DNA of 64,000 nucleotides from Frigoriglobus tundricola (GTDB taxonomy: Bacteria > Planctomycetota > Planctomycetia > Gemmatales > Gemmataceae). Of the stretch, positions 1 to 64,000 are shown in pieces. Where the stretch lies: positions 4,650,001-4,714,000 of the forward strand of contig NZ_CP053452.2 of assembly GCF_013128195.2 (NCBI RefSeq). The letters are read 5' to 3'. The notes below the pieces were generated by a model. That model was not told the origin of the DNA and made no database searches. It worked only from the letters and a program-made list of their open reading frames with translations. Every line of letters begins with the position of its first letter. Positions within the stretch are counted from its first letter, which is position 1. Both the position numbers and the translations under genes were made by a program.

Positions 1-49
1 CCAGCTCGCTTGCGGCTTCGGCAGCGTCGTGCGGCGTTTCGTCAGGCAT
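1..49 (-). CDS. grpE: Probable GrpE nucleotide exchange factor, N-terminal fragment
   Basis: Only the first 16 codons lie in the window, starting at the ATG whose complement is at 47-49. They read MPDETPHDAAEAASEL, an acidic, Ala-rich start like the disordered N-terminus of GrpE. Its place 98 bases after dnaJ in a groEL-groES-groEL-dnaJ operon is the main reason for the call, because GrpE partners DnaK and DnaJ by releasing ADP from DnaK. No diagnostic GrpE motif is inside the window, so this is inference from context; another small gene is possible. Confidence 0.4.
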   Translation of the reverse strand, partial: MPDETPHDAAEAASEL

Positions 50-147
50 CAGATGAAACCCTGCTCGGACGGGGAACAGAAATCAGCGGCCGGCCCGTGT
101 GCGCCCCGGTCGCGCCCGCCCGATTTCTGACCGCGGTCCTGATGGTG

Positions 148-1308
148 TTACTTCTTCTCGTCTTTTGGAGTGGTCTCGCCGGTCACAAGATCCTTCAATT
201 TGCCGAAAAGTCCCTTCGACGTCCCGCTCGACTGGTTGTTCTCCAGTTCGGCCAGTTTGCGGAACAGCTCCTCCTGTTCCGAGGTCAGCTTGGTCGGCGT
301 TTCGACGATGACCCGAACGAGCAGGTCGCCCTTCGCGTCGCTCGTCCGGCGGCTGTCCGGGCGGGCCGGCATCCCGTACCCGGGCACGCGGACGACCGTG
401 TGCGTCTGGCAGCCGCGGGGCACCTCGAACGTCACCGTGTCACCAGTCAGTGTGACGAGGAGCATCGGCCCGCCGAGGGCGGCGCGGGCGAACGAAACGC
501 GGCAGTCGCACCGCAGGTGGTGCCCGTCGCGCTCGAATATCTTGTGCCTCCGGACGCGGAGGTGGAACTCCAGGTCGCCGCGGGGGGCGCCGGGGTCGCC
601 GGCGTGGCCCCGCCCGGGGTAGGTCAGGATGGTGTCGTCGTCCACGCCGGGCGGGATGTTCGCCGTCACCTGCTCGGGCACCTGTTCGCGGCCGGCGCCG
701 CGGCACGCCGGGCACGGGTCGGAGATGACCGTCCCGCGCCCGCCGCACCCGCGGCACTGGATGTGCGCGGACCCGAAGCCGGTGTTCACCACCTCGACCC
801 GCTGGCCGCGGCACCGGCGGCACGGGGCGGGCTGCGAGCCCGCCTTCGCGCCGGTGCCGCCGCACGTCCGGCAGATCTGCTCCGTCGTCACGGTGAACGT
901 CTTGCTCACCCCGGTCGCGGCCTCGAGCAGATCGATCTCGAGGGCGGCGGCGAGCCCCTCGCCGCCGCGCCGCGGGCCGCGGGCCCGCCGGCCGCCGGCC
1001 ATGCCGCCGAGCAGGTCGCCGAGGAACCCGCCCAGACCGCCGAAGAAGTCGGCCGCCTCCGACCCGGCCCCGTCCATCGCCTCGACCCCGGCGTGCCCGT
1101 ACCGGTCGTACCGGGCGCGCCTGCCCGCGTCGTTCAGCACCGCGTACGCCTCGTCCACTTCGGCGTACCGGACCTTGGCCTCGTCGTCACCGATGTTGCG
1201 GTCGGGGTGGTACTGCTTGGCGAGCTGGCGGTACGCCTTGGTGATCTCCACCTCGGTGGCGGTCCGGACCACACCGAGGACTTCGTAGTAGTCGCGCTTT
1301 TCGGCCAT
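148..1308 (-). CDS. dnaJ: Chaperone protein DnaJ (type I Hsp40)
   Basis: This 386-residue protein is a full-length DnaJ. It has an N-terminal J domain (residues about 4-70, with the HPD motif in AKQYHPDRN), a Gly-rich linker, a zinc domain made of four Cys pairs, and the C-terminal client-binding beta domains. It stimulates DnaK ATPase activity and delivers unfolded proteins in the cytosol. The four zinc repeats read CRTCGGTG, CRRCRGQR, CRGCGGRG and CPACRGAG; the second departs from the usual CxxCxGxG at its last Gly, but all eight cysteines are kept. It lies 112 bases downstream of groEL1 and precedes a probable grpE, so it is likely part of a heat-shock operon. The frame is intact and the ATG at 1308 begins the J domain directly. 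Confidence 0.95.
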   Translation of the reverse strand: MAEKRDYYEVLGVVRTATEVEITKAYRQLAKQYHPDRNIGDDEAKVRYAEVDEAYAVLNDAGRRARYDRYGHAGVEAMDGAGSEAADFFGGLGGFLGDLLGGMAGGRRARGPRRGGEGLAAALEIDLLEAATGVSKTFTVTTEQICRTCGGTGAKAGSQPAPCRRCRGQRVEVVNTGFGSAHIQCRGCGGRGTVISDPCPACRGAGREQVPEQVTANIPPGVDDDTILTYPGRGHAGDPGAPRGDLEFHLRVRRHKIFERDGHHLRCDCRVSFARAALGGPMLLVTLTGDTVTFEVPRGCQTHTVVRVPGYGMPARPDSRRTSDAKGDLLVRVIVETPTKLTSEQEELFRKLAELENNQSSGTSKGLFGKLKDLVTGETTPKDEKK

Positions 1309-1420
1309 AGGGTGCGGCGGGGGCTGTAAGAATAAAGGACCGACGCCTTAACCATAATATCCGGCGCGTCGTGCCTTTGGACACAGGGCGGAAGCCCCGT
1401 GCGCTTGTTTGGGTGCCGCC

Positions 1421-3121
1421 TTACGCGATCGCCCCGGTGACCTTGGACTTCTTGTCGTCCTCGTCGATCCGGGTGACCATGACCTCGGTGGTCAGCATCA
1501 GGCCGGCGATGCTGGCGGCGTTGGTCAGGGCGCTGCGGGTGACGCGGAGCGGGTCGAGGACGCCGGCCTTGAACATGTCCTCGTACTTGCCGGTGTTCGC
1601 GTTGAACCCGATGTTCGGGTCCTTCTCGCCGCGGGTGGTCACCTCGTCGGCCACCACCGCGCCGTCCACCCCGCCGTTCTCGGCGATGGTGCGGATCGGC
1701 TTGAGCAGCGCGCGGGCCACGATCTCCGCCCCGATCCGCTCGTCGCCCTTCAGCTTCTCGCCGAGCGCTTCGACGGTCGGGACGCAGCGCAGGAGGGCCA
1801 CGCCGCCGCCGGGGACGATGCCCTCGGCCACCGCCGCGCGGGTCGCGTGCAGCGCGTCCTCGACCCGGCCCTTGGTCTGCTTCATCTCGGCCTCGGTCGA
1901 GGCCCCGACCTTGATGACCGCGACCCCGCCGACGAGCTTCGCGAGCCGCTCGGAGAACTTCTCCTTGTCGTACTCGCTCTCGGTCTGGTCCATCTGCGTG
2001 CGGATGGTCTTCACCCGGGCGTCCAGGGCCGCCTTCCGGTCCTTGTTCGGCTCGACGATGACGGTGCAGTTCTCCTTATCGACCACCACCTGATCGGCGT
2101 GGCCGAGGAGCTTGAACACCTTCGGCTCGGGCCGGGCGCCGCGCTGCTGCTCGGCCGGGCTGACCTCGTCCATGCTGTCCAGGTTGATGCCCCGGTCCTC
2201 GCTGACGAACGTGCCGCCGGTCAGCACCGCGATGTCTTCCATCATGGCCTTGCGGCGGTCGCCGAAGCCGGGGGCCTTCACCGCGCACACCTCGAGCAGC
2301 CCGCGGAGCCGGTTCACGACCAGCACCGCCAGCGCCTCGCTCTCCACGTCCTCGGCGATGATGAGCAGCGGCTTGCGGGCCTGGGCCACGCGGTCCAAGA
2401 GCGGCAGCATCTCGCGGACGTTGGACAGCTTCTTTTCGAACAGCAGGACCGAAACGTCGTTCTGCTCCCACTTCAGCTCGGGCGTGTTGACGACGAAGTA
2501 CGGCGAGATGTAGCCCTTGTCGAACTGCATGCCCTCGACGAACTCCAGCGCGGTCTCGGAGGTCTTGCCCTCCTCGACCGTGATGACGCCGTCGCGGCCG
2601 ATCTTGGCGAACGCGTCGGCCATCAGCTTGCCGATCTTCGGGTCGTTGTTGGCCGAGATGCTGGCGATGTTTTCCAGGTCCTCGCGCCCGCCCTTGTCGA
2701 TGGCCCGGATGGTCCGGGCGAGGTTGTCCTCGAGGTGCTTGACCGCGGCGGCAACGGCCTTATCGATGCCGCGCTTGACGGCCATCGGGTTGGCCCCGGC
2801 GGTGATGTTCCGCAGCCCCTCCTGGTAGATCGCCAGGGCGAGCACGGTCGCGGTGGTGGTGCCGTCGCCGGCCGCGTCGCTGGTCTTCTGGGCGACCGCG
2901 TTCACGAGCTTCGCGCCCATGTTCTCGAATGGGTCGGGCAGGTCGATCTCCTTGGAGACCGTGACGCCGTCCTTGGTGACGGTCGGCCCGCCGAACGACT
3001 TGTCGATGATGACGTTGCGGCCGGTCGGCCCGAGCGTGGAGCCGACCGCGCGGGCCAGCTTCTCCGCCCCGGTCAGCAGCTTCTTCCGGGCGTCGTCGGT
3101 GTAGAGCAGTTGCTTCGCCAT
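1421..3121 (-). CDS. groEL: 60 kDa chaperonin GroEL, copy 1 (no GGM tail)
   Basis: The 566-residue protein is a complete GroEL: an ATP-binding equatorial domain with [10 protein letters not shown] near residue 87, intermediate and apical domains, and the second equatorial half with [14 protein letters not shown]. It forms the folding chamber capped by GroES. Unlike the copy at 3705-5435 it ends in KKSKVTGAIA and lacks the Gly-Gly-Met tail that projects into the cavity of classical GroEL. Both copies carry extra residues after the ITVL/YLTGG strand compared with E. coli GroEL (here around DSMDEVSPAEQQ). Gene order is groEL2, groES, this copy, dnaJ. Multiple groEL genes are common in planctomycetes; the tail-less copy is probably a specialised paralogue, which is an inference. 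Confidence 0.95.
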   Translation of the reverse strand: MAKQLLYTDDARKKLLTGAEKLARAVGSTLGPTGRNVIIDKSFGGPTVTKDGVTVSKEIDLPDPFENMGAKLVNAVAQKTSDAAGDGTTTATVLALAIYQEGLRNITAGANPMAVKRGIDKAVAAAVKHLEDNLARTIRAIDKGGREDLENIASISANNDPKIGKLMADAFAKIGRDGVITVEEGKTSETALEFVEGMQFDKGYISPYFVVNTPELKWEQNDVSVLLFEKKLSNVREMLPLLDRVAQARKPLLIIAEDVESEALAVLVVNRLRGLLEVCAVKAPGFGDRRKAMMEDIAVLTGGTFVSEDRGINLDSMDEVSPAEQQRGARPEPKVFKLLGHADQVVVDKENCTVIVEPNKDRKAALDARVKTIRTQMDQTESEYDKEKFSERLAKLVGGVAVIKVGASTEAEMKQTKGRVEDALHATRAAVAEGIVPGGGVALLRCVPTVEALGEKLKGDERIGAEIVARALLKPIRTIAENGGVDGAVVADEVTTRGEKDPNIGFNANTGKYEDMFKAGVLDPLRVTRSALTNAASIAGLMLTTEVMVTRIDEDDKKSKVTGAIA

Positions 3122-3142
3122 GATGACTCCAGATTAAGAGCT

Positions 3143-3246
3143 CACCACAAAGGCACAAAGGCCGCACAAAGAGCCACAAAGAAAAAGTGAATGGGGTCTC
3201 CGCCTTCTTTGTGTTCCTTTGTGTTGGTCTTTGTGCCTTTGTGGTG
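3143..3246. repeat. Inverted repeat built from CACAAAG heptamers
   Basis: The groES-groEL1 spacer holds an 18-base perfect inverted repeat. The left arm, 3143-3160, reads CACCACAAAGGCACAAAG and the right arm, 3229-3246, is its exact complement. The 68 bases between contain four more heptamers, two reading CACAAAG and two CTTTGTG. The same heptamer on one strand appears at 37301-37316, so it is a dispersed intergenic motif. It could fold in the operon mRNA between the two cistrons. Confidence 0.75.
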
Positions 3247-3258
3247 AAATCGTGTGTA

Positions 3259-3570
3259 TTACTTCGTGACTTTGCCGAGGATCTCGCTCTCGCGAACGAT
3301 CTTGTATTCCTTGCCGTTCACTTCGACGTCCGAGCCGCTGTACTTGCCGAACAGGACCGTGTCGCCGACCTTCACGGCCAGCGCCAGGCGGGTGCCCTTG
3401 TCGTTCAGCTTGCCGGGGCCGACGGCGACCACCGTGCCCTGCTGGGGCTTCTGCTTGGCGGTGTCCGGCAGCAGGATGCCGCCCGACGTCTTCTCTTCCG
3501 CTTCGAGCGGTTGCAGAACGACGCGGTCGTCCAGCGGCTTCAGGGTCAGTTGCTTGTCAGCTTTCGCCAT
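3259..3570 (-). CDS. groES: 10 kDa co-chaperonin GroES
   Basis: The 103-residue protein matches GroES: N-terminal [23 protein letters not shown], which includes the mobile loop that docks on GroEL, followed by the conserved GKL and [14 protein letters not shown] segments of the dome. It forms a heptameric lid on GroEL. The gene lies between two groEL genes, which is unusual because most bacteria have groES first; here groEL2 precedes it by 134 bases. The start at 3570 is the natural ATG, with a few residues (MAKADKQLT) before the fold. Confidence 0.95.
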
Positions 3571-3593
3571 TGTTATGCTCCGGTGAATCGGAA

Positions 3594-3695
3594 CCCAGGG
3601 CAGCGCCCTGGGCCGGGGAATCGCACCCCTGGGGGTGCGGGATGTTTTCAGCCCGGCGGGCCGGGAACTCTCGGCCCGGAGCGCGGCTCCGGGCC
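3594..3695. repeat. Group of GC-rich hairpins between groEL2 and groES
   Basis: Three perfect hairpins follow each other: CCCAGGGC/GCCCTGGG at 3594-3612 (loop 3), GCACCCC/GGGGTGC at 3623-3638 (loop 2), and an arm of 10 (GGCCCGGAGC) at 3673-3695 (loop 3). They fill most of the intercistronic spacer. They could stabilise or process the mRNA between cistrons. No U-tract follows, so simple termination is unlikely. Confidence 0.65.
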
Positions 3696-3704
3696 GGCGT
3701 CGGA

Positions 3705-5435
3705 TTACATCATGCCGCCCATGCCGCCCATGCCGCCCATCCCACCCATGCCGCCCATGCCACCCATGCCGCCGCCGTGGTGGTCGTCGTGGTGGTCACC
3801 ACCCGCCTTCTTCGGCTCGGGGATGTCGGCGATCATGCACTCGGTGGTGAGGAGCAGGCAGGCGACGCTCGCCCCGTTCTGGAGCGCGCTGCGGGTGACC
3901 TTCACCGGGTCGATGACGCCCGCGGCGCGGAGGTCTTCGTACTTGTCGGTGTCGGCGTTGTAGCCCCAGTTCTTGTCCTTGCCCTTGAGGATGTGCGACA
4001 CGACCACGGTGCCGTCCATCCCGGCGTTCTCGGCGATCATCCGGCACGGCATCTCGAGCGCCCGGAACAGCACGCGGGTGCCCTCGGCCTCGTCGCCCTC
4101 GAGCTTCAACTTCTCCAGGCCCTTGCGGGCGTTCAGGAGGGCCACGCCGCCGCCGGGGACGATGCCCTCGGCCACCGCCGCGCGGGTCGCGTGCAGGCTG
4201 TCCTCGTACAGCGCCTTCCGCTCCTTCATGGCGGTCTCGGTCGCGCCGCCGACCTTCAGCTGGGCCACGCCGCCGGCCAGCTTCGCGAGCCGCTCTTGCA
4301 GCTTCTCGCGGTCGTACTCGCTCTCGGTCTTCTCGATCTCCTTACGGATCGACTCGGCCCGGCCCTCGATGGCCTCTTTCTTGCCCTTGCCCTCGGTGAT
4401 GGTCGTGTTCTCGGAATCGACCTTCACCTTCTTGGCGCGGCCGAGCGAGCCGTCGGCGACCACCGCGGGTACCGCGCCGCCCTTGCCCTGCACGGTCGCG
4501 TCGAGCTGGACGCCGAGGTCCTTGAAGATGGCCTTACCGCCGGTCAGGTAGGCGATGTCTTCGAGCATGGCCTTGCGGCGGTCGCCGTAGCCGGGGGCCT
4601 TGACCGCGCACACCTGGAGCACGCCCTTGAGCTTGTTCAGCACCAGGCCGGCGAGCGCCTCGCCCTCGAAGTCCTCGGCGATGAGGACCAGTTGGGCCTT
4701 CTCCTTCGCGGCCCATTCGAGCAGCGGGATGATGGTCTTGAGGGTGCTGATCTTCTCTTCGTAGATCAGGATGTAGGGGTTCTCGAACTCGCACGTGACC
4801 GATTCGGGGTTCGTGACGAAGTGCGGCGACAGGTACCCGCGGTCGAACTGCATGCCCTGGACGACCTTCACCTCGGTGTCGGCGGTCTTGCCCTCTTCAA
4901 TGGTGATGACGCCGTCGGCCCCGACGAGCTTCATCGCCTCGGCGAGCTTCTTGCCGATCTCCTTGTCGTTGTTGGCCGCGATGCTGGCGACCTCGGTGAT
5001 CGACTTGTTGTCCTTCGGGTTGATCGGCTCGGCGATCTCGTGCAGCAGTTTGACGACCTCGGTCACGCCCTTCTGGATGCCGCGGACGACGGCCATCGGG
5101 TCGTGGCCGCCGGACACGCTCTTGAGCCCCTCGCGGAAGATGAACTCCGCGAGGACGGTGGCCGTCGTCGTGCCGTCGCCGGCGACGTCGGAGGTCTTGC
5201 TGGCGGCCTCCTTGACGAGCTGGGCGCCCATGTTCTCGAACGGGTCCTTCAGCTCGATGTCTTCGGCGACGGTGACGCCGTCCTTGGTGACGGTCGGCGA
5301 GCCCCAGCCCTTATCGAGGACGGCGTTGCGACCGCGGGGCCCGAGGGTGGAACGAACGGCGCGGGCGAGTTTGCTGGCCCCGGCGAGGAGCTTCTGGCGC
5401 GCGTCGTCGGCGTAGGAAAGTTGCTTGGATGCCAT
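3705..5435 (-). CDS. groEL: 60 kDa chaperonin GroEL, copy 2 (classical GGM tail)
   Basis: This 576-residue GroEL has the standard domain order, with [14 protein letters not shown] in the ATP site and [13 protein letters not shown] in the second equatorial half. It ends in a His/Asp segment followed by seven GGM repeats, the typical flexible tail inside the folding cavity. It is the first gene of the chaperone operon and sits upstream of groES. It is probably the main housekeeping chaperonin of this locus, while the tail-less copy downstream is the paralogue. The ATG at 5435 gives the expected [17 protein letters not shown] start. Confidence 0.95.
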
Positions 5436-5628
5436 CGGATCTATCCGCCTGGAGGTAACGTAAGGGATAGCTGAGCGTCGCTCCTATGCAAGGAGCGTGC
5501 CGCGAAACAGTCGCGTTGCAACTTGTTGCTGGTGAATGACTTGGTGAAACGACTCAGGGACGGATGGCGGTGGCCGGTGTCAGAGTGGCAGGGAACGCGA
5601 ACGGGAGGTGCGGCGAAATGGCAGGCGG
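5436..5628 (-). promoter_or_regulatory. Leader/promoter region of the chaperone operon
   Basis: The 193 bases upstream of groEL2 contain two perfect short inverted repeats: GCTCCT/AGGAGC with a 5-base loop at 5480-5496, and GCAAC-TT-GTTGC at 5518-5529. I did not find a CIRCE element (TTAGCACTC-N9-GAGTGCTAA), so HrcA control is not supported. Either repeat could be an operator or an mRNA structure. No -35/-10 pair can be named with confidence. Confidence 0.4.
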
Positions 5629-5886
5629 TCAACCGATGGCAAAAACGCCGTGGACGATGACCCGCTTGTCGTCTTCGATCACTTCGAACTCGACGCCCAG
5701 AGGGTCGCGAACGGCAATTCGGTGAACGGACGACGTCCAGGGTTCGCCGAAGTGCAACGGGTCACCAACGAGATGAGCGTCGGGCCAAGTGGACGCCGCG
5801 GTCATCGCGTTGCGATCCGCCGCCGCGTTCCAGATAGCGGCCAGGTCGTTTTCGGCTTCCGAGGTCCACTCGACGTGGTAACTCAT
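5629..5886 (-). CDS. ParE/RelE-superfamily toxin-like protein
   Basis: The 85-residue protein starts MSYHVEWTSEAENDLAAIW, the usual beta-strand plus amphipathic helix of the RelE/ParE fold, and ends with strands containing VHRIAVRDPLGVEFEVIEDDKRVIVHGVF. Proteins of this fold inhibit gyrase (ParE) or cleave ribosome-bound mRNA (RelE); which applies here cannot be told. Its start codon overlaps the stop of the upstream 79-residue gene by 4 bases (ATGA), typical of a translationally coupled antitoxin-toxin pair. It lies between the chaperone operon and a sulfatase. Confidence 0.7.
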   Translation of the reverse strand: MSYHVEWTSEAENDLAAIWNAAADRNAMTAASTWPDAHLVGDPLHFGEPWTSSVHRIAVRDPLGVEFEVIEDDKRVIVHGVFAIG

Positions 5887-6122
5887 CCCTGGGCCTCCAA
5901 GCCGTGGAGGATGTCCTTGAGAGGGCGCCCGGAGCGCTGGGTGCGCCGTCGCTCCTCCATCTCCTCCCGGGTGAACGGCGATTTCACCCCCGGCGGCAGT
6001 TTGCCGAGCCCCTCAACGGCGAACGTACCGAGCACGTTGCCTTCGGGGTCTTTGAGTTCGACCGTGTGGCCGGCTTGCCGCAACTGCGCGAGTAGCGCCG
6101 GATCGGTGATGGTGATCGACAT
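5883..6122 (-). CDS. Antitoxin of the ParE-like pair
   Basis: The 79-residue protein starts MSITITDPALLAQL and has a short beta region (VELKDPEGNVLGTF) followed by a charged helix (FTREEMEERRRTQRSGRPLKDILHGL). The first part resembles a small DNA-binding dimer domain and the second a toxin-wrapping tail, as in type II antitoxins. It is upstream of and overlaps the toxin gene by 4 bases. A longer reading back to 6482 is open but would run antisense to the sulfatase, so the ATG at 6122 is preferred. Family assignment is from organisation more than from a motif. Confidence 0.6.
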   Translation of the reverse strand: MSITITDPALLAQLRQAGHTVELKDPEGNVLGTFAVEGLGKLPPGVKSPFTREEMEERRRTQRSGRPLKDILHGLEAQG

Positions 6123-6217
6123 ACCCCGCTCCACCGGAGGATGTGGTGATTTTACCCCAAGATCCGGCGACGTTGCAACGAGCGCAAGCCGGGCACCGGC
6201 TGTTGATGGGGTGGCCT

Positions 6218-7660
6218 TTACTTCACGTCCGTCGCGCCCAGTTCCTTCCGCAGCGCGTCCATCGTCGCTTGCAGTTCCTTGACGGTTCCCTTCATGGCGG
6301 GACGGTTGGCGAGGTTCACCCGCTCCTCCGGATCGTTCGCCAGGTCGTACAGCTCCCACTCGTTCTGGAACTGGAACGGCGGGTCGTAGTAGTGGATCAG
6401 CTTCCACTTCGTCGTGCGGACGCCGCGGTGCTTGTTGACGTTGTGCGACACGTCCGGGAACTCGAAGTATTCGTAGTACCACGCCTCACGCGGCTTCCCT
6501 TCCGGTGGCACCGGGCCAGGCCGCGGAGCGCGAGCAAGCGGCAACACGCTCCGGCCCTGCATCGCCGCGGGCGCGGCACCGCCGGCCAGTTCCAGTACCG
6601 TCGGCGCGATGTCAACATTCAGAACCATCGGGTCGAGCTTCGATCCGCCGTCGCGGTAACCGGTGAGCGACTTCGGCAGCTTCACGAGGAGCGGGACGCG
6701 GATCGACGGCTCGTGCATGAACCGCTTGTCGAACCGCTGCCATTCGCCCATGAAGAAGCCGTTGTCCGACGTGTACATCACTGCTGTGTCGTCGGCCAGG
6801 TGCGTGTCGTCGAGGGCCTTCAGCACCCGCCCGACGTTGTCGTCCACGCCCGTGATGCACCGGCAGTAGTCGCGGACCATGCCGTCGTAGTCCTTGGTGT
6901 CCGGGTACTGGCCGAACATGTTAGCCGCTTGCAGGAACGCCCGCGGCTTGCCGGCGCCGGGGTCGTCCCAGAGCGCGGGCTTCTTTACGACTGCGTCCGC
7001 GTACAGGTCTTTGTTTCGCGGCGCCGGCTGCCACGCCCGGTGCGGCGCTTTGAAGAACAGGAACAGCACAAACGGCTTCTTTCCCTTCGTGGTGCCGCCC
7101 TCCTGCCTCTGCGTCATCCAGGCGATCGCCCTGTCCGTGACGACGTCGTCCATCCAGCCCTCGTAAGGCTTGTCGGGGCCGATCTTGCCGTCCGGGCCGC
7201 TCTCCGCGATGACCGGTTTGAGATAGTCGCCCTGACCCCGGAAGCCGAAGTAGTAGTCCCAGGTCTTCTCGCGGAAGTGGCCGGGCACGTGCGACTTCCC
7301 GCAGAACGCGACCTCGTAGCCGAGCTTGCGCAACTCATCGGGGAGCCAGGGCGCGTCCGGGTTGAGCTTCGTGCCCAGGTTGTCGCGGACGCCGTTCTTG
7401 TGCGAGTACTGCCCCGTCATGAGCGTCGCCCGGCTCGGGGCGCACAAGGCGTTGGTCACGAACATGTTCGTGTACCGGAACCCCTCCTTCGCGATCCGGT
7501 CCATGTTCGGGGTCTTGAGAAACGGGTGCCCCGCGCACGAGAGGAAGTCGTGGCGCTGGTCGTCGGTCATCATCACGATGATGTTGGGCCGATCGGCTGC
7601 GATGAGAGCGGAGCTGTTGGCGAGCGTAACGAGTACGAACAGAGAGAGGAAGATACGCAT
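6218..7660 (-). CDS. Secreted sulfatase (arylsulfatase/iduronate-2-sulfatase type)
   Basis: This 480-residue protein has an N-terminal signal peptide (MRIFLSLFVLVTLANSSALIAA) followed by RPNIIVMMTDDQR, the metal-binding start of sulfatases. The catalytic motif CAPSR is at residues 73-77; Cys73 is the residue matured to formylglycine by sulfatase-modifying enzyme. GKSHVPGHF and YTSDNGFFMGEW supply further metal or substrate ligands. It hydrolyses sulfate esters outside the cytoplasm, most likely on sulfated polysaccharides, the classic planctomycete carbon source. The substrate cannot be read from the sequence. It is a single gene, divergent from the oxygenase at 7922. Confidence 0.92.
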   Translation of the reverse strand: MRIFLSLFVLVTLANSSALIAADRPNIIVMMTDDQRHDFLSCAGHPFLKTPNMDRIAKEGFRYTNMFVTNALCAPSRATLMTGQYSHKNGVRDNLGTKLNPDAPWLPDELRKLGYEVAFCGKSHVPGHFREKTWDYYFGFRGQGDYLKPVIAESGPDGKIGPDKPYEGWMDDVVTDRAIAWMTQRQEGGTTKGKKPFVLFLFFKAPHRAWQPAPRNKDLYADAVVKKPALWDDPGAGKPRAFLQAANMFGQYPDTKDYDGMVRDYCRCITGVDDNVGRVLKALDDTHLADDTAVMYTSDNGFFMGEWQRFDKRFMHEPSIRVPLLVKLPKSLTGYRDGGSKLDPMVLNVDIAPTVLELAGGAAPAAMQGRSVLPLARAPRPGPVPPEGKPREAWYYEYFEFPDVSHNVNKHRGVRTTKWKLIHYYDPPFQFQNEWELYDLANDPEERVNLANRPAMKGTVKELQATMDALRKELGATDVK

Positions 7661-7921
7661 GTGATTCCCTGGCGGTGAGGTACCCCGAGTATATCGCGGG
7701 GCGAGCGGCCGATCACCCCGTTCCCGGTTGCGGGGTCCGGTGAAGGCGCCGGTCGGGTGGCCGACTCGCTCCGAGAGTCGGAGGTCGCCCCCCAGAAGGT
7801 GTCACACGGGTTCACGCGCACGCGACGGAACTCGAGCGCCGTCGCTGTCGGAGACAGCGACCCACCCGAAAAAACGGCCGCTCGACGAGCGGCGAATACT
7901 CAGCAAATGGAGGGTAAACCG

Positions 7922-8512
7922 ATGCGGAAAGAAGAGCTGGACGGCAATCAGGTGTTCGTGATCCACGACTTCCTCACTCCGGAGGAGTGCCGGGAGTACG
8001 TTCGAGTCACCGAACGGGTCGGTTACGGTCCCGCCCCGATCACCACCGGCCGCGGGTTCGTGATGGCGCCAGAGATCCGCAACAACGAGCGGGTGATGCT
8101 CGACAACGGCGCATGGGCGGCGGAACTGTGGGAGCGGGCGAAGCCGCTGGTCCCGTCGCCGTTCCTGGGGCACGACGCGATCGGGCTGAACGAACGGTTC
8201 CGGTTCTACCGGTACGACCCCGGTCACACATTCCGCCCGCACTACGACGGCCAATTCGCCCGCAACGACGAGCGGAGCCAGCTCACGTTCATGGTCTACC
8301 TGAGTGGGGACTGCGAGGGCGGGGACACGGTCATCTACATCCAGGACGACGGGCTCACGCTGCCGGACGGCGCTGCGCTTCGGGTGAAGCCCGAAACGGG
8401 AAAGGCGCTGGTGTTCTACCACTACCTGTTGCACGAGGGCGCGCCCGTGACCGCCGGCCGCAAGTACGTCTTGCGGACGGACGTGATGTACCGCGTGCCG
8501 CCGGAGGAATAA
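7922..8512 (+). CDS. 2-oxoglutarate/Fe(II)-dependent oxygenase (prolyl 4-hydroxylase-like)
   Basis: The 196-residue protein carries the iron triad of the double-stranded beta-helix oxygenases: H and D in FRPHYDGQF, the distal His in YLLHEGAPV, and the 2-oxoglutarate-binding basic residue in GRKYVLRTD. The N-terminus (FVIHDFLTPEECREYVRVTE) matches the P4Hc/SMART prolyl hydroxylase-like family. The substrate is unknown. I chose the ATG at 7922 because GGAGGG at 7909-7914 is well spaced before it; an open extension back to 7757 has no domain similarity. It is a lone gene on the plus strand, facing the Rrf2 gene. Confidence 0.85.
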   Translation: MRKEELDGNQVFVIHDFLTPEECREYVRVTERVGYGPAPITTGRGFVMAPEIRNNERVMLDNGAWAAELWERAKPLVPSPFLGHDAIGLNERFRFYRYDPGHTFRPHYDGQFARNDERSQLTFMVYLSGDCEGGDTVIYIQDDGLTLPDGAALRVKPETGKALVFYHYLLHEGAPVTAGRKYVLRTDVMYRVPPEE

Positions 8513-8524
8513 CCACCGCTGGCG

Positions 8525-8986
8525 TTACTTGCCCCGCATCTTGAGCGACTGCACGGCGCCGCTCCCGTCGCACAGCGGCACGCTCGTGTTCGACGGGTCG
8601 GCGAGCACCTCGGCCAGCGTGGTGTTGCGGAACGCCGCCTCCACGGTCGCCATCGCGTCGTCCATCCGCTTGTGCAGCGGGCACAGGTTGGTCCCGTGGT
8701 TGGGCAGGTCCAGCGGGCACACGAGGAACCGTTTGATCGGTTCCACCGCGTTCACCACGTCCAGAATGGTCAGCTCGGTCGGCGGCTTCGCGAGCGAGAT
8801 GCCGCCGCCCACGCCCCGCTGCGTGTCCACGATCCCCTTCTTCGCCAGGCCTTGCAAGATTTTCGAAAGATAGTCCTTCGGGACGCGGGTGGCGTCCGCG
8901 ATCTGGGCCGTGGTCCGCGCCGCCGGGGCCTCGTTCGCCAGGTGAATGACGGCCCGCAACGCGTATTCCACCGTCTGCGAGAACAT
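8525..8986 (-). CDS. Rrf2-family transcriptional regulator (NsrR/IscR type)
   Basis: The 153-residue protein begins MFSQTVEYALRAVIHLA, the hallmark winged-helix start of Rrf2 regulators, followed by TTAQIADATRVPKDYLSKILQGLAKKGIV. Cys90 and Cys102 (CPLDLPNHGTNLCPLH) with His105 lie where IscR/NsrR bind an iron-sulfur cluster; a third Cys is at 139. The spacing differs from the canonical three-Cys set, so a cluster is likely but not certain. It is divergent from a protoglobin gene 150 bases away, which suggests control by NO, oxygen or redox signals. A good Shine-Dalgarno (GGGGTGGAG) precedes the ATG at 8986; an open extension to 9109 runs into the promoter region. Confidence 0.88.
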   Translation of the reverse strand: MFSQTVEYALRAVIHLANEAPAARTTAQIADATRVPKDYLSKILQGLAKKGIVDTQRGVGGGISLAKPPTELTILDVVNAVEPIKRFLVCPLDLPNHGTNLCPLHKRMDDAMATVEAAFRNTTLAEVLADPSNTSVPLCDGSGAVQSLKMRGK

Positions 8987-9135
8987 CTCCACCCCCCGGC
9001 AATTCGTGATTTCGGACGCCTGACCTTGACTCTCAATTATAGTAAAGTAAGGTAGAGGCGCTAAATCGGAATTTGGAGTCCAATTTCCACTTTTACCGCC
9101 GGGTGCCATCCCGGACGGCCTCTCCCGGAAGACTC
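8987..9135. promoter_or_regulatory. Divergent Rrf2/protoglobin promoter region
   Basis: The 149 bases between the two start codons contain an AT-rich core at 9031-9053. On the minus strand it includes a perfect TATAAT (9041 to 9036), a plausible -10 for the Rrf2 gene, with only a weak -35. The direct repeat AGTAA-AGTAA is at 9041-9050. An Rrf2 dimer would be expected to bind here and control both genes. Confidence 0.45.
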
Positions 9136-9735
9136 ATGACACACATCGACGAAGCGCGGCTGGAAGCGGACCTGGGGTACCGGTTCGACTACGTCTCCCG
9201 GTTCATTGGGCTCGGCCCCGACGACGTGGCCGCGATCCACGCCGCCGCACCGGCGCTCGCCCCCTTGGTGCCCGGACTCGTGGACGCGGTGTACGCCAAA
9301 CTGTTCCAGCAGGACGCGACCTGGCGGCACTTTCTCCCGCGGCAGAGCGGGTACGACGGCGACGTCCCCGCGACGCTCGATCGCCTGACGCCGGACCACC
9401 CCCAGATCGCGTTCCGCACACACCACCTCGGGCGGTACCTCACCGCGCTCGTCACCAAGCCTTACGACGAGAAGATGGTCGAGTACCTGGACGTGGTGGG
9501 CAAGATCCACACGCCAAAGGCCGGGAGCAAGGCGCTCGACGTGCCCCTGGTGCAGATGAACGCGCTTCTGGGCTTCGTGGCCGATGCCCTCACGGCGACG
9601 GTTCTCGGCCTGGGGCTGGACCGTGACACGGAAGTGAAGACGCTGCGGGCGTTCGGCAAACTGCTGTGGGTGCAAAACGATCTGATTACGAGGCACTACC
9701 AAAGTGCGGACCGCGGACCGCGGACCGCGGAGTGA
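9136..9735 (+). CDS. Protoglobin (heme globin domain protein)
   Basis: The 199-residue protein matches single-domain protoglobin/globin-coupled sensor domains: a pre-helix (DLGYRFDYVSRFIGLGPDD), a central helix region (YAKLFQQDATWRHFL), and VGKIHT with the likely proximal heme ligand His125. It probably binds O2, NO or CO. There is no attached kinase or cyclase domain, so it acts alone or through partners. It is divergent from an Rrf2 regulator, which suits NO or oxygen control. The ATG at 9136 is preferred; an open extension to 9073 lacks globin similarity. The last codons (SADRGPRTAE) are read through a tandem heptamer repeat, so the C-terminus may be a recent extension. Confidence 0.85.
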   Translation: MTHIDEARLEADLGYRFDYVSRFIGLGPDDVAAIHAAAPALAPLVPGLVDAVYAKLFQQDATWRHFLPRQSGYDGDVPATLDRLTPDHPQIAFRTHHLGRYLTALVTKPYDEKMVEYLDVVGKIHTPKAGSKALDVPLVQMNALLGFVADALTATVLGLGLDRDTEVKTLRAFGKLLWVQNDLITRHYQSADRGPRTAE

Positions 9736-9831
9736 AGGCAGAAAACAGAGCGGCGGAGAGGATCGGAGCGCTCCAATCCTCTCCGCCGCTGGGCATTGCT
9801 CCGGGTTTCGCGTTCCTCGGCCTTCACTCCG
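9706..9831. repeat. Tandem heptamer and nested palindromes between convergent genes
   Basis: GCGGACC is repeated three times plus GCGG at 9706-9730, overlapping the end of the protoglobin gene. A 42-base palindrome with one mismatch follows at 9749-9790, centred on GGAGC/GCTCC. Outside it, CGGAGTGAAGGC (9728-9739) pairs perfectly with 9820-9831. The convergent position before the secDF stop suggests a bidirectional transcription block. Confidence 0.7.
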
Positions 9832-9862
9832 AGTTCCGCGTTCCGGGCTCCGCGCTCGCAGG

Positions 9863-12800
9863 TTAGCCTTCGACCACTTCTTCTTCGGTGGCCTCTTCGG
9901 TCTCGGCCTTCTCGGTGGGCTCGGCCGTGCCGGCCATGTCGTGCCCCTCGCCGAAGATCAGCAGGAGCGGGGCGGCCACGAACACCGAACTGTAGGTGCC
10001 GACCAGCACGCCCATCACCATCACGAACGCGAACAGGTGGACGCCCTCGCCGCCGAACGCGTACAGCACGATCGACACGAGGAACACCGTGGCCGCGGTC
10101 AGGATGGTGCGGCTCAGCGTCTGGTTCACGCTGTCGTTGATCATCTGGGCGGTCAGCTTCGGGTTCTTCCCGCGGACCTCGCGGATGCGGTCGAACACCA
10201 CGATCGTGTCGCTCACCGAGTACCCGACGAGGGTGAGCAGCGCCGCCACCGCCGCCAGGTCGATCTTGAAGTCCTGGATGAGGAGGAAGTCCAGCCCCGG
10301 CACGAGGTGCAGGTAGTGGCACGCGGCGATGGCGCCCAGGGTGAAGCACAGGTCGTGGACCAGGCAGATGACGGCGGCGGCGCCGAACGTCCAGTTGCCG
10401 AACCGGAACCACAGGTACAGGAGGATCGCGATCCAGCTCGCGCCGATCGCGTAGAACGCCTTCGACCGCGTTTCGGACGCGAGCGTGCTGTCGAACACTT
10501 CCAGCCGCTCCGGCTCCGGCGTGCTGTCGAACGCCCGCTTGGTGTCGGTGACGACCGACTGGAGCGCCTTCAACTGCTCGGTCCGGGCCGCCGCGTTGGC
10601 CGGCGCCTGCGGGGCGTTGAGCAGGCCGAGGGTCGGGTTGCTGCCCGCGTCCAGCCGCATCCGGGTGTACCGCCCGTCCACCGGTTCACCGACGCCGGTG
10701 AGGGTGAACGTGTCCGTCCCACTGTCGGCACTGAGCTTCTTGAACTCCCGCGCGAACAGTTCGGTGGTGAACGCCAGCGACGTCGGCTGGTCGAAGGTGA
10801 GTTCGACCTTCGGCCCGGTGACCGGCTCGACGGTCATCGTCGCCGTGTCCATCAGCGTCTTGTTGTCGGCGTCACGGAGCAGCCGGTCCAGGGCCGTCTG
10901 AACCAGCGCCCGCTGCTTCTCCGTGGTGCGGATCGTGAACCGCTTGCTCTTGCCCATCGGGTACGTTTCGTCGGACAGGAACGTCTGTTCGACGGACACG
11001 TCCGGCAGGGTCTCGGCCCGCGCCTTCACGTCGGCCCGCATCTCGTCGTCCGTCGCCCCGGCCGGCTTCTCGGTCAGCGTCACGGTCGATTTCGCGTTGT
11101 CGGCGTAGGTGATCGTGTAGACCCACGTGTTCACGAGGCCGTCGCCGGTCGGCTTGTTCTCCCAGAACACGTCCTTGACGGCGAGCTTGGTCTTCTGTGC
11201 CTCCTCGCTGAGCAGCTCACGGAAGCCGAGTCTGCCGTCGTCGGTCTTGGTCAGCCCGCGCTCCTCGCCGGCCTTGAGCTTCCCGGCGAACACGGTGCCG
11301 CCGCGGAAGTCCACGTTCAGCCCGTTCTCGCCGCGGTGGACGAACAGGGCCAGGCCCGCGACCGTCAGCGCGCCGGTGATCCCGAAGAACAGGTTGCGGT
11401 ACTTCATCGGGTGGAAGTTCGGGCGGTCGAACAGCTTCATCATCTTCAGTTCGGTCAGCCACCGCTTGTGCAGCCAGAAGTCGAACATGAGCCGGGTCAT
11501 GTACAGCGAGGTGAACAGGCTGATGACGAGCCCGACCGTGAGGCTGATGGCGAAGCCCTTCAGGTTGTCGTTGCCGAACGCGTACAGCACGATGGCGGTG
11601 AAGATGCTCGTCATGTGCGTGTCGATGATCGTGGGGAACGCCCGGTCGTAGCCGTTGCGGATGGCGGTGGCGATGTTCGCGCCCTTGTTCCGCTCCTCGC
11701 GGAGCCGCTCGTAGATGAGCACGTTGGCGTCCACCGCCATGCCGAGCGTGAGCACGAGGCCGGCGAGGCCGGGCAGCGTGAAGGCCGCGTTCACCGACAC
11801 CATGAACCCGACCGTGAGGAGCAGGTTGGCGAACAGGGCGATGCACGCGACGACCCCGGCGAACCGGTAGTAGACGACCATGAACACGAGGATGGCGACG
11901 AACGCCATCGCGACGGCCAACTGGCCGCGCTTGATCGTGTCGGCCCCGAGCGTCGGCCCGATGGTGTTCTCGCTCACCGGCTTCTCGACCAGTTCGGCGG
12001 ACAGCGCCCCGCTGCGGAGGATCTGGACCAGCCGGTCCACCGCCTTGCGCTCGAACCCCTTCTGGCCGCCGGTGATCTGGCCGTTCGTGGTGATCTCGCC
12101 GTTGAGCGACGGGGCCGACACGACCTTCTCGTCCAGCACGATGGCCAGTTGCCGGTGGTGGCTGCCGGTCGGCTTGTTGCGCCGGGTGATCTTGCCGAAC
12201 TGCTGGCCGCCGGCGCCGTTGAACCGGAAGTCCACCGCGAGGTTGAACGACTTGTCGTTCCCGACCGTCGCGGTCATGGTGATGTCGCCGCCGACCTTGA
12301 GGGTGTCCTGCTCCGACACGCGGGTGAGGACGAAGTACTCCACCTTCTTCCGGTTCGTCAGCGCTTCGAGTTCGTCCTTCGACTTGCCGGGGTTCTCGCG
12401 CTCGAGGCGCTTGTAGTCCGCCTCTTCTTTCGCGAGCTGGTCGGCGCTGACGCACTTACGACTGTAGATCAGCGTGTCGCAGTTGAGCGGGTCGGAGGGG
12501 GCGCGGCCGCGGAGCGCGACCGCCTTGTCGCGGTCCTTGGCGAGCGTGAGCCACAAGTCGCCCCGGCCCTCGAACGCGTTGGAGAGGCCGAAGCTCTCGC
12601 GCTCCTCCGGCCCCAGTTCCACCCACACGTACCGGACGGTGGCCTTGGTGTCGTTGATGTCGACGTTGTAGGTGTCTTCCGGCGGGGGCGGCGGGAGCCC
12701 GCGGGCGGCCCGCACTTGCAGGTCGCTCGCGTCCTCTTCCTTCTGGGTCTCGGGGTTCACCCACCGCAGGTTCTTCTTCTTCGCGGTTTCGTCGATCGCC

Positions 12801-13294
12801 GTCCGGGCGGCCTGGAGCCCGGCCTGGTCGTCCGCGCCGTTGGCGAGGATGCGGAACTCCAGCACGCCCATCTGGGAGATGAGCCGCTTGACCTCTTCGA
12901 TGTCCTCGGCCGACAGGTTGGACCGGCCGCTGCCCGTCGCCCCGCCGGTCGGGAGGATGATCTCCACGCGGCGGTCGCCGCTGGGCCGGACGGTGACGTT
13001 CTTGATGTCGGTCGGGTCGATGCGCCGCTTGATCTGCGCGGCGAGCTGGTTCATTTCCTCGGTGGACAGGCCCGCCGGGGGGCCGGCCTTGTCCTTCTCT
13101 TTGTCCTTGTCGCGCGGCCCCTGCTCCGTCTCCTTGCGGAGCTTGGTGCGTTCCAGGTTGACCTGGTAGACGAGGATCGTGCCGCCGGCGAGGTCGATGC
13201 CGAGCCGGTATTTCTCCGGCCGGGCCGCGAACAGCCCCGCCAGGAGGCACGGGATCAGGCAGATCAAAAGCCCGCGGAGGAAGTTCCGTTGCAT
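9863..13294 (-). CDS. secDF: SecD-SecF fusion, protein translocase accessory subunit
   Basis: This is one 1143-residue polypeptide. The first half is SecD: an N-terminal membrane helix, LGIDLAGGTILVYQV, the periplasmic P1 domain (with a charged KDKEKDKAG insertion) and a transmembrane bundle with LGMAVDANVLIYERLREE. The second half is SecF, with VDFRGGTVF, GYSVSDTIVVFDRIREV and a final membrane bundle. SecDF uses the proton gradient to pull secreted proteins through SecYEG. Many bacteria have separate secD and secF genes, but fusions are known. The periplasmic part of the SecF half is also long. The gene follows yajC, giving the normal yajC-secDF order. The ATG at 13294 begins MQRNFLRGLLICLIP; a longer frame to 13576 runs across yajC. 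Confidence 0.93.
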   Translation of the reverse strand: MQRNFLRGLLICLIPCLLAGLFAARPEKYRLGIDLAGGTILVYQVNLERTKLRKETEQGPRDKDKEKDKAGPPAGLSTEEMNQLAAQIKRRIDPTDIKNVTVRPSGDRRVEIILPTGGATGSGRSNLSAEDIEEVKRLISQMGVLEFRILANGADDQAGLQAARTAIDETAKKKNLRWVNPETQKEEDASDLQVRAARGLPPPPPEDTYNVDINDTKATVRYVWVELGPEERESFGLSNAFEGRGDLWLTLAKDRDKAVALRGRAPSDPLNCDTLIYSRKCVSADQLAKEEADYKRLERENPGKSKDELEALTNRKKVEYFVLTRVSEQDTLKVGGDITMTATVGNDKSFNLAVDFRFNGAGGQQFGKITRRNKPTGSHHRQLAIVLDEKVVSAPSLNGEITTNGQITGGQKGFERKAVDRLVQILRSGALSAELVEKPVSENTIGPTLGADTIKRGQLAVAMAFVAILVFMVVYYRFAGVVACIALFANLLLTVGFMVSVNAAFTLPGLAGLVLTLGMAVDANVLIYERLREERNKGANIATAIRNGYDRAFPTIIDTHMTSIFTAIVLYAFGNDNLKGFAISLTVGLVISLFTSLYMTRLMFDFWLHKRWLTELKMMKLFDRPNFHPMKYRNLFFGITGALTVAGLALFVHRGENGLNVDFRGGTVFAGKLKAGEERGLTKTDDGRLGFRELLSEEAQKTKLAVKDVFWENKPTGDGLVNTWVYTITYADNAKSTVTLTEKPAGATDDEMRADVKARAETLPDVSVEQTFLSDETYPMGKSKRFTIRTTEKQRALVQTALDRLLRDADNKTLMDTATMTVEPVTGPKVELTFDQPTSLAFTTELFAREFKKLSADSGTDTFTLTGVGEPVDGRYTRMRLDAGSNPTLGLLNAPQAPANAAARTEQLKALQSVVTDTKRAFDSTPEPERLEVFDSTLASETRSKAFYAIGASWIAILLYLWFRFGNWTFGAAAVICLVHDLCFTLGAIAACHYLHLVPGLDFLLIQDFKIDLAAVAALLTLVGYSVSDTIVVFDRIREVRGKNPKLTAQMINDSVNQTLSRTILTAATVFLVSIVLYAFGGEGVHLFAFVMVMGVLVGTYSSVFVAAPLLLIFGEGHDMAGTAEPTEKAETEEATEEEVVEG

Positions 13295-13430
13295 GGCGTC
13301 CGGTACCGGATTAGCGAACGGCCGGCGCGAGCCGGCGGGTGAGACGAATGACGACGGCGGCGACAGTTGGAGACGCCCGCGACGGCCGCTTGGGGGTCTC
13401 TCCGGCTGGCGCGCCAGCCGGTCGCCGGGG

Positions 13431-13787
13431 TTACTGCTTGGCCGTTTCGGCGGCGTCGGTGCCGAGCACCTGCACGACGACGTTCCGTTTGATCCGCAAC
13501 TTGGCGTCTTCCGACCGGATGACGATCTCGTCCTCGCCGTCCTTGGCCGACACCACGACGCCGACGATCCCGGCACTGGTCAGCACCTTCGCCCCGCGCT
13601 TCAGCGTGGCGAGCAGTTGCTCCTGCTCCTTCTTCTGCCGCCGGCTCATGGGGAGGATGACCACCACCCAGAACAGAAGCATCAGGGCGACGAGGAAGAA
13701 CGGGAACATCGGGCTGCCGACGAGGCCGCCCGGCTGTTGGCCCGGTGCGGGGTCTTCGGCGAGCAGGAGGGAGTAGCTCATCGGCAT
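13431..13787 (-). CDS. yajC: YajC, Sec translocase accessory protein
   Basis: The 118-residue protein has one membrane helix (PMFPFFLVALMLLFWVVVILPM) followed by RRQKKEQEQLLATLKRGAKVLTSAGIVGVV, the signature of YajC, which associates with SecDF. It lies between tgt and secDF, the same tgt-yajC-secD-secF order seen widely in bacteria. Two nearby ATG codons (MPMSYS) are possible starts; the first at 13787 is given. The 20-residue lead before the helix is slightly longer than in E. coli. Confidence 0.92.
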   Translation of the reverse strand: MPMSYSLLLAEDPAPGQQPGGLVGSPMFPFFLVALMLLFWVVVILPMSRRQKKEQEQLLATLKRGAKVLTSAGIVGVVVSAKDGEDEIVIRSEDAKLRIKRNVVVQVLGTDAAETAKQ

Positions 13788-13960
13788 CGCTTTCTTGAGG
13801 CGGGACAAGGCCTTGCGCCGTTCCGCCGTTCTGCTTCCATCGCGGCACCGGTCCGGTGACCGGCACCCAAGGCGAACCAGAGTTTGGCTACGAGACACAG
13901 GTTCCCAACGCCGCGCAATCCGGGGCGTATGGTCCGGTCGCTACAATCGGAACGTTCAAT

Positions 13961-15070
13961 CTAGGGAGCCGCATTCCAGCGGGCAAGGCGGCCGGCGTGG
14001 AAGGCGGCGAACCGCCCCTCGGTGACGGCGGCCCGGGCGTCGGCCATCAGACGCAAATAGAACGCGATGTTGTGCAGACTCAGGAGCGTCGGCCCGAGCA
14101 TCTCGTCGGCCGCGAACAGGTGGTGCAGGTACGCTCGCGAGTAGTTCGCACAGCAGTAGCACGCACAATCGGACGCGACCGGGGCCGGGTCTCGCCGGTG
14201 TTTCGCGTTTCGGAGCCGGATCGGGCCGTCAGACGTGAACGCCAGGGCGTTCCGCCCGTTGCGGGTCGGCATGACGCAGTCGAACATGTCGATACCGCTG
14301 GCGACGCCCGCGAGCAGGTCCTGGGGGCGCCCCACGCCCATCAAGTAGCGCGGCTTGTGTGCCGGCAGACACGCCGCACACGCCGGGAGGGCGGCGTGCA
14401 TGGCTTCGGGCGCTTCGCCCACGCTGAAGCCGCCGAGCGCATAGCCCGGGAAGTCCATCGCGACCAGGTCCCGCGCGCACTCGGCACGCAGTTGCAGGTC
14501 CAGACCGCCCTGGACGATCGCGAACTGGGCCTGATCGGGCCGCGTGTGGTGGGCCTTGCAGCGCTCGGCCCAGCCGACCGAGCGGGCGACCGCGGCGCGC
14601 ATCTTCGCCGGGTCCGCGTCCGCGGGCGGGCACTCGTCGAGCACCATCGCGATGTCGGAGCCGAGGTTCTGCTGGATCTCGACGGCGCGTTCCGGGGTGA
14701 GTTCGAGCGGCGCCCCGTCGATGTGACTTTTGAACTTCGCCCCGTGGTCGGTGAGCTTCACCTGCCCCGCGAGGCTGAACACCTGGAACCCGCCCGAGTC
14801 CGTGAGGACGGGGCCGTCCCAGTGCATGAACTTGTGGAGGCCGCCGAGGTCGCGCACGATCTCGTCCCCGGGCCGCAGCGCGAGGTGGTAGGTGTTCCCG
14901 AGAATGATGTGGGCGCCGGCGGCGCGGACCATCTCCGGCGTGAGCCCCTTGACGGTGGCCTGCGTGCCGACCGGCATGAACGCGGGCGTGGGCACCGCGC
15001 CGTGGGGCGTGTGCAGGGTGCCGGCGCGGGCGGCCCCGTCGGTGGCGTGAAGGGTGAACGATATGGACAT
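13961..15070 (-). CDS. tgt: Queuine tRNA-ribosyltransferase (tRNA-guanine transglycosylase)
   Basis: This 369-residue enzyme has the TGT TIM-barrel motifs: VGTQATVKGLTPEMV, ILGNTYHL, LTDSGGFQVFSL with catalytic Asp91, FAIVQGG, YALGGFSVGE and the second catalytic Asp in IDMFDCVMPTRNGRN. The zinc site CACYCC...H is present near residues 310-340. It exchanges guanine for preQ1 at the tRNA wobble position 34 (GUN anticodons). It is the first gene before yajC and secDF. The ATG at 15070 starts right at the domain; a longer frame to 15211 is unlikely to be translated. Confidence 0.95.
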   Translation of the reverse strand: MSISFTLHATDGAARAGTLHTPHGAVPTPAFMPVGTQATVKGLTPEMVRAAGAHIILGNTYHLALRPGDEIVRDLGGLHKFMHWDGPVLTDSGGFQVFSLAGQVKLTDHGAKFKSHIDGAPLELTPERAVEIQQNLGSDIAMVLDECPPADADPAKMRAAVARSVGWAERCKAHHTRPDQAQFAIVQGGLDLQLRAECARDLVAMDFPGYALGGFSVGEAPEAMHAALPACAACLPAHKPRYLMGVGRPQDLLAGVASGIDMFDCVMPTRNGRNALAFTSDGPIRLRNAKHRRDPAPVASDCACYCCANYSRAYLHHLFAADEMLGPTLLSLHNIAFYLRLMADARAAVTEGRFAAFHAGRLARWNAAP

Positions 15071-15553
15071 TGTGAAAGAATAACGGTCGGCCGCCCGGTG
15101 GGCTACCCGGAGGCCGGGCGACGCGACCGCTCCGCCTGGGCGTGTCGACCGGCGGACCGGCGACGGCGGATGTATCGAGGAAGGCCGGCGATCAACTCGG
15201 AACACGGACAACGGAACGGGAACACACTCACATTGCAGTCATGGTTGTTACTTTGAATGACTAATTGTGAATACTCAAGCTGAGTCCACGCCGGATGTGG
15301 GTCGGCACGGCATTTTGTTGCGAAGTGTAACCGGGGCGAAGCGGTGTTAGCCGTCGTGAGCGAATATGTGCTGGCGGCTGAATCGCGCGCGAAAATATAC
15401 CTCCGCCTGAAAACACCGGCGGGCGGATCGACCGAATCAGGCGGGATCGAGTGGGGGCTTTTTCCTGGGACCGCGGCCGTCTCGGCCGCGCGCGCGAAGA
15501 GCGGCCGAGACGGCCGCGGTCCCAGGGAAGAAACTTCTTCTCGCGCGTTAGTC
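15071..15553. other. Gene-free spacer between the TPR/alpha-CTD gene and tgt
   Basis: No convincing gene is seen in these 483 bases. Apart from the hairpin element at 15464-15526, the region is unremarkable. It must hold the promoter for tgt on the minus strand, but no clear -35/-10 pair was found. The AT-richer stretch at 15236-15320 is the likeliest place. Confidence 0.6.
15464..15526. repeat. Dispersed hairpin element, copy 1
   Basis: Two perfect 26-base arms (15464-15489 and 15501-15526) flank an 11-base loop; the arm begins CCTGGGACCGCGGCCGTC and continues with TCGGCCGC. The pairing extends a few bases further with a wobble. It begins 27 bases after the stop of the TPR/alpha-CTD gene. 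A second copy with the same first 24 bases but a different loop is at 45434-45495. The U-tract of an intrinsic terminator is missing on the minus strand. Confidence 0.85.
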
Positions 15554-16936
15554 TCAGTCCCCGCGGAGCTTGAGGTTGAACTGCGTGAGCCGTTCGCGGA
15601 CCTCGTTGAGCGAGGTCATACCGAAGTTCTTGGCCTCGAGCAGTTCGTCGGCGGTGCGCTGAACGAGTTCGCCGAGGGTGCCGATGTTCAGCCGGTTCAT
15701 GCACTTGCGGGCGCGGACCGACAGGTTCAGGTCGCTCACCGGCTTGTTCAACGTGGCCTGCTCCTCCGGGCTGAGGTTCTGCTGCGGGCGGTAGCGGAAC
15801 TCGTACTGCTGCCCCTGTTCGAGCGACTGGCCGATGCGCAACTGCTTCGCGTTCATGATGGCTCGTATTTCTTCGAGCGAAGTTTCGCCGAAGTTCTTGC
15901 TCGCCAGCAGTTGCGACTCGGTGACGCGGGTGAGGTCGCCGAGGGTGCGGATGTTCATCCGCTTGAGGCAGTTGCGGCTGCGGACCGACAGCTCGAAGTC
16001 GGTAATGGGGATCTCCATCACCTGCCGGAACGCGACGTTCTGCTGTTCGTCCTGCGGGTCGTAGTGCATCGAGAGCGACGCCTCGGCGTCGCGCACGAAC
16101 AGCTTGGCCCGCTCGTCGCGCGGGTCGGCCTTGGCCAGCCGCCGGAAGCAGTCGGCGGCCTTGTCGTACATGTCGTTGTCTTCGTAGAGCACGCCGAGGT
16201 TGTACAGCACGCCCTTGCCGACGGGCGGGTACTTGAGGCACCGCTCGTAGAAGCCGATGGCGTCGTGGTCGTTGCCCTGCTGGTCGTTGAGGAACCCGAG
16301 GCGGAACAGGGCCGCGGCGTGGCGCGGTTCGAGTTCGACGGCCCGTTCGTAGTACTTCGCGGCGCGGGGCAGGTCGCCCTCGGCTTCGGCGAGCGCGCCT
16401 TCCTGGTAGTAGTACTCGGCGTTGTGGGCCGCCGCGTCCTTGAGCTTCGTGAGGATCGTCTTCGCTTCGCCGAGGTGCCCCTGGAGGCGCAGCACGCCGG
16501 CGCGCTGGAGCTGGACCGACTGCGGGGCGTAGCCGGCCTTTTCGGCCTTGTCGAACGCCTTGACGGCGGCGTCGTAGTGGTCGGTGGTGTCGGCCGCGGC
16601 CTCGCCCTCGGCGTAGGGGCGGGCCTGACCGAGCGCGACGTGGGCCTGACCGAGGAAGAACGCGGCCAGCGGCCCTTCGGCCTGTTTCAGTTGCTCCACC
16701 GCGTTGCGGACGTGACCGAGGAAGTAGTTCGCGATCCCGAGCTTGAGGTGGATCTTCTTCTGCTGCGGCGCGGCGGCGGCGGCGAGCCGCTTAGTGAGCG
16801 TGTCGATGATGTCCTTGAGGTTGCGAACCTGCGGCCCGCCCTGGGACAGCCCCTCGCGGAGCCGGTTCACCATGCCGCCTTCAAAGTCCTCGCGCTCGAC
16901 GAGGAGGGCACGCAGGTCGATGAGAGATTCCGTCAC
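15554..16936 (-). CDS. TPR protein with two C-terminal RNA polymerase alpha-CTD-like domains
   Basis: The 460-residue protein has a predicted tetratricopeptide solenoid (about 60-290; clearest repeat EYYYQEGALAEAEGDLPRAA) and then two helix-hairpin-helix domains that resemble the C-terminal domain of RNA polymerase alpha. CTD1 is about residues 308-362 (ELSVRSRNCLKRMNIRTLGD), CTD2 about 398-452 (NLSVRARKCMNRLNIGTLGE). In E. coli alpha, Arg265 and Asn268 contact UP-element DNA; CTD1 keeps both (R319, N322), while CTD2 keeps Arg but has Lys in the Asn position. It could bind DNA, RNA polymerase or regulators through these modules, with the TPR as an adaptor. No alpha N-terminal dimerisation domain is present, so it is not RpoA. 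The gene stands alone and ends in a hairpin element. Function is unknown. Confidence 0.85.
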   Translation of the reverse strand: MTESLIDLRALLVEREDFEGGMVNRLREGLSQGGPQVRNLKDIIDTLTKRLAAAAAPQQKKIHLKLGIANYFLGHVRNAVEQLKQAEGPLAAFFLGQAHVALGQARPYAEGEAAADTTDHYDAAVKAFDKAEKAGYAPQSVQLQRAGVLRLQGHLGEAKTILTKLKDAAAHNAEYYYQEGALAEAEGDLPRAAKYYERAVELEPRHAAALFRLGFLNDQQGNDHDAIGFYERCLKYPPVGKGVLYNLGVLYEDNDMYDKAADCFRRLAKADPRDERAKLFVRDAEASLSMHYDPQDEQQNVAFRQVMEIPITDFELSVRSRNCLKRMNIRTLGDLTRVTESQLLASKNFGETSLEEIRAIMNAKQLRIGQSLEQGQQYEFRYRPQQNLSPEEQATLNKPVSDLNLSVRARKCMNRLNIGTLGELVQRTADELLEAKNFGMTSLNEVRERLTQFNLKLRGD

Positions 16937-17333
16937 GCTTCACTCCCGTGGGTCGGTGCCTCCAACTTCCCGACGGAACCGAGCGGAACAGCCGAGTTCC
17001 GTTCAGCGGCTCCGCCGCGCCCGTGGTGCGGTCGGGAGGTGGTGCGACCCGAATTCTTACTGGCCGGGCCTTGCCGCGTGTCGGCAGATCACGCGAGAGC
17101 CGGCTGAAACAACGTGCAGTGCCGAAGGAAGGAATAATAGCGACGAGAGGGTCGGATCGGCAAGTGCATCCGACGATGTGATGGACGGGCGTGCCGTACC
17201 ACCAGAAGTTTGGGGAGCCTGTGTAATTAAGGCGAGAAGGCCCCAGTCCGAGTCATCCTGGGCTGGCCCCCGGCGCGGCATGTGGGTAAATGGGGCGTCC
17301 GGGAATCGTTTACACACCACGAAGGGGCGGTCC
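16937..17333. other. Gene-free spacer between divergent genes
   Basis: This 397-base stretch lies between the start codons of the TPR/alpha-CTD gene (minus) and the LRR gene (plus), so it should contain both promoters. Only a short inverted repeat CGGAAC/GTTCCG at 16984-17001 was noticed. Open frames crossing it have no domain similarity. Confidence 0.55.
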
Positions 17334-17798
17334 ATGTCGCGGAGACTGCTGTGCGGAATTGTGACCTGGCTCGTGCTGAGTTCGCCTCAAGCACGCACGG
17401 CGCGGGCGGACGACGCCGAGGATAAGGCGCTCGCACTCGTCGAAAAGTTGGGCTTCGTGATTCGGAACGACAAGCTCCCCGATCAGCCCGTGATCGGGCT
17501 GGTGCTGGTCGGCAAGGTGCGGGACGCCGACCTGAAAGACCTGGTCGGGTTCAAACAGCTCACCCACCTCGATCTGGGCGACTGTGCGATGGTGACGGAC
17601 GCCGGGCTGAAGGACCTGGCCCCGCACAAGAGGCTCACCTACCTCAGCCTACGCAAGACGAAGGTAACGGACGCGGGGATCAAGGACCTGAGCGGGCTCA
17701 AGACCCTCACCAAGCTGGACCTGGACGGCACAGAGGTGACGGACGCGGGCGTGAGAGAACTCCAGAAGGCACTGCCGAAGTGCAAGATCATCAAGTGA
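17334..17798 (+). CDS. Secreted short leucine-rich-repeat protein
   Basis: The 154-residue protein has a signal peptide (MSRRLLCGIVTWLVLSSPQARTARA) and then four LRR units of the planctomycete type, each with the pattern L..L..L.L..T.VTDAG.K.L (for example LTYLSLRKTKVTDAGIKDL). LRR proteins of this kind are very numerous in Gemmataceae and are thought to mediate protein binding; the ligand is unknown. I chose the ATG at 17334 because it directly starts the signal peptide and follows the purine-rich GAAGGGGCGG; the open frame extends to 16743 but that part is not protein-like. Confidence 0.75.
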   Translation: MSRRLLCGIVTWLVLSSPQARTARADDAEDKALALVEKLGFVIRNDKLPDQPVIGLVLVGKVRDADLKDLVGFKQLTHLDLGDCAMVTDAGLKDLAPHKRLTYLSLRKTKVTDAGIKDLSGLKTLTKLDLDGTEVTDAGVRELQKALPKCKIIK

Positions 17799-18858
17799 GA
17801 CCGCTCGCGCAACAGTGGACCGTGGTCGGGCGATCCGAATGTGATAGGAATTACGCACGGTTGGTTGCATGGTGCTTGGCTTGGAGCCCTCGGAAAGGGC
17901 GATAGATGTTAGATTACGGCACCACTTCTCCGACTGGGTAGGGTTCCACCGATCGCTCCAGCAATTGGGCGGCCTGACAGCCCCCACATCGGTTCTGGGC
18001 GCGTTCAGGGGCCGCGCCCGGAACCCTTTGTTGCCAATTACACTTTCCACTGCTCCGTCAACTCTGGCCGCACCGTGCCGCACCGCACCGCGGGCACCAG
18101 AATCAACAAAACGGCGCATATAATATTATTAACGCGCTAGAAAATTTGATCGTGTAGATTCCGACGTACATGATCGATCGGACTGGAGCGGCAGCCAGAA
18201 ACGCGGCGCCGGCGATGTGGACCCGCGGTCCGGTTCTGCAGCCGCACCGTGTGCCGGCGCCGCGAATCCAATGGCACCCGCGCGCGGACACGAGCGCATC
18301 AAATGGTAACCATTCGCAGTGCAAACAGCTTGAAAAAACCAAGGTGTTTTTCAACAAGGCGGGGCGTTTCGGGGCCCCGAAATGTCAAGCTCAATATGCC
18401 ACAAGTTCGGAACACGGGGTCGCCCCCTGATACGGTTACAATCGAATGGCCGCCCGTAACCGATGTCTCTGAGAACCGCCAGTTCGCACACAAATTGATA
18501 ATCGAGAAGGAATTGCGTGCGAGTTACGAGGCACGAATTAACCCATAGTTGACCGGACGTCCGAAACATGAAGATTGTAACAGGGACATTTCTTGGAAAT
18601 TTTCCCCTTGCGGCCACCCGGCACGTGAGTTAGAACTTACCTTCATCTCAGGGTCCCTCGTGCCCTGGATCGCTCTCAAATTCTCTCCGATAGTTGTTTC
18701 CGCTCCGAACGCTCGCGAGATCGTTCAGCACCGTGTATTTCTAACGAACGTCTATTTGTTGCGGCTTTTCCCGTTTGGTGTAATCCGGTCTCGCCGTTTT
18801 TTCGGCCGCGATCGGAATTTCCGGACGTTTCATTTCTCATCGATCGGAGGAGTTCGGT
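17799..18858. other. Long gene-poor region with degraded hairpin elements
   Basis: No gene can be supported in these 1060 bases; all open frames lack recognisable domains. Two structures are visible: the hairpin GCCCT-CGGAA-AGGGC at 17886-17900, and a 13-base arm pair with one wobble at 17991-18003 and 18013-18025 followed by CTTTG. Together they look like a worn copy of a dispersed planctomycete intergenic element. An AT-rich tract with TAATATTATTA is at 18120-18131. The promoter of the DUF1559 gene should lie near the 3' end. Confidence 0.5.
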
Positions 18859-19905
18859 ATGAAACTCGCATCGGGTCGCTCGCGGCGTGGGTTCACGCTG
18901 ATCGAGCTGCTGGTCGTCATCGCGATCATCGCGATCCTCATCGGGCTACTGCTCCCCGCCGTTCAGAAGGTGCGCGAGGCCGCCGCGCGCATGAGCTGCA
19001 CCAACAACCTGAAACAGATCGGGTTGGCCGCCCACAACTACGCGGGCACGTACGACAGCACGTTCGCTCCCGGCAGTAACCTGAGCCCGAATGCCCCGAC
19101 CCAGGGCTACACCATCGGGCCGCCGTTCGCAGGACCGTACACCAGCGTTCTGGCCTACCTGCTGCCCTACATCGAACAGCAGAACGTTTATAACGCCATC
19201 CCCCAGCCCTACTTCCAGTTGAACTCGACGCAGGGGGCCTGGGCCTATTCCACGGCGCCTTATGACTACCAGAGCGGGGTTCCGAGTCAGTACACCAACG
19301 GCACCGGGTATCTCAAGATCTTTGAAACTCGCATCAAAACTTACGAGTGCCCCTCCGACAGCCCCTATTCCACGACGACGGCTCAGACCGACTGGATCAT
19401 CGACGCCTGGATCGTCACGGCCGGGGGCTCCTATTACATCGACTACGTGCTCAACTACCCCGGTTTCGGTCAGGGGCTCGGGGCCAGCAACTACGCCGGG
19501 TGCGCCGGCTACTTGTCGGACCCCCAGATCACGGGCACGAAGGCCGCCAACGACTCAAAGTACCTGGGCATTTACTACGCCAACTCGCAAACCAAGATCG
19601 TATCGATCACCGACGGCACGTCCAACACGATCGCCTTTGGTGAAATGCAATCGGGTCGGTACAGCGGCAACGGCTACCGCTTCACGTGGATGGGCGCCGG
19701 CAGCCTGTCCGTCGAGTACGGCATCTCCAATAACGTCCAGGGGAGCCCGTGGTCGTATAGCAGCCGGCACACCGGTATCGTGAACTTTGCCTTCGCCGAC
19801 GGCTCGGTGCGCTCGATCACCAAGAGCGCGGACACCAACACGTTCTTCGCCGCCGCGGGTGCGAACGACGGCGTCGTGTTCGACTACAGCTTGCTCGGCC
19901 AGTAA
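18859..19905 (+). CDS. DUF1559 prepilin-like H-X9-DG protein
   Basis: The 348-residue protein has a type IV prepilin-like leader: [28 protein letters not shown], with cleavage expected between G and F by a prepilin peptidase and a membrane helix after it. It then has the DUF1559 body ([24 protein letters not shown]) and ends with [12 protein letters not shown], the H-X9-DG motif that names this family. Hundreds of paralogues occur in planctomycete genomes; they are thought to be pseudopilin-like or surface proteins, but the role is unknown. An excellent Shine-Dalgarno (GGAGGAG) precedes the ATG. A small lipoprotein gene follows 83 bases later, a common arrangement. Confidence 0.9.
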
Positions 19906-19988
19906 GCCCCGGACAAACCGGACCGTCACTAGCCGCGCGGGACCAACCCGCGCGGCCCGCTCGTACCCATTTTTTCGCCGGAGGACTT

Positions 19989-20192
19989 GTGCGTCACGCG
20001 TTGTTTGGTTTGGTCTGTTGCGCCGCGGTTGCGGGCTGCGGCGGTTCGACGCCCACCGCACCCGCGCCGGCCGACTCGGAGAAACCCGCGTCGGATTCCG
20101 GGGGGGGTAAACAAAAGGGCAAACCCGGCTCAGACATGAAAGACAAGCCGTCTTTGGCCCCGCCCAAGGACAAGCCGCCGCCCCCGCCGTAA
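19989..20192 (+). CDS. Small Pro-rich lipoprotein following the DUF1559 gene
   Basis: The 67-residue protein starts with GTG (MRHALFGLVCCAAVAGCGG) and has a lipobox VAGC, so Cys17 should be lipidated after signal cleavage. The mature part is low complexity: Ala/Pro-rich, then Lys/Gly/Asp-rich, ending in PPPPP. Such small lipoproteins are often found next to DUF1559 genes in planctomycetes. The function is unknown. A GGAGG at 19980-19984 sits just before the GTG. Confidence 0.65.
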   Translation: MRHALFGLVCCAAVAGCGGSTPTAPAPADSEKPASDSGGGKQKGKPGSDMKDKPSLAPPKDKPPPPP

Positions 20193-20401
20193 CGGTGACC
20201 GTTGCCAACCCGGTCGGAAGCGACCCGCGCACGGGAGTTGAAATCACCTCCCGTCCGCACCGGCGCTGGCGCGTGTTCCGTCACCAGAAGCACCGATCGG
20301 GTTCACACGTTCCGGGCTCTTGTTCGTCTCCGCTGTCAATTTCCGTCCCACTTGCGACAATGACCCCGCGCACGCCGCTCCGGCCGTCGTTAGGGGGTCC
20401 C

Positions 20402-20986
20402 ATGTCCACGCCCGCACCGCCCGAACCGCTCCTGAACGTCCCCAACCTGCTCTCGTTCGCCCGCATCCCCCTGGCGGTGGTGCTGTTCGCGTGCATCGTG
20501 TACGAGTTGTGGCTCCCCGCGCTGCTCGTCTTCCTCGTCGCCACCGCGACCGACTGGCTCGACGGCTGGTGGGCGCGGAAGTACGGCCCCCTCACACTCG
20601 TCGGACGCAACCTGGACCCCCTGGCCGACAAGGTGCTGGTGTGCGGCGCGTTCATCTACCTGATCCCGGTGCCGCAGGCCGGCGTGCTCCCGTGGATGGT
20701 GACGGTGGTGGTGTGCCGCGAGCTGATCGTCACCGGCATCCGCGGCATGGTCGAAGCGGCGGGCAAGAAGTTCGGCGCCGACTGGTTCGGGAAGCTAAAG
20801 ATGGGCCTCCAGTGCGCCGTCCTCATCGGCGCGCTGCTGATCCGCTGGCTGGCCACACTCGCCGGCACCGCGGACGTGCTCGCGTTTCTGGAGCCGGTGC
20901 AGCTCGTGCTCCTGTGGCTGATGCTCGCCGCCACCATCGGCAGTGGCCTGCAGTACACGGTGAAAGCTGCCCGGCTCCTGGGGTGA
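20402..20986 (+). CDS. pgsA: CDP-alcohol phosphatidyltransferase, probably PgsA
   Basis: The 194-residue integral membrane protein carries the CDP-alcohol phosphotransferase signature DG-x2-AR-x8-G-x3-D-x3-D (DGWWARKYGPLTLVGRNLDPLADK), with several hydrophobic helices. It most resembles CDP-diacylglycerol-glycerol-3-phosphate 3-phosphatidyltransferase, which makes the phosphatidylglycerol-phosphate precursor. Other members of the family use inositol or serine; NVPNLLSFARIPL at the N-terminus favours PgsA. The ATG at 20402 follows AGGGGG. It is convergent with the STAND NTPase gene, whose stop is only 9 bases away. Confidence 0.85.
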   Translation: MSTPAPPEPLLNVPNLLSFARIPLAVVLFACIVYELWLPALLVFLVATATDWLDGWWARKYGPLTLVGRNLDPLADKVLVCGAFIYLIPVPQAGVLPWMVTVVVCRELIVTGIRGMVEAAGKKFGADWFGKLKMGLQCAVLIGALLIRWLATLAGTADVLAFLEPVQLVLLWLMLAATIGSGLQYTVKAARLLG

Positions 20987-20995
20987 CCGCAGGCG

Positions 20996-23404
20996 TCAGG
21001 TCTCGGCACCGGTGCGGTCGGAAGCGGTCGCCTGGAGCATTCCCTGAACGCGCTCGATCTGCTTTCGTGATCGCAAAACGAGTGACTCCACGCCAACCGC
21101 TTTGTATCCCCGTTCGGTGAACTGAAAAGCCTCCAGGGCGGTTTGCAGATGGGATGGCGTTGCGGCCGTCTCGGCGAGGGCCACCAGCGCCAAACCGCGA
21201 TTAAACTGGGTCATGGCCCAGTCTTGCGGGAAGTCGGCCTCGGTGTAGACACGCAGCGCCAACTCGTAACAGGCGATGGCGTTCCGCAGGTTCTCGCCCC
21301 GGTCCCCCGTCGGCAGGTTCCAGTACGCGGTCCCCAGGTTGTTCTGGGTCATGGCCCATTGTTGCGGGAACTCGGCCTCGGTGCGGACACGCAGCGCCAA
21401 CTCGTAACAGGCGATGGCACGCCGCAGGTTCTCGCCCCGGTCCCCCGTCGGAAGGTCCGAGTACGCGTTGCCCAGGTTGTTCTGGGTCATGGCCCACTGT
21501 TGCGGGAACTCGGCCTCGGTGCGGACACGCAGCGCCAACTCGTAACAGGCGATGGCGTTCCGCAGGTTCTCGTCCCGGTCCCCCGTCGGCAGGTTACAGT
21601 ACGCGTTGCCCAGGTTGTTCTGGGTCGTGGCCCAGTCCTGCGGGAACTCGGCCTCGGTGTAGACACGCAGCGCCGACTCGTAACAGGCGATGGCACGCCG
21701 CACGTTCTCGCCCCGGTCCCCCGTCGGAAGGTTCTGATGCGCGGTCCCCAGGTTGTTCTGGGTCATGGCCCAGTCCTGCGGGAACTCGGCCTCGGTGTGG
21801 ACCCGGAGCGCGGCCTCGTAACAGGCAATCGCGCGCTGCAAATGTGCCGATCGATTCCCCAGACTGATTTTGGTGTACTCGATGCCAATGTCGTTGAGCA
21901 CCCCGGCATCATCTGCTGACTTTGCCCCCGCACGGAGAAGACCGGTCGGTTCCCACCAGTCCAGCACCTCCTGGTGGTCCGCCATTCGGCGGGCCTTCCG
22001 CAACGACTCGGCCAGAGCGTTCCACTCTCGCAATCCGTCCGAAGGGTTCAGCCGCCAACCGTGATACCATGCGAGCGCGGCCGATGCGTCCACGTCGGAT
22101 TTTGCCCGTTCGTGCCAGTATTCTTGCCAGTCGCGGTGGTAGGTCTCCACCTCGGCTCCGGTCGCGAGGGCGTGGCGCATCTTGGCGTGCAACGTCCACC
22201 AGCCGTCTTCGTCCGTCTCCTGCAAGAAGCTGTAACCCCTGAGCACGTGCCAGGCGGCGTCCTGCGGCGCGCCGGGCGTGGCGGAGAACGCGGTTCGGGC
22301 CGCCGACTCATCAAAACGCGGGGCGAGCGCCAGGCGGCGGACCCAGACCTCTTGAGCCGGGTCCGGGAGCGACTTCAGGAACCGCTGAGCCAGCTCTCCC
22401 AGATCACCCGGTTTCATGTTGAACAAGGACGGATCAACGGCTCGGCCCGCGGCCACATCGTTCACAATCGTTTTCGCACACAGGTACAGGCAGAGAGGGT
22501 GGTATCCACGTTCTGCGCCTTGCGGCCCAGATCGTGTGTCTTCCGAAACCCGGAGGACGGCCTTCTGGACCGCGGGGTCGGCCACTCCTTCCTTGCCGAG
22601 GAACTCGCGGCTGTCCGGCTCGGAAAGCCCGACCAGTGTTTGCTTCAGGTACTTCGGGTCCGCGTAAGCCGCTTCGAGTTCGTCCCAGGGAAGTTGGTCC
22701 CGACCGGCCAGAACCAGCAGCACCGGGGAATCTGCCGCGTGTAAGTCGCGGACCCAACTTTGCCGCTCGTGCAACTGCGCCCGCCCCTGCACCCCGCGCG
22801 ACAGCGCCTCGAACGTGTCGATGAAGATGACCGCCCGACACGCGTACCGGTCCTGGGGTTGAAGGTTCTCGGCCAGGTCGCGCAGGAACCGGTCGGCGAG
22901 TTCGGGGTAGAGTTGCTGCGGGTCCGCAGAGCGGAGTTTCAGGAAATCCTCCTGCCCGGTCGTCTCCGCGAGCCACTTCTCCAGGCGGCTTTTCTTGAAG
23001 ACGTGCTTCTTGATGGCGTCGCCGATTTTCTTGAGCCCGTGCCCGACTCCGGGCACCCCGGCGAGTGCCCCGCCGACGGATTTGACCACCTCGAACGCGT
23101 CGGCCGCCGGCCCGCTTCCCTTCAAGAGTGGTTCCTCGGTGATGCCCTCCTTGTACCGCAGCCATGCATACGCCAGATCGAATCGGGGACAGAGCACGTC
23201 CTTGAACTGCTGGCGGATGTGCGCGAGTGCCTTGGAACTGTCGGTGTGGTATGCCGTCCCGCCGGAGAGCGGGTCGGAATCGAGCAGGGCGGTGGGAAGG
23301 AACGGGCGATCTTCCGCGAGTTCGGCCTTCAGCTTCCGCAACAGCCACGACTTACCGACCCCGCCGACACCGTAGAACATCAGAACCGGGAGCGTGGTTC
23401 CCAA
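20996..23404 (-). CDS. STAND-type NTPase with C-terminal TPR array
   Basis: At least 802 residues. The NTPase domain has a Walker A GVGGVGKS (residues 12-19), Walker B AVIFIDTFE and a sensor VLLVLAGRDQ; a winged-helix-like region follows, then a solenoid with five near-identical 46-residue TPRs (AIACYELALRVRTEAEFPQ...). The layout, NTPase then superstructure repeats, matches STAND signalling ATPases, which include many bacterial immune sensors. The first codon here is TTG at 23404, yet upstream in the same frame the sequence still looks coding (LHNFTNRESEQATLDAAV, the usual lead into such P-loops) back to a stop near 23533, with no ATG, GTG or TTG. The true start may be non-canonical or the 5' end may be frameshifted at the six-G run 23481-23486; an ATG in another frame is at 23505. 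Effector and ligand are unknown. Confidence 0.8.
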   Translation of the reverse strand: MGTTLPVLMFYGVGGVGKSWLLRKLKAELAEDRPFLPTALLDSDPLSGGTAYHTDSSKALAHIRQQFKDVLCPRFDLAYAWLRYKEGITEEPLLKGSGPAADAFEVVKSVGGALAGVPGVGHGLKKIGDAIKKHVFKKSRLEKWLAETTGQEDFLKLRSADPQQLYPELADRFLRDLAENLQPQDRYACRAVIFIDTFEALSRGVQGRAQLHERQSWVRDLHAADSPVLLVLAGRDQLPWDELEAAYADPKYLKQTLVGLSEPDSREFLGKEGVADPAVQKAVLRVSEDTRSGPQGAERGYHPLCLYLCAKTIVNDVAAGRAVDPSLFNMKPGDLGELAQRFLKSLPDPAQEVWVRRLALAPRFDESAARTAFSATPGAPQDAAWHVLRGYSFLQETDEDGWWTLHAKMRHALATGAEVETYHRDWQEYWHERAKSDVDASAALAWYHGWRLNPSDGLREWNALAESLRKARRMADHQEVLDWWEPTGLLRAGAKSADDAGVLNDIGIEYTKISLGNRSAHLQRAIACYEAALRVHTEAEFPQDWAMTQNNLGTAHQNLPTGDRGENVRRAIACYESALRVYTEAEFPQDWATTQNNLGNAYCNLPTGDRDENLRNAIACYELALRVRTEAEFPQQWAMTQNNLGNAYSDLPTGDRGENLRRAIACYELALRVRTEAEFPQQWAMTQNNLGTAYWNLPTGDRGENLRNAIACYELALRVYTEADFPQDWAMTQFNRGLALVALAETAATPSHLQTALEAFQFTERGYKAVGVESLVLRSRKQIERVQGMLQATASDRTGAET
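21207..21896. repeat. Five 138-base tandem repeats encoding TPRs
   Basis: The string TGGGTCATGGCCCA (one variant with CGT) recurs at 21207, 21345, 21483, 21621 and 21759, exactly 138 bases apart. Each unit encodes one 46-residue TPR of the STAND protein. The units are nearly identical in DNA as well as protein, so they arose or were homogenised recently and copy number may vary between strains. Confidence 0.9.
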
Positions 23405-23810
23405 TTTGGTTTTGACGGCCGCATCGAGGGTGGCCTGCTCCGATTCCCGGTTGGTGAAATTGTGAAGAGGCGGAATGAGAGGGGGGTGCTGAGCGACTTC
23501 AGCATGGGCGGCTCTCGTGGTCGAGAATCATACAGGCGCACCATGATTGTACGCCACCGTTACGACACGCCCAATGCAACGCATGCGCGGACAGCGTCAT
23601 AATGCCACGGATAGCCGACGCCCTCTCCCATCTCCTGCACACCCACACCGGGTACGCCCGAGGCTGAGCGCACCGAGGATTCAGGAAATGCCCCCGGCGT
23701 GTCCCCACGCGACGCCGGCCGGGAGCGCGTCGTGCGCTCCCGGCCGGCGTCGCGTGGGGACACGCCGACACGGTCACTCGCCGCGGCGGGAACCCCGGTG
23801 TCGAACTCGG
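23405..23810. other. Spacer upstream of the STAND gene
   Basis: Of these 406 bases, 23405-23532 are an in-frame, coding-looking extension of the STAND gene that lacks a standard start codon. The rest has no gene. It contains the long hairpin at 23695-23767, which sits 43 bases after the stop of the DUF1080 gene. Confidence 0.55.
23695..23767. repeat. Perfect 34-base hairpin downstream of the DUF1080 gene
   Basis: Arms 23695-23728 and 23734-23767 are perfect complements with a 5-base loop (GTCGT). The arm starts CGGCGTGTCCCCACGCGACG. It is 43 bases past the stop of the minus-strand DUF1080 gene. No U-tract follows, so it is more like a REP-type or mRNA-protecting structure than an intrinsic terminator. 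Confidence 0.85.
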
Positions 23811-24464
23811 TTACTTCAGTTCCTTGATCCACACGTTGCGGAACTCGACGCGGACGTTGTAGCTCTGGAACCCGATGTGCCCCTTCGCGCGCTTCAGACC
23901 GGGGTGCTTCTCGAACTTCGCCTTGTAGTCGTCCAGGTTCGCGTTCACCAGTTCCACGTCGTTCTGCGTCACGGTCACGGTGCGGCCCTTGGCGACGATC
24001 TTCACCGTGTTCCAGTCGCCGATCGGTCGGTTCTTCGCCTCTTTCGCCGGCTGCACGTCGTAAATGGAGCCGGTGTGCTGGTAGTCGGCCAGTTTGCCCG
24101 GCCAGCCCGCGTCGTCGATGAGCTGGATCTCCATGCCCACATACGCCGGGTCGCCCTCGAGCGGCGTGCGGAGCGCGACGCCGCTGTTCCCCCCCTTCTT
24201 CTCCCACCGGTACTCGCACCGGAGTTCGAAGTCGCCGTACTCCTTCTCCGTGAGCAGCCACCCCCCGCCGCCGCCCTTGCACACGATGGCGCCGTTCTCG
24301 GCGGCCCACACGTCGGCCTTGCCCGTCGGCTTCCAGCCGGCGAGGTCCTTCCCGTCGAAGATGTTCGTGAACCCGTCCGGGACGGTGACCGGCTTGTCCC
24401 CGGCCGTAACCCCGGCCGCACACGCCGCGAGTACCAGCACGCCGAATCGTAACGCCGTTCGCAT
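23811..24464 (-). CDS. Secreted DUF1080 (3-keto-disaccharide hydrolase family) protein
   Basis: The 217-residue protein has a signal peptide (MRTALRFGVLVLAACAAGVTA) and a single DUF1080 domain: GFTNIFDGKDLAGWKPTGK at the start, DFELRCEYRW, NSGVALRTP, MEIQLIDDAG, and GHIGFQSYNVRVEFRNVWIKEL at the end. The fold is a concanavalin-like jelly roll; some members hydrolyse 3-keto-glycosides, but the activity of this one is unproven. Very many copies occur in planctomycetes. The ATG at 24464 starts the signal peptide; a longer open frame to 24866 crosses an inverted repeat. Confidence 0.88.
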   Translation of the reverse strand: MRTALRFGVLVLAACAAGVTAGDKPVTVPDGFTNIFDGKDLAGWKPTGKADVWAAENGAIVCKGGGGGWLLTEKEYGDFELRCEYRWEKKGGNSGVALRTPLEGDPAYVGMEIQLIDDAGWPGKLADYQHTGSIYDVQPAKEAKNRPIGDWNTVKIVAKGRTVTVTQNDVELVNANLDDYKAKFEKHPGLKRAKGHIGFQSYNVRVEFRNVWIKELK

Positions 24465-24541
24465 GAGAGGCTCCGTAGAGGTCGTGAGGTCCGCACGCCA
24501 TCTTACCCGCCGGCCGTAGAATGGCAGCGGAGCGATCACGA

Positions 24542-24671
24542 GACCCACCCCCAGCCCCTCCCTGAAGTAAGGGGAGCAGGAGAGCAAGTCTTGCCCCCCT
24601 CCCTTTCCCCGGCCCGCGAGAAGCTCCGCTGACAGGGCCGGGGGGAAAACGGGAGGGGCTGGGGGTGGGTC
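24542..24671. repeat. Pyrimidine-rich inverted repeat element
   Basis: Arms of 21 bases (24542-24562, beginning GACCCACCCCCAGCCCC, and 24651-24671) are perfect complements. Between them further C-rich and G-rich blocks can pair. It lies between the divergent DUF1080 and panD genes and must overlap their promoters. A related CCCCTCCC/GGGGAGGGG element is at 32719-32812. Confidence 0.75.
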
Positions 24672-24696
24672 TTCCAGCGAGACGGGAGGACGGCGG

Positions 24697-25044
24697 GTGA
24701 GAAGGTTCATGATGAAGTCGAAGCTGCACCGGGCGACGGTGACCGAGACGAACGTCGAATACGAGGGCAGCCTGACCATCGACACCGACCTGATGAGCGC
24801 GGCCGACATTCTGCCGCACGAGCAGATCCACGTGTGGGACGTGACCAACGGCGCCCGGCTCGTCACCTACGCCCTGCCGGGCGCGCCCGGCAGCGGGGTG
24901 ATCTGCGTGAACGGCGCCGGCGCGCACCTCATCAAGACCGGCGACATCGTTATCATCGCCACCTACGCGGAGCTGGAGGACGCGGAGGCCCGGCGGCACG
25001 AGCCGCGGGTGGTGTTTTTGGACCGCGCCAACAAAGCGAAATGA
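24697..25044 (+). CDS. panD: Aspartate 1-decarboxylase
   Basis: The 115-residue protein is a full-length PanD, which makes beta-alanine for pantothenate and CoA. It has [23 protein letters not shown]; cleavage between Gly and Ser of EGS gives the pyruvoyl cofactor on the new N-terminus. Later motifs are [24 protein letters not shown] and [14 protein letters not shown] start at 24697 is chosen because GGGAGGA lies 6 bases before it and the start MRRFMMKSK aligns with the usual PanD N-terminus. It sits just before the GAP1-like gene but is metabolically unrelated. Confidence 0.95.
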
Positions 25045-25100
25045 CGTTTCGGGTATGATGGGAAGGGCGGACCGACCCGAAAACCACGCGGAGCCGGTTG

Positions 25101-26246
25101 GTGGGACAGCCAGCGCAGCAAGCGGGCGGGTCGGCCGGTGACCAGTTCTACGTCACGCACTGCGCCACCGCCGACAGCGTGCTGAACAACCCCGGGTACA
25201 CGGTGCGTGCGGCGTCGTCGGGCGACGCCGACGCGCTCGACGCGGCGTTCCGCTACCCGCCCTACGAACTGCCCATCGATATGTGGCGCGATCCGCCGCC
25301 ACCGGCCGCCGCGCCGCGCCGGCTGGCCCGCACCCGGTACCCCGACGGCGGCGTGTGGGCCGTCCACTCGGCGTACCTGGCAAAAGACTCGGTCGACCGC
25401 GACCGCTCGTACTTCTCCCACCTGCTGCTGCTGGACGCCGCCGAACCGGCCGCCGTGCTGCGCTCGTGGGGGGCCGACGGGTGGGTGACGAACTACCCTC
25501 CCGGCGCGGAGAAGCAACTCGACCGCGCCGACCTGCCGACCGGGCCACTCGTCAGCGACGCCGCACTGACCGCGTTTCTCGGCGAGCAACCGCCCGGTCC
25601 GACCGAACTGAGCCTGACCGTCTGCCCGCCGCGGTTGCGCACGTCCGGGGCCGAGCGGTCCGACCTGTTTGCCCGCTTTTTGCAAGCCCTGCTCCTGCTC
25701 GCCGCGGAAGAAGAACCGCAGCGCCGCCGGCTGTACGTCCATGCGGAGCCGGGCGTCGTGGCGCTGCTCCTCTACGGCGCGGTCCGGTTGCTCCCGCCGG
25801 CCGTTACAGACGACCTCACCTTCTCCACCTTCGAGCCGTACCACCGGAACATCCGCGATTACAGACTGGCGGAAGTGGTCGGCACGTACATCGGCCCGCC
25901 GGAGACCGGCAAGGGGCTCGACGCCGACCTGGGCACCACCCGCGGCATCGCGCTGGACACGATCGTGCCGGCGCGGTCGTCGCGCGAGCTGCGTGCGCCG
26001 CTGGCCGAGTCGCTGCCGGCCGGGATCGACGAGCTGATCGAACTCGCCGCACGCGGCGAGTGGGGACTCCTTCCGGCGGTCCGGCACGCGGTCGGGGCGG
26101 ACCCGTCCGGCCTTCCTCGCGTGGCGGTGGGCGCTGGGTCGCGCGCGGGGGCTGGCCCGCGTGGACGCCGGCACGGCGGGCATCGACGACCTGCTCGCGC
26201 TCCAGTCCGACCCGATCGGAGCGGACGAACTGAAGGGGCGCGTTGA
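25101..26246 (+). CDS. GAP1-N2-like protein, N-terminal part (frame broken)
   Basis: This frame encodes about 380 residues starting at a GTG (TTG at 25098 is an alternative). The first 330 look like the GAP1-N2 (GTPase-associated protein 1) domain of predicted bacterial conflict systems: DQFYVTHCATADSV, NPGYTVRAASSG, and WAVHSAYLAKDSVDRDRSYFSHLLLL, which parallels the family's Y-S-C start and Y-G-D-GR-NYFAH region. After about 26095 the frame becomes Arg-rich nonsense, while the next frame continues the protein (RPAFLAWRWALGRARGLARVDAG). One extra G in GGGG at 26093-26096 would explain this. It should be read with the next entry as one protein of about 950 residues. The family call rests on memory of the domain pattern. 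Confidence 0.55.
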   Translation: MGQPAQQAGGSAGDQFYVTHCATADSVLNNPGYTVRAASSGDADALDAAFRYPPYELPIDMWRDPPPPAAAPRRLARTRYPDGGVWAVHSAYLAKDSVDRDRSYFSHLLLLDAAEPAAVLRSWGADGWVTNYPPGAEKQLDRADLPTGPLVSDAALTAFLGEQPPGPTELSLTVCPPRLRTSGAERSDLFARFLQALLLLAAEEEPQRRRLYVHAEPGVVALLLYGAVRLLPPAVTDDLTFSTFEPYHRNIRDYRLAEVVGTYIGPPETGKGLDADLGTTRGIALDTIVPARSSRELRAPLAESLPAGIDELIELAARGEWGLLPAVRHAVGADPSGLPRVAVGAGSRAGAGPRGRRHGGHRRPARAPVRPDRSGRTEGAR

Positions 26247-27960
26247 CCAGGTGTGGCCGGTCGTGAAGGCCGCGGCCCTCGACCCGCGCCGCAGCGACGT
26301 GCGGACCGCGTTCCGCTCCCTCCTCGGCGACCCGGAGCGGGTGAAGCAGTTTTGGGACGAGGGGTTCGAAGCGGTCCTGCGCGAGGACTTCCGCACCTGG
26401 GATTCGCGGTGGGCGGTGGTGCGCGAGGCCGCCGGGCCGGCGGAAGCCCGCAAGTACCTCAACCGGTTCATCGGCAACGAAAAGGCCGAGGGGAAGCTGG
26501 CCAAACTGCCGACCGACGTGCGCGCCCGGCTGCGGGCCGCGTGCGGCGACGTGGGCCTGCCCCCGCCGCGCCCGCTGCTCGTGCCGATCGGGCTGGGCGA
26601 ACTCGAACCGCTCCTGGGCGCGCGGCCGGAGTGGGCGGGGTACACCGCGTTCGTCCTGATGGCGAGCGAGTCGTTGAACGCGATGGCGCACGTGCCCGCG
26701 CCGGCCCGTCAGCAGATGCGCAAACGGGCGCGCGAGTTCCTCCTCGGCGCCCCCGCTCCCGCGCTGGCCGCCTACGTCAAGCACGCCCGACCGCACCTGG
26801 ACGCCGACCCGAAGTTCCTCACCGGGCTGTTCACCCCGTACTCCGCGGGCGCGGCCCAGCTCATGGACCGGCTGCTCGCGGACGACACCCTGGAGCCCGA
26901 CGACTGGATCAAACTGTGTACGGTCGTCGGGTTGACCCAGGACGATTGGGGCGCGTTTTTGCTGGAACGGGACCGGCTCGCCCGCCTGCTGGTCGGGCTG
27001 GGCGGCGGCGGTGCCGGCAGGGAAGTGTGGAAGGGCTATCTGGACGCGCTCACCCCGGCCCTGATCTCGCCGGACCTGATCGAAGTGGCCGAGGGGGACG
27101 ACGCCGAGGTGATCCACGCCTGGGAGCGCGGCGTCCACACGCACCTGCGGGCCGCGGCCGAGCGGCTCACCGCGGCCGGGGTGAAGCTGGCCCCCGCGCT
27201 ACCGGACGGCGGGGTCGCCCGGCTGTTCGCCGCGAACAACCTGCTCAAGTGGGTGGACACGCCCGCTCTCGCCGAGCGCGACGGGGCCGACGAGGTGGCG
27301 CACGCGTGTGCGGCGTTCGAAGTGCCCCCCCTCGCCCTCGTGCGGGTGGCGTACACGAAGGGGGGGTACGACCAGCTCGACCTGCCGCACGAGAACGCAC
27401 GCCTCGAACCGCTCGTCGCCCTGTTCCGCGCCGCGTTCCCGGTGGACGCTCAGTACCAGACGGCCCAGACGGCCGTGACCCACTGGCTCGCGCTCTCCGG
27501 TTCCTGCCCGGCCCGGTGGCGTGCCGCGTTCCAGGCGCATTTCGTGCTGGCGTGCGTGCCCGAGTTGTATTACCCGAACCTGCTCGCGGAGGAGCGGCGG
27601 CAGCCGTTCGAGCCGCGGGCCGAGGCCGCCATCCGTCAGGCCATCGCCAGACCGGTGAAAAAGGCCGGACCGAAGCCCGCGGGAACCAAGCCGTTCGAGA
27701 TCGAGGAGGAGGGCGACGGCGAACGGCCGGCCCCCGGCTCGGCGGGCACGACCCGCTATTCGAGAAGCACGCGCTCGACCGGCTCAACGGCCCGGCGGGC
27801 AAAGCGGGGTGACTGGCTGGGGCTGACCATTATAATCGGCGTCTTGATTGTGCTCATCGCCGGCGGAGCGATTGCCTACGTCAGATTTGCGAGCAAGAAC
27901 GCCCCGCAACCGGAAACGACGCCCGAACAGCCGAAGGCGAGTCCGCCGGGCAAGAAGTAG
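26161..27960 (+). CDS. GAP1-like protein, C-terminal part with a membrane helix
   Basis: This open frame of 599 residues has only a GTG in a coding-looking context as its start. It continues the upstream frame after a one-base shift near 26095 and has no Shine-Dalgarno of its own. The sequence is helical and rich in Ala, Leu and Arg, without a motif I can name; it may correspond to the GAP1 middle and C-terminal regions. Near the end are a Ser/Thr/Arg linker, one membrane helix (LGLTIIIGVLIVLIAGGAIAYVRF) and a short Pro/Lys tail. The long part therefore probably faces the cytosol. It is followed after 77 bases by another membrane-anchored protein. Confidence 0.6.
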   Translation: MDAGTAGIDDLLALQSDPIGADELKGRVDQVWPVVKAAALDPRRSDVRTAFRSLLGDPERVKQFWDEGFEAVLREDFRTWDSRWAVVREAAGPAEARKYLNRFIGNEKAEGKLAKLPTDVRARLRAACGDVGLPPPRPLLVPIGLGELEPLLGARPEWAGYTAFVLMASESLNAMAHVPAPARQQMRKRAREFLLGAPAPALAAYVKHARPHLDADPKFLTGLFTPYSAGAAQLMDRLLADDTLEPDDWIKLCTVVGLTQDDWGAFLLERDRLARLLVGLGGGGAGREVWKGYLDALTPALISPDLIEVAEGDDAEVIHAWERGVHTHLRAAAERLTAAGVKLAPALPDGGVARLFAANNLLKWVDTPALAERDGADEVAHACAAFEVPPLALVRVAYTKGGYDQLDLPHENARLEPLVALFRAAFPVDAQYQTAQTAVTHWLALSGSCPARWRAAFQAHFVLACVPELYYPNLLAEERRQPFEPRAEAAIRQAIARPVKKAGPKPAGTKPFEIEEEGDGERPAPGSAGTTRYSRSTRSTGSTARRAKRGDWLGLTIIIGVLIVLIAGGAIAYVRFASKNAPQPETTPEQPKASPPGKK

Positions 27961-28037
27961 TCCGGACGGGGCGAAAGAAAACACCGGGATTCCGCCATGT
28001 ACTACGAGCCGGGGAGCTTCTTTGACGGAGGCCGATC

Positions 28038-29501
28038 ATGAAGGCGCGCGGGGGCGGGCTACTGCTGTTGCTGGCGGTCCCGTTCGGGCTGTACGTCGGG
28101 TGGCAGGTGAACGGGGTGGCCCGCACCGACATGATCGCCTCCGCCCCGCCGGCCGACCGCGGCGCGACGAAGGATCAGCTCGAAAAAGCCCACGCCAGGA
28201 CCGCCGCCTGGGCCGGTGAGGTGCGGAAGGCCGTAGCCGTCACGTGGCAGTTCCGGCCCGCCGGCCCCGAAGACCTGACGCCGGATGCCGCCGCCTCCGG
28301 CGTGGTGCGGGCGTCCGCCCTCCGGTCCGCCGATCTCAACGACCTCGACCTGTTCCTCTCCGGCGTCGAGCGGCCGACGTTCGCGGGCAAGTTGAAGGCG
28401 TCCTACGACCGGTGGGTCGTGGACGCGAACCAGGCCCGTCAGGACGAGCGGGAGGTGCGGGCGTGGCTCGCCCGGCCGCCGGCCGTCGCCTCAACAGCCG
28501 ACGCGAACAAGGCCCTGGACGCCGCCACGAAGCTCATCAACCAGTATTCCGAACGGTCGCGCTTCACGGACCGCGCGAAGACCGCTTCGTGGCGTGTTCA
28601 ATCGCGGCTGGTCGTCGTCAAGGCGCTGGCGGCCCAGGCCGACACCCAGTACCGTACGGCGGTGGCCGTGAAACTGCCGCTGAAAGCGGGGAACAATGAG
28701 ATCGAGACCGCCGTCGAAACGCTGACCGGGGTGCGAACGCTCATCGACGAGCTGCGCGCGGCCGAGAAGCAGGCCGACGAGGAGCGGGTGCCCCTGAACG
28801 AAAAGCTCCGCGGCGAAATCGACGCGCAGGGCGCGGTGGCCGACCAGTGCCGGGCCAGTCTGGAGTTGCTCAAGTTGTTCGCCCGCCCCGACCTGTTCAC
28901 CAACCCCGACGGTGCGGCGGCGTGGCTCAAGCAGGTGGGCGACCAGTACGCCGACACCAAGGACGAGAAAACCAAGGCGCTGCTCCGCGAAAAGGTGCAG
29001 GAGTTTTGTGACGCGTTCGTCCCCGAAAAGGTTCGCCTGGACGACGCGGTCCTCCTCAAGGGCGAACGGGTGTCCCGTGCCGAAGTGAAGGTCAAGTTCC
29101 CGCGCGGGGATGGGACAAGTGAGATCGTGGAGCTTTCCGCTGCCGCGGACGGGCTGAACGAGTTCAACGTGACCGAGCGCCACCCCGGCGACAGCACGTT
29201 CATCAAGTACAACGGTGAACAGTACCCCAAGCACTTGCAACCGACCGATCTGAGCCGGGCCGCGGTCGTTTTCATGAGCGAGCGAAACAAAGTCGGGCTC
29301 GGGACGCGCGGACCGAAGTGGACGGTCCAATCGGTGACGCAGTTGAAGAATGCGTGCGAGGCCAAGATGGAACTGGTAGACAAGATGGACCGGTTGAAGG
29401 CTCCCAAACCGGCGGACGACGAGTTGAAGATCCGGACGCGGTTGCAGAGCCTGTTGGACGGCCTGAAGGCCGCCCCGGCCCTGGTGGGCAGCGGATCATA
29501 G
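28038..29501 (+). CDS. Membrane-anchored coiled-coil protein of the vWA/PP2C cluster
   Basis: I do not recognise this 487-residue protein. It starts with one hydrophobic helix (GGGLLLLLAVPFGLYVGWQV), either an anchor or an uncleaved signal. The rest is mostly charged and helical (DQLEKAHARTAAWAGEVRKA, LRAAEKQADEERVPLNEKLRGEIDAQ), suggesting coiled coils outside the membrane, with a short beta-rich stretch (AEVKVKFPRGDGTSEIVELSAA) near residue 350. It is 77 bases after the GAP1-like gene and 30 bases before the first scaffold gene, so it is almost certainly co-expressed. A role as a stalk or link between the membrane partners is a guess. Confidence 0.6.
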   Translation: MKARGGGLLLLLAVPFGLYVGWQVNGVARTDMIASAPPADRGATKDQLEKAHARTAAWAGEVRKAVAVTWQFRPAGPEDLTPDAAASGVVRASALRSADLNDLDLFLSGVERPTFAGKLKASYDRWVVDANQARQDEREVRAWLARPPAVASTADANKALDAATKLINQYSERSRFTDRAKTASWRVQSRLVVVKALAAQADTQYRTAVAVKLPLKAGNNEIETAVETLTGVRTLIDELRAAEKQADEERVPLNEKLRGEIDAQGAVADQCRASLELLKLFARPDLFTNPDGAAAWLKQVGDQYADTKDEKTKALLREKVQEFCDAFVPEKVRLDDAVLLKGERVSRAEVKVKFPRGDGTSEIVELSAAADGLNEFNVTERHPGDSTFIKYNGEQYPKHLQPTDLSRAAVVFMSERNKVGLGTRGPKWTVQSVTQLKNACEAKMELVDKMDRLKAPKPADDELKIRTRLQSLLDGLKAAPALVGSGS

Positions 29502-29531
29502 TACGGCCCGAAGACCCGGCTGGGGCGGTCA

Positions 29532-31697
29532 ATGAATTTGCTCGTGGCGTGGAAGAAGGTGCTGCTGTTCGGCGCGTTCGGGGCAGTCGGCTGTCTGGCC
29601 GGCTGGCTCGTCGGCGAACCGTATTTGTTCGTCGCCGGGGAGGTGGCGGCACGGGCCGGCGCGAAGGGAGCACCGTCGCTCATCTCCCGTCCGACCTCGG
29701 CCGATCCGCCGCCCCTGACACGTGACTTTCTCGACCGCCTGAAAGCGGTCAACCCGCCCCCCCCGCCGCGTGACTTTCTCGACCGCCTGAAAGCGGCCGG
29801 CGCGAAGAGTGGCGACGTGCAAATTTCCCTCATCTGGTACGACACTAACGATCTCGACTTGCACTGCGTGGACCCGGACGGGTTCGAGATCTTTTGGAAG
29901 CCGGACCACCGGCGATCCCGCTCCGGAGGCGAACTCGACGTAGACCGCAACGCCGGCTGTCAAGACCCCATCGCCGAGCCGGTCGAGAACATCTACTGGG
30001 CCAAAGGCACCGCACCGAGTGGCACCTACAGCGTGTACCTCAATTTTTACCAGCAGTGCCCTCGCGGACCGACGGAATCAGATTACAAGATCAACGTCTT
30101 GCACGGCGGCGAGCGCCAGGAATTCAAGGGGACGATTCGGAAAGACCGAACGGATACTGGGCCGAAGAGGCTCATCTACAAGTTCCAGTTGGAGCCGAAA
30201 ATCGAGGTGTTCGCGCCCGACACATTTCAGTTGGCCCCTGGCACGAGCCTCCGGGTGCCGGTCGCCGTCCGGCGCGAATTCTTCCAGGGCAAAGTCGAAG
30301 TGAGAGCCGAGCGGCTGCCGGCGTCCGTGACCGCCGAACCGCTTGTCCTTCAGCCGAACCAGAGCGAGGGCGAACTAGTATTCAAAGCGACCGACGCGAC
30401 CATACCCGGCGAGACCCGGATCAAGATCGTGGCGGCCGGCGAGGGGGTGAGCTACTCCGTCGATCCCACACTTGTCGTTCCGAGATCGCAGTTCTCACTC
30501 TGGGCGGTGATTTCGACCGGCGTTTGGACGGCCCTGCTGGCGCTCGGGCTCTGCCTCGCGCTCCTGGCCGGGCAGAACCGGTATCTGGGCAAGGCCCCGT
30601 TCGCGTCGGGCCGCGTGCCACTCGCACTCGTTGTCTTGGGAGCGCTTGCGGCCGGGTTTGTATCCGGTAGTGTCGGACAGGTGCTGTATTTCGTGTTCCT
30701 CGCCATCGGCATCGCGAAGCTCGGGTTCCTCGTCGGCTGGGTTCTGCTGGGCGGCCTACTCGGCCGCGGAGTGAGCGCCTTCATTCCGAACCTGGACGGC
30801 ACGAAGGCCGCGCTCGCGGGGCTGGGCGGCGGGTTGCTCGGCGCGGTCGCGTTCTGGGCCCTGTCGGCCGCGGCGGAATGGATCGGCCGGTTCGGCGGCG
30901 CCGCCTTGCTCGGCTTCTGCATCGGTCTCATGGTGGCGGTGGTCGAGGCCGCGTTCCGCCGGGCGTGGCTCGAGGTGCGGTTCAGCGAGCGCGAGATCAT
31001 CACCGTGAACCTCGGCCCCGAACCGGTGAAGGTCGGTGGCGACGCCCGGGCCTCTACCGTGTGGGCACGCGGGGCTGCGGCGATCGCCCTCCGTTACTGG
31101 ATTCGCGACGGGAAAGTCTATTGTGAGGACGTCCCCGCGAAGCGCGAGGCCGCCGTAACCAACGGCGACACCCGCACCGCGGGCGGGGTGACCGTCGTGG
31201 TGCGAACCGGCGGCTCGCCGGCACCCGTGCGCGACCGTCCGCCGCCCGGACCAGCTCCCCAGCCCCCGCCGATCCCCGGACCGCCACCCGCCGCGCCCGC
31301 GCCACGGGCGACGGCGGCGCTACCCGGCCCGGTGCCGGCGAGACCGGCGGAGCCGGAGTACGACGACCTGCCGATGCCGATGGGGCCGCCGGCCCTGACT
31401 CGGCCGGCGACGCCGTCCATTCTGGACCTCGACGATTCACCTGTTGCGACGGCGCGGCCCGCGGTCCCGGCCCCGGCCCCGAAGCCGGTTCCGCCCGCCC
31501 GCTCCGCTCCGCCCCCGCCGAAGCCGCCGGTTCCCACGGCCGCAAAGCCGGTGGCCCCGCCCGCGCCGAAGCCGCCGGGACCGGCCCCGGCGACCGCACC
31601 GAAACCCGGTACTCCAGACTCCTGCCCCACGTGCGGGCGCAAAGCACCGGACCAATCCGGCGAACGGTACTGTATGGTGTGCGACCGGACGTTCTGA
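29532..31697 (+). CDS. Membrane scaffold with DUF2135-like ectodomain and C-terminal zinc ribbon
   Basis: 721 residues. After an N-terminal membrane helix (8-35) comes a YfaP/DUF2135-like domain (about 95-220: ISLIWYDTNDLDLHCVDPDG, GGELDVDRNAG, GTYSVYLNFY), an Ig-like beta domain (to about 315), several membrane helices (about 325-475), then AAFRRAWLEVRF. The C-terminal part has a small beta domain (480-560, with VNLGPEPVKVGGDA and NGD, FHA-like in appearance), a Pro/Ala linker, and a zinc ribbon CPTCGRK...YCMVCDRTF in the last 27 residues. The same membrane-to-ribbon architecture recurs in the protein at 37415, but with a vWA ectodomain. Probably a receptor or scaffold joining envelope signals to cytosolic partners. 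The FHA-like reading is tentative. Confidence 0.7.
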   Translation: MNLLVAWKKVLLFGAFGAVGCLAGWLVGEPYLFVAGEVAARAGAKGAPSLISRPTSADPPPLTRDFLDRLKAVNPPPPPRDFLDRLKAAGAKSGDVQISLIWYDTNDLDLHCVDPDGFEIFWKPDHRRSRSGGELDVDRNAGCQDPIAEPVENIYWAKGTAPSGTYSVYLNFYQQCPRGPTESDYKINVLHGGERQEFKGTIRKDRTDTGPKRLIYKFQLEPKIEVFAPDTFQLAPGTSLRVPVAVRREFFQGKVEVRAERLPASVTAEPLVLQPNQSEGELVFKATDATIPGETRIKIVAAGEGVSYSVDPTLVVPRSQFSLWAVISTGVWTALLALGLCLALLAGQNRYLGKAPFASGRVPLALVVLGALAAGFVSGSVGQVLYFVFLAIGIAKLGFLVGWVLLGGLLGRGVSAFIPNLDGTKAALAGLGGGLLGAVAFWALSAAAEWIGRFGGAALLGFCIGLMVAVVEAAFRRAWLEVRFSEREIITVNLGPEPVKVGGDARASTVWARGAAAIALRYWIRDGKVYCEDVPAKREAAVTNGDTRTAGGVTVVVRTGGSPAPVRDRPPPGPAPQPPPIPGPPPAAPAPRATAALPGPVPARPAEPEYDDLPMPMGPPALTRPATPSILDLDDSPVATARPAVPAPAPKPVPPARSAPPPPKPPVPTAAKPVAPPAPKPPGPAPATAPKPGTPDSCPTCGRKAPDQSGERYCMVCDRTF
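29721..29796. repeat. 28-base direct repeat inside the scaffold gene
   Basis: 29721-29748 and 29769-29796 are identical and encode the repeated peptide RDFLDRLKA on either side of a Pro-rich stretch. The period is 48 bases. It lies in the linker between the first membrane helix and the DUF2135-like domain. Confidence 0.85.
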
Positions 31698-31813
31698 AAA
31701 GTCTCGTCAGCGGAGCGCCCCGAACACCAGTACGATGAAGACCATCCGCGGGCGCCGAACCGGTTCCCGGCGCCGCCAGACCGAACGACCCCGAACAAGT
31801 CTCGGAGTGTATC

Positions 31814-32710
31814 ATGCCCTACGACATGCAGATCGACCGCGCGAACCCCGGCTGTATCGTGTTCCTGGTGGACCTGTCCAACTCGATGCTCGACGGCATC
31901 GCCGGGACGCAGCGGGCGAAGATGGACACCGTGTCCACGGCCATCAACCGCTTCTTCCAGGAACTGATCACGAGCTGCGAGAAGGGCGAAGAGAAGCCGC
32001 GGAACTACTTCGACGTGGGCCTGATCGGGTACACCACCGACTCCAACGGCGTCGCCATCGTGAGGCCGCTGTTCCAAACGGCTCTGACCGGCCGCGACCT
32101 CGTGTCCATTAGCGAGCTGTACGATCACCCGCTGGAGATCGAGCAGCGGCGGAAGAAGGAGTTCGTGGACGACGGCGCCGGCGGCCTCACGGAAGTCGAG
32201 AAGCAGATCGCGTTCCCGGTGTGGTTCCGCTCGCCGGCGCCGACCGAGATGTTCGGCACGCCGATGTGTACCGCCCTCGGGTACTGCAAGCAGGTGGTGC
32301 AGGCGTGGATCGATGCGCACCCGAACAGCTTCCCGCCGATGGTCATCAACCTGTCCGACGGCGAGTCCACCGACGGGATCCCGGTGCCGTTCGCCGAGGA
32401 CCTCAAGGGGCTCGCCACCGCCGACGGGAACGTCCTCCTGTTCAACTGCCACCTCTCGGGCCGCGACGCGCAGCCGGTGTTCCTGCCGGCGACGGACAGC
32501 ATGTTGCCGGACGAGTACGCCCGCGACCTGTTCGGCATGTCCAGCAACCTGCCGGACAAGCTGCGGCACATGGCCGAGGTAAAGGGGATCGCGGCCCCGA
32601 CCGGCTGCAAGGCGATGGCGTTCAACGCGGACGCGGTCAGCCTGCTCAAGTTGCTCAACGTCGGCACGCAGGTGGTCGCCGCCGCCACGCTGCCGCCGCA
32701 CCTGCGGTAA
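31814..32710 (+). CDS. TerY-like von Willebrand A domain protein
   Basis: The 298-residue protein is a single vWA domain with a full metal-ion-dependent adhesion site: D20-L-S-N-S24 (FLVDLSNSM), Thr149 in EMFGTPM, and Asp182 in INLSDGES. It has no signal peptide, so it is cytosolic. The DLSNSM core and flanking PGCIVFL match TerY of the tellurium-resistance/TerY-P systems, where a vWA protein works with a PP2C phosphatase and a protein kinase. A PP2C gene follows after 116 bases, but no kinase is nearby. It likely binds a phosphoprotein or scaffold partner in a metal-dependent way. Confidence 0.85.
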   Translation: MPYDMQIDRANPGCIVFLVDLSNSMLDGIAGTQRAKMDTVSTAINRFFQELITSCEKGEEKPRNYFDVGLIGYTTDSNGVAIVRPLFQTALTGRDLVSISELYDHPLEIEQRRKKEFVDDGAGGLTEVEKQIAFPVWFRSPAPTEMFGTPMCTALGYCKQVVQAWIDAHPNSFPPMVINLSDGESTDGIPVPFAEDLKGLATADGNVLLFNCHLSGRDAQPVFLPATDSMLPDEYARDLFGMSSNLPDKLRHMAEVKGIAAPTGCKAMAFNADAVSLLKLLNVGTQVVAAATLPPHLR

Positions 32711-32718
32711 GGGAAGAA

Positions 32719-32812
32719 CCTAACCCCCCGGCCCCCTTCCCTCTTAGGGAAGGGGGAGAAAAGCCCCGAGTCTGAGCCCCTCTCCCCTCGGGGGAGGGGT
32801 TGGGGAGGGGTC
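32719..32812. repeat. C-rich/G-rich hairpin element between vWA and PP2C genes
   Basis: It contains CCCCCTTCCCT/AGGGAAGGGGG (32732-32756, loop 3) and CTCCCC/GGGGAG (32782-32796, loop 3), enclosed by CTAACCCC and GGGGTTGGGG blocks. Similar in composition to the element at 24542-24671. It occupies nearly the whole intergenic gap and could modulate read-through from the vWA gene to the PP2C gene. Confidence 0.7.
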
Positions 32813-32826
32813 TTGCTGAGAGACCG

Positions 32827-34692
32827 ATGGACCCGACCCCCGCCGAGCCGCCGCCGGGCTGCCTCGTGCTGCTCCTCCGCCTCTCGGCCGGGATGACCGC
32901 GGACGTGGTCACCGGGCGCGGCGAGACCGTGGCCGTTGCGGCCGTGCGCCACCTGGCCGACGAGTTGCTCGACGGGCTGGTGAACACCCTCGCGGCCGGG
33001 TACGCGATCGGCGCTGTGGACGTGGCCGTCCTCGGTTACCGCACCGGCCCGGACGGGGCGCCGCAAGTGCTCTCGCTCCTGCCCGACGGCGATCCGAAGC
33101 CGCGGCTCGTGCCGCTGACCCATGTGGTCGGGATGCCGGCCGCCCCGCGCGACGCCGAAGGGCAGCCGAAGAAGTGGACGGTGCCGCCGGCCTGCGGGGG
33201 CGACCCGTGCCCGACCGCCGCACTGGCGGCGGCGTATCAAATGGTGTCGGTGTGGCTCACGGGGCGGTTCGCGGCCCGGCCGCCGGTCGTGATCCACTGT
33301 ACCGACACCGCCGGACTCGACGCCGCGTACTTCCGCGTCGCGCGGTCGCTCGCTTTGCTCGCGACCGGTCACGGACCGGTGCGCCTGCTCCATTACGTGT
33401 TCGAAGCGGGCGCCGAACCGGTGCCCCTCGGAACATGGGCCGCGGCGCCCGAAGGCGAACCGTGGGCCGAACTGTTCCGCACTTCGGGCGACCTGGCCGA
33501 AAACCCGGACGCCGGTAAGCCCCGCCGCCGCGCGATCGCGGTCAACGACTGGGACATCGGTGACCCGTGGGACGCGCTGTTCGCTTACGAGTGGCGCGGG
33601 GACACGGTCGCGTGGACCGGGAGCGGCGGCTTCGGCTCCAGCCGCGCACTGTGGGTCGAAAAGATGGGCAACACCCCCGAGCAGTGGGAGGACGCCTACG
33701 CCGTGGACGCACCCGGCGGAGCCGCCGCCATCGCTGATGGGGCCAGCAGCGGCATCTATTGCAGCATCTGGGCGCAGCAACTGAGCCAGCGGTTCCTGGC
33801 CGACCGGCCCGACGCGCGGGAACCGATCGCGCTGAACAAATGGGTGAACGGGCTGCGAGCGGAATGGCGCGCCGCGATCAATTACAATAACCTGAACTGG
33901 TCGAAGCAGGCCAAGGTCGATCAGGTCGGTGCGGCGGCCACCCTGCTCACGTTGGAAATCGGCCCGGAGGCCGACGGCGAGCGCCCGTGGCGGGCCGCCG
34001 CGGTCGGCGACGCCAGCCTGTTCTGGGTGCGCGGCGGGCGGCTGCTGGGCACGTTCCCGGTCGCCGCGGCCGACCAGTTCGGCTCCGCGCCGCTGCTCGT
34101 CCGATCGAACCCCGGCTTCCGCACGCTCGCGGTCGCCGCGGCGGGGACGTGCCGCCCCGGCGACCGGTTCGTGCTGGCGACCGACGCGGTCGCGGCGCGG
34201 CTGCTCAAGAGTTCCGCCGGCCCCGGACCGGAATGGGACCGGTTCGAGACGATGACCGCGGACGACTGGCGCGCCGAACTGGACACGCTCCGTCGGTCCA
34301 AAGACATGGTGAACGACGACTGCACGCTGGTCGTTCTGTGTGTCGCCGGTGCCGAGACGAGCGGGGGACGTGAGCCCCCCGAGGCGATCGGCGAGGACAA
34401 CGAGCTCGAAGACGAAACGCCGCTCGCGAACGAACACGCCTCCCCCGAGGCGACCGGCGCAGAAAGCGAACTCGAAGAACCGCTGGCGAGCGATGAGCCA
34501 CCGGCGGACGAGGACGCATCGCCGGTTCTGCTCCAAGCACCCGCCGAAGGCGAGGCCCGCGAGGAAGCGGACGTTCTCCCGTCGGCCGAGGAACTGGTCG
34601 AACAGCCCGAACCCCATGTCGAGCCCCCGCCGGCGGACGCTCCGCCGGCAGCCAGGGATGGTTTCCCGGAATCGACGGACCCGCGTGTCTGA
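32827..34692 (+). CDS. Degenerate vWA - PP2C-family phosphatase fusion
   Basis: 621 residues. The N-terminal 200 residues align in layout with the TerY-like protein next door (GCLVLLLRLSAGM against PGCIVFLVDLSNSM) but lack the MIDAS aspartate and serines, so it is probably a metal-free vWA. A PP2C domain follows (about 250-515) with metal aspartates in WEDAYAVDA, IADGASSG (D313), VGDASLFW (D405), LATDAVA (D463) and NDDCTLVV (D507/508). The last 105 residues are an acidic Glu/Pro/Asp tail. It should dephosphorylate Ser/Thr proteins in the cytosol. Its ATG at 32827 starts right after the hairpin element; the next gene begins 16 bases after its stop, so they are co-transcribed. Confidence 0.85.
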   Translation: MDPTPAEPPPGCLVLLLRLSAGMTADVVTGRGETVAVAAVRHLADELLDGLVNTLAAGYAIGAVDVAVLGYRTGPDGAPQVLSLLPDGDPKPRLVPLTHVVGMPAAPRDAEGQPKKWTVPPACGGDPCPTAALAAAYQMVSVWLTGRFAARPPVVIHCTDTAGLDAAYFRVARSLALLATGHGPVRLLHYVFEAGAEPVPLGTWAAAPEGEPWAELFRTSGDLAENPDAGKPRRRAIAVNDWDIGDPWDALFAYEWRGDTVAWTGSGGFGSSRALWVEKMGNTPEQWEDAYAVDAPGGAAAIADGASSGIYCSIWAQQLSQRFLADRPDAREPIALNKWVNGLRAEWRAAINYNNLNWSKQAKVDQVGAAATLLTLEIGPEADGERPWRAAAVGDASLFWVRGGRLLGTFPVAAADQFGSAPLLVRSNPGFRTLAVAAAGTCRPGDRFVLATDAVAARLLKSSAGPGPEWDRFETMTADDWRAELDTLRRSKDMVNDDCTLVVLCVAGAETSGGREPPEAIGEDNELEDETPLANEHASPEATGAESELEEPLASDEPPADEDASPVLLQAPAEGEAREEADVLPSAEELVEQPEPHVEPPPADAPPAARDGFPESTDPRV

Positions 34693-34708
34693 CCTCCGCG
34701 AGGAACTC

Positions 34709-37201
34709 ATGTCCCGGTCTACATTCCCCTCGCGACCTGTCGCCCGCAAAGCCGGGCTTCACGGCCGCTCCAACTCTCTATTGCGTGTTTCCGCGCTCGC
34801 GGCCGTGCTGGGCGCGTTCACGCTCCACGGCCGGCACGCCGCCGCGCAGGACGCGGCCGAAGTGGTCGAGGCCGCGAAGAAGAACCCGACCGCGATTCAA
34901 AAGGCACTCGCGGCCGGCAAGGACGCGGGGGGCAAGGACAACCCGAGCCTGAAGCGGCTCCGCGTGGACGGGCTCGAAACGGCCGGGGACAAGGTGAAGG
35001 TGACCGGCGTGTACATCGACACCGGCGCGAAGCCGAACGGGGACGCGGAATCGCAGGTCGGCGACGCGGCAAAGGACCTCATCCTCAAGCTGCTCGGCGG
35101 AGGCAAAAAGGCGCTGTTCAGTTGGGACGGCGTCGCGACGGTGGGCGCGGTGGACGACAAGGACAAGCCCAAGGGCGAACCCACGCCGCACGCCGCGCTC
35201 CAGACGGTCGCGAACGCCGCTGGGTCCGCGGGCACGCGCAACGACCCGCGCCCCGCGGACCGCGTGTACCTGAACGGCAGCGAATTCGGCCCCGGTGGCG
35301 ATCTCGTTCTGACAGGCTACCGTGCGGACGACGCGGCAATTGAAGCGTGGCTCACCGGGGACGGGGTGAAGGCCATTGCCTCCAACCCGGCCGTTCGGAA
35401 GAAGGACGGCAAACCGCAGGTCACGTTCGCCGTCAAGGAAGTGAAGGCGTGGCCGCTGGCCGCGTCCGAGATTCAGAAGCTGCTGGCCGGCTCGAAGGAC
35501 GTCGCGACGCAGCGACTGCGGGCGGACCGGGCGCACTTCGTTTACGACGGCGCCGAGGCCAAGTTTGTTGTGACCGGAGCGCGGCTCGGTGAGGACCGGC
35601 TGGAAGAAGATCCGATCCTGGACGCAATTCGACGGCTGTGGCCGGACGTTCTCGGCGGCACCAAGCCGGTGCGCATCGGGCTCGCGTTCCCGGCCGGGGT
35701 GGACGACCCGGCCAAAGACTTCCGCGCGGCCGTCGCGGCCCGGCCCGCGCTCGACGGCGTGCGGGTGGACCCCGGCGCGGTGTTCGGCCCGGCCGGTGAG
35801 TTCATGCCCGCCGGCCTCCAGCCCGGCCTCACGGCCGCCCAGAAGAAAGACCTGAACGACGCCTTTCAGGCCGTCCTTAAGACCCGGATCGCCCGCGGCG
35901 ACGCCGCCGCGGACCGGTACAAACTCCTGACCGTCAGCCCGGTCTCGCCCGACCGCATGAAAGTCGTTCCGGTCAACGCGTTGAAAGACGAACTGCGGAA
36001 GTGGGCGGTGCGAACCCGCGACGACGTCCGGCTGAGCCGCCTGTACTTCAGCGACGATCCGGCGGCGCTGGCCCAGAAGCACTACGCGGTCGCCAAAGAC
36101 GGCGGCGGGCTGGTTCTCGTTTATCAGGTCGCGACCCCTGACGATATCAAGGCCGTTGCGACCGAATTCAACCGCCTCGTCCTGAAATACTTCCCCCAGG
36201 GCATCGCCGAAGTCAAACTCGAGGGGGCGCCGACCCCGCCCGCCGAGACCGGGAGCAAGGAACCGCTCCTCCCGGGCCTCACGGCCGAGGTGCGCAAGAT
36301 CATGGCCGGCGATCAGAAGCGCTGGTACGGGGTGCTGATCGAGCGCGGCTCCTTTGACGCGGACGACCGGTACACGCTATCCGGAGCGGTCGATACCGAG
36401 GCGCAAAACGAAGAACTGGCGGCGCTCCTCAAGCGGCTGGCGGGCGAGCCGAAGTGGAAAGACACGTACTTCAAATCGCCCGGCGGGGCCGACCTGCCGC
36501 CGCAGGCGCCGAAGCTCGCGGTCATCCCGATGAGCCAGATGCTCGACCGCGTGCAGCGCGTGACGCCGGCGTACCCGGCCCTCGACGGCGTACAGATCGT
36601 CGCCGTCAAGTACGACGACACGGCGGCCCTCGTCTTCGAGGCGCGCACGGTGGGGACGGTCGCCCCGGGGGCGGTGGCCAAACTCACCGACCTCCTGATC
36701 AAGCACCCGCTGTACGCCCGGCGCGTGATCCGGCCGGAGCAGGGGGCGCCGAAGGTGCGGATCAAGTCGATCGGCGGGCCGAAGGCCGCCGACGACCAGG
36801 TCGCGAACTTCAGCCTCGCCACCGGCGCCAAGCTGCTGGCCAAGGCCGACGCGAGCGCGGCCGACAAGGCGGCGGCGAAGGCGTGGGTGGACGCGGGCCT
36901 CTTGAACTACTCGAACGAGTCGGCGGTGTGGTTCCTGAGCGCCCAGTACAACTTCCTGTACGGCGACGAGGACAAAACTCGGCGCCTCGAACTGGTCCGC
37001 CGCGACCTGTACCGCGTGATCGACCTCGAAGGCCCGCTGGCCTTCAACGGCCCGGCCCAGCGCCGCCGCCGCTACGAGGCCGCGAAGGACTTCCAGGGCG
37101 CCGCCCGCAACGAACTGGAAGCGCTCTGCCTGGAGTGCTACCGCGACGTCAAGGACGGCGCACAGCCCATCACTCTGGCGGAACCGAAAAAGGACAAGTG
37201 A
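34709..37201 (+). CDS. Large secreted repeat protein of the vWA/PP2C cluster
   Basis: I do not recognise this 830-residue protein as a named family. It has an N-terminal basic region and a signal-like helix (LLRVSALAAVLGAFTLHGRHAAAQ). The body has at least five similar beta units ending in a strand-Gly motif, for example LKRLRVDGLETAGDKVKVTG, RVYLNGSEFGPGGDLVLTG, VRVDPGAVFGPAGEFMPAG and VLIERGSFDADDRYTLSG, separated by helical parts rather like BON-type repeats. The C-terminus is helical (YNFLYGDEDKTRRLELVRRDLYRV). It begins 16 bases after the PP2C gene, so it is in the same transcript, and is probably periplasmic or external. The ATG at 34709 follows GAGGAA. Confidence 0.7.
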   Translation: MSRSTFPSRPVARKAGLHGRSNSLLRVSALAAVLGAFTLHGRHAAAQDAAEVVEAAKKNPTAIQKALAAGKDAGGKDNPSLKRLRVDGLETAGDKVKVTGVYIDTGAKPNGDAESQVGDAAKDLILKLLGGGKKALFSWDGVATVGAVDDKDKPKGEPTPHAALQTVANAAGSAGTRNDPRPADRVYLNGSEFGPGGDLVLTGYRADDAAIEAWLTGDGVKAIASNPAVRKKDGKPQVTFAVKEVKAWPLAASEIQKLLAGSKDVATQRLRADRAHFVYDGAEAKFVVTGARLGEDRLEEDPILDAIRRLWPDVLGGTKPVRIGLAFPAGVDDPAKDFRAAVAARPALDGVRVDPGAVFGPAGEFMPAGLQPGLTAAQKKDLNDAFQAVLKTRIARGDAAADRYKLLTVSPVSPDRMKVVPVNALKDELRKWAVRTRDDVRLSRLYFSDDPAALAQKHYAVAKDGGGLVLVYQVATPDDIKAVATEFNRLVLKYFPQGIAEVKLEGAPTPPAETGSKEPLLPGLTAEVRKIMAGDQKRWYGVLIERGSFDADDRYTLSGAVDTEAQNEELAALLKRLAGEPKWKDTYFKSPGGADLPPQAPKLAVIPMSQMLDRVQRVTPAYPALDGVQIVAVKYDDTAALVFEARTVGTVAPGAVAKLTDLLIKHPLYARRVIRPEQGAPKVRIKSIGGPKAADDQVANFSLATGAKLLAKADASAADKAAAKAWVDAGLLNYSNESAVWFLSAQYNFLYGDEDKTRRLELVRRDLYRVIDLEGPLAFNGPAQRRRRYEAAKDFQGAARNELEALCLECYRDVKDGAQPITLAEPKKDK

Positions 37202-37348
37202 CGCGATACCGGGGCGCCCCCTGTCTCGACGCTCGACGCAGCGGCCAGTCGGCGAGTACGGCGCGAGAGAGTGTTTTGAAGACCTGGCTCTGTTCGTCTT
37301 CTTTGTGTCCTTTGTGCCTCTGTGGTCAAACTGTCTTTCTTGTCATTT

Positions 37349-37380
37349 GTGAGCCCCACGGCTCACCCTTTTTGATTTTT
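37349..37380 (+). terminator. Intrinsic terminator before the vWA scaffold gene
   Basis: A 7-base stem GTGAGCC/GGCTCAC with loop CCAC (37349-37366) is followed by CC and then the T-rich run TTTTTGATTTTT. This is the clearest Rho-independent terminator in the window. It lies 148 bases after the repeat-protein stop and 35 bases before the next start, so the last scaffold gene is either transcribed separately or attenuated. Confidence 0.7.
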
Positions 37381-37414
37381 GCCGCGCTCGGACGTCCCTT
37401 TCGGAGACCGCTCG

Positions 37415-39758
37415 ATGCCCGCGCCGAAGCTCCTCGCCGGTTTGCCCAAGCCGGCGCTGTTCGGACTCTATGGTGCCGTCGGCGGGTTGATCGGCGCACT
37501 GGTCTTCGGCGAACTCGTGTGGTTCGTGCTCCGCCCGCCGCCGCCGAAGCCGCCCGAACCGCCCCCGCCCCCGGAACCGCGGCTGGCGGTCAGCGCGTCC
37601 GGCGCGCTTCAGATCTACCAGGGCGGGACCAACAAGGTGTTCGTGCAGCTCGCCCGCGACGCGTTTGACGGCCCCGTAACGGTGCGCGTCGAGGGGCTGC
37701 CGGCGGGCGTCACCGCGGCCGATGTGACGGTCCCGAACGAGAAGTTCGACGCGAACGGTCAGGCCGAGGCCGAGGTGGAACTGCGGGCCGCGTTCAGCGC
37801 CGACACCCGCGCACCGAGTCGCCTGGAAGTGGTCGCTTCGACCAGCCCCGGTGGCAAGCTGCTGAACGTGAACGCGCCGCTCACGCTCACCACGCTCGCG
37901 TCGCCGATGCCGCAGGCCGACATCGTGTTCGTACTCGATGTGACCGGTAGCATGCAAAATCAAATCGACGGGCTGAAGAACGGCATCGGCACGTTCGCCC
38001 GCGATCTGACCCGCGCGAAGGTGGACGCGCGGTTCGGGTGCGTCGCGTTCCGCGACCTGTTCGTGCCCGAACCGAATGGGTTCCCGCAGATGCAGGTGCT
38101 GAAGTTCAAAGACGAGACGTTCACCTCCGACGCGACCGCGTTCCGCGACGAGATCGCGAAGCAGCGCGCTTCGGGCGGCGGCGACACCCCCGAAACGAGT
38201 TTCGAGGCCATTTCCGAAGCGGCCGGATTGAAGGACTGGCGCAAGTCGGCGAGCCGCGTGCTGGTCCTCATCACCGACGCTCCGCCGAAGATTTACGCCA
38301 CCCCGTCCCTCGGACAGTCCGAAAAAGAGACCATCGAATCGCTCCGCGCCAACAAGATCGATTTCCTTCACCTGGTGGTCAACGACAAAGAACTGCCCAT
38401 CTACCGCAGGGTGCAACAGGGCGCGCTCGGCACGACCTCCTCGAAGGGGGAAGAGGACAAGGGGAAGGAGTTCAACTTGAACCGGACCGCGGGCGACGCG
38501 CGGACGTTCACGAGCGTGCTCCTGCCCGAAATGACGAAGGCCATCGTGGCCGCGGCCGAGGCGAAGCGCCCGGACACCAGGCCCGAACTGGCCGCGCGCC
38601 CACCGGTCGTGGAACTGCCGAAGGCCGTGGTGAAGGGCGTGCAGTCGAGCGACAGTTACGACGCCGGCTCGTCCGGGCAGTTGGTCCTCGCGGTCGGCGT
38701 GTGGACCGGCTCGATTGCGGCGCTGGTGTGCCTGTTCCTGCTCGGCGGTCAGCACCACTACCTCCGCGGCACGCTGCCGTCCGTCGGGCGGGCGCTGGCC
38801 GGGTTGGTCGGCGGCCTGCTGGTCGGCCTCATCGGCGGTGCGGCCGGGCAGGGCTTGTTCCTCCTCGCCCCGGACATTCCGCTGCTGGCCGCGATCTTCC
38901 GGGTGATGGGGTGGACGATCCTCGGTTCGCTGGCCGGCGCGGGGCTGTCGCTGTTCGTCCCGAACCTGAAGCTCGTGTACGGTCTGGCGGGCGGCGCCGT
39001 GGGCGGCGCGGTCGGGGCGCTGGGCTACATTGCGGTGGCGTCTGTTGCGAGCGCGCTGCTCGGGCGGCTCGCGGGCGGCCTGGTACTCGGCCTGTTCATC
39101 GGGCTCATGGTGGCGGTCGTGGAAGCCGCCTTCCGCCGGGCGTGGCTCGAGGTGCGGTACGGGCCGCGCGAGGTAGTTACGGTGAACCTCGGTGCCGAGC
39201 CGGTGAAGGTGGGCGGCGACGCCCGCGTGTGTACTGTCTGGGCGCGCGGAGCGCCCGGGGTCGCCCTTCGGTACTTCATCCGTAACGGCCAGGTGATTTG
39301 CACCGACGTGCCGGCGCGTTCGGAATCGGCGGTCACCGACGGCGACACCCGCGCGGCCGGGAACGTGACCGTCGTCGTCCGCACGGGCAGCGGGAGCCCC
39401 GCGCCCGTGCCGGACCGGCGCCCTGCCCCGCCACCAGCCCCGCGGGCCAAACCCGCGCCCGCTCCTCAACCGCGGGACCTTGAAGACGACGGGCTACCGC
39501 TACCCGCGTCGGACCGTCCGGCGCCTCCCACAGCGCCCGCGCCGGCCGCACGTCCGGTACCGGCCCGCCGCGCCACCCCGCCCGCCGCTCCCGACGGCGC
39601 CGCGCCCTGCCGCGCCGCCGCGTCCTGCGAACCCTCCGGCGCCCGCGCCGGCGGTCAAACCGAGCGCCAAAGACCCGGACGCGTGCCCGACCTGCGGGCG
39701 CAAGAACCCCGGACGCCCCGGAACGCGCTACTGCGTGGTGTGCGACCACACGTACTGA
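37415..39758 (+). CDS. Membrane scaffold with vWA ectodomain and C-terminal zinc ribbon (frameshift in linker)
   Basis: About 780 residues. Order: N-terminal membrane helix (14-38), Pro-rich spacer, Ig-like beta domain (57-165), vWA domain (168-375; MIDAS D175-V-T-G-S179, GGGDTPE, D288 in LITDAPP), a membrane bundle (422-572), then a beta domain (580-655, VNLGAEPVKVGGDA), Pro/Ala linker and zinc ribbon CPTCGRK...YCVVCDHTY. From the last helix on it is a close paralogue, in DNA as well, of the gene at 29532. The original frame stays open past the ribbon to 39889, but the ribbon itself is read in the frame one base later, so a one-base shift lies between about 39541 and 39610 in the linker. Probably a receptor that senses a ligand through the vWA. 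Confidence 0.75.
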
Positions 39759-39892
39759 TGAGCTGCGGGGCCGGGGGCCGCTCTGTCGGTCGCGAGCGCC
39801 GATCCGAAGAAACGGTCGGTCCGGATGCCGGCGGGTGTGGCAAAATATTTAAAGGGGCTCGGACCGACCGAACGGATGAAGGAGGGTAGATC

Positions 39893-40195
39893 ATGGGCAA
39901 GATCAAAGTTACCGTCCGGGGCGGACGCCTCGAAGTCGATGAACCGATCAACCTGCCCGACGGGACCGAACTGGAAATCCCGCTGCCGGACGACGGGGAA
40001 GGGCCGATGCCAGCCGACGAGATCGTTCGGGTGCTGGCGGCGATGGACCGGATCGAACCTCTCGACCTGACCGATACGGAACGGGCCGCTTGGGTGGCCG
40101 AGCGGGCGGACCGGAAGGCACGAGAGATGGCCGCGTTCGCCGAACAAAGCGAGGAGTTCCGGAGGATGTGGGATGACCCGATTCCTCCTCGATAG
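39893..40195 (+). CDS. Putative antitoxin of a VapBC-like pair
   Basis: The 100-residue protein starts MGKIKVTVRGGRLEVDEPINLPDGTELEIPL, a beta-rich segment like short DNA-binding antitoxin domains of the AbrB/SpoVT-like or related type. A charged helical C-terminus follows (DLTDTERAAWVAERADRKAREMAAF). It overlaps the start of the PIN toxin gene by 23 bases, so the two are coupled. GGAGGG precedes the ATG. Family naming is uncertain. Confidence 0.6.
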   Translation: MGKIKVTVRGGRLEVDEPINLPDGTELEIPLPDDGEGPMPADEIVRVLAAMDRIEPLDLTDTERAAWVAERADRKAREMAAFAEQSEEFRRMWDDPIPPR

Positions 40196-40580
40196 CGGCA
40201 TCGCGACCGACTACATCGATCGGCGCAATGGAGTGTACGACCGGGCGCAGACAGAGACGCTGGCCGGAAATCGGGTCGGCACCGCCGTTCCGGTTCTGGC
40301 CGAACTCGCCGCGGGGATCGAACGGAGCCGCAGTCGCGACCGGAACATGCGGGCTCTCCAGCTCGCCCTGGGCGCATGGAAGCTCTGGCCGTTTGACGAC
40401 GCCACGGCCTTCGAGTACGGCCGGCTTCACGCCGAACTTTTGCGGATCGGCCGTCCGATGCAGGTAATCGACATCATGATCGCCGCTGTCGCTCTGAAGC
40501 TGGGTAACACCGTCGTCGTGACCAAAGACAGCGACCTCGCTGCCGTACCCGGACTGACAGTTGAGAACTGGGCCGAATAA
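40173..40580 (+). CDS. vapC: VapC-like PIN-domain ribonuclease toxin
   Basis: The 135-residue protein has the acidic PIN residues: Asp in FLLDSGIATDYI, Glu in VPVLAELAAGIE, Asp in QVIDIMIAA and Asp in VVTKDSDLAAVPGL. PIN toxins of this size cut tRNA or rRNA in a Mg-dependent manner and are blocked by their antitoxin. The asparagine usual after the first Asp-Ser/Thr (DTN) is replaced (DSGIATDYI), still acceptable for the family. It overlaps the antitoxin upstream and the archaemetzincin frame downstream. Confidence 0.85.
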   Translation: MTRFLLDSGIATDYIDRRNGVYDRAQTETLAGNRVGTAVPVLAELAAGIERSRSRDRNMRALQLALGAWKLWPFDDATAFEYGRLHAELLRIGRPMQVIDIMIAAVALKLGNTVVVTKDSDLAAVPGLTVENWAE

Positions 40581-41562
40581 CTCCCGGTACGACTCCGACA
40601 AGACGATCCAGGAAACGAGCGGCCGGCTGTACCTCGGCCCGGACGAAGTCGAACCGACACTGTTGTTAAGCCAGGAGTGTCCACATCCAGATAAGGGCAT
40701 CCCGAATTTGGTAAACCACCCTGACGCTCACTTTCCCGACCTGGAGGCCCGGTTGCGCCCTCTGGCGATCCCGCTCGGGGAGCCGGGTGTAGACGACTGG
40801 CTCGCCACACACCAGGAGGACGGACAAGACTTTCAACAGTACCTTGTAGCAAACCCGGTGCGCCGAGACAGCGAGCGATCGACGATTTACTTGTGCCTCA
40901 TCGGGGAGCTGTCCGAACCGCAAGAAGGAATTGTGGACCGGACGTGCGATTACTTCCGCCTGTTCTTCGACGTGCCCGTGCGTATTCACAAACGTGTTTC
41001 CCTGGAAACCGTTCCGGCCTGGGCCAGGCGAAAACATCCGATCACTGGCGACAAGCAGTTTCTCACAAGCTACATCCTTCAAGATCTACTGGAACCGGAC
41101 CGACCCGACGACGCATTGGCGTTCCTGGCCCTGACGACACGCGACTTATGGGCCGGGGACGGCTGGAATTTCGTTTTCGGTCAGGCGAACCTCCGGCGGC
41201 GGGTCGGGGTGTGGTCCCTCGCCCGTAACGGCTATCCCGGCAGCAGCGCGGAGGCGTTCCGGTTGTGCTTGCGACGAACACTCCTGATCGGGGCACACGA
41301 AACGGGGCACATTCTGACTCTGCAACACTGCACGGCGTTCCGTTGTGTGATGAACGGCTGCAACGGCCAACAAGAGCAGGACCGACTTCCCCTGTCGCCG
41401 TGCCCCGTGTGTCTGAGGAAACTGTGCTGGAATCTGCAAGTCGAGCCCGTGTCGTATCTGCGGCGGCTGGCCTCCTTCTGCATGAACGAGCACCTGGAGG
41501 ATGGTAAATGGTTTGAGCGAGCGGCATCCGCTCTTGAGCGCCGAGGGTCGTCGAACGGGTAA
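40561..41562 (+). CDS. Archaemetzincin-like zinc metalloprotease
   Basis: 333 residues from a TTG that overlaps the toxin stop; no ATG or GTG occurs early, so the start is uncertain. The metzincin site is clear: H246-E-T-G-H250-x5-H256, directly followed by C257-x4-C262-V-M264, and C281-x2-C284 with LRKL, exactly the zinc-binding extension that defines archaemetzincins (HExxHxxxxxHCxxxxCxM...CxxC). Archaemetzincins are typical of archaea and vertebrates and are scattered in bacteria. It should be a cytosolic aminopeptidase-like protease; the substrate is unknown. The N-terminal 100 residues do not match a domain I can name. Confidence 0.85.
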   Translation: MRTGPNNSRYDSDKTIQETSGRLYLGPDEVEPTLLLSQECPHPDKGIPNLVNHPDAHFPDLEARLRPLAIPLGEPGVDDWLATHQEDGQDFQQYLVANPVRRDSERSTIYLCLIGELSEPQEGIVDRTCDYFRLFFDVPVRIHKRVSLETVPAWARRKHPITGDKQFLTSYILQDLLEPDRPDDALAFLALTTRDLWAGDGWNFVFGQANLRRRVGVWSLARNGYPGSSAEAFRLCLRRTLLIGAHETGHILTLQHCTAFRCVMNGCNGQQEQDRLPLSPCPVCLRKLCWNLQVEPVSYLRRLASFCMNEHLEDGKWFERAASALERRGSSNG

Positions 41563-41658
41563 CCGCTCGCGCTGAAAGAGAATCGCGCCCGGCGAACCAA
41601 CGACCGAGCCCTTGTGTCGATACCCACCGGTGCGTTCCTTCGCCCGGTGGAGATCGTT

Positions 41659-42255
41659 ATGGCGGCGGAACGCGAGATTCGCGCGGACTACGATCGGGAC
41701 GCCCTCGCCGTCTACCAAGCCTATTCCCCCGCCATCGCTGACGCGGCGCTGGCGGCCGGGCGGTTCGTGCCCCCGTTCTCGTTCCACCGCATGACCTGGA
41801 TCAAGCCCTCGTTCCTGTGGCTCATGCACCGGAGCAACTGGGCGCAGAAGAGCGCTCAAGAACGGGTGTTATGCGTCCGCCTCAAGCGCGCCGGGTGGGA
41901 AGCCGCGCTGGCGCAGGCGGTTCTCACGTCGTTCGAGCCGGGCACGTTCGCCGGCCCCGAACAGTGGGCCGAGCAATTTGCGGCGGCTCGGGTCCACCTC
42001 CAGTGGGACCCCGAACGCACGTTGCGCGGCGCCGGACTGCCGTACTCCAGCATCCAGGTCGGCCTGAGCCGGCACGTCATTCGCGAATACGTGGACGATT
42101 GGATCGTGCGGATCGAGGATTACACCCCGCGCGTCCGGAAGATTTACGGACTGCTCCAGTCAGGACAGGCCGACAAGGCGAAGCGCCTCCTCCCGCCCGA
42201 GCGCGTCTACCCGGTCCGCGCCGAACTCCGAGCACGATTGCTAATCGAGGAATAG
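41659..42255 (+). CDS. DUF4291 family protein
   Basis: The 198-residue protein has the typical DUF4291 pattern: EREIRADYDRDALAVYQAYSPAIADAAL, RFVPPFSFHRMTWIKPSFLWLMHRSNW, and QERVLCVRLKRAGWEAAL. Function of the family is not known; it is cytosolic. An ATG at 41659 with GGAG at 41649-41652 is chosen; the frame is open back to a GTG at 41614 without a ribosome site. It is unrelated to the neighbours except by orientation. Confidence 0.85.
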   Translation: MAAEREIRADYDRDALAVYQAYSPAIADAALAAGRFVPPFSFHRMTWIKPSFLWLMHRSNWAQKSAQERVLCVRLKRAGWEAALAQAVLTSFEPGTFAGPEQWAEQFAAARVHLQWDPERTLRGAGLPYSSIQVGLSRHVIREYVDDWIVRIEDYTPRVRKIYGLLQSGQADKAKRLLPPERVYPVRAELRARLLIEE

Positions 42256-42425
42256 CGCCCATACACGCCAACCCTGCGCCCCGAACCCGGCCGTGAGGTT
42301 TCTTTCCTGTTGCTTGTCCGTTCGCCTTGTGCGCTACTGCTGTCACGGCCGTCTCGCTTGATCTCTTCGTCATCGTGCTGCTAGCGGGACGGGAATTCGC
42401 TCCCACACACGTCGAGGAGTCAACC

Positions 42426-43004
42426 GTGTCACTCAACATTGCGGTCATCCTGGGCAGCGTGCGCCGCGACCGGATCGGGCTCCGGGTCGCCCGCTTCGCC
42501 GTCACCGCTCTGCAGGGGCGCGGCCACCAGGTCACGCTGGTCGATCCGGTCGAGTACCCGCTGCCCCTGTTGGACTGGATGTACAAGGAGTACCCACAGG
42601 GGCAGGCGCCGGACGTACTCGAACGGCTGGCCGAGATCGTCCGCCGGGCGGACGCCTACGTGATCGTTTCGGCGGAGTACAACCACTCCGTCCCCCCCGC
42701 CCTGGCGAACCTGCTGGATCACTTTTTGGAGGAGTACTTCTTCAAGCCGTCGGCGATCGTCTGCTACTCGGCCGGGGCCTACGGCGGGGTGCGGGCGGCG
42801 ATGCAGCTCCGGGCGATGCTCGCCGAGATGGGCATGTCGAGCATCCCGTCGCTGCTGCCGTTCCCCAAGGCCCACGAACTCCTCGACGAGGAGGGCCGCC
42901 CGACCGGCGAGCGCCCAGGGGCCGGCGCGGTCCGCTTCTTCGCCGAGCTGGAGTGGTACGCCGAAGCCCTCCGGACGGCCCGGCAACGGGGAACACCGTA
43001 TTGA
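42426..43004 (+). CDS. NADPH-dependent FMN reductase / flavodoxin-like quinone reductase
   Basis: 192 residues starting with GTG (VSLNIAVILGSVRRDRIGLRVARF), the flavodoxin-like FMN-binding start G-S-x-R. SAEYNHSVPPALANLLDHF matches the second FMN loop (EYN.S.P..LKN..D) and CYSAGAYGGVRA the third. It reduces FMN, quinones or azo compounds with NADPH. GAGGAG is 6 bases before the GTG. Confidence 0.9.
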   Translation: MSLNIAVILGSVRRDRIGLRVARFAVTALQGRGHQVTLVDPVEYPLPLLDWMYKEYPQGQAPDVLERLAEIVRRADAYVIVSAEYNHSVPPALANLLDHFLEEYFFKPSAIVCYSAGAYGGVRAAMQLRAMLAEMGMSSIPSLLPFPKAHELLDEEGRPTGERPGAGAVRFFAELEWYAEALRTARQRGTPY

Positions 43005-43071
43005 GCCGATGGGGCGGTAGAACTACCCCCGCAGTACGCTACGGCGTTCCGGGGGCTGAAGACCAAGCCGA

Positions 43072-43776
43072 TCATTCCTTTCCCAGCACGAGATCGAGCG
43101 CCCAACACCCGCGCGCGTGCGTCGCGTGCGGGTCGCGGAGGTGGCCGAGGGTATCGTCGCTGTCGCACCCGGCGTCCTGGAGCGCGTCCGCGAGAATCGG
43201 CATCGCGCTAAAGTCGCGTGTATCGTAAATCTGTCGCGCGAGGGCAACCGCGGTGTCGGTTCGCCACGAAGGGGCGAACCCCAACGGGCGGAACGGGTTC
43301 CCGAAAATGTCGCGGATGATGGCGGCTTGCTCTGGTAACTCGGCCTTCGCGGCCGCGTCGTAAGCGGCGCCGTCCCGCCGGCGTGTGGCGCTCTTGGCGG
43401 CCAAGTCACGACAAATCCGCAGCTCGAAGATCGTACCGTTGATTGTTTCATTTGCCATAAGTATATAGATTCCCAAATGCTTTAGCTCCCACTGCTCCAG
43501 GTGGAGCACGGAGCTGTGGCTCCTGTCCCGGATCTCGTCACGGAGCGCATAGCGCACGTGGTCGGGAGGGAGTGCGCCCCGCGAGCGCTCGACATGATCG
43601 ACTGCTTCGCGCAACAGCTGCGTGAGGGGGTCCGGTGGGAGAAGCGACTTGTGAACCCACCACTGGCGGTAGCACGCACAGATGGTCAGTCGCAACTGGC
43701 ACTCGCTGGCTTTGTCACTCAGAAACTCCAACATCGGGTCTGGTTCTTCGCACTCCAGCCATTCCGCCTCTGTCAT
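43072..43776 (-). CDS. Gemmataceae paralogous family protein (unknown function)
   Basis: The 234-residue protein has the start MTEAEWLECEEPDPMLEFLSDKAS and an end with NPFRPLGFAPSWRTDTAVALARQIYDTRDFSAMPILADALQDAGCDSDD...GCWALDLVLGKE. I recall this pattern from a very large paralogous family in Gemmata-type planctomycetes; its role is unknown. The start follows the Gfo/Idh/MocA gene by 13 bases, but many paralogues are found alone, so operon membership is unsure. No membrane segment or signal is present. Confidence 0.7.
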   Translation of the reverse strand: MTEAEWLECEEPDPMLEFLSDKASECQLRLTICACYRQWWVHKSLLPPDPLTQLLREAVDHVERSRGALPPDHVRYALRDEIRDRSHSSVLHLEQWELKHLGIYILMANETINGTIFELRICRDLAAKSATRRRDGAAYDAAAKAELPEQAAIIRDIFGNPFRPLGFAPSWRTDTAVALARQIYDTRDFSAMPILADALQDAGCDSDDTLGHLRDPHATHARGCWALDLVLGKE

Positions 43777-43789
43777 CGGCCACCTCGTC

Positions 43790-45085
43790 TCACAAGTACT
43801 TCGCCACGCCGGGCAGTGACACCGGCGGGTGAACGAGCGTCGTGTCGAAGTCGTATTCCGGCACCGCGTCGCCGGGCTTCGCGCCGAGTACCGTCTTGAA
43901 CAAGTCCTCCTTCGACTCCAGCGCCATCTTCCAGGTGATCTCCTGACCGGTGTACGCGGCCATCCGGCCCATGATCGCCAGGAGCGTACTGTGCGCCATG
44001 TACTCGCCGTTATTGATGGGCTTGCCGCTGCGGATCGAGGCGAACAGTTCGTCGTGCTCCGCTTGATACATCTCGTTGCCCGGCCCCTCGTACACCCAGT
44101 CCCCGGTGCCGGCCCGGATCGTTAAGCCGTTGGTGCGTTCGGAGAGCAGCGCGCGGCCCTTCGTGCCCAGTGCGTGCGCGCTCATGTCGCCCTTCGTCTT
44201 CGGGTGCTGCCGCGTGTTGCTGACCAGCCGGGCGCCGTTGGCGTACTCGTACACGACGGAGAAGTGGTCGTAGATGTTGCCGTACTCCGGTCCGCTCAGG
44301 ACGGTGCGCCCGCCCATGCCGATCGCCTTCGTCGGGTACGTGTCCTTCATCACCCACGCGCACACGTCGAGAAAGTGGACGTGCTGCTCAACATTAAAGT
44401 CGCCCGATAGCCACGTGAAGTTGTACCAGTTGCGCATGTGGTACGTCATGTCGGACCAGTCCGGCTGCCGCTTCTTCTCCCACCGGCCGCCCCGGTAGTC
44501 GTTGGCGAACAGCGTGACGACGTCACCGATCGCGCCGCCGTGGATGCGTTTCACCGCCTCGCGGAACCCCGCGTCGTAGCGGATGCACAGCCCGGACACC
44601 ACCGACAGGTTCTTCTTCTTCGCCGCCGCACACGACGCCAGCACCGACCGCACGCCGGGCGCGTCCACCGCCACCGGCTTCTCGCAGAACACGTGCCTGC
44701 CGGCCTCCACCGCCGCCTGCAAATGCAGCGGGCGGAACTGCGGCGGCGTGCAGAGCAGCACCACGTCGCACCGGGCGATCACCTCCTTGTAGGCGTCGAA
44801 ACCGACGTACCTCGCCTCCGGCTTCACGTCCACCTTGTCGGCCACGCCCGCCTTCTTGAGCAGGTTTTCGAGGCTTTCGGTCAGCCGGTCCTCGAACGCG
44901 TCGGCCATCGCGACCAGTTTCACGTTCTTGTCGGCTTGCAGCGCGTTGACCGCGGCGCCGGTGCCCCGTGCGCCGCACCCGATCAGGCCCACTTTCAGCA
45001 CGTCGGACCCGGCCGCGAAAATGGTCGGCGCGGCGGCCACGGTGACCGCGGAAGTGGCGAGAAACGCGCGACGCGATGTGGACAT
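43790..45085 (-). CDS. Gfo/Idh/MocA oxidoreductase with Tat signal
   Basis: 431 residues. The twin-arginine leader STSRRAFLATSAV directs folded export. The Rossmann start VGLIGCGARGTGAA binds NAD(P); CEKPVAVDAPG supplies the catalytic Lys-Pro of the family; and the C-terminal domain starts near GAIGDVVTLF. Such exported enzymes are abundant in planctomycetes and act on sugars or related compounds. Substrate is unknown. The ATG at 45085 starts the Tat signal. Confidence 0.92.
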   Translation of the reverse strand: MSTSRRAFLATSAVTVAAAPTIFAAGSDVLKVGLIGCGARGTGAAVNALQADKNVKLVAMADAFEDRLTESLENLLKKAGVADKVDVKPEARYVGFDAYKEVIARCDVVLLCTPPQFRPLHLQAAVEAGRHVFCEKPVAVDAPGVRSVLASCAAAKKKNLSVVSGLCIRYDAGFREAVKRIHGGAIGDVVTLFANDYRGGRWEKKRQPDWSDMTYHMRNWYNFTWLSGDFNVEQHVHFLDVCAWVMKDTYPTKAIGMGGRTVLSGPEYGNIYDHFSVVYEYANGARLVSNTRQHPKTKGDMSAHALGTKGRALLSERTNGLTIRAGTGDWVYEGPGNEMYQAEHDELFASIRSGKPINNGEYMAHSTLLAIMGRMAAYTGQEITWKMALESKEDLFKTVLGAKPGDAVPEYDFDTTLVHPPVSLPGVAKYL

Positions 45086-45182
45086 GGGTGTTTCTCCGAG
45101 GAGACGGCGGCATTAGCCGATGTTACCCGGTTGCGGGAGGAGAGTGATACCAGATTGCTGTGTTGAAAGGGTCGGTGCGTTT

Positions 45183-45360
45183 TCAGCCCGAAGGGCTGGG
45201 ACAGCAGAGCCCCGGGCAACGCCCGGGGTGCGAGCCATCATCTTTTTCAGGCTGAAGGCCTGACACACGCGGTGCCGTCCCAGGCTTTCAGCCTGGAAGG
45301 CCATTCTCGACCGACCCCGGGCGTTGCCCGGGGCTCTGCTGTCCCAGCCCTTCGGGCTGA
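45183..45360. repeat. 178-base composite inverted-repeat element
   Basis: The outer arms, 45183-45229 and 45314-45360, are perfect 47-base complements. Each arm itself contains hairpins (CAGCCCGAAGGGCTG and CCCCGGGCAACGCCCGGGG). Two more hairpins are between the arms: AGGCTGAAGGCCT near 45250-45262 and CCAGGCTTTCAGCCTGG near 45280-45297. No open frame is inside, so it would be a non-autonomous MITE- or REP-like element. Confidence 0.85.
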
Positions 45361-45433
45361 GGAGAGCAGGCCGCGGAACAACGTTTGCGGGTCTCTAACA
45401 TGGCAATACCAGATCTCAAGGATCAGTTTCTTT

Positions 45434-45495
45434 CCTGGGACCGCGGCCGTCTCGGCCTCTTGCGTGGCAGCGGCCGAGACGGCCGCGGTCCCAGG
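45434..45495. repeat. Dispersed hairpin element, copy 2
   Basis: Arms 45434-45457 and 45472-45495 are perfect 24-base complements with a 14-base loop. The arm is identical to the first 24 bases of the arm at 15464. It starts only 3 bases after the stop of the FAD oxidoreductase gene. The loops of the two copies differ. Confidence 0.85.
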
Positions 45496-45498
45496 AAG

Positions 45499-46566
45499 TC
45501 AACCGCGTGATTCCGTCTGAACCAGGAACCGTGACACGTTCAGCCCCTCCTCAAGCTCCCCCCCGTCGCACAGGTGCCGGGCGAGGTGCTCGGCGAAGTG
45601 GGGCGCGAGGAGCGACCCTTTCGACCCGAGACCGTTGAAGTACGCGAGTTGCGGGTGCCGCGGGTGCCGCCCCAGAACCGGCAACCCGGCGTCGATCACC
45701 GGTCGCACCGCGGCCCGGTGGTCCAACACCTCAAACGGCACCTTGAGAAACGCTCTCAGTTTCGATTCGATTTCCGCGCGGCCCTCGGCGGTCGGCCGCG
45801 TGTCGAGTCGGTCCCGGGTGTACGTCGCACCGACCCGGAACACCTCGTTACCCGCCGGTGCGAGCCACACCCCGCGGTGAACGACCCGCTCCTCCGCCAG
45901 ACCGGGAACCCGCACGGTGAGGACCTCCCCCTTCGCCGCGTTGAACCGGACGGCGCCGAACCACGGGTCCGCACCCGTGTCGAACCCGCGGCAAAAGATG
46001 GCAACTCGTGGCTCAACGGAGAGGCTCGGTATCCGCACGCCGCCCGCGGTGAGTTCCCAGTCGCGCGGGTCGAGGTCCGCGGTGTGGTACGAGCCGTGTG
46101 CCCGGAAATGGGCGCGGGACGCGTCCAGGTATTGCGGCACGTCGAGCCGGGCGGCGTGGGGCATTTCGAATCCGCCGAGCGGGGCCGCGAACCACTCGGC
46201 GCGGAGGTGCAGTTCGCGGGTCACGAGTCCGCGGAGGATGTTTCTCTCGCGGCGGTGGAACTCGTCGCGCTCGGCGTCGTCCGCGAACAACCGCACCGCC
46301 GGCCGCTGCTGGAAGAACCGCGTGCGGGTGTCGGCCTCGACCGTGCGGTAGAACGCGACCGCAGTCGGATGGAGTTCGTCCCACCGCCCGCTTTTCGCGA
46401 GCCGCTTGCCGGTGACGGGGGTCATCAGCCCCGCCGCGAGCCGCGAACACCCGTCCCGTTCGCGGTCCAGAACGAGAACGCGCCGGCCGCGGCGCAGGAG
46501 CGCCCAGGCCAGCGCCGTCCCGGCCAGTCCCTGACCGACGACGACGAACTCCGGTTGCGCGAGCAT
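45499..46566 (-). CDS. FAD-dependent DAO-type oxidoreductase
   Basis: The 355-residue protein starts with the FAD-binding Rossmann motif VVVGQGLAGTALAWALLRRGRRVLVLDR and has the DAO family layout, with GLMTPVTGKRLA near the flavin and a C-terminal GLGSKGSLLAPHFAEHLA that closes the FAD site. It oxidises an amine or amino-acid-like substrate, which is not evident. The ATG at 46566 is 10 bases after the preceding small gene, so it is the last gene of the rnc operon. Confidence 0.85.
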   Translation of the reverse strand: MLAQPEFVVVGQGLAGTALAWALLRRGRRVLVLDRERDGCSRLAAGLMTPVTGKRLAKSGRWDELHPTAVAFYRTVEADTRTRFFQQRPAVRLFADDAERDEFHRRERNILRGLVTRELHLRAEWFAAPLGGFEMPHAARLDVPQYLDASRAHFRAHGSYHTADLDPRDWELTAGGVRIPSLSVEPRVAIFCRGFDTGADPWFGAVRFNAAKGEVLTVRVPGLAEERVVHRGVWLAPAGNEVFRVGATYTRDRLDTRPTAEGRAEIESKLRAFLKVPFEVLDHRAAVRPVIDAGLPVLGRHPRHPQLAYFNGLGSKGSLLAPHFAEHLARHLCDGGELEEGLNVSRFLVQTESRG

Positions 46567-46576
46567 TGGGGGGGGG

Positions 46577-46873
46577 TTACGCGGGGGCGAGTTGCTCTTC
46601 GATATCGGGGCGGCGCGAGAGGGCGCGGTCGCGGGAGCCGCGCGTGAGGTCATACACGCCCGGCGCCTCGAGCGTCTCCCCCACCGTCAGCCGGCACGCG
46701 GCCCGTTTCTCGACGGCCATCGCGAACAGCTTCGGCAGGCACGGGGCGCACGTCAGGGCATAGGTCTTCAGCTCGTGGGTGGTTCCGTCACTCCACCGGG
46801 CGGCGATCTTGAACGCGGCGGGGGCGGAACACCCCGGCCCGTAGCAGAGAACCGGATACGGCGACATGGGCAT
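46577..46873 (-). CDS. Small Cys-pair protein in the rnc operon
   Basis: The 98-residue protein (MPMSPYPVLCYGPGC...LTCAPCLPKLF) has two Cys pairs, CYGPGC and CAPC, that could bind zinc. No known family is recognised. Its ATG is one base after the stop of the dsRBD gene and its stop is 10 bases before the oxidoreductase start, so translation is coupled. A second ATG six bases on (MSPYPV) is also possible. Confidence 0.6.
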   Translation of the reverse strand: MPMSPYPVLCYGPGCSAPAAFKIAARWSDGTTHELKTYALTCAPCLPKLFAMAVEKRAACRLTVGETLEAPGVYDLTRGSRDRALSRRPDIEEQLAPA

Positions 46874-46874
46874 G

Positions 46875-47114
46875 TTATTCAGCGGGGTACGGGATCGGGT
46901 CGCCGTAGATGTGGGCCAGGGCGTTCTTCGCGGCCTTCTGCTCGACATCGGCTTTGCTGGTTCCCCACGCGGCCGGGAACCGCTTGTCGCCCAACTGCGC
47001 GGCAGCTTTGAAGCACTTGCAGTGGTCCGGGCCCAGCTCGTCGAGTACGAAGTACCGCGGCGTGTCACCGAACGCGCGCCGGGCAACGACCTGCAGCAGC
47101 CATTTCGCGTCCAT
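46875..47114 (-). CDS. Free-standing double-stranded RNA-binding domain protein
   Basis: The 79-residue protein is one dsRBD and little else: GDTPRYFVLDELGPDHCKCFKAAA, FPAAWGTSKADVEQKAAKNALAHI. The same stretch in RNase III upstream reads GDTPRYFVLDEQGPDHNKCF and FPAAWGNTKKDAELKAAMNALAFI, so this is clearly a duplication of the RNase III tail. The helix with the AAKNALA element that contacts RNA is kept. It could bind the same substrates or form mixed complexes with RNase III. The ATG at 47114 is chosen since the frame upstream has no match. Confidence 0.85.
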   Translation of the reverse strand: MDAKWLLQVVARRAFGDTPRYFVLDELGPDHCKCFKAAAQLGDKRFPAAWGTSKADVEQKAAKNALAHIYGDPIPYPAE

Positions 47115-47280
47115 TCCGGTAGCTCCGAACGGGGTTCGGGCGGCGTGGTCGGTGCGGACACGGCTTCTGTGGCCGGCCCGTCGACCGGCCGACACGATCG
47201 GCGGGAGACCGGTGCGACACGTTTACCCGGCACCGGCCTCACAGCGGCCGGCTACCGAGGAGAAGGCACCCGATCGGGTC

Positions 47281-48015
47281 TCAGTCGCACGGGAAGGGCA
47301 GGGGCTCGCCGTGGATGAACGCGAGGGCGTTCATCGCGGCCTTCAGCTCGGCGTCCTTCTTGGTGTTGCCCCACGCGGCCGGGAACCGGTCGTCGTTCAC
47401 CTGCGCGGCGACCTTGAAGCACTTGTTGTGGTCGGGGCCTTGCTCGTCGAGTACGAAGTACCGGGGCGTGTCGCCGTACTCGCGCTGCGTGACGGTCTGC
47501 AACTGCGACTTCGCGTTCGCGGAAATGGCGTCGCGGGCCACGCGCTCGATTTCGGGCCGGATGAAGCGGAGGACGAACTCTTTCGCCGCGTCCCACCCGC
47601 CGTCCAGGAAGATGCCGGCGACGAGCGACTCGAACACGTCGGCCAACATGTTCGGCGGGATCGCCCCGTAGTTGTGGACGCCCTTGCCGAGGAACAGGAA
47701 GTCCCCCAGGCCGAGTTCCTGACTGAACCGGGCGCACGTCTTGCGGCTGACCACCACCGACTTCACTTTCGTGAGGTCGCCCTCCTGGTACTCGGGGAAC
47801 CGCTCGTAGAGCTGCTCGCAGGTGACGAGCCCGAGCACGCTGTCGCCGAGGAACTCGAGCCGCTCGTTCGAGGCGGCGCGGGTGTTGGCCCCGGACGTGT
47901 GCGTCAGGGCCGCGCGCAACAGTTCGGGTTTATTGAACCGGTACCCGATGGCGTCCTGGCAGTCGGCGAGGATGGCCCGCTCGCGGTTACCGGTGAGTGT
48001 GTCCGAGGGAGGCAT
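47281..48015 (-). CDS. rnc: Ribonuclease III
   Basis: The 244-residue protein has the RNase III catalytic signature NERLEFLGDSVLGL, followed by the second acidic pair in DVFESLVAGIFLDGGWDAA, and a C-terminal dsRBD (KSQLQTVTQREYGDTPRYFV...AAMNALAFI). It cuts double-stranded RNA, including rRNA precursors, in a Mg-dependent manner. The ATG at 48015 has GAGGG before it. It heads an operon with the dsRBD duplicate, a Cys-pair protein and a DAO enzyme. Confidence 0.95.
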   Translation of the reverse strand: MPPSDTLTGNRERAILADCQDAIGYRFNKPELLRAALTHTSGANTRAASNERLEFLGDSVLGLVTCEQLYERFPEYQEGDLTKVKSVVVSRKTCARFSQELGLGDFLFLGKGVHNYGAIPPNMLADVFESLVAGIFLDGGWDAAKEFVLRFIRPEIERVARDAISANAKSQLQTVTQREYGDTPRYFVLDEQGPDHNKCFKVAAQVNDDRFPAAWGNTKKDAELKAAMNALAFIHGEPLPFPCD

Positions 48016-48205
48016 GAGGGGGTCTAATGATTGCGGGCGGACTATAACTGTCGTTGTCAGACAACCTACCACCGTCTACCGGTCGAGTCAACGCTTTGTG
48101 ACGGTTGACGCGCGGAGTTTGGGATTTCGGCCCGCTCACCGCGCGGAAACAATGAATTTCAACAAGGTGACGATTGCCACGTAGTCCGTGCAGAAGAGTG
48201 TCAAA

Positions 48206-48625
48206 TCACTGGCCGATGCGCGCGGTCCGGCGGGTCGCGGCCGGCGGGTCGGACGGGGGCGGGCAGAAGGCGGCGACCGCGCTCAGGAGCTGAGAAGTTG
48301 TAAAGGGCTTGGCGAGAAACTGTTCCGCTCCGGCGGCGAACGCGTAGTCCTTCTGCGCTTGCGAGGCGATCCCGGACATGAGGACGACGCGCACGGCGTC
48401 GCCGTACCGCGCCTTTAAATCGAGGGCGACCTGGAACCCGCTCTGACCCGGGATGAGCAGATCGACGACCGCCGCATCGATGCGGTGCTGGCCCGCGAGT
48501 TCGACCGCCCGGAGCCCGTCGCCCGTTGCGACGACGTGGTACCCCTGGCGGATCAGAAGGAGTTCGAGGGCGGCACGCAGATCGGGATCGTCTTCGACGA
48601 CCAGAACGGTCCGGTTGCGGGACAC
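48206..48625 (-). CDS. Single-domain response regulator
   Basis: The 139-residue protein is a receiver domain: acidic pair in VVEDDPDLRAAL, phospho-acceptor Asp55 in VVDLLIPGQSG, switch Ser in LMSG and Lys in LAKPF. No output domain follows; only a Pro/Arg tail. It is phosphorylated by a histidine kinase and acts through protein contact. The kinase is not nearby. It is divergent from the agmatine deiminase gene. Confidence 0.9.
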   Translation of the reverse strand: MSRNRTVLVVEDDPDLRAALELLLIRQGYHVVATGDGLRAVELAGQHRIDAAVVDLLIPGQSGFQVALDLKARYGDAVRVVLMSGIASQAQKDYAFAAGAEQFLAKPFTTSQLLSAVAAFCPPPSDPPAATRRTARIGQ

Positions 48626-48828
48626 GGGTGCCTCCGATGCGCGATCCCGGAAACCGGGAGCTCGTCCATGAGTTGCCGAGGGCTATATCGGTTGTACCTC
48701 GAACTCGCCACAATGTCTTCACGGGTGGCGCGTTCGGAACCCGAATCGCTCGCCAACTTCTGCCCCCAGTACAACGACGGGCGTTCCCGTTCCGCTTACG
48801 CCTCAAAAACTCATACTTCGGCGCAAAT

Positions 48829-49896
48829 ATGTCTCAAACCGGACCGACCGACAAACCTTCGGCCCGCGGGTTCCGCATGCCCGCGGAGTGGGAGCCGCAC
48901 GCGGCCACCTGGCTGGCGTGGCCGCAGCGCGAGTCCGATTGGCCGGGCAAGCTCGAACTGATCCCGTGGGTGTACGCGGAGATCGTCCGCGCCTTGACCC
49001 GCCACGAGACGGTGAACCTGCTCGTAACTGACGACGCAACAGGAGCTTCCGCGACCGACATCCTTTCCCGCGCGAGCGCGGACGTGAGCCGCGTGAAGAC
49101 CTGGGCGCTGCCGACGGACCGCTCGTGGCTGCGCGACTCCGGCCCGATCTTCGTGACGAACGCGACCGGTGCGCGGGTGGCCCTGGACTGGCGGTTCAAC
49201 GCCTGGGCGAAGTACCCCGACTGGCAGAAGGACGACGGGGTGCCGGCGTTCGTGGCCGAGACGGTCGGCGTGCCGCGCGTGGAGCCGGTCCACAACGGGC
49301 ACCGCGTCGTGCTGGAGGGCGGCAGCATCGACGTGAACGGCGCCGGTCTGCTGCTCACCACCGAGGAGTGCCTCCTCAGCACGACGCAGCAGCGCAACCC
49401 GCCGCTGTCGCGGGCGGACTACGAGCGGGTGTTTGCGGACTACCTGGGCATTGAAAAGGTGCTGTGGCTGGACCGCGGTATCGTGGGCGACGACACGCAC
49501 GGCCACATCGACGACCTCGCCCGGTTCGTGGGTCCCCGCACGGTGGTCACAGTGGTCGAGAGCGACCCCGCGGACGAGAACTACGAACTCCTCCGCACGA
49601 ACCGCGAGCGGCTCGAAAGCATGACCGATGCCGCGGGCGGGAGGCTGGAGGTGGTGCCGCTCCCGATGCCGCGGCCGCTCGTCTTCGAGGGCGTCCGGCT
49701 GCCCGCCAGTTACGCGAACTTCTACATCGCGAACGGCACCGTGATCGTGCCGACGTTCAACGACCCGGCGGACCGCGTCGCGCTGGGCACGCTCGCGGAC
49801 CTGTTCCCCGACCGCGCGGTGGTCGGGATCAGCTGTGTCGATCTGGTGTGGGGGCTGGGGACGCTGCACTGCATGACGCAACAGGAGCCGCGGTAG
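48829..49896 (+). CDS. aguA: Agmatine deiminase
   Basis: 355 residues of the peptidyl-arginine-deiminase-like fold. Key features are FRMPAEWEPHAATWLAWPQ, RDSGPIFV, the GHIDD motif (general base His/Asp) and the catalytic Cys348 in GTLHCMTQQEP. It converts agmatine to N-carbamoylputrescine and ammonia in putrescine synthesis. No aguB is next to it. A long inverted repeat follows 4 bases after the stop. Confidence 0.93.
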   Translation: MSQTGPTDKPSARGFRMPAEWEPHAATWLAWPQRESDWPGKLELIPWVYAEIVRALTRHETVNLLVTDDATGASATDILSRASADVSRVKTWALPTDRSWLRDSGPIFVTNATGARVALDWRFNAWAKYPDWQKDDGVPAFVAETVGVPRVEPVHNGHRVVLEGGSIDVNGAGLLLTTEECLLSTTQQRNPPLSRADYERVFADYLGIEKVLWLDRGIVGDDTHGHIDDLARFVGPRTVVTVVESDPADENYELLRTNRERLESMTDAAGGRLEVVPLPMPRPLVFEGVRLPASYANFYIANGTVIVPTFNDPADRVALGTLADLFPDRAVVGISCVDLVWGLGTLHCMTQQEPR

Positions 49897-49900
49897 TGCG

Positions 49901-49991
49901 GTCTCAAGTCACAAGGTCGCGAGTCGTAAAGTCGAAGTCCGGAACGGGTCTGGGTCTCGACTTTACGAGTCGCGACCTTAGGACTTGAGAC
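49901..49991. repeat. 35-base inverted repeat after the agmatine deiminase gene
   Basis: Arms 49901-49935 (starting GTCTCAAGTC) and 49957-49991 pair with three mismatches; the loop is 21 bases. It begins 4 bases after the stop of aguA. No U-tract is present, so it is a candidate factor-independent 3' end structure of the same general kind as the other hairpins. Confidence 0.8.
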
Positions 49992-50096
49992 TCCACGAGT
50001 GGGTCACTTGCCGCGCTCGTAGCCATAACTTTACCCGCCGAATCCGCCGAAATCCTTGGCACTCCTCCGAGGCCAGATCCGGCGCGGCCCGGCCCA

Positions 50097-51230
50097 CTAC
50101 CGCCAATCGACGGACCCGCCGACGTGATTCCGGATCTCGTCCTGCCGCTCCTTGATGGCGGGGTTGAAAATGGTTCGGGCGCGGCCACCGGACGGATCGC
50201 TGGTCGTCATCCGTGCCACCCGGCACGGCCCCCCCGGCGGCCAGTTGGCCGGGGCGGGCACCTGCTCGCTCCAGACGTGCAACAACCGCTTCCCGTCCGG
50301 CGAGGGGAGCACAAACATGAGTTCGCCCGAGTCGCCGAGGACCTCCTTCGGTAACGAAACCGGCGCCGACTTCTTTGTTGTGAGATCGAAGACGACGTGC
50401 TCCGTCGCGTCCGCTGCCCCTTTGGGTGCCGCACGGGTCCCGAGCATTTTGTTCGGCCCGAAGAAGTGGGTCAGCGTGACGCCTTCCGCGCCCGCGTCCA
50501 CCGGCTCGCGGGTTACGGCATCGAGGAGCACCGTCTCCGACCGCTCCACCGGCTCGGTGACGATCCGCCGGGCCAAGAGCCGCGTGCCGTCCGGCGACAC
50601 CTTCAGGACGCAGCAACCCCTCAGCCCCTTGTCCGGCGTCGCGGTCCGCTTCGTCACGTCGTGCACCGTCACACCGGCCGGGCGGAGGAAACCGCTCCCG
50701 TTTTGTGGGTACTGGAGCTCGCTCACGTACAACTTCCCGTCCCCGGCCCACGCCAGAACCGGGTGACTCAAGCCGAAGGCGAGTGGCTCCCCGATCTTCT
50801 TCCGGTCGGCGTCGATGTCCGCCACATGGACCGCAAAGGTCGACGTTCCGGGGCCGGGGTTCGCGACCGGTTGCTCCCGCACGACCACGGCCATCCGCGC
50901 GCCGCTCGGGGACAGGGCACACGAGTGCACGTCGTCGAACGGGAGCTCACCGATGACCGTGCCGTCGGGAGTTAACAACCGCGCGGGCGTGCGCGGGTAC
51001 CCGGGCACAATCGCGATGACACCGTCTCGCGGTTGCTGTTTCGGAACGGGGGCGCTCGTCTTGCGGACCGAGACCCGGCCGGGCGGTTGTGGGCCCGAGC
51101 CCGCGGTCGGCTGTCCCCCCGGCGCCGACAAAGCGACGGCCGGTTGCGACGGCCCGAGGGCCGGGCCGACGAGGAGAACAACACACAGGACCGCCGTGCC
51201 CCCCCGTCGGGGCTTCTTCAACTGGACCAT
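50097..51230 (-). CDS. Secreted beta-propeller-like protein
   Basis: The 377-residue protein starts MVQLKKPRRGGTAVLCVVLLVGPALG, a signal peptide, then a Pro/Gly-rich linker. The body has WD40/TolB-like strands: HSCALSPSGARMAVVV, PVLAWAGDGKLYVSEL, GCCVLKVSPDGTRLLAR and MFVLPSPDGKRLLHVW. S-P-x-G repeats of this kind form beta-propeller blades that bind proteins or sugars. Function is unknown. ATG at 51230 is preferred because GGAG precedes it; a GTG at 51239 is in frame. Confidence 0.75.
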   Translation of the reverse strand: MVQLKKPRRGGTAVLCVVLLVGPALGPSQPAVALSAPGGQPTAGSGPQPPGRVSVRKTSAPVPKQQPRDGVIAIVPGYPRTPARLLTPDGTVIGELPFDDVHSCALSPSGARMAVVVREQPVANPGPGTSTFAVHVADIDADRKKIGEPLAFGLSHPVLAWAGDGKLYVSELQYPQNGSGFLRPAGVTVHDVTKRTATPDKGLRGCCVLKVSPDGTRLLARRIVTEPVERSETVLLDAVTREPVDAGAEGVTLTHFFGPNKMLGTRAAPKGAADATEHVVFDLTTKKSAPVSLPKEVLGDSGELMFVLPSPDGKRLLHVWSEQVPAPANWPPGGPCRVARMTTSDPSGGRARTIFNPAIKERQDEIRNHVGGSVDWR

Positions 51231-51540
51231 GGCGCTCACTCCGTCGGCCGGGTGCTCGGCGTCGGAAGTCGAACCGTGTTGGACATCAACACGGTCGCCG
51301 ACGCGCGAAAGGGGCCACTTCGCCTGAACCCATCATCACCCGAAGGGTCACGTCTGACGCACTGCTTTCAATTGCTTCGACGTAACAGCCTGCCATTTGC
51401 CCACCAATGGAACGTGGCCTCATCGCCCCGGTATCGGATGAAGAGGGTGACCAGTCGTGGCGCCCTTCGGTGGGTCGAGCAACCCGCCGCGAGCGTTCGC
51501 TTCCGCTCACATCGGGTGCTCACGGGTGCGGTCCGGCGCG
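51231..51540. other. Spacer without recognised features
   Basis: No gene or notable repeat was seen in these 310 bases, which separate two minus-strand genes. They should contain the promoter of the propeller gene. Confidence 0.6.
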
Positions 51541-51960
51541 CTACTTCTTCTCTCGCTTGAAGATGAACAGCATCCCCTTCGACGTACCCTTGAACTCCGT
51601 GGCCCGCTCTTGCCCCGGATCGCGGATGACGAGTTTCAGGTCGTCCCCGTTCAGTTCGTAGATCCCGAGCCCCGCATCGGTGCCGTTCTTCAGATCGACC
51701 TGCGCGGGCTTGGCTGTGGCCTCGATGCGGCTGATGTCGCCCATCTTCTTCGTCGCCCCGTTCGGAGCGTGGAACTCGAAACTCTTGTCCGAGATGATCA
51801 GTTTGAAGCCGTCCGCTTTTTTCGGCCCTTCCCGGAAGTCTCTCGATACGAGCGCCCACGTGCCCTTCAGCTTCTCCGGTCCGTTCTTGCCGTCGTCGGC
51901 GATCAACGACGAGCCGGACAACAGCGCCAAACCCAGCACCACACCGGTTACGATTCGCAT
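51541..51960 (-). CDS. TIGR03067-type secreted planctomycete protein
   Basis: The 139-residue protein has a signal peptide (MRIVTGVVLGLALLSGSSLIA) and a lipocalin-like domain starting GPEKLKGTWALVSRDFREG, the pattern of the TIGR03067 family found in planctomycetes. Strands such as FKLIISDKSFEF, ISRIEATAKPAQVDLKNG and AGLGIYELNGDDLKLVI follow. It is exported; its role is unknown. Confidence 0.85.
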   Translation of the reverse strand: MRIVTGVVLGLALLSGSSLIADDGKNGPEKLKGTWALVSRDFREGPKKADGFKLIISDKSFEFHAPNGATKKMGDISRIEATAKPAQVDLKNGTDAGLGIYELNGDDLKLVIRDPGQERATEFKGTSKGMLFIFKREKK

Positions 51961-52162
51961 CCTTACATCCTTCTCGGACCGAACGAGGGAGCCCAGCCGT
52001 GCCGCACGCTTGCCGTAATCGATGGCGAGAAGCGCGAGTTCTGCGACACCGCTCACGCCGTCAAACGCAGATAGAAGTGAACCCGCTGATCCGCTGCGGG
52101 ATGACCGCTCCCACTGCCGCGCCCTCGTCGCCTTCGTGGCGGCGCCGAGGGCGCGGCACAAG

Positions 52163-52861
52163 CTATTTCCCGGGCTCCTTGATTTCGGCCTTGCGGAACA
52201 ACGTCAGCCCCTCCAGCTCGCAGTCGAACAGGCCCTTGGACGAGCTAATGCCCACCACGCCGACCTCCAGCGCCGGGGGGAAGTCCACCTCGATGGGATC
52301 ATAGGACTGCCATTTGACCCCGTCGTGGCTGCCCATGCCGTACACCTTGCCCCCCCGCCGCTCGACGCGCAAGAAAACCGGCTTGTCCTCCAGCTCGACC
52401 TCGTACAGGGAAATCGGGAGCTTGGCGTCCTTCCGCAGCTCGAAGTTCAGGTAATGGCGCGTCCGGTCGCCGAAGTTCACGGCCCCCCTCTGCAGGCTCA
52501 AGTGGTTGTCCTTGTCGCTGACCAGCAGGATGCCGGCGCCGTTGTACGCGAGCCGACCGGGGATGGTCGATTCGGGGGTCGGGGCGAACGTCCCGGACAC
52601 TTTCACCTCCAGGATGAAGTCGCCATCGACTTTGGACATCACCCGCGGGGCGTTCCACCGTTCCAGCTCACCGGCGAAGTCGTGGGCCGCACCGGGGAGC
52701 TTCATCGTCAGCACCTTTTTGTCCAGCTTGATCTTGCAGTCGCCGTCCGGATCGGTGGGCTTGCCCCACCCCGCCAGGTGCTCCGGCTTCTCGGCCGCCG
52801 GGACCGCGGTCGGACTCGGGAGGCCGACCGCCACGGCCAGCAGCAAACAGCGCATCCACAT
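52163..52861 (-). CDS. Secreted DUF1349 family protein
   Basis: The 232-residue protein has a signal peptide (MWMRCLLLAVAVGLPSPTAVPA) and one concanavalin-like DUF1349 domain: DGDFILEVKVSGTFAPTPES, YNGAGILLVSDKDNHLSLQRG, PVFLRVERRGGKVYGMGSHDGVKWQ. The domain binds or hydrolyses carbohydrates; here only binding can be supposed. GGAGGAG lies before the ATG at 52861. Confidence 0.85.
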   Translation of the reverse strand: MWMRCLLLAVAVGLPSPTAVPAAEKPEHLAGWGKPTDPDGDCKIKLDKKVLTMKLPGAAHDFAGELERWNAPRVMSKVDGDFILEVKVSGTFAPTPESTIPGRLAYNGAGILLVSDKDNHLSLQRGAVNFGDRTRHYLNFELRKDAKLPISLYEVELEDKPVFLRVERRGGKVYGMGSHDGVKWQSYDPIEVDFPPALEVGVVGISSSKGLFDCELEGLTLFRKAEIKEPGK

Positions 52862-53094
52862 GGGTGCTCCTCCGGGACACGGCAGATCGTCCGGGAGTGC
52901 CCCGGCCGGCGCATTAGACCCTAACCCGATCACGGGATCAAGAAGAAGCAGCCGGCACTCTTGAATTGGGTTTCGAGCCGGAGCAACTCATCGTTATGAC
53001 ATGTGACCAGGCGATCGAGCACCGTGGGCCGCCCCGCCCGCTGCCTTCGCACGGGAAGTGCGAGCGGCGATCGGGAGAGGATAATGACGATCGC

Positions 53095-53985
53095 TCACGT
53101 TCGCTTCGTCACCACGAAGAAGCAGAACGCGGCCGGCCGCCGGTTCCTGGGGCGCGCGGCACTGGAGAAGTAATCGTCCAGGGCCAGACCGGTGCCTTCA
53201 ACCGCCGCGCCCACCTCTGTGGGGCCGAGCGGGATGCGCCGGTGCGTCTCCACTCCCGCGGGCAAGATCACGCGCGCCGTCTGTTTCTGCTGCGCGGCGT
53301 CGTATTCGTATCGGATCGCGAACCGCCGGTTGCCGGCTTGTGCGTGGAAGTATAAATGCGACACGGCCCGCATTCGGAGTTCTGTCGTGGTGTCGAACAC
53401 GAACACCCCGCCCGGGCGAAGGTGCTTTCCGACCGCGGCGAACACCTGACTCAACTCGTGGCGGTCTGCCACGTAGTTCAAGGAGTTCGACGCACACACC
53501 ACCGCATCGAACTCCCGGCCGAGCGAGAAGCCCCGAAAGTCGCCGCGCTCGAACGTGCACCCGGCCCGGGTGCCGACCCGCTGCCGCGCGGCAGCCAGCA
53601 TCGACTCGCTGGCGTCGAGCCCGACCACGTCACCGGCCACACGGGCGAGGCGCGGCGCCAACAGGCCGGTGCCGCAAGCCAAGTCCAGAACCGACCGCAT
53701 CGCGCCGCGGCGACCTCGGGCAAGGGCGACGAGGAACGAGGGGTAGTCGGGCAAGTTGGCAGAGGCGTACTCATCCCAGACCCCGGCGAGCCCCTCGTAC
53801 GGTTGGAGCTCGGGGCCGCCGGCCGCCGCCACGTCTCGAAGCTCGGGAAAGTGCAGCTCGGGCGCAAAGAACTGACCGGGCGAGGGCCCCCACATCGGCG
53901 CGAGTAGTGCCGATCTGGCCCGCCACGCTCGCCACGCTTGCCCGATCGTTCTAAACACGATTAGCTCCGGAACCTGCGGAATCAT
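53095..53985 (-). CDS. Class I SAM-dependent methyltransferase
   Basis: 296 residues. The SAM motif I is VLDLACGTGLLAPRLA, with the acidic loop VVGLDASESML and ERGDFRGFSL; post-motif FDAVVCASNSLNYV. The substrate is unknown. The N-terminal 75 residues lie before the fold and may be cap or membrane-associated. It is a lone gene on the minus strand. Confidence 0.85.
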   Translation of the reverse strand: MIPQVPELIVFRTIGQAWRAWRARSALLAPMWGPSPGQFFAPELHFPELRDVAAAGGPELQPYEGLAGVWDEYASANLPDYPSFLVALARGRRGAMRSVLDLACGTGLLAPRLARVAGDVVGLDASESMLAAARQRVGTRAGCTFERGDFRGFSLGREFDAVVCASNSLNYVADRHELSQVFAAVGKHLRPGGVFVFDTTTELRMRAVSHLYFHAQAGNRRFAIRYEYDAAQQKQTARVILPAGVETHRRIPLGPTEVGAAVEGTGLALDDYFSSAARPRNRRPAAFCFFVVTKRT

Positions 53986-54077
53986 TGGCCCCGGCGTGAC
54001 CCACGTTGCGGGTGACGCGCCCCTCGGAATCTATCAAGATGCTTCCGTTTCCCGGTGCTAATTTGTTAGCCGAAACG

Positions 54078-54111
54078 CGCGACGGCCGCGGGGCGCCCCG
54101 CGGCCGTCGCG
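54078..54111. repeat. Perfect 34-base palindrome downstream of the TIGR03066 gene
   Basis: 54078-54111 reads the same on both strands (half-site CGCGACGGCCGCGGGGC). It starts 19 bases after the stop of the minus-strand TIGR03066 gene. As a hairpin it has no loop or U-tract. Confidence 0.85.
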
Positions 54112-54129
54112 TGGACCGGACCCGAGCCG

Positions 54130-54492
54130 TTACTTCTTGACCCGCTTCAGCGTCTCTTCCTTGCCCTTCGGGTCCGTGCTCACCAGTTCGTCGTCGGTGA
54201 GTTTGGTGACGGTGTGCGCCTCCTTCACCTCTTTCCCGTTGAGGGACATGGCGACCTCGATCTTGTTGCCCTCGAGCTTGTACGTGCCCTCGAATTTCGT
54301 CTCTTTCCCTTTGGCGTTGAAGGTCACGATCAGCTTGCCCTTCTCGGCGAACTCCATCACGAAGTCTTCGCCCTTCTTCGCGTCTTTCGGCTCCCACTTG
54401 CCGATGAGCTTCTTGGCGTCGATCTTCTCGTCCGCGGCGCCGGCGAACCCGACCATGACGAGGGCCGCGACGGTTGCGAATAGCACGCGCAT
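54130..54492 (-). CDS. TIGR03066 (Gemmata paralogous family) secreted protein, copy 1
   Basis: The 120-residue protein has a signal peptide (MRVLFATVAALVMVGFAGA) and the repeat-like beta pattern LIGKWEPKDAKKGEDFVMEFAEKGKLIV...FEGTYKLEGNKIEVAM...KLTDDELVSTDPKGKEETLKRV. This is the family first noted as a paralogous set in Gemmata obscuriglobus. It is a lipocalin-like secreted protein of unknown role. The next gene upstream is a close paralogue, so it is a tandem duplicate. Confidence 0.88.
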   Translation of the reverse strand: MRVLFATVAALVMVGFAGAADEKIDAKKLIGKWEPKDAKKGEDFVMEFAEKGKLIVTFNAKGKETKFEGTYKLEGNKIEVAMSLNGKEVKEAHTVTKLTDDELVSTDPKGKEETLKRVKK

Positions 54493-54670
54493 TTGCTGTC
54501 TCCAGGTGACGATGAGCGGCGACGAACGGGGCACGAGTGCCCCGTTTGGGAAAGCTATGGCCCCGGCCAACGGCGGCGAGTCGGAATCCGCGGAGCCCCG
54601 CGAGAACCGGTGCCGGAGCCGGTATCATCCGCCCAGCGCAAAGACAAAAAGGAACGCCACAAATTACGCA

Positions 54671-54720
54671 GGCCACGCGGATCTGGTGAAGAAAATGGGC
54701 CTCATCTGATCCGCGTGGCC
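54671..54720. repeat. Inverted repeat between the TIGR03066 paralogues
   Basis: GGCCACGCGGATC at 54671-54683 pairs perfectly with 54708-54720; the loop is 24 bases. It starts 47 bases after the stop of copy 2. The loop is AT-richer than the arms. Confidence 0.7.
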
Positions 54721-54767
54721 CGAGGTTATCTGGGGCGTTTTCGGCTTCCCTGTGCCCCAGGGGCCGG

Positions 54768-55157
54768 TCACTTTTCCGGCTTCGGCTTCACCCGCTTGAG
54801 GTACTCGATCTTGCCGTCCTTGTCCTTGCCCTCCAGCTCGTCGTCGGTCAACTTGGTGACGGTCACCGTCTCCTTGATGTCTTCCACCTTGCCGTCCGCG
54901 CCCTTCACTTTCAGCTCGAAAGCCAGTTTGGTGCCGTCGAGCTTGTAGGTGCCCTCGAAGGTCTGTAACTTGCCGTCGAGCGTGCCGGTAACGGACATCT
55001 TGCCGTCCTTGGCGAACTCCATCACGAACTCTTCGCCCTTCTTCGGCTCCTTCGGCTCCCACTTGCCGACGAGTTTGGCCCCGTCGATCTTGTCGTCGGC
55101 CGCGGTCGCCCCGCAGGCCAGCGCGAAGACCAGCCCGATCCCGATCAGCGTGCGCAT
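54768..55157 (-). CDS. TIGR03066 (Gemmata paralogous family) secreted protein, copy 2
   Basis: The 129-residue paralogue of copy 1 has signal peptide MRTLIGIGLVFALACGATA and LVGKWEPKEPKKGEEFVMEFAKDGK, FEGTYKLDGTKLAFEL, VTKLTDDELEGKDKDGKIEYLKRV. It carries a slightly longer loop (KGADGKVEDIKETVTV) than copy 1. Role unknown. It is read in the same direction as the antiporter gene upstream, 86 bases away. Confidence 0.88.
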   Translation of the reverse strand: MRTLIGIGLVFALACGATAADDKIDGAKLVGKWEPKEPKKGEEFVMEFAKDGKMSVTGTLDGKLQTFEGTYKLDGTKLAFELKVKGADGKVEDIKETVTVTKLTDDELEGKDKDGKIEYLKRVKPKPEK

Positions 55158-55243
55158 GAGTTCCTCCTGAAATATCGGTTCTCGAATGCCCCTGTGCGCC
55201 ATCAGATTACCGCCGCAATCGGTCCGCGGCGAGGCGAATGCGC

Positions 55244-56539
55244 TCAGCACACCCGCCGCGCCGCGCGCTCCGCTTCGAGTTCCTCCGCCGGGGCCGACAC
55301 CCCGAGCGTGCGGATCAACAGCGGGAGCGTGAGCCCCTGGACCACGAGCGTGCCGAAAATGACCCAGAACGTGAAGAACAGGATCAGGTCGCGGTACGGG
55401 AACGGGTGCCCGCCCTCGACGGTCAGCGGCAGCGCCAGCGCCGCCGCGAGCGACACCACCCCGCGCATCCCGGTCCACCCCACGATCACCACGTTCTGCC
55501 ACGGCGGGTAGTGGACCGGCGCGCCGAGCAGGCCGTCGATCCACCGGGGGAGGTACGCGCCGGGGAACATCCACACGAGCCGCGCCCCGATGACCGTCCC
55601 GACGATCACCGCGGTGTACACGATCAGCGCCTCGAACTCGAACTGGCTGCCGAGGTTCTCCAGGATGCCCCGCAGCGCGAGCCCGACGAGGATGAACACC
55701 AGCCCGTTCAGCAGGAACTCGATCCACTCCCACACGGCCGTCGCCTCCTGGTACAGTTCGCACGAGAACACCCGCTCGCACCGGTTGCCGACCCACAGCC
55801 CGGCGGCGACGGCCGCCAGCACGCCGGAGAGGTGCAGGTGCTCCGCCGTCAGGTACACCGCGTAGGGCGTGAGCAGCGTGATGGTGATGGTCAGTTTCGC
55901 GTCCACCAGCTTCCTGCGGTCGAGCCACGAGTGCAAGTGGACGACCGCCCAGCCCCCGACGATGCCGAGGGCGACGCCCCCGGCGTTCACCCACACGAAC
56001 TGGGCGCCCGCGTCCCAGACCGAGAACACTCCGGACGTCACCGCCCCGGCCGCGACCCGGAGCGCCACCAGTGCGGACGCGTCGTTCACCAGGCTCTCGC
56101 CCTCGAGGATGGTGGTCATGAGCTTCGGCACGCGCACCTTCTGCGTGACGGCGATGGCGGCCACCGCGTCCGGCGGCGAGACGATCGCGCCGAGGACGCA
56201 CGCGACCGCCCACGGCATCCCGACGGCGTAGTGTGCGACCACGGCAACCGCCGCCGTCGTGAACAGCACCAGCCCCACGGCGAGCATCGAGATCGCCCGC
56301 AACTGGGCGCGGAACTCGGGCCAGGGCGTGCGGAACGCGGCCGCGTACAAGAGCGGCGGCAGGAAAAACAGGAACACCACGTTCGGATCGAGTTCGAAGC
56401 CCGGGGCCCACGGCTGGAGCCCGAGAACCAGCCCGCCGACGACCAGGAGCACCGGGTCCGGGACGCCCAGGCGCCGCGCGGCCACGCCGAGAACCACGAC
56501 GACCGCGAGCAGGGCGAGTATCAGCTCAATCGGGTGCAT
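55244..56539 (-). CDS. Na+/H+ antiporter, CPA1 family
   Basis: 431 residues with about 12 membrane helices. VSPPDAVAAIAV and EGESLVNDASALVALRV are the signature loops of CPA1 exchangers, with the paired Asn-Asp (ND) that carries the ions in the fifth/sixth helices, and GWTGMRGVVSLAAALALPL is the later Arg-Gly motif. It moves Na+ or K+ outward against H+ for pH and salt balance. The C-terminal cytosolic tail is short. The ATG at 56539 starts the first helix; a longer open frame to 56623 lacks a helix. Confidence 0.9.
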   Translation of the reverse strand: MHPIELILALLAVVVVLGVAARRLGVPDPVLLVVGGLVLGLQPWAPGFELDPNVVFLFFLPPLLYAAAFRTPWPEFRAQLRAISMLAVGLVLFTTAAVAVVAHYAVGMPWAVACVLGAIVSPPDAVAAIAVTQKVRVPKLMTTILEGESLVNDASALVALRVAAGAVTSGVFSVWDAGAQFVWVNAGGVALGIVGGWAVVHLHSWLDRRKLVDAKLTITITLLTPYAVYLTAEHLHLSGVLAAVAAGLWVGNRCERVFSCELYQEATAVWEWIEFLLNGLVFILVGLALRGILENLGSQFEFEALIVYTAVIVGTVIGARLVWMFPGAYLPRWIDGLLGAPVHYPPWQNVVIVGWTGMRGVVSLAAALALPLTVEGGHPFPYRDLILFFTFWVIFGTLVVQGLTLPLLIRTLGVSAPAEELEAERAARRVC

Positions 56540-56668
56540 CACAGGTGATCGCTCCTCCACATGAAACCGCGCCCGCCTTCGAGGGCCGGGCTCAAGATAC
56601 CCGCGCCGCGTTGACGCCGACACCCCGATTGGGGTACGCTCTCCTCACCACCTCTTGCGGGGACCACC

Positions 56669-57736
56669 ATGCGCCGCACCGCGTTCGCCGCTCTCCTGAT
56701 GGTGCTCTCGGCTCCGCCCGGGCGCGCCGACACATTGGTTCTCGTCGCGGGGGGCGGCGACGGGGCCGACGGGGCCGCGGCCACAAAGGCGAAATTGATT
56801 CAGCCGTTCGGTGTGGCCTTCTCCCGGTTCGCCGCGACCGTCTACATTGTTGAGATGGCAAAGGGCGAGCGGCTGCGTGCGATCAACCCGGACGGGACAA
56901 TTGCCACCGTGGCCGGGACCGGCGAGAAGGGTAACACCGGCGACGGCGGCGACGCACGGAAGGCGACGTTCAACGGGATGCACAGCCTGGCCGTCGGGCC
57001 GAAGGGCGTGTACCTCGCGGACACCTGGAACAACCGCGTTCGCCTCACCGGGTGGGATCAGACCGAGGCGTTCGCGGGCACCGGCGAGAAGGGCTTCAGT
57101 GGCGACGGCGGCCCCGCGAAGGACGCGAAGTTCGGCGGCGTGTTTTGCGTCAGTTTCGACCCCGAATGGAAGAACCTTTATATCACCGACCTCGACAACC
57201 GCCGCATCCGCAAAGTGGACATGGAAACGAAGATCGTCACCACGGTCGCGGGCAACGGTGAGAAGGGCGTACCGAAGGACGGCGAGGACGCCCGGACGCA
57301 ACCGCTGGTCGATCCGCGGGCACAAGCCGTCGATAAGGACGGCAACATCTGGATCCTCGAACGCGGCGGGCACGCGCTCCGCGTCGTCGACGCGAAGGGG
57401 AAGATTCGCACGGTCGCGGGCACCGGCAAAGCGGGGATGGGCACCGGCACCGCCCTCGAAGCCGCAATGAACGGTCCGAAACACCTGTGCATCGATAAGG
57501 ACGGAACTGTGCTGATCGCGGACACCGAGAACCACCGCATCGTGCGGTTCAGTCCGAAGGCGGGTACACTGACGACCGTGGCCGGTACAGGCAAGCAGGG
57601 AAAGACGCTCGGCGACGGCGACCCGCTGAAGGCAGAGTTCAACCAGCCGCACGGCGTCATCGTTCACCCGAAGACCGGCGACATTTACATCTCCGACGCC
57701 GGCAACGGCCGCGTGCTGAAGATCGTGCGCGAGTGA
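56669..57736 (+). CDS. Secreted NHL-repeat beta-propeller protein
   Basis: The 355-residue protein has a signal peptide (MRRTAFAALLMVLSAPPGRA) and NHL repeats such as LIQPFGVAFS, GMHSLAVGPKGVYLADTWNNRVRL, LYITDLDNRRIRKVD, HLCIDKDGTVLIADTENHRIVRF and PHGVIVHPKTGDIYISDAGNGRVLKI. Between them run AGTGEKG/AGTGKQG loops. NHL propellers bind protein, sugar or nucleic acid; the target is unknown. It is a lone gene on the plus strand. Confidence 0.88.
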   Translation: MRRTAFAALLMVLSAPPGRADTLVLVAGGGDGADGAAATKAKLIQPFGVAFSRFAATVYIVEMAKGERLRAINPDGTIATVAGTGEKGNTGDGGDARKATFNGMHSLAVGPKGVYLADTWNNRVRLTGWDQTEAFAGTGEKGFSGDGGPAKDAKFGGVFCVSFDPEWKNLYITDLDNRRIRKVDMETKIVTTVAGNGEKGVPKDGEDARTQPLVDPRAQAVDKDGNIWILERGGHALRVVDAKGKIRTVAGTGKAGMGTGTALEAAMNGPKHLCIDKDGTVLIADTENHRIVRFSPKAGTLTTVAGTGKQGKTLGDGDPLKAEFNQPHGVIVHPKTGDIYISDAGNGRVLKIVRE

Positions 57737-57830
57737 CCCGAAGCGCGAAGACGAGACGACGCGCTTGTTAGCGCCCTCTCGCGACCCGGCGCAGTGAAGC
57801 TCCGGCCGTGCTGGTAACCGAGAGGCTCCG

Positions 57831-59060
57831 ATGAGCGACGAAGCTGCGCTGCTGCGCACGATCTATGCCGAGCCGGACGACGACGCGCCGAGGCTCGTCT
57901 ACGCCGACTGGCTCGATGAGAACGGGCAGCCCGAGCGCGCGGAGTTCCTCCGTGTTCAGATCGAGCTTGCGAACCGTGACGATTACACGTCCGACGAATA
58001 TCGGAAGCTCGACGAGCGGGCGGGGCTACTCCTTGAAGAGTACAGGGTGAAGTGGACGGCACCGTTCACCGCATTCGGTGATGCGATCCGTGATGAGAGG
58101 GTCTGGGTTGGGTTCCTTCGTGGGCTCCCAGAAAGTCTGAGCCTTACGGGCGCGGCTGTCGGAGATTTCGAGATCATCCGCCTGCTGCCGAACCTGCGTC
58201 ATCTTGAAATCAATTCGTCGCCCCTCGCGCCCGATGTCCTCCGCGAGATCGCGGGCCTGTCCAATCTCGATAAACTCACCACAGAAGCGACCAGGTTCGA
58301 GACGGCTTGGTTGACCCACCTCGAATCGTTACCGTGCTGGACCCACGTCCGAATTCTCGAGGACCTCAACGCCAGGGCATGGGGAGCGTTTCAAGAACGC
58401 CGCATCAGTAAGATCGCCTTGCTCCCGCCGGAGCAGCAGAGGTCCGCAGCAATTCGGTATCTGCGCGCCACCGAATTAAACGACTCCGTTCGGCAAGGCG
58501 AACCGGTGAAGGCGGTGCGACTGGTTCAGCAATCCACGACGGATGCCGAACTGCGGTTGCTCTCCTATCTCCCGGAGTTGGAAGAGATCGAGATCGCTTA
58601 CGGGCGAGAGACGGCTACGGGACTTGAACACCTCGCCAAGCTGCCAAACCTGAAAGCGATTCATCTCGGGCGTGCGAACACCGAATCGCTCGTCCCACTA
58701 ATGAAATGCAAGACACTGGAGAGACTCGAATATGTCGGCAGCGGCTTCGCGGAACTCCGTGATGAGGGCGTCATCGGTCTGGAACAGCTCACGAATCTCC
58801 AACACCTCACCCTTGTGGGCGGTCGACTCGGCGACGGGACCCTCCGACGCATCGGCGCACTACGAGAACTCCGGACGCTCGACCTCGACTTCGACACGTT
58901 GGACGACGAGACTGCTCTCGTCGGACTCAGTAATCTCCCCAACCTACAATCGCTAACACTCAACGGGCGCGAACGCACTCGAGACGAACTCCAAGAGTTA
59001 GTGGCACAAGCTCTGAGAAGGGCAGCAATTCTTTCAAAAGATACTTATGGTCTGTTGTGA
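57831..59060 (+). CDS. TIGR02996 domain/leucine-rich repeat protein
   Basis: 409 residues. The N-terminus, EAALLRTIYAEPDDDAPRLVYADWLDENGQPERAEFLRVQIELA, is the TIGR02996 companion domain found in Gemmata proteins. LRR units follow from about residue 120 (LPNLRHLEINSSPL, LPNLKAIHLGRANTESL, LTNLQHLTLVGGRLGDGTL, LRELRTLDLDFDTL). It is intracellular since no signal is seen. The function is unknown; the family is greatly expanded in Gemmata. Confidence 0.88.
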   Translation: MSDEAALLRTIYAEPDDDAPRLVYADWLDENGQPERAEFLRVQIELANRDDYTSDEYRKLDERAGLLLEEYRVKWTAPFTAFGDAIRDERVWVGFLRGLPESLSLTGAAVGDFEIIRLLPNLRHLEINSSPLAPDVLREIAGLSNLDKLTTEATRFETAWLTHLESLPCWTHVRILEDLNARAWGAFQERRISKIALLPPEQQRSAAIRYLRATELNDSVRQGEPVKAVRLVQQSTTDAELRLLSYLPELEEIEIAYGRETATGLEHLAKLPNLKAIHLGRANTESLVPLMKCKTLERLEYVGSGFAELRDEGVIGLEQLTNLQHLTLVGGRLGDGTLRRIGALRELRTLDLDFDTLDDETALVGLSNLPNLQSLTLNGRERTRDELQELVAQALRRAAILSKDTYGLL

Positions 59061-59442
59061 TGATTCTGTACTTTCTGCGAGGAATCCGTCAGCGGACCTT
59101 ATCTCGAGAGGGAGCATGGCTCGGCCAGTGCGGAACACAGGCGATGGATTCAGATAAAAAACAGGATAAAATTATCCTATTTCAATCGGTACTTGGGGTA
59201 CTGCGGCTCCTGTTGTGGATTCGACGTTCGCTGGAAAGGTGAAACGGGATAAAAAGATCGGGGCGCGTGCGGGCCTGGCGAAGGGTGCCAAATCGCCGAA
59301 AAGCTGCAACTGACTGCAATGAGATGAAGAAACCCGGCCCAATCCGCCTTGTTGAGGGTCGATTTCGGTACGGAGTTCCTCATAATTCGGACCGTCTGCG
59401 GTCCCGCCCGGACGGCGGGTTGGGACGAGCCTGGAGCCACCC
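59061..59442. other. AT-richer spacer before the nuclease gene
   Basis: No gene is supported in these 382 bases. Around 59150-59185 the sequence becomes AT-rich, with the short inverted repeat AGGATAA/TTATCCT at 59163-59178. The promoter of the nuclease-inhibitor pair should lie within it, but no clear sigma-70 pair was found. Confidence 0.5.
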
Positions 59443-60285
59443 ATGAACCGTCTGTGCCTGTTGGGTCTCGCGCTGGTTGTGGCGGCCGTGCCGGCGGTCG
59501 CGGACACGCCGAAGACGCTCGCCAACCGCAACATCCGCTACGGAATGCCGGGTGCGGCCAAGAACGACCCGGACCACACGGAGGCGTACCTCGTCGACCG
59601 GCCGCAGTACGTCCTGTCCTACAACGACAAGCACAAGACCCCGAACTGGGTGTGCTGGCAACTGGTCGCCCGGGACATCGGCCGCACGCACCGCGGCGCG
59701 TTCGAGCCGGACAAGGCGCTCCCGAAGGGCTTCACCCACGTGACCACCGCGACGTACATCGGGAGCGGGTTCGACCGCGGCCACATGTGCCCCTCGAAGG
59801 ACCGCTCCGACACCGAAGAGAACAACGACGCGGTGTTCCTGATGACGAACATCGTCCCGCAGTCCGCCGCGTGCAACCAGAAGGGCTGGGAGAAGTTCGA
59901 GAGCTACTGCCGCTCCCTGGCAGAAGACGGCAAGGAACTGTACATCGCGTGCGGACCGCACGGCATCGGCGGCGTCGCCGCCGACGGCGCGAAGCACCTC
60001 ACGATCGGTAAGCGCGCGCCGTTCGTCACCGTGCCGGCGCACGTGTGGAAGGTGGTCCTCGTACTCGACAAGGGCACCAGCCCGACCAAGCACAGCCGCG
60101 CCATCGCGGTGTGGATGCCGAACGACCAGACCGTGACGGACCACTGGGCCGACTACCGCGTGTCGGTGGCAGAAGTGGAGAAGAAGACCGGGCTGAGGTT
60201 TTTCCCGCTGGTGCCCAACGACGTGGCCGATGCGATCAAGGACAGGCCCGATACGGTGAAGATTCACACACCCAAGAAGCCGTGA
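59443..60285 (+). CDS. nucA: Secreted DNA/RNA non-specific endonuclease (NucA type)
   Basis: The 280-residue protein has a signal peptide (MNRLCLLGLALVVAAVPAVA) and the DRGH active site of the NUC1/NucA family: D111-R-G-H114-M-C-P, His114 being the general base, then FLMTNIVPQSAACNQKGWEKFE with the Mg-binding Asn and Glu. It cleaves single- and double-stranded DNA and RNA outside the cytoplasm. It is followed after 19 bases by a NuiA-like inhibitor gene, the same pairing as nucA-nuiA in Anabaena. Cys-rich positions (C71, C116, C144) may form disulfides. Confidence 0.92.
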   Translation: MNRLCLLGLALVVAAVPAVADTPKTLANRNIRYGMPGAAKNDPDHTEAYLVDRPQYVLSYNDKHKTPNWVCWQLVARDIGRTHRGAFEPDKALPKGFTHVTTATYIGSGFDRGHMCPSKDRSDTEENNDAVFLMTNIVPQSAACNQKGWEKFESYCRSLAEDGKELYIACGPHGIGGVAADGAKHLTIGKRAPFVTVPAHVWKVVLVLDKGTSPTKHSRAIAVWMPNDQTVTDHWADYRVSVAEVEKKTGLRFFPLVPNDVADAIKDRPDTVKIHTPKKP

Positions 60286-60304
60286 CCAATCCGGGACCGT
60301 TCAC

Positions 60305-60679
60305 ATGGCGAAGGCGAATCCGATTCTGAAGGAACTGAAGGACGCGGCCAAGGGGTTGCTGTTCCCCAGCGAGACCGATGCGCCGGTCGCGGCGTTCGCG
60401 TGGCCCGGCGCCGCCGGCCCGCCGGACGAGTCCGCCGTGCGCACCAACGCCAAGGTCGCCAAGGGCACGCCGATCGAACAAACCACCCTCGCGGACCTCG
60501 CGCGGACCATCCCCGAGGAGAGCCGCGGCGACTTCCTGCCGCTATTCGCCCTGCTCGGGCACCACCTCAGCGGAACGACCGTGTTCAAGGTGGGCGAGGT
60601 GAACATCGACGTGTACGTCGTCGGCCGGACCCCCGACGGCCAGTACGCGGGGGTGAAGACGAAAGTAGTCGAGACGTGA
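60305..60679 (+). CDS. nuiA: NuiA-like nuclease A inhibitor
   Basis: The 124-residue protein matches NuiA of Anabaena: ILKELKDAAKGLLFPSETDAP, TPIEQTTLADLAR, and TVFKVGEVNIDVYVVGRTPDGQYAGVKTKVVET. The Glu of PSE and the C-terminal VVET, which insert into the nuclease active site in NucA-NuiA, are both kept. It has no signal peptide, so it would neutralise unexported nuclease in the cytosol. It sits 19 bases after the nuclease gene and is surely co-transcribed. This assignment is from strong motif agreement recalled for the family. Confidence 0.9.
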   Translation: MAKANPILKELKDAAKGLLFPSETDAPVAAFAWPGAAGPPDESAVRTNAKVAKGTPIEQTTLADLARTIPEESRGDFLPLFALLGHHLSGTTVFKVGEVNIDVYVVGRTPDGQYAGVKTKVVET

Positions 60680-60891
60680 AGGATGGCGGACCGGAACCGG
60701 TCTTCACGTCGCGACCCGCACCTCCGACGAGTCGATTGGGCCTGCGACGCTCCGATTGAGACTGTCTGTCGTGTGCATTTGTGGCACAGTCTTTCTAGCC
60801 TGTGATTTAAGACATACAAGCTAGAACGCCTGCGCCAGAACAATTAGACACTAAAAAATATTTATACATAACCCGTCAGGGGTAACGGACG

Positions 60892-61287
60892 TCAACTCGG
60901 TCGGGGCGGTTCGAGGAACGCCCAGCGCTCAGCCAGTTGGCGGTGCGCGATTCTCCAGATCACGATGCCGCGGAACGAAATCGGCTTCTGAAGCTGGGGG
61001 TCGGTCGCCGTCCACACGTTGCGGACGACAACTTTGTCCCCCTCGGCGATGATGTCCTCGATCGTAACGTGCATATCGGGAAAGTGTTTGAGCGCGTTCC
61101 CGACGTATTGCATCGCCCCGGCCGGTCCGGGCGGCGTTCCCGGCGGCACGTCGGCGCCGTGGTCGATAAAGTCCGGGGAAAAGTTCACCGTTCCGATGGC
61201 AATGTTCTTCCGGTTCACGAACTGCTCGAAGTGGTTCCGGACGAACGCCTTCGCTTCCTCGGTCGTGAACCCGCTCTCAGAAGCCAC
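60892..61287 (-). CDS. SnoaL-like/ester cyclase family protein
   Basis: The 131-residue protein is a cone-shaped alpha+beta barrel of the NTF2/SnoaL type: EEAKAFVRNHFEQFVNRKN, FIDHGADVPPGTPPGPAGAMQYV, FPDMHVTIEDIIAEGDKVVVRNVWTAT, and FRGIVIWRIAHRQLAERWAFLE. Members act on polyketide-like or small substrates; the exact reaction is unknown. It follows the NmrA gene by 27 bases, so both are in one transcript controlled by the divergent HxlR regulator. Confidence 0.85.
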   Translation of the reverse strand: MASESGFTTEEAKAFVRNHFEQFVNRKNIAIGTVNFSPDFIDHGADVPPGTPPGPAGAMQYVGNALKHFPDMHVTIEDIIAEGDKVVVRNVWTATDPQLQKPISFRGIVIWRIAHRQLAERWAFLEPPRPS

Positions 61288-61314
61288 GTTGCTCCCTCCC
61301 GGTTGGTTGAGGAT

Positions 61315-62172
61315 CTATTTCGCGAACATCGGTGCGATCTCGCCCAAGTAGGCGTCGATCGTTCGCGGTTCCCGGCCGATAAGTGACCGTAACACCCCGG
61401 CCGACCCCACTCCCCCGCCCGCCCGGTAGTACTCGTAGAGTTCGACGACCGGCCGCGCCCGCTCCTCCGGCATTCCGGCGGCGATCATCCCTTGTTTCAT
61501 CTGCTCGAGCGTCAGGTCCACGTTCTTGATCGGCCGGCCCGCGACCCGGGAGATGCTCCGGGCCAGCTCGTCGTTTCCGAGCGCTTCGGGGCCGTGCAGT
61601 TCGTACACCCCGCCGACGGTGGTCCGCGTGGTCAGTGCGGTAACGGCGGCGGCGGCGACGTCGCGGACGTCGATGTAGCTGATCCGGGCGTCCCCCAAGC
61701 CGTCGAAGAGACAATCTTGTGACCGGATCCCGGCGGCGAAGTAGGTTCCGATGTTCTGCATGAAGCCGTTGGGGCGCAGGACCGTGGCGGGGACCTGAAG
61801 CACGCGGGCCGTTTCTTCTACCTGCCGGTGCCACGAGGGGAACGATTTGCCGAAGTCGGCGGCGCCCAGAGCGGACTGAATGACCACGTGCGCCGTTCCC
61901 GCTTTCTTGCAGGCCGTCAGGAAATTGGTTTCCAGTTCCACCAGTTGCGGAACGGCGGCGCACACGAGGTAGGCCGCTTTCACTCCCGCGAGGGCCCGGT
62001 CGAGGCTCGGTGGGTCGGCAAAATCGGCCCGAACCGCCTGCGCCTCGGGCGGCAGCGTCGAGCCGTCCTTGGCGTCGCGGTACGCCGCCCGCACCGGCCC
62101 GACCTTTTGCTCCAGCAACCCGCGCACCACCGCGCCGCCGACGGAGCCCGTGGCCCCGGTCACCAGAATCAT
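61315..62172 (-). CDS. NmrA-like NAD(P)-binding protein
   Basis: 285 residues starting MILVTGATGSVGGAVVRGLLEQ, an atypical SDR of the NmrA type with the GATGSVG nucleotide motif. Later parts include VQS near HVVIQSALGAADFG, and the C-terminal GGVYELHGPEAL. The Tyr of a classical SDR catalytic triad is not obvious, so it may be a redox sensor or a quinone reductase. It is the first gene after the divergent HxlR regulator. Confidence 0.85.
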   Translation of the reverse strand: MILVTGATGSVGGAVVRGLLEQKVGPVRAAYRDAKDGSTLPPEAQAVRADFADPPSLDRALAGVKAAYLVCAAVPQLVELETNFLTACKKAGTAHVVIQSALGAADFGKSFPSWHRQVEETARVLQVPATVLRPNGFMQNIGTYFAAGIRSQDCLFDGLGDARISYIDVRDVAAAAVTALTTRTTVGGVYELHGPEALGNDELARSISRVAGRPIKNVDLTLEQMKQGMIAAGMPEERARPVVELYEYYRAGGGVGSAGVLRSLIGREPRTIDAYLGEIAPMFAK

Positions 62173-62331
62173 GGGGCACCTTGTGTAAATTTCTGCTCAA
62201 CGCCCGGCCCCCTCGCACCCGCGAGTGCCGAGCCGAGAGGGTCTTCCGTAAACGCCGCGGTATACTAAACGCGAGTCAATTCGGTGGGAAGGACGCACTT
62301 TTTTGTAAGCCCCCGGTAGGCCCGGAGTGAC
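62173..62331. promoter_or_regulatory. Divergent NmrA/HxlR promoter region
   Basis: The 159 bases between the start codons contain GTATAC at 62260-62265 and, on the minus strand, two CGTTTA copies flanking it (complement TAAACG at 62249-62254 and 62266-62271). This could be the HxlR operator. HxlR regulators usually bind next to a divergent redox gene. Confidence 0.45.
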
Positions 62332-62712
62332 ATGAAAGAGCACTACAACTGCCCGGTGCAGGCGACGATCAACGCGATCGCGGGGAAGTGGAAGGTCCAG
62401 ATCGTGTGGCACCTGTCCTTCGGGACCTTGGGCTTTGCGCAACTCCGACGCAAGCTGAAGACAGTTTCAGAAAAGGTGTTAACCGCGCAATTGAGGCAGT
62501 TGGAGTCCGACGGGATCGTGACCCGAACGGTCCGCGCCACCAACCCGCCGCACGTCGATTACGCCCTGACGGCCTCCGGCCGCGAGCTGGTCGCGCCCAT
62601 GCAACAGCTATGTGATTGGGGGAGCAAACAATTCGGCATCAAAGGAACACTTCCTCAACCGAAAGGGCGCGTCGGCGCTCCGGCGGGGGTGAGGTGCGCC
62701 GAAGACGAATAA
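62332..62712 (+). CDS. HxlR-family winged-helix regulator
   Basis: The 126-residue protein has the HxlR pattern: Cys at NCPVQATINAIAGKWKVQIVWHLSFG, LRRKLKTVSEKVLTAQLRQLESDGIVTR, and DYALTASGRELVAPM. The conserved N-terminal Cys is the sensor of electrophiles or quinones in YodB/HypR-type members. It is divergent from the NmrA/SnoaL genes and probably represses or activates them. The tail (VGAPAGVRCAEDE) has one further Cys. Confidence 0.88.
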   Translation: MKEHYNCPVQATINAIAGKWKVQIVWHLSFGTLGFAQLRRKLKTVSEKVLTAQLRQLESDGIVTRTVRATNPPHVDYALTASGRELVAPMQQLCDWGSKQFGIKGTLPQPKGRVGAPAGVRCAEDE

Positions 62713-62773
62713 CGCACCGGGGCGCCAGCGGCCCTTCCCGGACGGGGCCACGTACCGGGCGGGCGCGCGACCC

Positions 62774-63178
62774 TCACTCGTCCTCTTCCAGCGCCTCGCC
62801 GAGAACGTCCTCGTTCACGTAGATCGGCACCCGGCTCGCCACCGCGACCGCGATCGCGTCGCTCGGGCGGCAGTCCACCTCGGTCAGCTCGCCGTCCTTG
62901 CGGACGCGGAGCTTCGCGAAGTACGTGTGCTCCTTCAGGTCGCTGATGACGATGTCCTGGATCTCGCCGCCCAGTTGCTCGACGACGGAGATGATGAGGT
63001 CGTGCGTGAGCGGCCGCGGGGCCGCCAGCCCCTTCACGCGGCGGTCGATGCTGGTCGCCTCGAAGATGCCGATGACGATCGGGAAGTTGCGCTCGCCGTC
63101 CACTTCCTTCAGGATGACGATCTGGTGGTCGTCCAGCTCGCTGATGATGATCCGGCGGAGTTCCATCTGGATGGGCAT
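62774..63178 (-). CDS. Bifunctional nuclease family protein
   Basis: The 134-residue protein matches the BFN domain (PF02577): MELRRIIISELDDHQIVILKEVDGERNFPIVIGIFEA, then VDCRPSDAIAVAVASRVPIYVNEDVL. Characterised plant homologues have RNase and DNase activity; bacterial ones are not well studied. The acidic C-terminus (EALEEDE) is not conserved. It is divergent from the final gene of the window. Confidence 0.88.
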   Translation of the reverse strand: MPIQMELRRIIISELDDHQIVILKEVDGERNFPIVIGIFEATSIDRRVKGLAAPRPLTHDLIISVVEQLGGEIQDIVISDLKEHTYFAKLRVRKDGELTEVDCRPSDAIAVAVASRVPIYVNEDVLGEALEEDE

Positions 63179-63283
63179 CGGCGTTTGGTATTTCGTGTTC
63201 GGCGTTGTGGGTTTACAGTTTGGGCGCGACCCGCGCGCCGACTATTCAAATAGTAAACGCGAACCACCGAACGCGAAACACGA

Positions 63284-64000
63284 ATGTCTCCCGCCACCGT
63301 CCTGCTGAGCAGCCCGCCCGATTCCACCGGCGACGAGTTACGGAAGCTGGTCGCGGCGGCCGGGTTCGTGGTCGCGGACCACCTGCTCGGCTCCCCGCCG
63401 GCCGTGGACTTCGGCCCGATCGTGACCGCCGTGATCGAGGTCGGGAGCCGCTCCGACGTGGCCGCGGCCCAGACGCGGCGGTGGCGGGCCGAACTCGGCG
63501 ACCAGTTCGTGCCGGTGCTGTGGGTCGTGCCCGCCGACAAGGGCGGCGGGGAACCGGGCGGTGCCCCCGATCAGCGGGTGGCCGGGCTGGACGCGGGCGC
63601 GGACGCGGTGCTGGCGCGCCCGGTCGATCCGGCGGTGTTCGTGGCACAGGTGCGGGGCGCTGGCCCGCGCGCAGGGCGCCGCGCGCGCGTGTGGCCGTTC
63701 GCGCGGGCGAGGCCCGGTTGCTGGGGGACCAGTTGCAGAAGGCGCTCGCCCAGCAGGCACGCGAACAGGAGATGGCCCGCCGGGTGCGCGGCACGTTCTT
63801 CCCGCGCTCGTTCCCCCAGGTCGGCGCGGCCCGGTTCCACGTGTGCTACCGGCCGCGGAGCCGGACCGGGGGCGACTTCCACGACGTGCGCCGGCTCGAC
63901 GAAAGCCACGTGGGATTCTTCGTGGGGGACGTGATCGGCACCGGCGCCGCGGCCGGGGGGCTGCTCGGCGTGTTCGTGCAACAATCGGCGGTGCTGAAAG
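63284..64000 (+). CDS. Receiver-like domain plus SpoIIE/PP2C phosphatase (frameshifted, cut by window end)
   Basis: The first frame encodes a receiver-like domain (VLLSSPPDSTGDELRKLVAAAGFVV, PVLWVVPADKGG, AGADAVLARPVDPAVFVAQVR). After about 63655 this frame turns into Arg/Ser-rich nonsense, while another frame continues sensibly: GEARLLGDQLQKALAQQ, TFFPRSFP, FHVCYRPRSRTGGDFHDVRRLDESHVGFFVGDVIGTGAAAG. The latter is the start of an RsbU/SpoIIE phosphatase with its GGDF and VGDV metal aspartates. Joining them needs two extra bases to be removed, one probably in the GGGG at 63654-63657. The gene runs past the window. It would dephosphorylate an anti-sigma antagonist or other partner. Confidence 0.7.

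Follow-up and report, generated by a model that had tools for sequence, protein, structure and literature searches.

A GAP1-N2/DO-GTPase and TerY-P system with a predicted trans-envelope part in Gemmataceae, split in Frigoriglobus tundricola

Background

The 64,000-nucleotide stretch of the Frigoriglobus tundricola chromosome analysed here (the window) carries seven genes between 25.1 and 39.76 kb, whose products recall both GTPase-associated protein 1 (GAP1) systems and the TerY-P triad. As they include no gene for a kinase or a GTPase, the question arises whether this locus represents a new kind of system or a part of a known one. A sequence-only reading had favored the former, and held that no system of such composition had been described. 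Sequence analysis led in 2020 to the prediction of GAP1-N2/DO-GTPase systems (PMC7159879); neither in the portions of that paper used here nor in the literature, as judged by titles and abstracts, did we find experimental work on any of them.

Results and discussion

Gene content of the locus

All seven genes proposed earlier are present on the plus strand, spaced by 16-213 bases (Table 1).

Table 1. Features of the seven-gene locus (window coordinates)
Feature	Position	Strand	Basis
GAP1 (GTPase-associated protein 1)	25098..27960	+	Pfam PF20013, PF20014
CC, 487 aa	28038..29501	+	orthologues at equivalent place in relatives
MS1 membrane protein	29532..31697	+	AlphaFold2 model and alignment
TerY-type vWA, stand-alone	31814..32710	+	PADLOC TerY
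PP2C with vWA in front	32827..34692	+	Pfam PP2C_2, PADLOC PP2C
REP, exported repeat protein	34709..37201	+	AlphaFold2 model
Terminator-like hairpin in the REP-MS2 gap, followed by a T-rich tail	37349..37366	+	consensus scan only
MS2, MS1 paralogue	37415..39758	+	Pfam VWA_4, identity to MS1

The first protein is GAP1-like as suggested, with a GAP1-N2 domain at 25140-25529 (PF20013, E=8e-9, 36.1 bits) and a GAP1-M domain at about 25653-25835 (PF20014, E=1.8e-6, 28.5 bits), both exceeding the Pfam cut-off of 24 bits, and a C-terminal membrane segment recognized by eye at about 27810-27880. In this assembly its reading frame is interrupted, changing between about 26100 and 26160; a GAP1 profile matches both pieces (model positions 2-338 and 336-911), and relatives have a single intact frame, mostly of 901-964 aa. 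The stand-alone vWA (PADLOC TerY, E=5.4e-77) has an intact MIDAS DxSxS motif. The PP2C domain at about 33688-34245 (Pfam PP2C_2, E=1.9e-5; PADLOC PP2C, E=4.9e-25) has its acidic motifs and is preceded by a degenerate vWA without the MIDAS motif, in agreement with the assignments first made for these two genes.

The remaining four genes would make up the envelope side. MS1 and MS2 are indeed paired zinc-ribbon membrane proteins: their C-terminal regions share about 52% identity and end in a CxxC...CxxC ribbon that is kept in relatives. In an AlphaFold2 model (pLDDT 77.8 on average, and near or over 90 for most of the ectodomain), MS1 comprises a first transmembrane helix, two beta sandwiches that form the ectodomain (residues 95-210 and 221-318), five further transmembrane helices (323-475) and a beta domain (478-560) predicted to be cytosolic, followed by a proline-rich linker and the zinc ribbon (698-717). 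The second sandwich resembles the Ig-like domain of a Micromonospora sialidase (Z 12.3, rmsd 1.9 A, 93 residues), and residues 223-317 are Ig-like, with no FN3 match in Pfam; in the whole-chain search, antibody and Ig rows filled the list, so that mainly residues 93-318 were probed. The DUF2135 domain once suggested for MS1 found no match in Pfam at E<=0.5. An FHA-like, phosphothreonine-reading role of the MS1/MS2 beta domain, plausible by eye, found no support in the sequence: Pfam gave no match, and hhalign against the 12 FHA domains of the same genome returned probabilities of 0.6-4.2%.

That MS2 is a vWA membrane protein holds for its ectodomain, at about 37922-38290 (Pfam VWA_4, E=3.8e-10), and its membrane and cytosolic region is laid out like that of MS1. 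It takes a second frame change of the locus, between 39369 and about 39560 inside the proline-rich linker, for MS2 to reach its zinc ribbon and stop codon (39758). CC has an N-terminal membrane anchor followed by a helical or coiled-coil region, both recognized by eye, and no convincing match in Pfam, NCBIfam or PADLOC. REP has a signal peptide and about seven alpha-beta-beta-alpha-beta units (signal and unit count by eye), then a C-terminal helical, TPR-like region (AlphaFold2 pLDDT 82.1, pTM 0.68). Its best structural match (Z 7.1) lies within the uninformative range of the search tool; a resemblance to the type III secretion ring proteins PrgH, PrgK and a Shigella ring protein (Z 5-6) is one of shape only. 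Sequence searches of the PDB with REP and the MS C-terminal region yielded nothing useful.

The hairpin between REP and MS2 is by itself no evidence of a terminator, 13 terminator-like sites being seen by the consensus scan and 10.2 (sd 3.3) in shuffled sequence. A pair of PIN-domain genes and a gene for a STAND-like ATPase lie near the cluster.

The missing kinase and GTPase

Among the window proteins scanned, a set short of some small frames, there was no kinase or GTPase match. The statement that neither enzyme is present is thus correct for the window; it fails for the genome, as both lie side by side about 634 kb from the cluster (C1:4035229–4040915) and head the cluster in relatives. The DO-GTPase at C1:4036636 (DO-GTPase2, PF19993, E=1.1e-7, 34 bits) has an N-terminal zinc ribbon and hydrophobic segments, as seen by eye. 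The adjoining kinase (C1:4038015-4040915) is 54.5-73.3% identical to the kinases of relatives (median 65.5%, n=16 genomes); it matches PADLOC STK_OB over the kinase half only (positions 2-293 of 562) and continues into a long C-terminal region without family assignment. Searches of NCBIfam yielded weak kinase-like matches only, all below cut-off. The P-loop, FDYSGE, KFD, HGDLQHDN and DYDG motifs are all present in these copies, and the catalytic motifs of the distant pair are intact. Because GTPase and kinase sit elsewhere on the same chromosome, the 'missing kinase' of the window reflects a rearrangement, not a system of a new kind; the reading of a system devoid of both enzymes does not hold.

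In relatives of the same genus the full gene order is DO-GTPase, kinase, GAP1, CC, MS1, TerY vWA, PP2C, REP and MS2 (matches at E<=1e-8, with weaker matches overlapping a better one by >30% removed). This nine-gene order is found on one contig in G016 and G023 (the CC of G023 being a partial match). G022 and G024 have it too, but with GTPase and kinase some 4 kb apart, a space holding two other genes in G022. G015 has the cluster order without an MS1 match. Two other genera have shorter versions: GTPase-kinase-GAP1, a 145-aa gene with a CC-like anchor, then MS1-vWA-PP2C, with no REP or MS2 match, in G006; and GTPase-kinase-GAP1-MS1-vWA-PP2C-REP in G004. The complete chromosome of G011 also has a split cluster, at a different break point. 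MS2 or REP is missing beside the otherwise similar clusters of G006, G011 and G025; in the stretches compared, MS2 occurs in one or two copies in 11 other genomes of the genus, and no copy was seen next to the clusters of G011, G025 and G021. Across the phylum, with the best 7 candidates per genome scored, the MS C-terminal region was found in at least 3 of 392 genomes (the present one and two weak partial matches).

The genes thus recur as a unit and are not scattered singly, which upholds the earlier view of an envelope-associated planctomycete multigene system related to TerY-P and GAP1. Among the matches listed for the 95 genomes searched, GTPase and REP occur together in 18 of the 20 genomes having either, which is beyond chance, and kinase and vWA are each present in at least 18 of the 19 genomes of the genus. 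Three genomes (G009, G010 and G012) have the same kinase, MS1, vWA and PP2C but no GTPase or GAP1, so the GTPase part is dispensable in them. Their cluster stretches likewise contained no REP, nor did the best 9 of their 18, 21 and 27 candidates. Absences of GTPase or GAP1 were rechecked in 8 of the 95 genomes with every candidate scored, by which G014 (65% complete) had no GAP1 and G021 no GTPase. The reduced gene sets, together with the variation in where clusters are split, hint at how the parts group into sub-units.

A further connection comes from gene fusions. A GAP1 and a TerY vWA occur fused in one protein elsewhere in the F. tundricola genome (697 aa), in G011 (684 aa) and in G025 (688 aa), and in G019 the two share one frame at a contig edge; these fusions constitute a Rosetta-stone link between GAP1 and the TerY vWA. 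The F. tundricola fusion belongs to a paralogous locus at C1:2.25 Mb, where it is followed by a PP2C match and a kinase with a beta-propeller-like region. Like the window locus, this paralogue combines GAP1-N2 (65% identity) with the three parts of the triad; unlike it, it is compact and fused, with no MS1/MS2, CC or REP match in the stretch examined and no adjoining GTPase.

Relation to described systems

That no such system had been described proves too strong a statement. In the parts of Kaur et al. 2020 (eLife, PMC7159879) used here, loci that combine GAP1-N2 and DO-GTPase with kinase, PP2C and stand-alone vWA genes are presented as a third theme restricted to actinobacteria; planctomycete GAP1-N2 systems are mentioned, with neither this form nor a membrane or periplasmic part given for them, and a membrane-bound vWA protein is described, but for tubulin themes. 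The Gemmataceae system shares with the third theme a GAP1-N2/GAP1-M protein with a C-terminal membrane segment, a DO-GTPase with an N-terminal zinc ribbon and hydrophobic segments (the latter features by eye), a kinase that looks active and continues into a long C-terminal region, as well as PP2C and a stand-alone vWA, the last three being linked to GAP1-N2 in relatives. It differs from those portions of the account in its host, in the addition of CC, REP and the MS1/MS2 pair, whose members have six helices, a beta domain and a zinc ribbon, in having no Pfam FNIII match, and in the separation of GTPase and kinase from GAP1: the cognate DO-GTPase, adjacent in the cluster of relatives, is 634 kb from GAP1 here.

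All three parts of the TerY-P triad are likewise recognized by PADLOC models. The TerY vWA lies next to the PP2C in the window, and the kinase joins them in the cluster of relatives, not in the window. The differences from the triad are the degenerate vWA on the PP2C, the STK_OB match confined to the kinase half, the distant kinase gene, and the linkage to GAP1 and DO-GTPase. Five Streptomyces loci (L102-L106) combine vWA and PP2C in all five and a kinase in four, with no GAP1 match to the reference sequences used.

What is new here is that Gemmataceae have the GAP1-N2/DO-GTPase and TerY-P combination, and that it comes with a trans-envelope part in which Ig-like and vWA ectodomains, a six-helix anchor, a predicted cytosolic beta domain and a zinc ribbon are joined by an exported repeat protein. 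The GAP1::TerY fusions and the differing break points of the cluster are new as well.

Proposed mechanism and alternatives

Conservation differs sharply between components (best local alignments of extracted proteins of >=200 aa; n = 8 to 17 of 18 genomes per gene). The TerY vWA has a median identity of 91.6% across the genus, whereas REP and CC are at 41-44% (CC orthologues: median 44%, n=13). Within MS1 the beta domain (74%) exceeds the Ig-like ectodomain (48%), in a comparison omitting L100 and L101 from other genera and rows covering <70% of a region. The signalling core thus appears constant and the outer part variable, a gradient that the first MS1 ectodomain (64%, close to the 66% of the zinc ribbon) fits poorly.

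We estimate at roughly 55% the probability that the seven genes make up the greater share of a nine-gene system that joins GAP1-N2 and DO-GTPase to a TerY-P triad and operates across the envelope as follows. MS1 and MS2 would cross the inner membrane, exposing their Ig-like and vWA domains on its outer side and keeping the beta domain and zinc ribbon on its inner side, while CC and the exported REP would form a periplasmic part reporting the state of the envelope. Inside the cell, the zinc ribbons and the TerY vWA would gather kinase and PP2C, which would drive phosphorylation in opposite directions. The DO-GTPase, anchored in the membrane, would work together with GAP1 as a threshold switch for the complex once assembled. 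The stimulus, at a guess, would be envelope damage or stress rather than phage. Gene content, recurrence, the split arrangement, conserved catalytic motifs and the modelled domain layout are what the analysis shows; we infer membrane sidedness, physical assembly, the direction of signalling and the preference for an envelope over a phage stimulus. The system is likely a trans-envelope phospho/GTP switch. The more specific relay, in which variable periplasmic sensors (the MS1/MS2 ectodomains, CC and REP) control a TerY-centred kinase/PP2C hub gated by DO-GTPase and GAP1, is possible, if on balance doubtful.

An alternative that we regard as rather unlikely is an anti-phage or general conflict system, wherein the GTPase/GAP1 threshold and the triad trigger a membrane-level effector on infection. 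The cited portions of PMC11090510 and PMC7699616 report phage protection by TerY-P modules whose kinase carries an OB fusion, those of PMC7159879 predict GAP1-N2 systems to be conflict systems, and PADLOC assigns the vWA, PP2C and kinase domain to TerY-P; the rapid divergence of the outer parts and the nearby PIN-domain and STAND-like genes point the same way. However, the nine proteins have no recognisable effector domain, ten neighbouring window genes have no PADLOC match, and the kinase and vWA, near-universal in the genus and the latter about 92% identical, resemble a core function more than a patchy, rapidly changing defence locus.

The two frame breaks within one locus, together with the three relatives devoid of GTPase and GAP1, could also be read with the separation as decay of function in this strain, towards the state of those relatives. 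We consider this improbable, as the frames downstream of both breaks stay open and conserved, neither the GTPase nor the kinase is damaged, and both breaks fall in very G+C-rich stretches, where assembly error is common. That the seven genes form a stand-alone module in this species would agree with the lost cluster context and the want of a kinase or GTPase match among the scanned window proteins, but it is very unlikely, given that the pair is kept intact and side by side in the same genome and that G011 is also split, with a different break point.

Conclusions

If the relay holds, the TerY-P triad and the GAP1-N2 systems would both gain a defined input side, and the near-invariant TerY vWA would be its hub. 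The GAP1-N2/TerY-P combination described here comes with a distinct membrane and periplasmic side. This, and its conservation in a genus whose members include named, isolate-like ones, make it a starting point for asking what such switches sense.

Organization of the window cluster

The window covers C1:4650001-4714000 in a source genome of 9.86 Mb. Seven of its genes on one strand encode, in order, GAP1 (GTPase-associated protein 1), a coiled-coil membrane protein (CC), a zinc-ribbon membrane protein (MS1), a stand-alone TerY-type vWA protein, a PP2C phosphatase preceded by a degenerate vWA domain, an exported repeat protein (REP) and a further zinc-ribbon membrane protein (MS2), with gaps of 77, 30, 116, 116, 16 and 213 bases for the start codons chosen. 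Both GAP1-N2 and GAP1-M exceed the Pfam cut-offs in GAP1, the stand-alone vWA and PP2C match the PADLOC TerY and PP2C models (E=5.4e-77 and E=4.9e-25), and homologous C-terminal regions identify MS1 and MS2 as paralogues. The MIDAS motif is intact in the stand-alone vWA and in the vWA of MS2, and absent from that fused to PP2C.

The window GAP1 switches frame and is matched as two overlapping pieces by the GAP1 profile A4. The relatives' versions occupy one frame each: 14 from other genus and family genomes have 901-964 aa (one truncated by a contig end), the length outliers being 1093 aa in G018 and 1338 aa in G004 (G handles denote Gemmataceae genomes). The zinc ribbon and stop of MS2 are attained only via a second frame change, in a proline-rich linker. 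Both breaks lie within G+C-rich sequence and represent either sequence error or real mutation. MS1 of G009 is likewise frame-broken; the similar G010 has a single 693-aa frame.

Coordinates of features in the window (plain positions), on the source chromosome (C1) and in fetched loci (L handles)
Feature	Position	Strand	Remarks
DnaJ-like gene near two divergent GroEL/Cpn60-type genes	148-5435	-	
STAND-type ATPase-like protein	20996-23404	-	802 aa; matched weakly by AAA_22/AAA_16 and TPR_12; some 1.7 kb upstream of cluster; no PADLOC match
Seven-gene cluster	25.1-39.76 kb		
GAP1 frame switch	between about 26103 and 26160		
Stand-alone TerY vWA	31814-32710		
Stop of MS2	39758		
Genes directly 3' of MS2	39893-41562		100-aa gene without family match and PIN-domain gene (E=6.9e-15), together resembling toxin-antitoxin pairs of the VapBC type; followed by archaemetzincin-like peptidase M54 gene (E=5.2e-10); no PADLOC match
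Leucine-rich-repeat gene	57831-59060		precedes endonuclease
DNA/RNA non-specific endonuclease	59443-60285	+	E=1.1e-49
DO-GTPase2	C1:4036636		sole match in source genome
GAP1-N2::TerY vWA fusion	C1:2253280-2255373 (L006:17281-19374)	-	697 aa
Third GAP1-N2 gene	8.96 Mb		
Broken MS1 of G009	L067:9918-11996		161 + 514 aa
MS2 copies ahead of GTPase in G013	L073:1328-6348		two copies; permuted cluster order

A distant GTPase-kinase pair probably completes the system

The DO-GTPase of the source genome (G000), with a 967-aa kinase next to it, lies about 634 kb from the window cluster. The kinase, GTPase and PP2C of this genome keep their catalytic motifs. In relatives the GTPase-kinase pair heads a cluster with the order GTPase-kinase-GAP1-CC-MS1-vWA-PP2C-REP-MS2. 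This cluster lies on a single contig in G016, in G023 (CC by partial match only), in G022 and G024, where GTPase and kinase are some 4 kb apart (two other genes intervene in G022), and in G015, where MS1 was undetected. G019 has GTPase through vWA up to a contig end and PP2C-REP-MS2-MS2 on another contig, and G026 has kinase through PP2C on one contig. From other genera, G004 has GTPase through REP (CC as a weak match only), and G006 has GTPase-kinase-GAP1, a 145-aa gene with a CC-like anchor, and MS1-vWA-PP2C.

The order is split between kinase and GAP1 in G000, between GAP1 and CC in the complete chromosome of G011 and, less certainly because the metagenome contigs are of 54 and 48 kb, between MS1 and vWA in G025. 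G013, G014, G017, G018, G020 and G088 are interrupted by contig ends and were classed neither as split nor as whole; in G034, REP and GTPase were matched on different contigs. The stretches retrieved from G006, G011, G021 and G025 showed no MS2 next to the cluster.

GAP1 and DO-GTPases were defined by Kaur et al. 2020 (PMC7159879), whose third theme, kinase, PP2C and stand-alone vWA, is stated there to be restricted to actinobacteria, whereas we observe it in Gemmataceae. TerY-P definitions and phage activity follow excerpts of PMC11090510 and PMC7699616; the available portions of PMC11237479 and PMC8195603 describe no locus of the window type. Open-access literature, by title or abstract, yielded no described planctomycete version. 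The locus is thus a variant of the described third-theme GAP1/DO-GTPase systems, split in G000.

Co-occurrence, reduced sets and paralogous GAP1 genes

Among the matches listed, and with relatedness ignored in all tests, REP and GTPase each occur in 19 of 95 family genomes and together in 18 (p=3e-17); within the genus they co-occur in 15/19 (p=0.004), and outside it in 3/76, with GTPase alone in one (p=5.7e-5). The kinase is present in 18/19 genus genomes among the matches listed (fragmented in G026), as is the vWA in 18/19 (incomplete in G018, where the contig stops).

G009, G010 and G012 have the kinase at one site and MS1-vWA-PP2C at another; GTPase and GAP1 were not found with all candidates scored, nor was REP, either among the 9 scored of 18, 21 and 27 candidates or in the stretches retrieved. 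As the flanking genes look alike by eye across the three, a single ancestral loss is likely. The persistence of MS1, vWA, PP2C and kinase without GTPase and GAP1 suggests that MS1 is part of the core of the TerY-P triad (TerY vWA, PP2C and kinase) and the GTPase part an added gate. G021 has PP2C-REP and GAP1 pieces; GTPase was not matched, nor were kinase and vWA among the matches listed.

G000 has two further GAP1-N2 genes. One is fused to a TerY vWA and, with the PP2C match, the kinase bearing a weakly matched beta-propeller region and the ricin-B-lectin gene that follow it, makes up a compact second GAP1/TerY-P system. Fused frames also occur in G011 (684 aa) and G025 (688 aa), and GAP1 and vWA share one frame at a contig edge in G019; GAP1 is therefore independently tied to the triad. 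The other showed no matches to other window genes within the 37 kb read.

Conservation, predicted structure and function

Median identity to the G000 copy across the genus, with n differing per gene, is 91.6% for vWA (n=17), 65.5% for kinase (n=16), 60.3% for GTPase (n=8), 59.4% for PP2C (n=17), 56.0% for MS2 (n=11), 55.8% for MS1 (n=14), 51.2% for the second GAP1 piece (n=13), 44.0% for CC (n=13) and 41.4% for REP (n=11); the TerY vWA thus stands at about 92% against 41-66% for its neighbors.

The AlphaFold2 model of MS1 (pLDDT 77.8) begins with an N-terminal helix and two beta sandwiches; five more membrane helices follow, then a beta domain at residues 478-560 and, beyond a linker of low confidence, the zinc ribbon. 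Given an N-terminus inside and six helices, the beta domain and ribbon would be cytosolic. In fold, the second sandwich is similar to an Ig-like domain found in a Micromonospora sialidase (Z 12.3, 1.9 A over 93 residues). By region (n=6 to 8), identity is 74% in the beta domain, 70% in the five-helix part, 66% in the first helix and ribbon, 64% in the first ectodomain, 48% in the Ig-like ectodomain and 45% in the linker. A near-fixed vWA hub with a variable outside would fit a sensor having a constant inner relay, with which the conservation of the first ectodomain agrees less well. REP is modeled (pLDDT 82.1) as chained alpha-beta-beta-alpha-beta units with a helical C-terminus, for which a PDB structure search gave no strong match.

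The PIN-domain pair and the STAND-like ATPase gene near the cluster would suit a role in phage defense, which we nevertheless rank, by a small margin, below a response to envelope stress, because almost every genome of the genus carries kinase and vWA, no recognizable effector was found and ten neighboring window genes are without a PADLOC match. The nine-gene system is most likely a trans-envelope switch, in which the outer parts would report envelope state, the cytosolic parts of the MS proteins together with TerY would gather kinase and PP2C, and the DO-GTPase and GAP1 would set the threshold.
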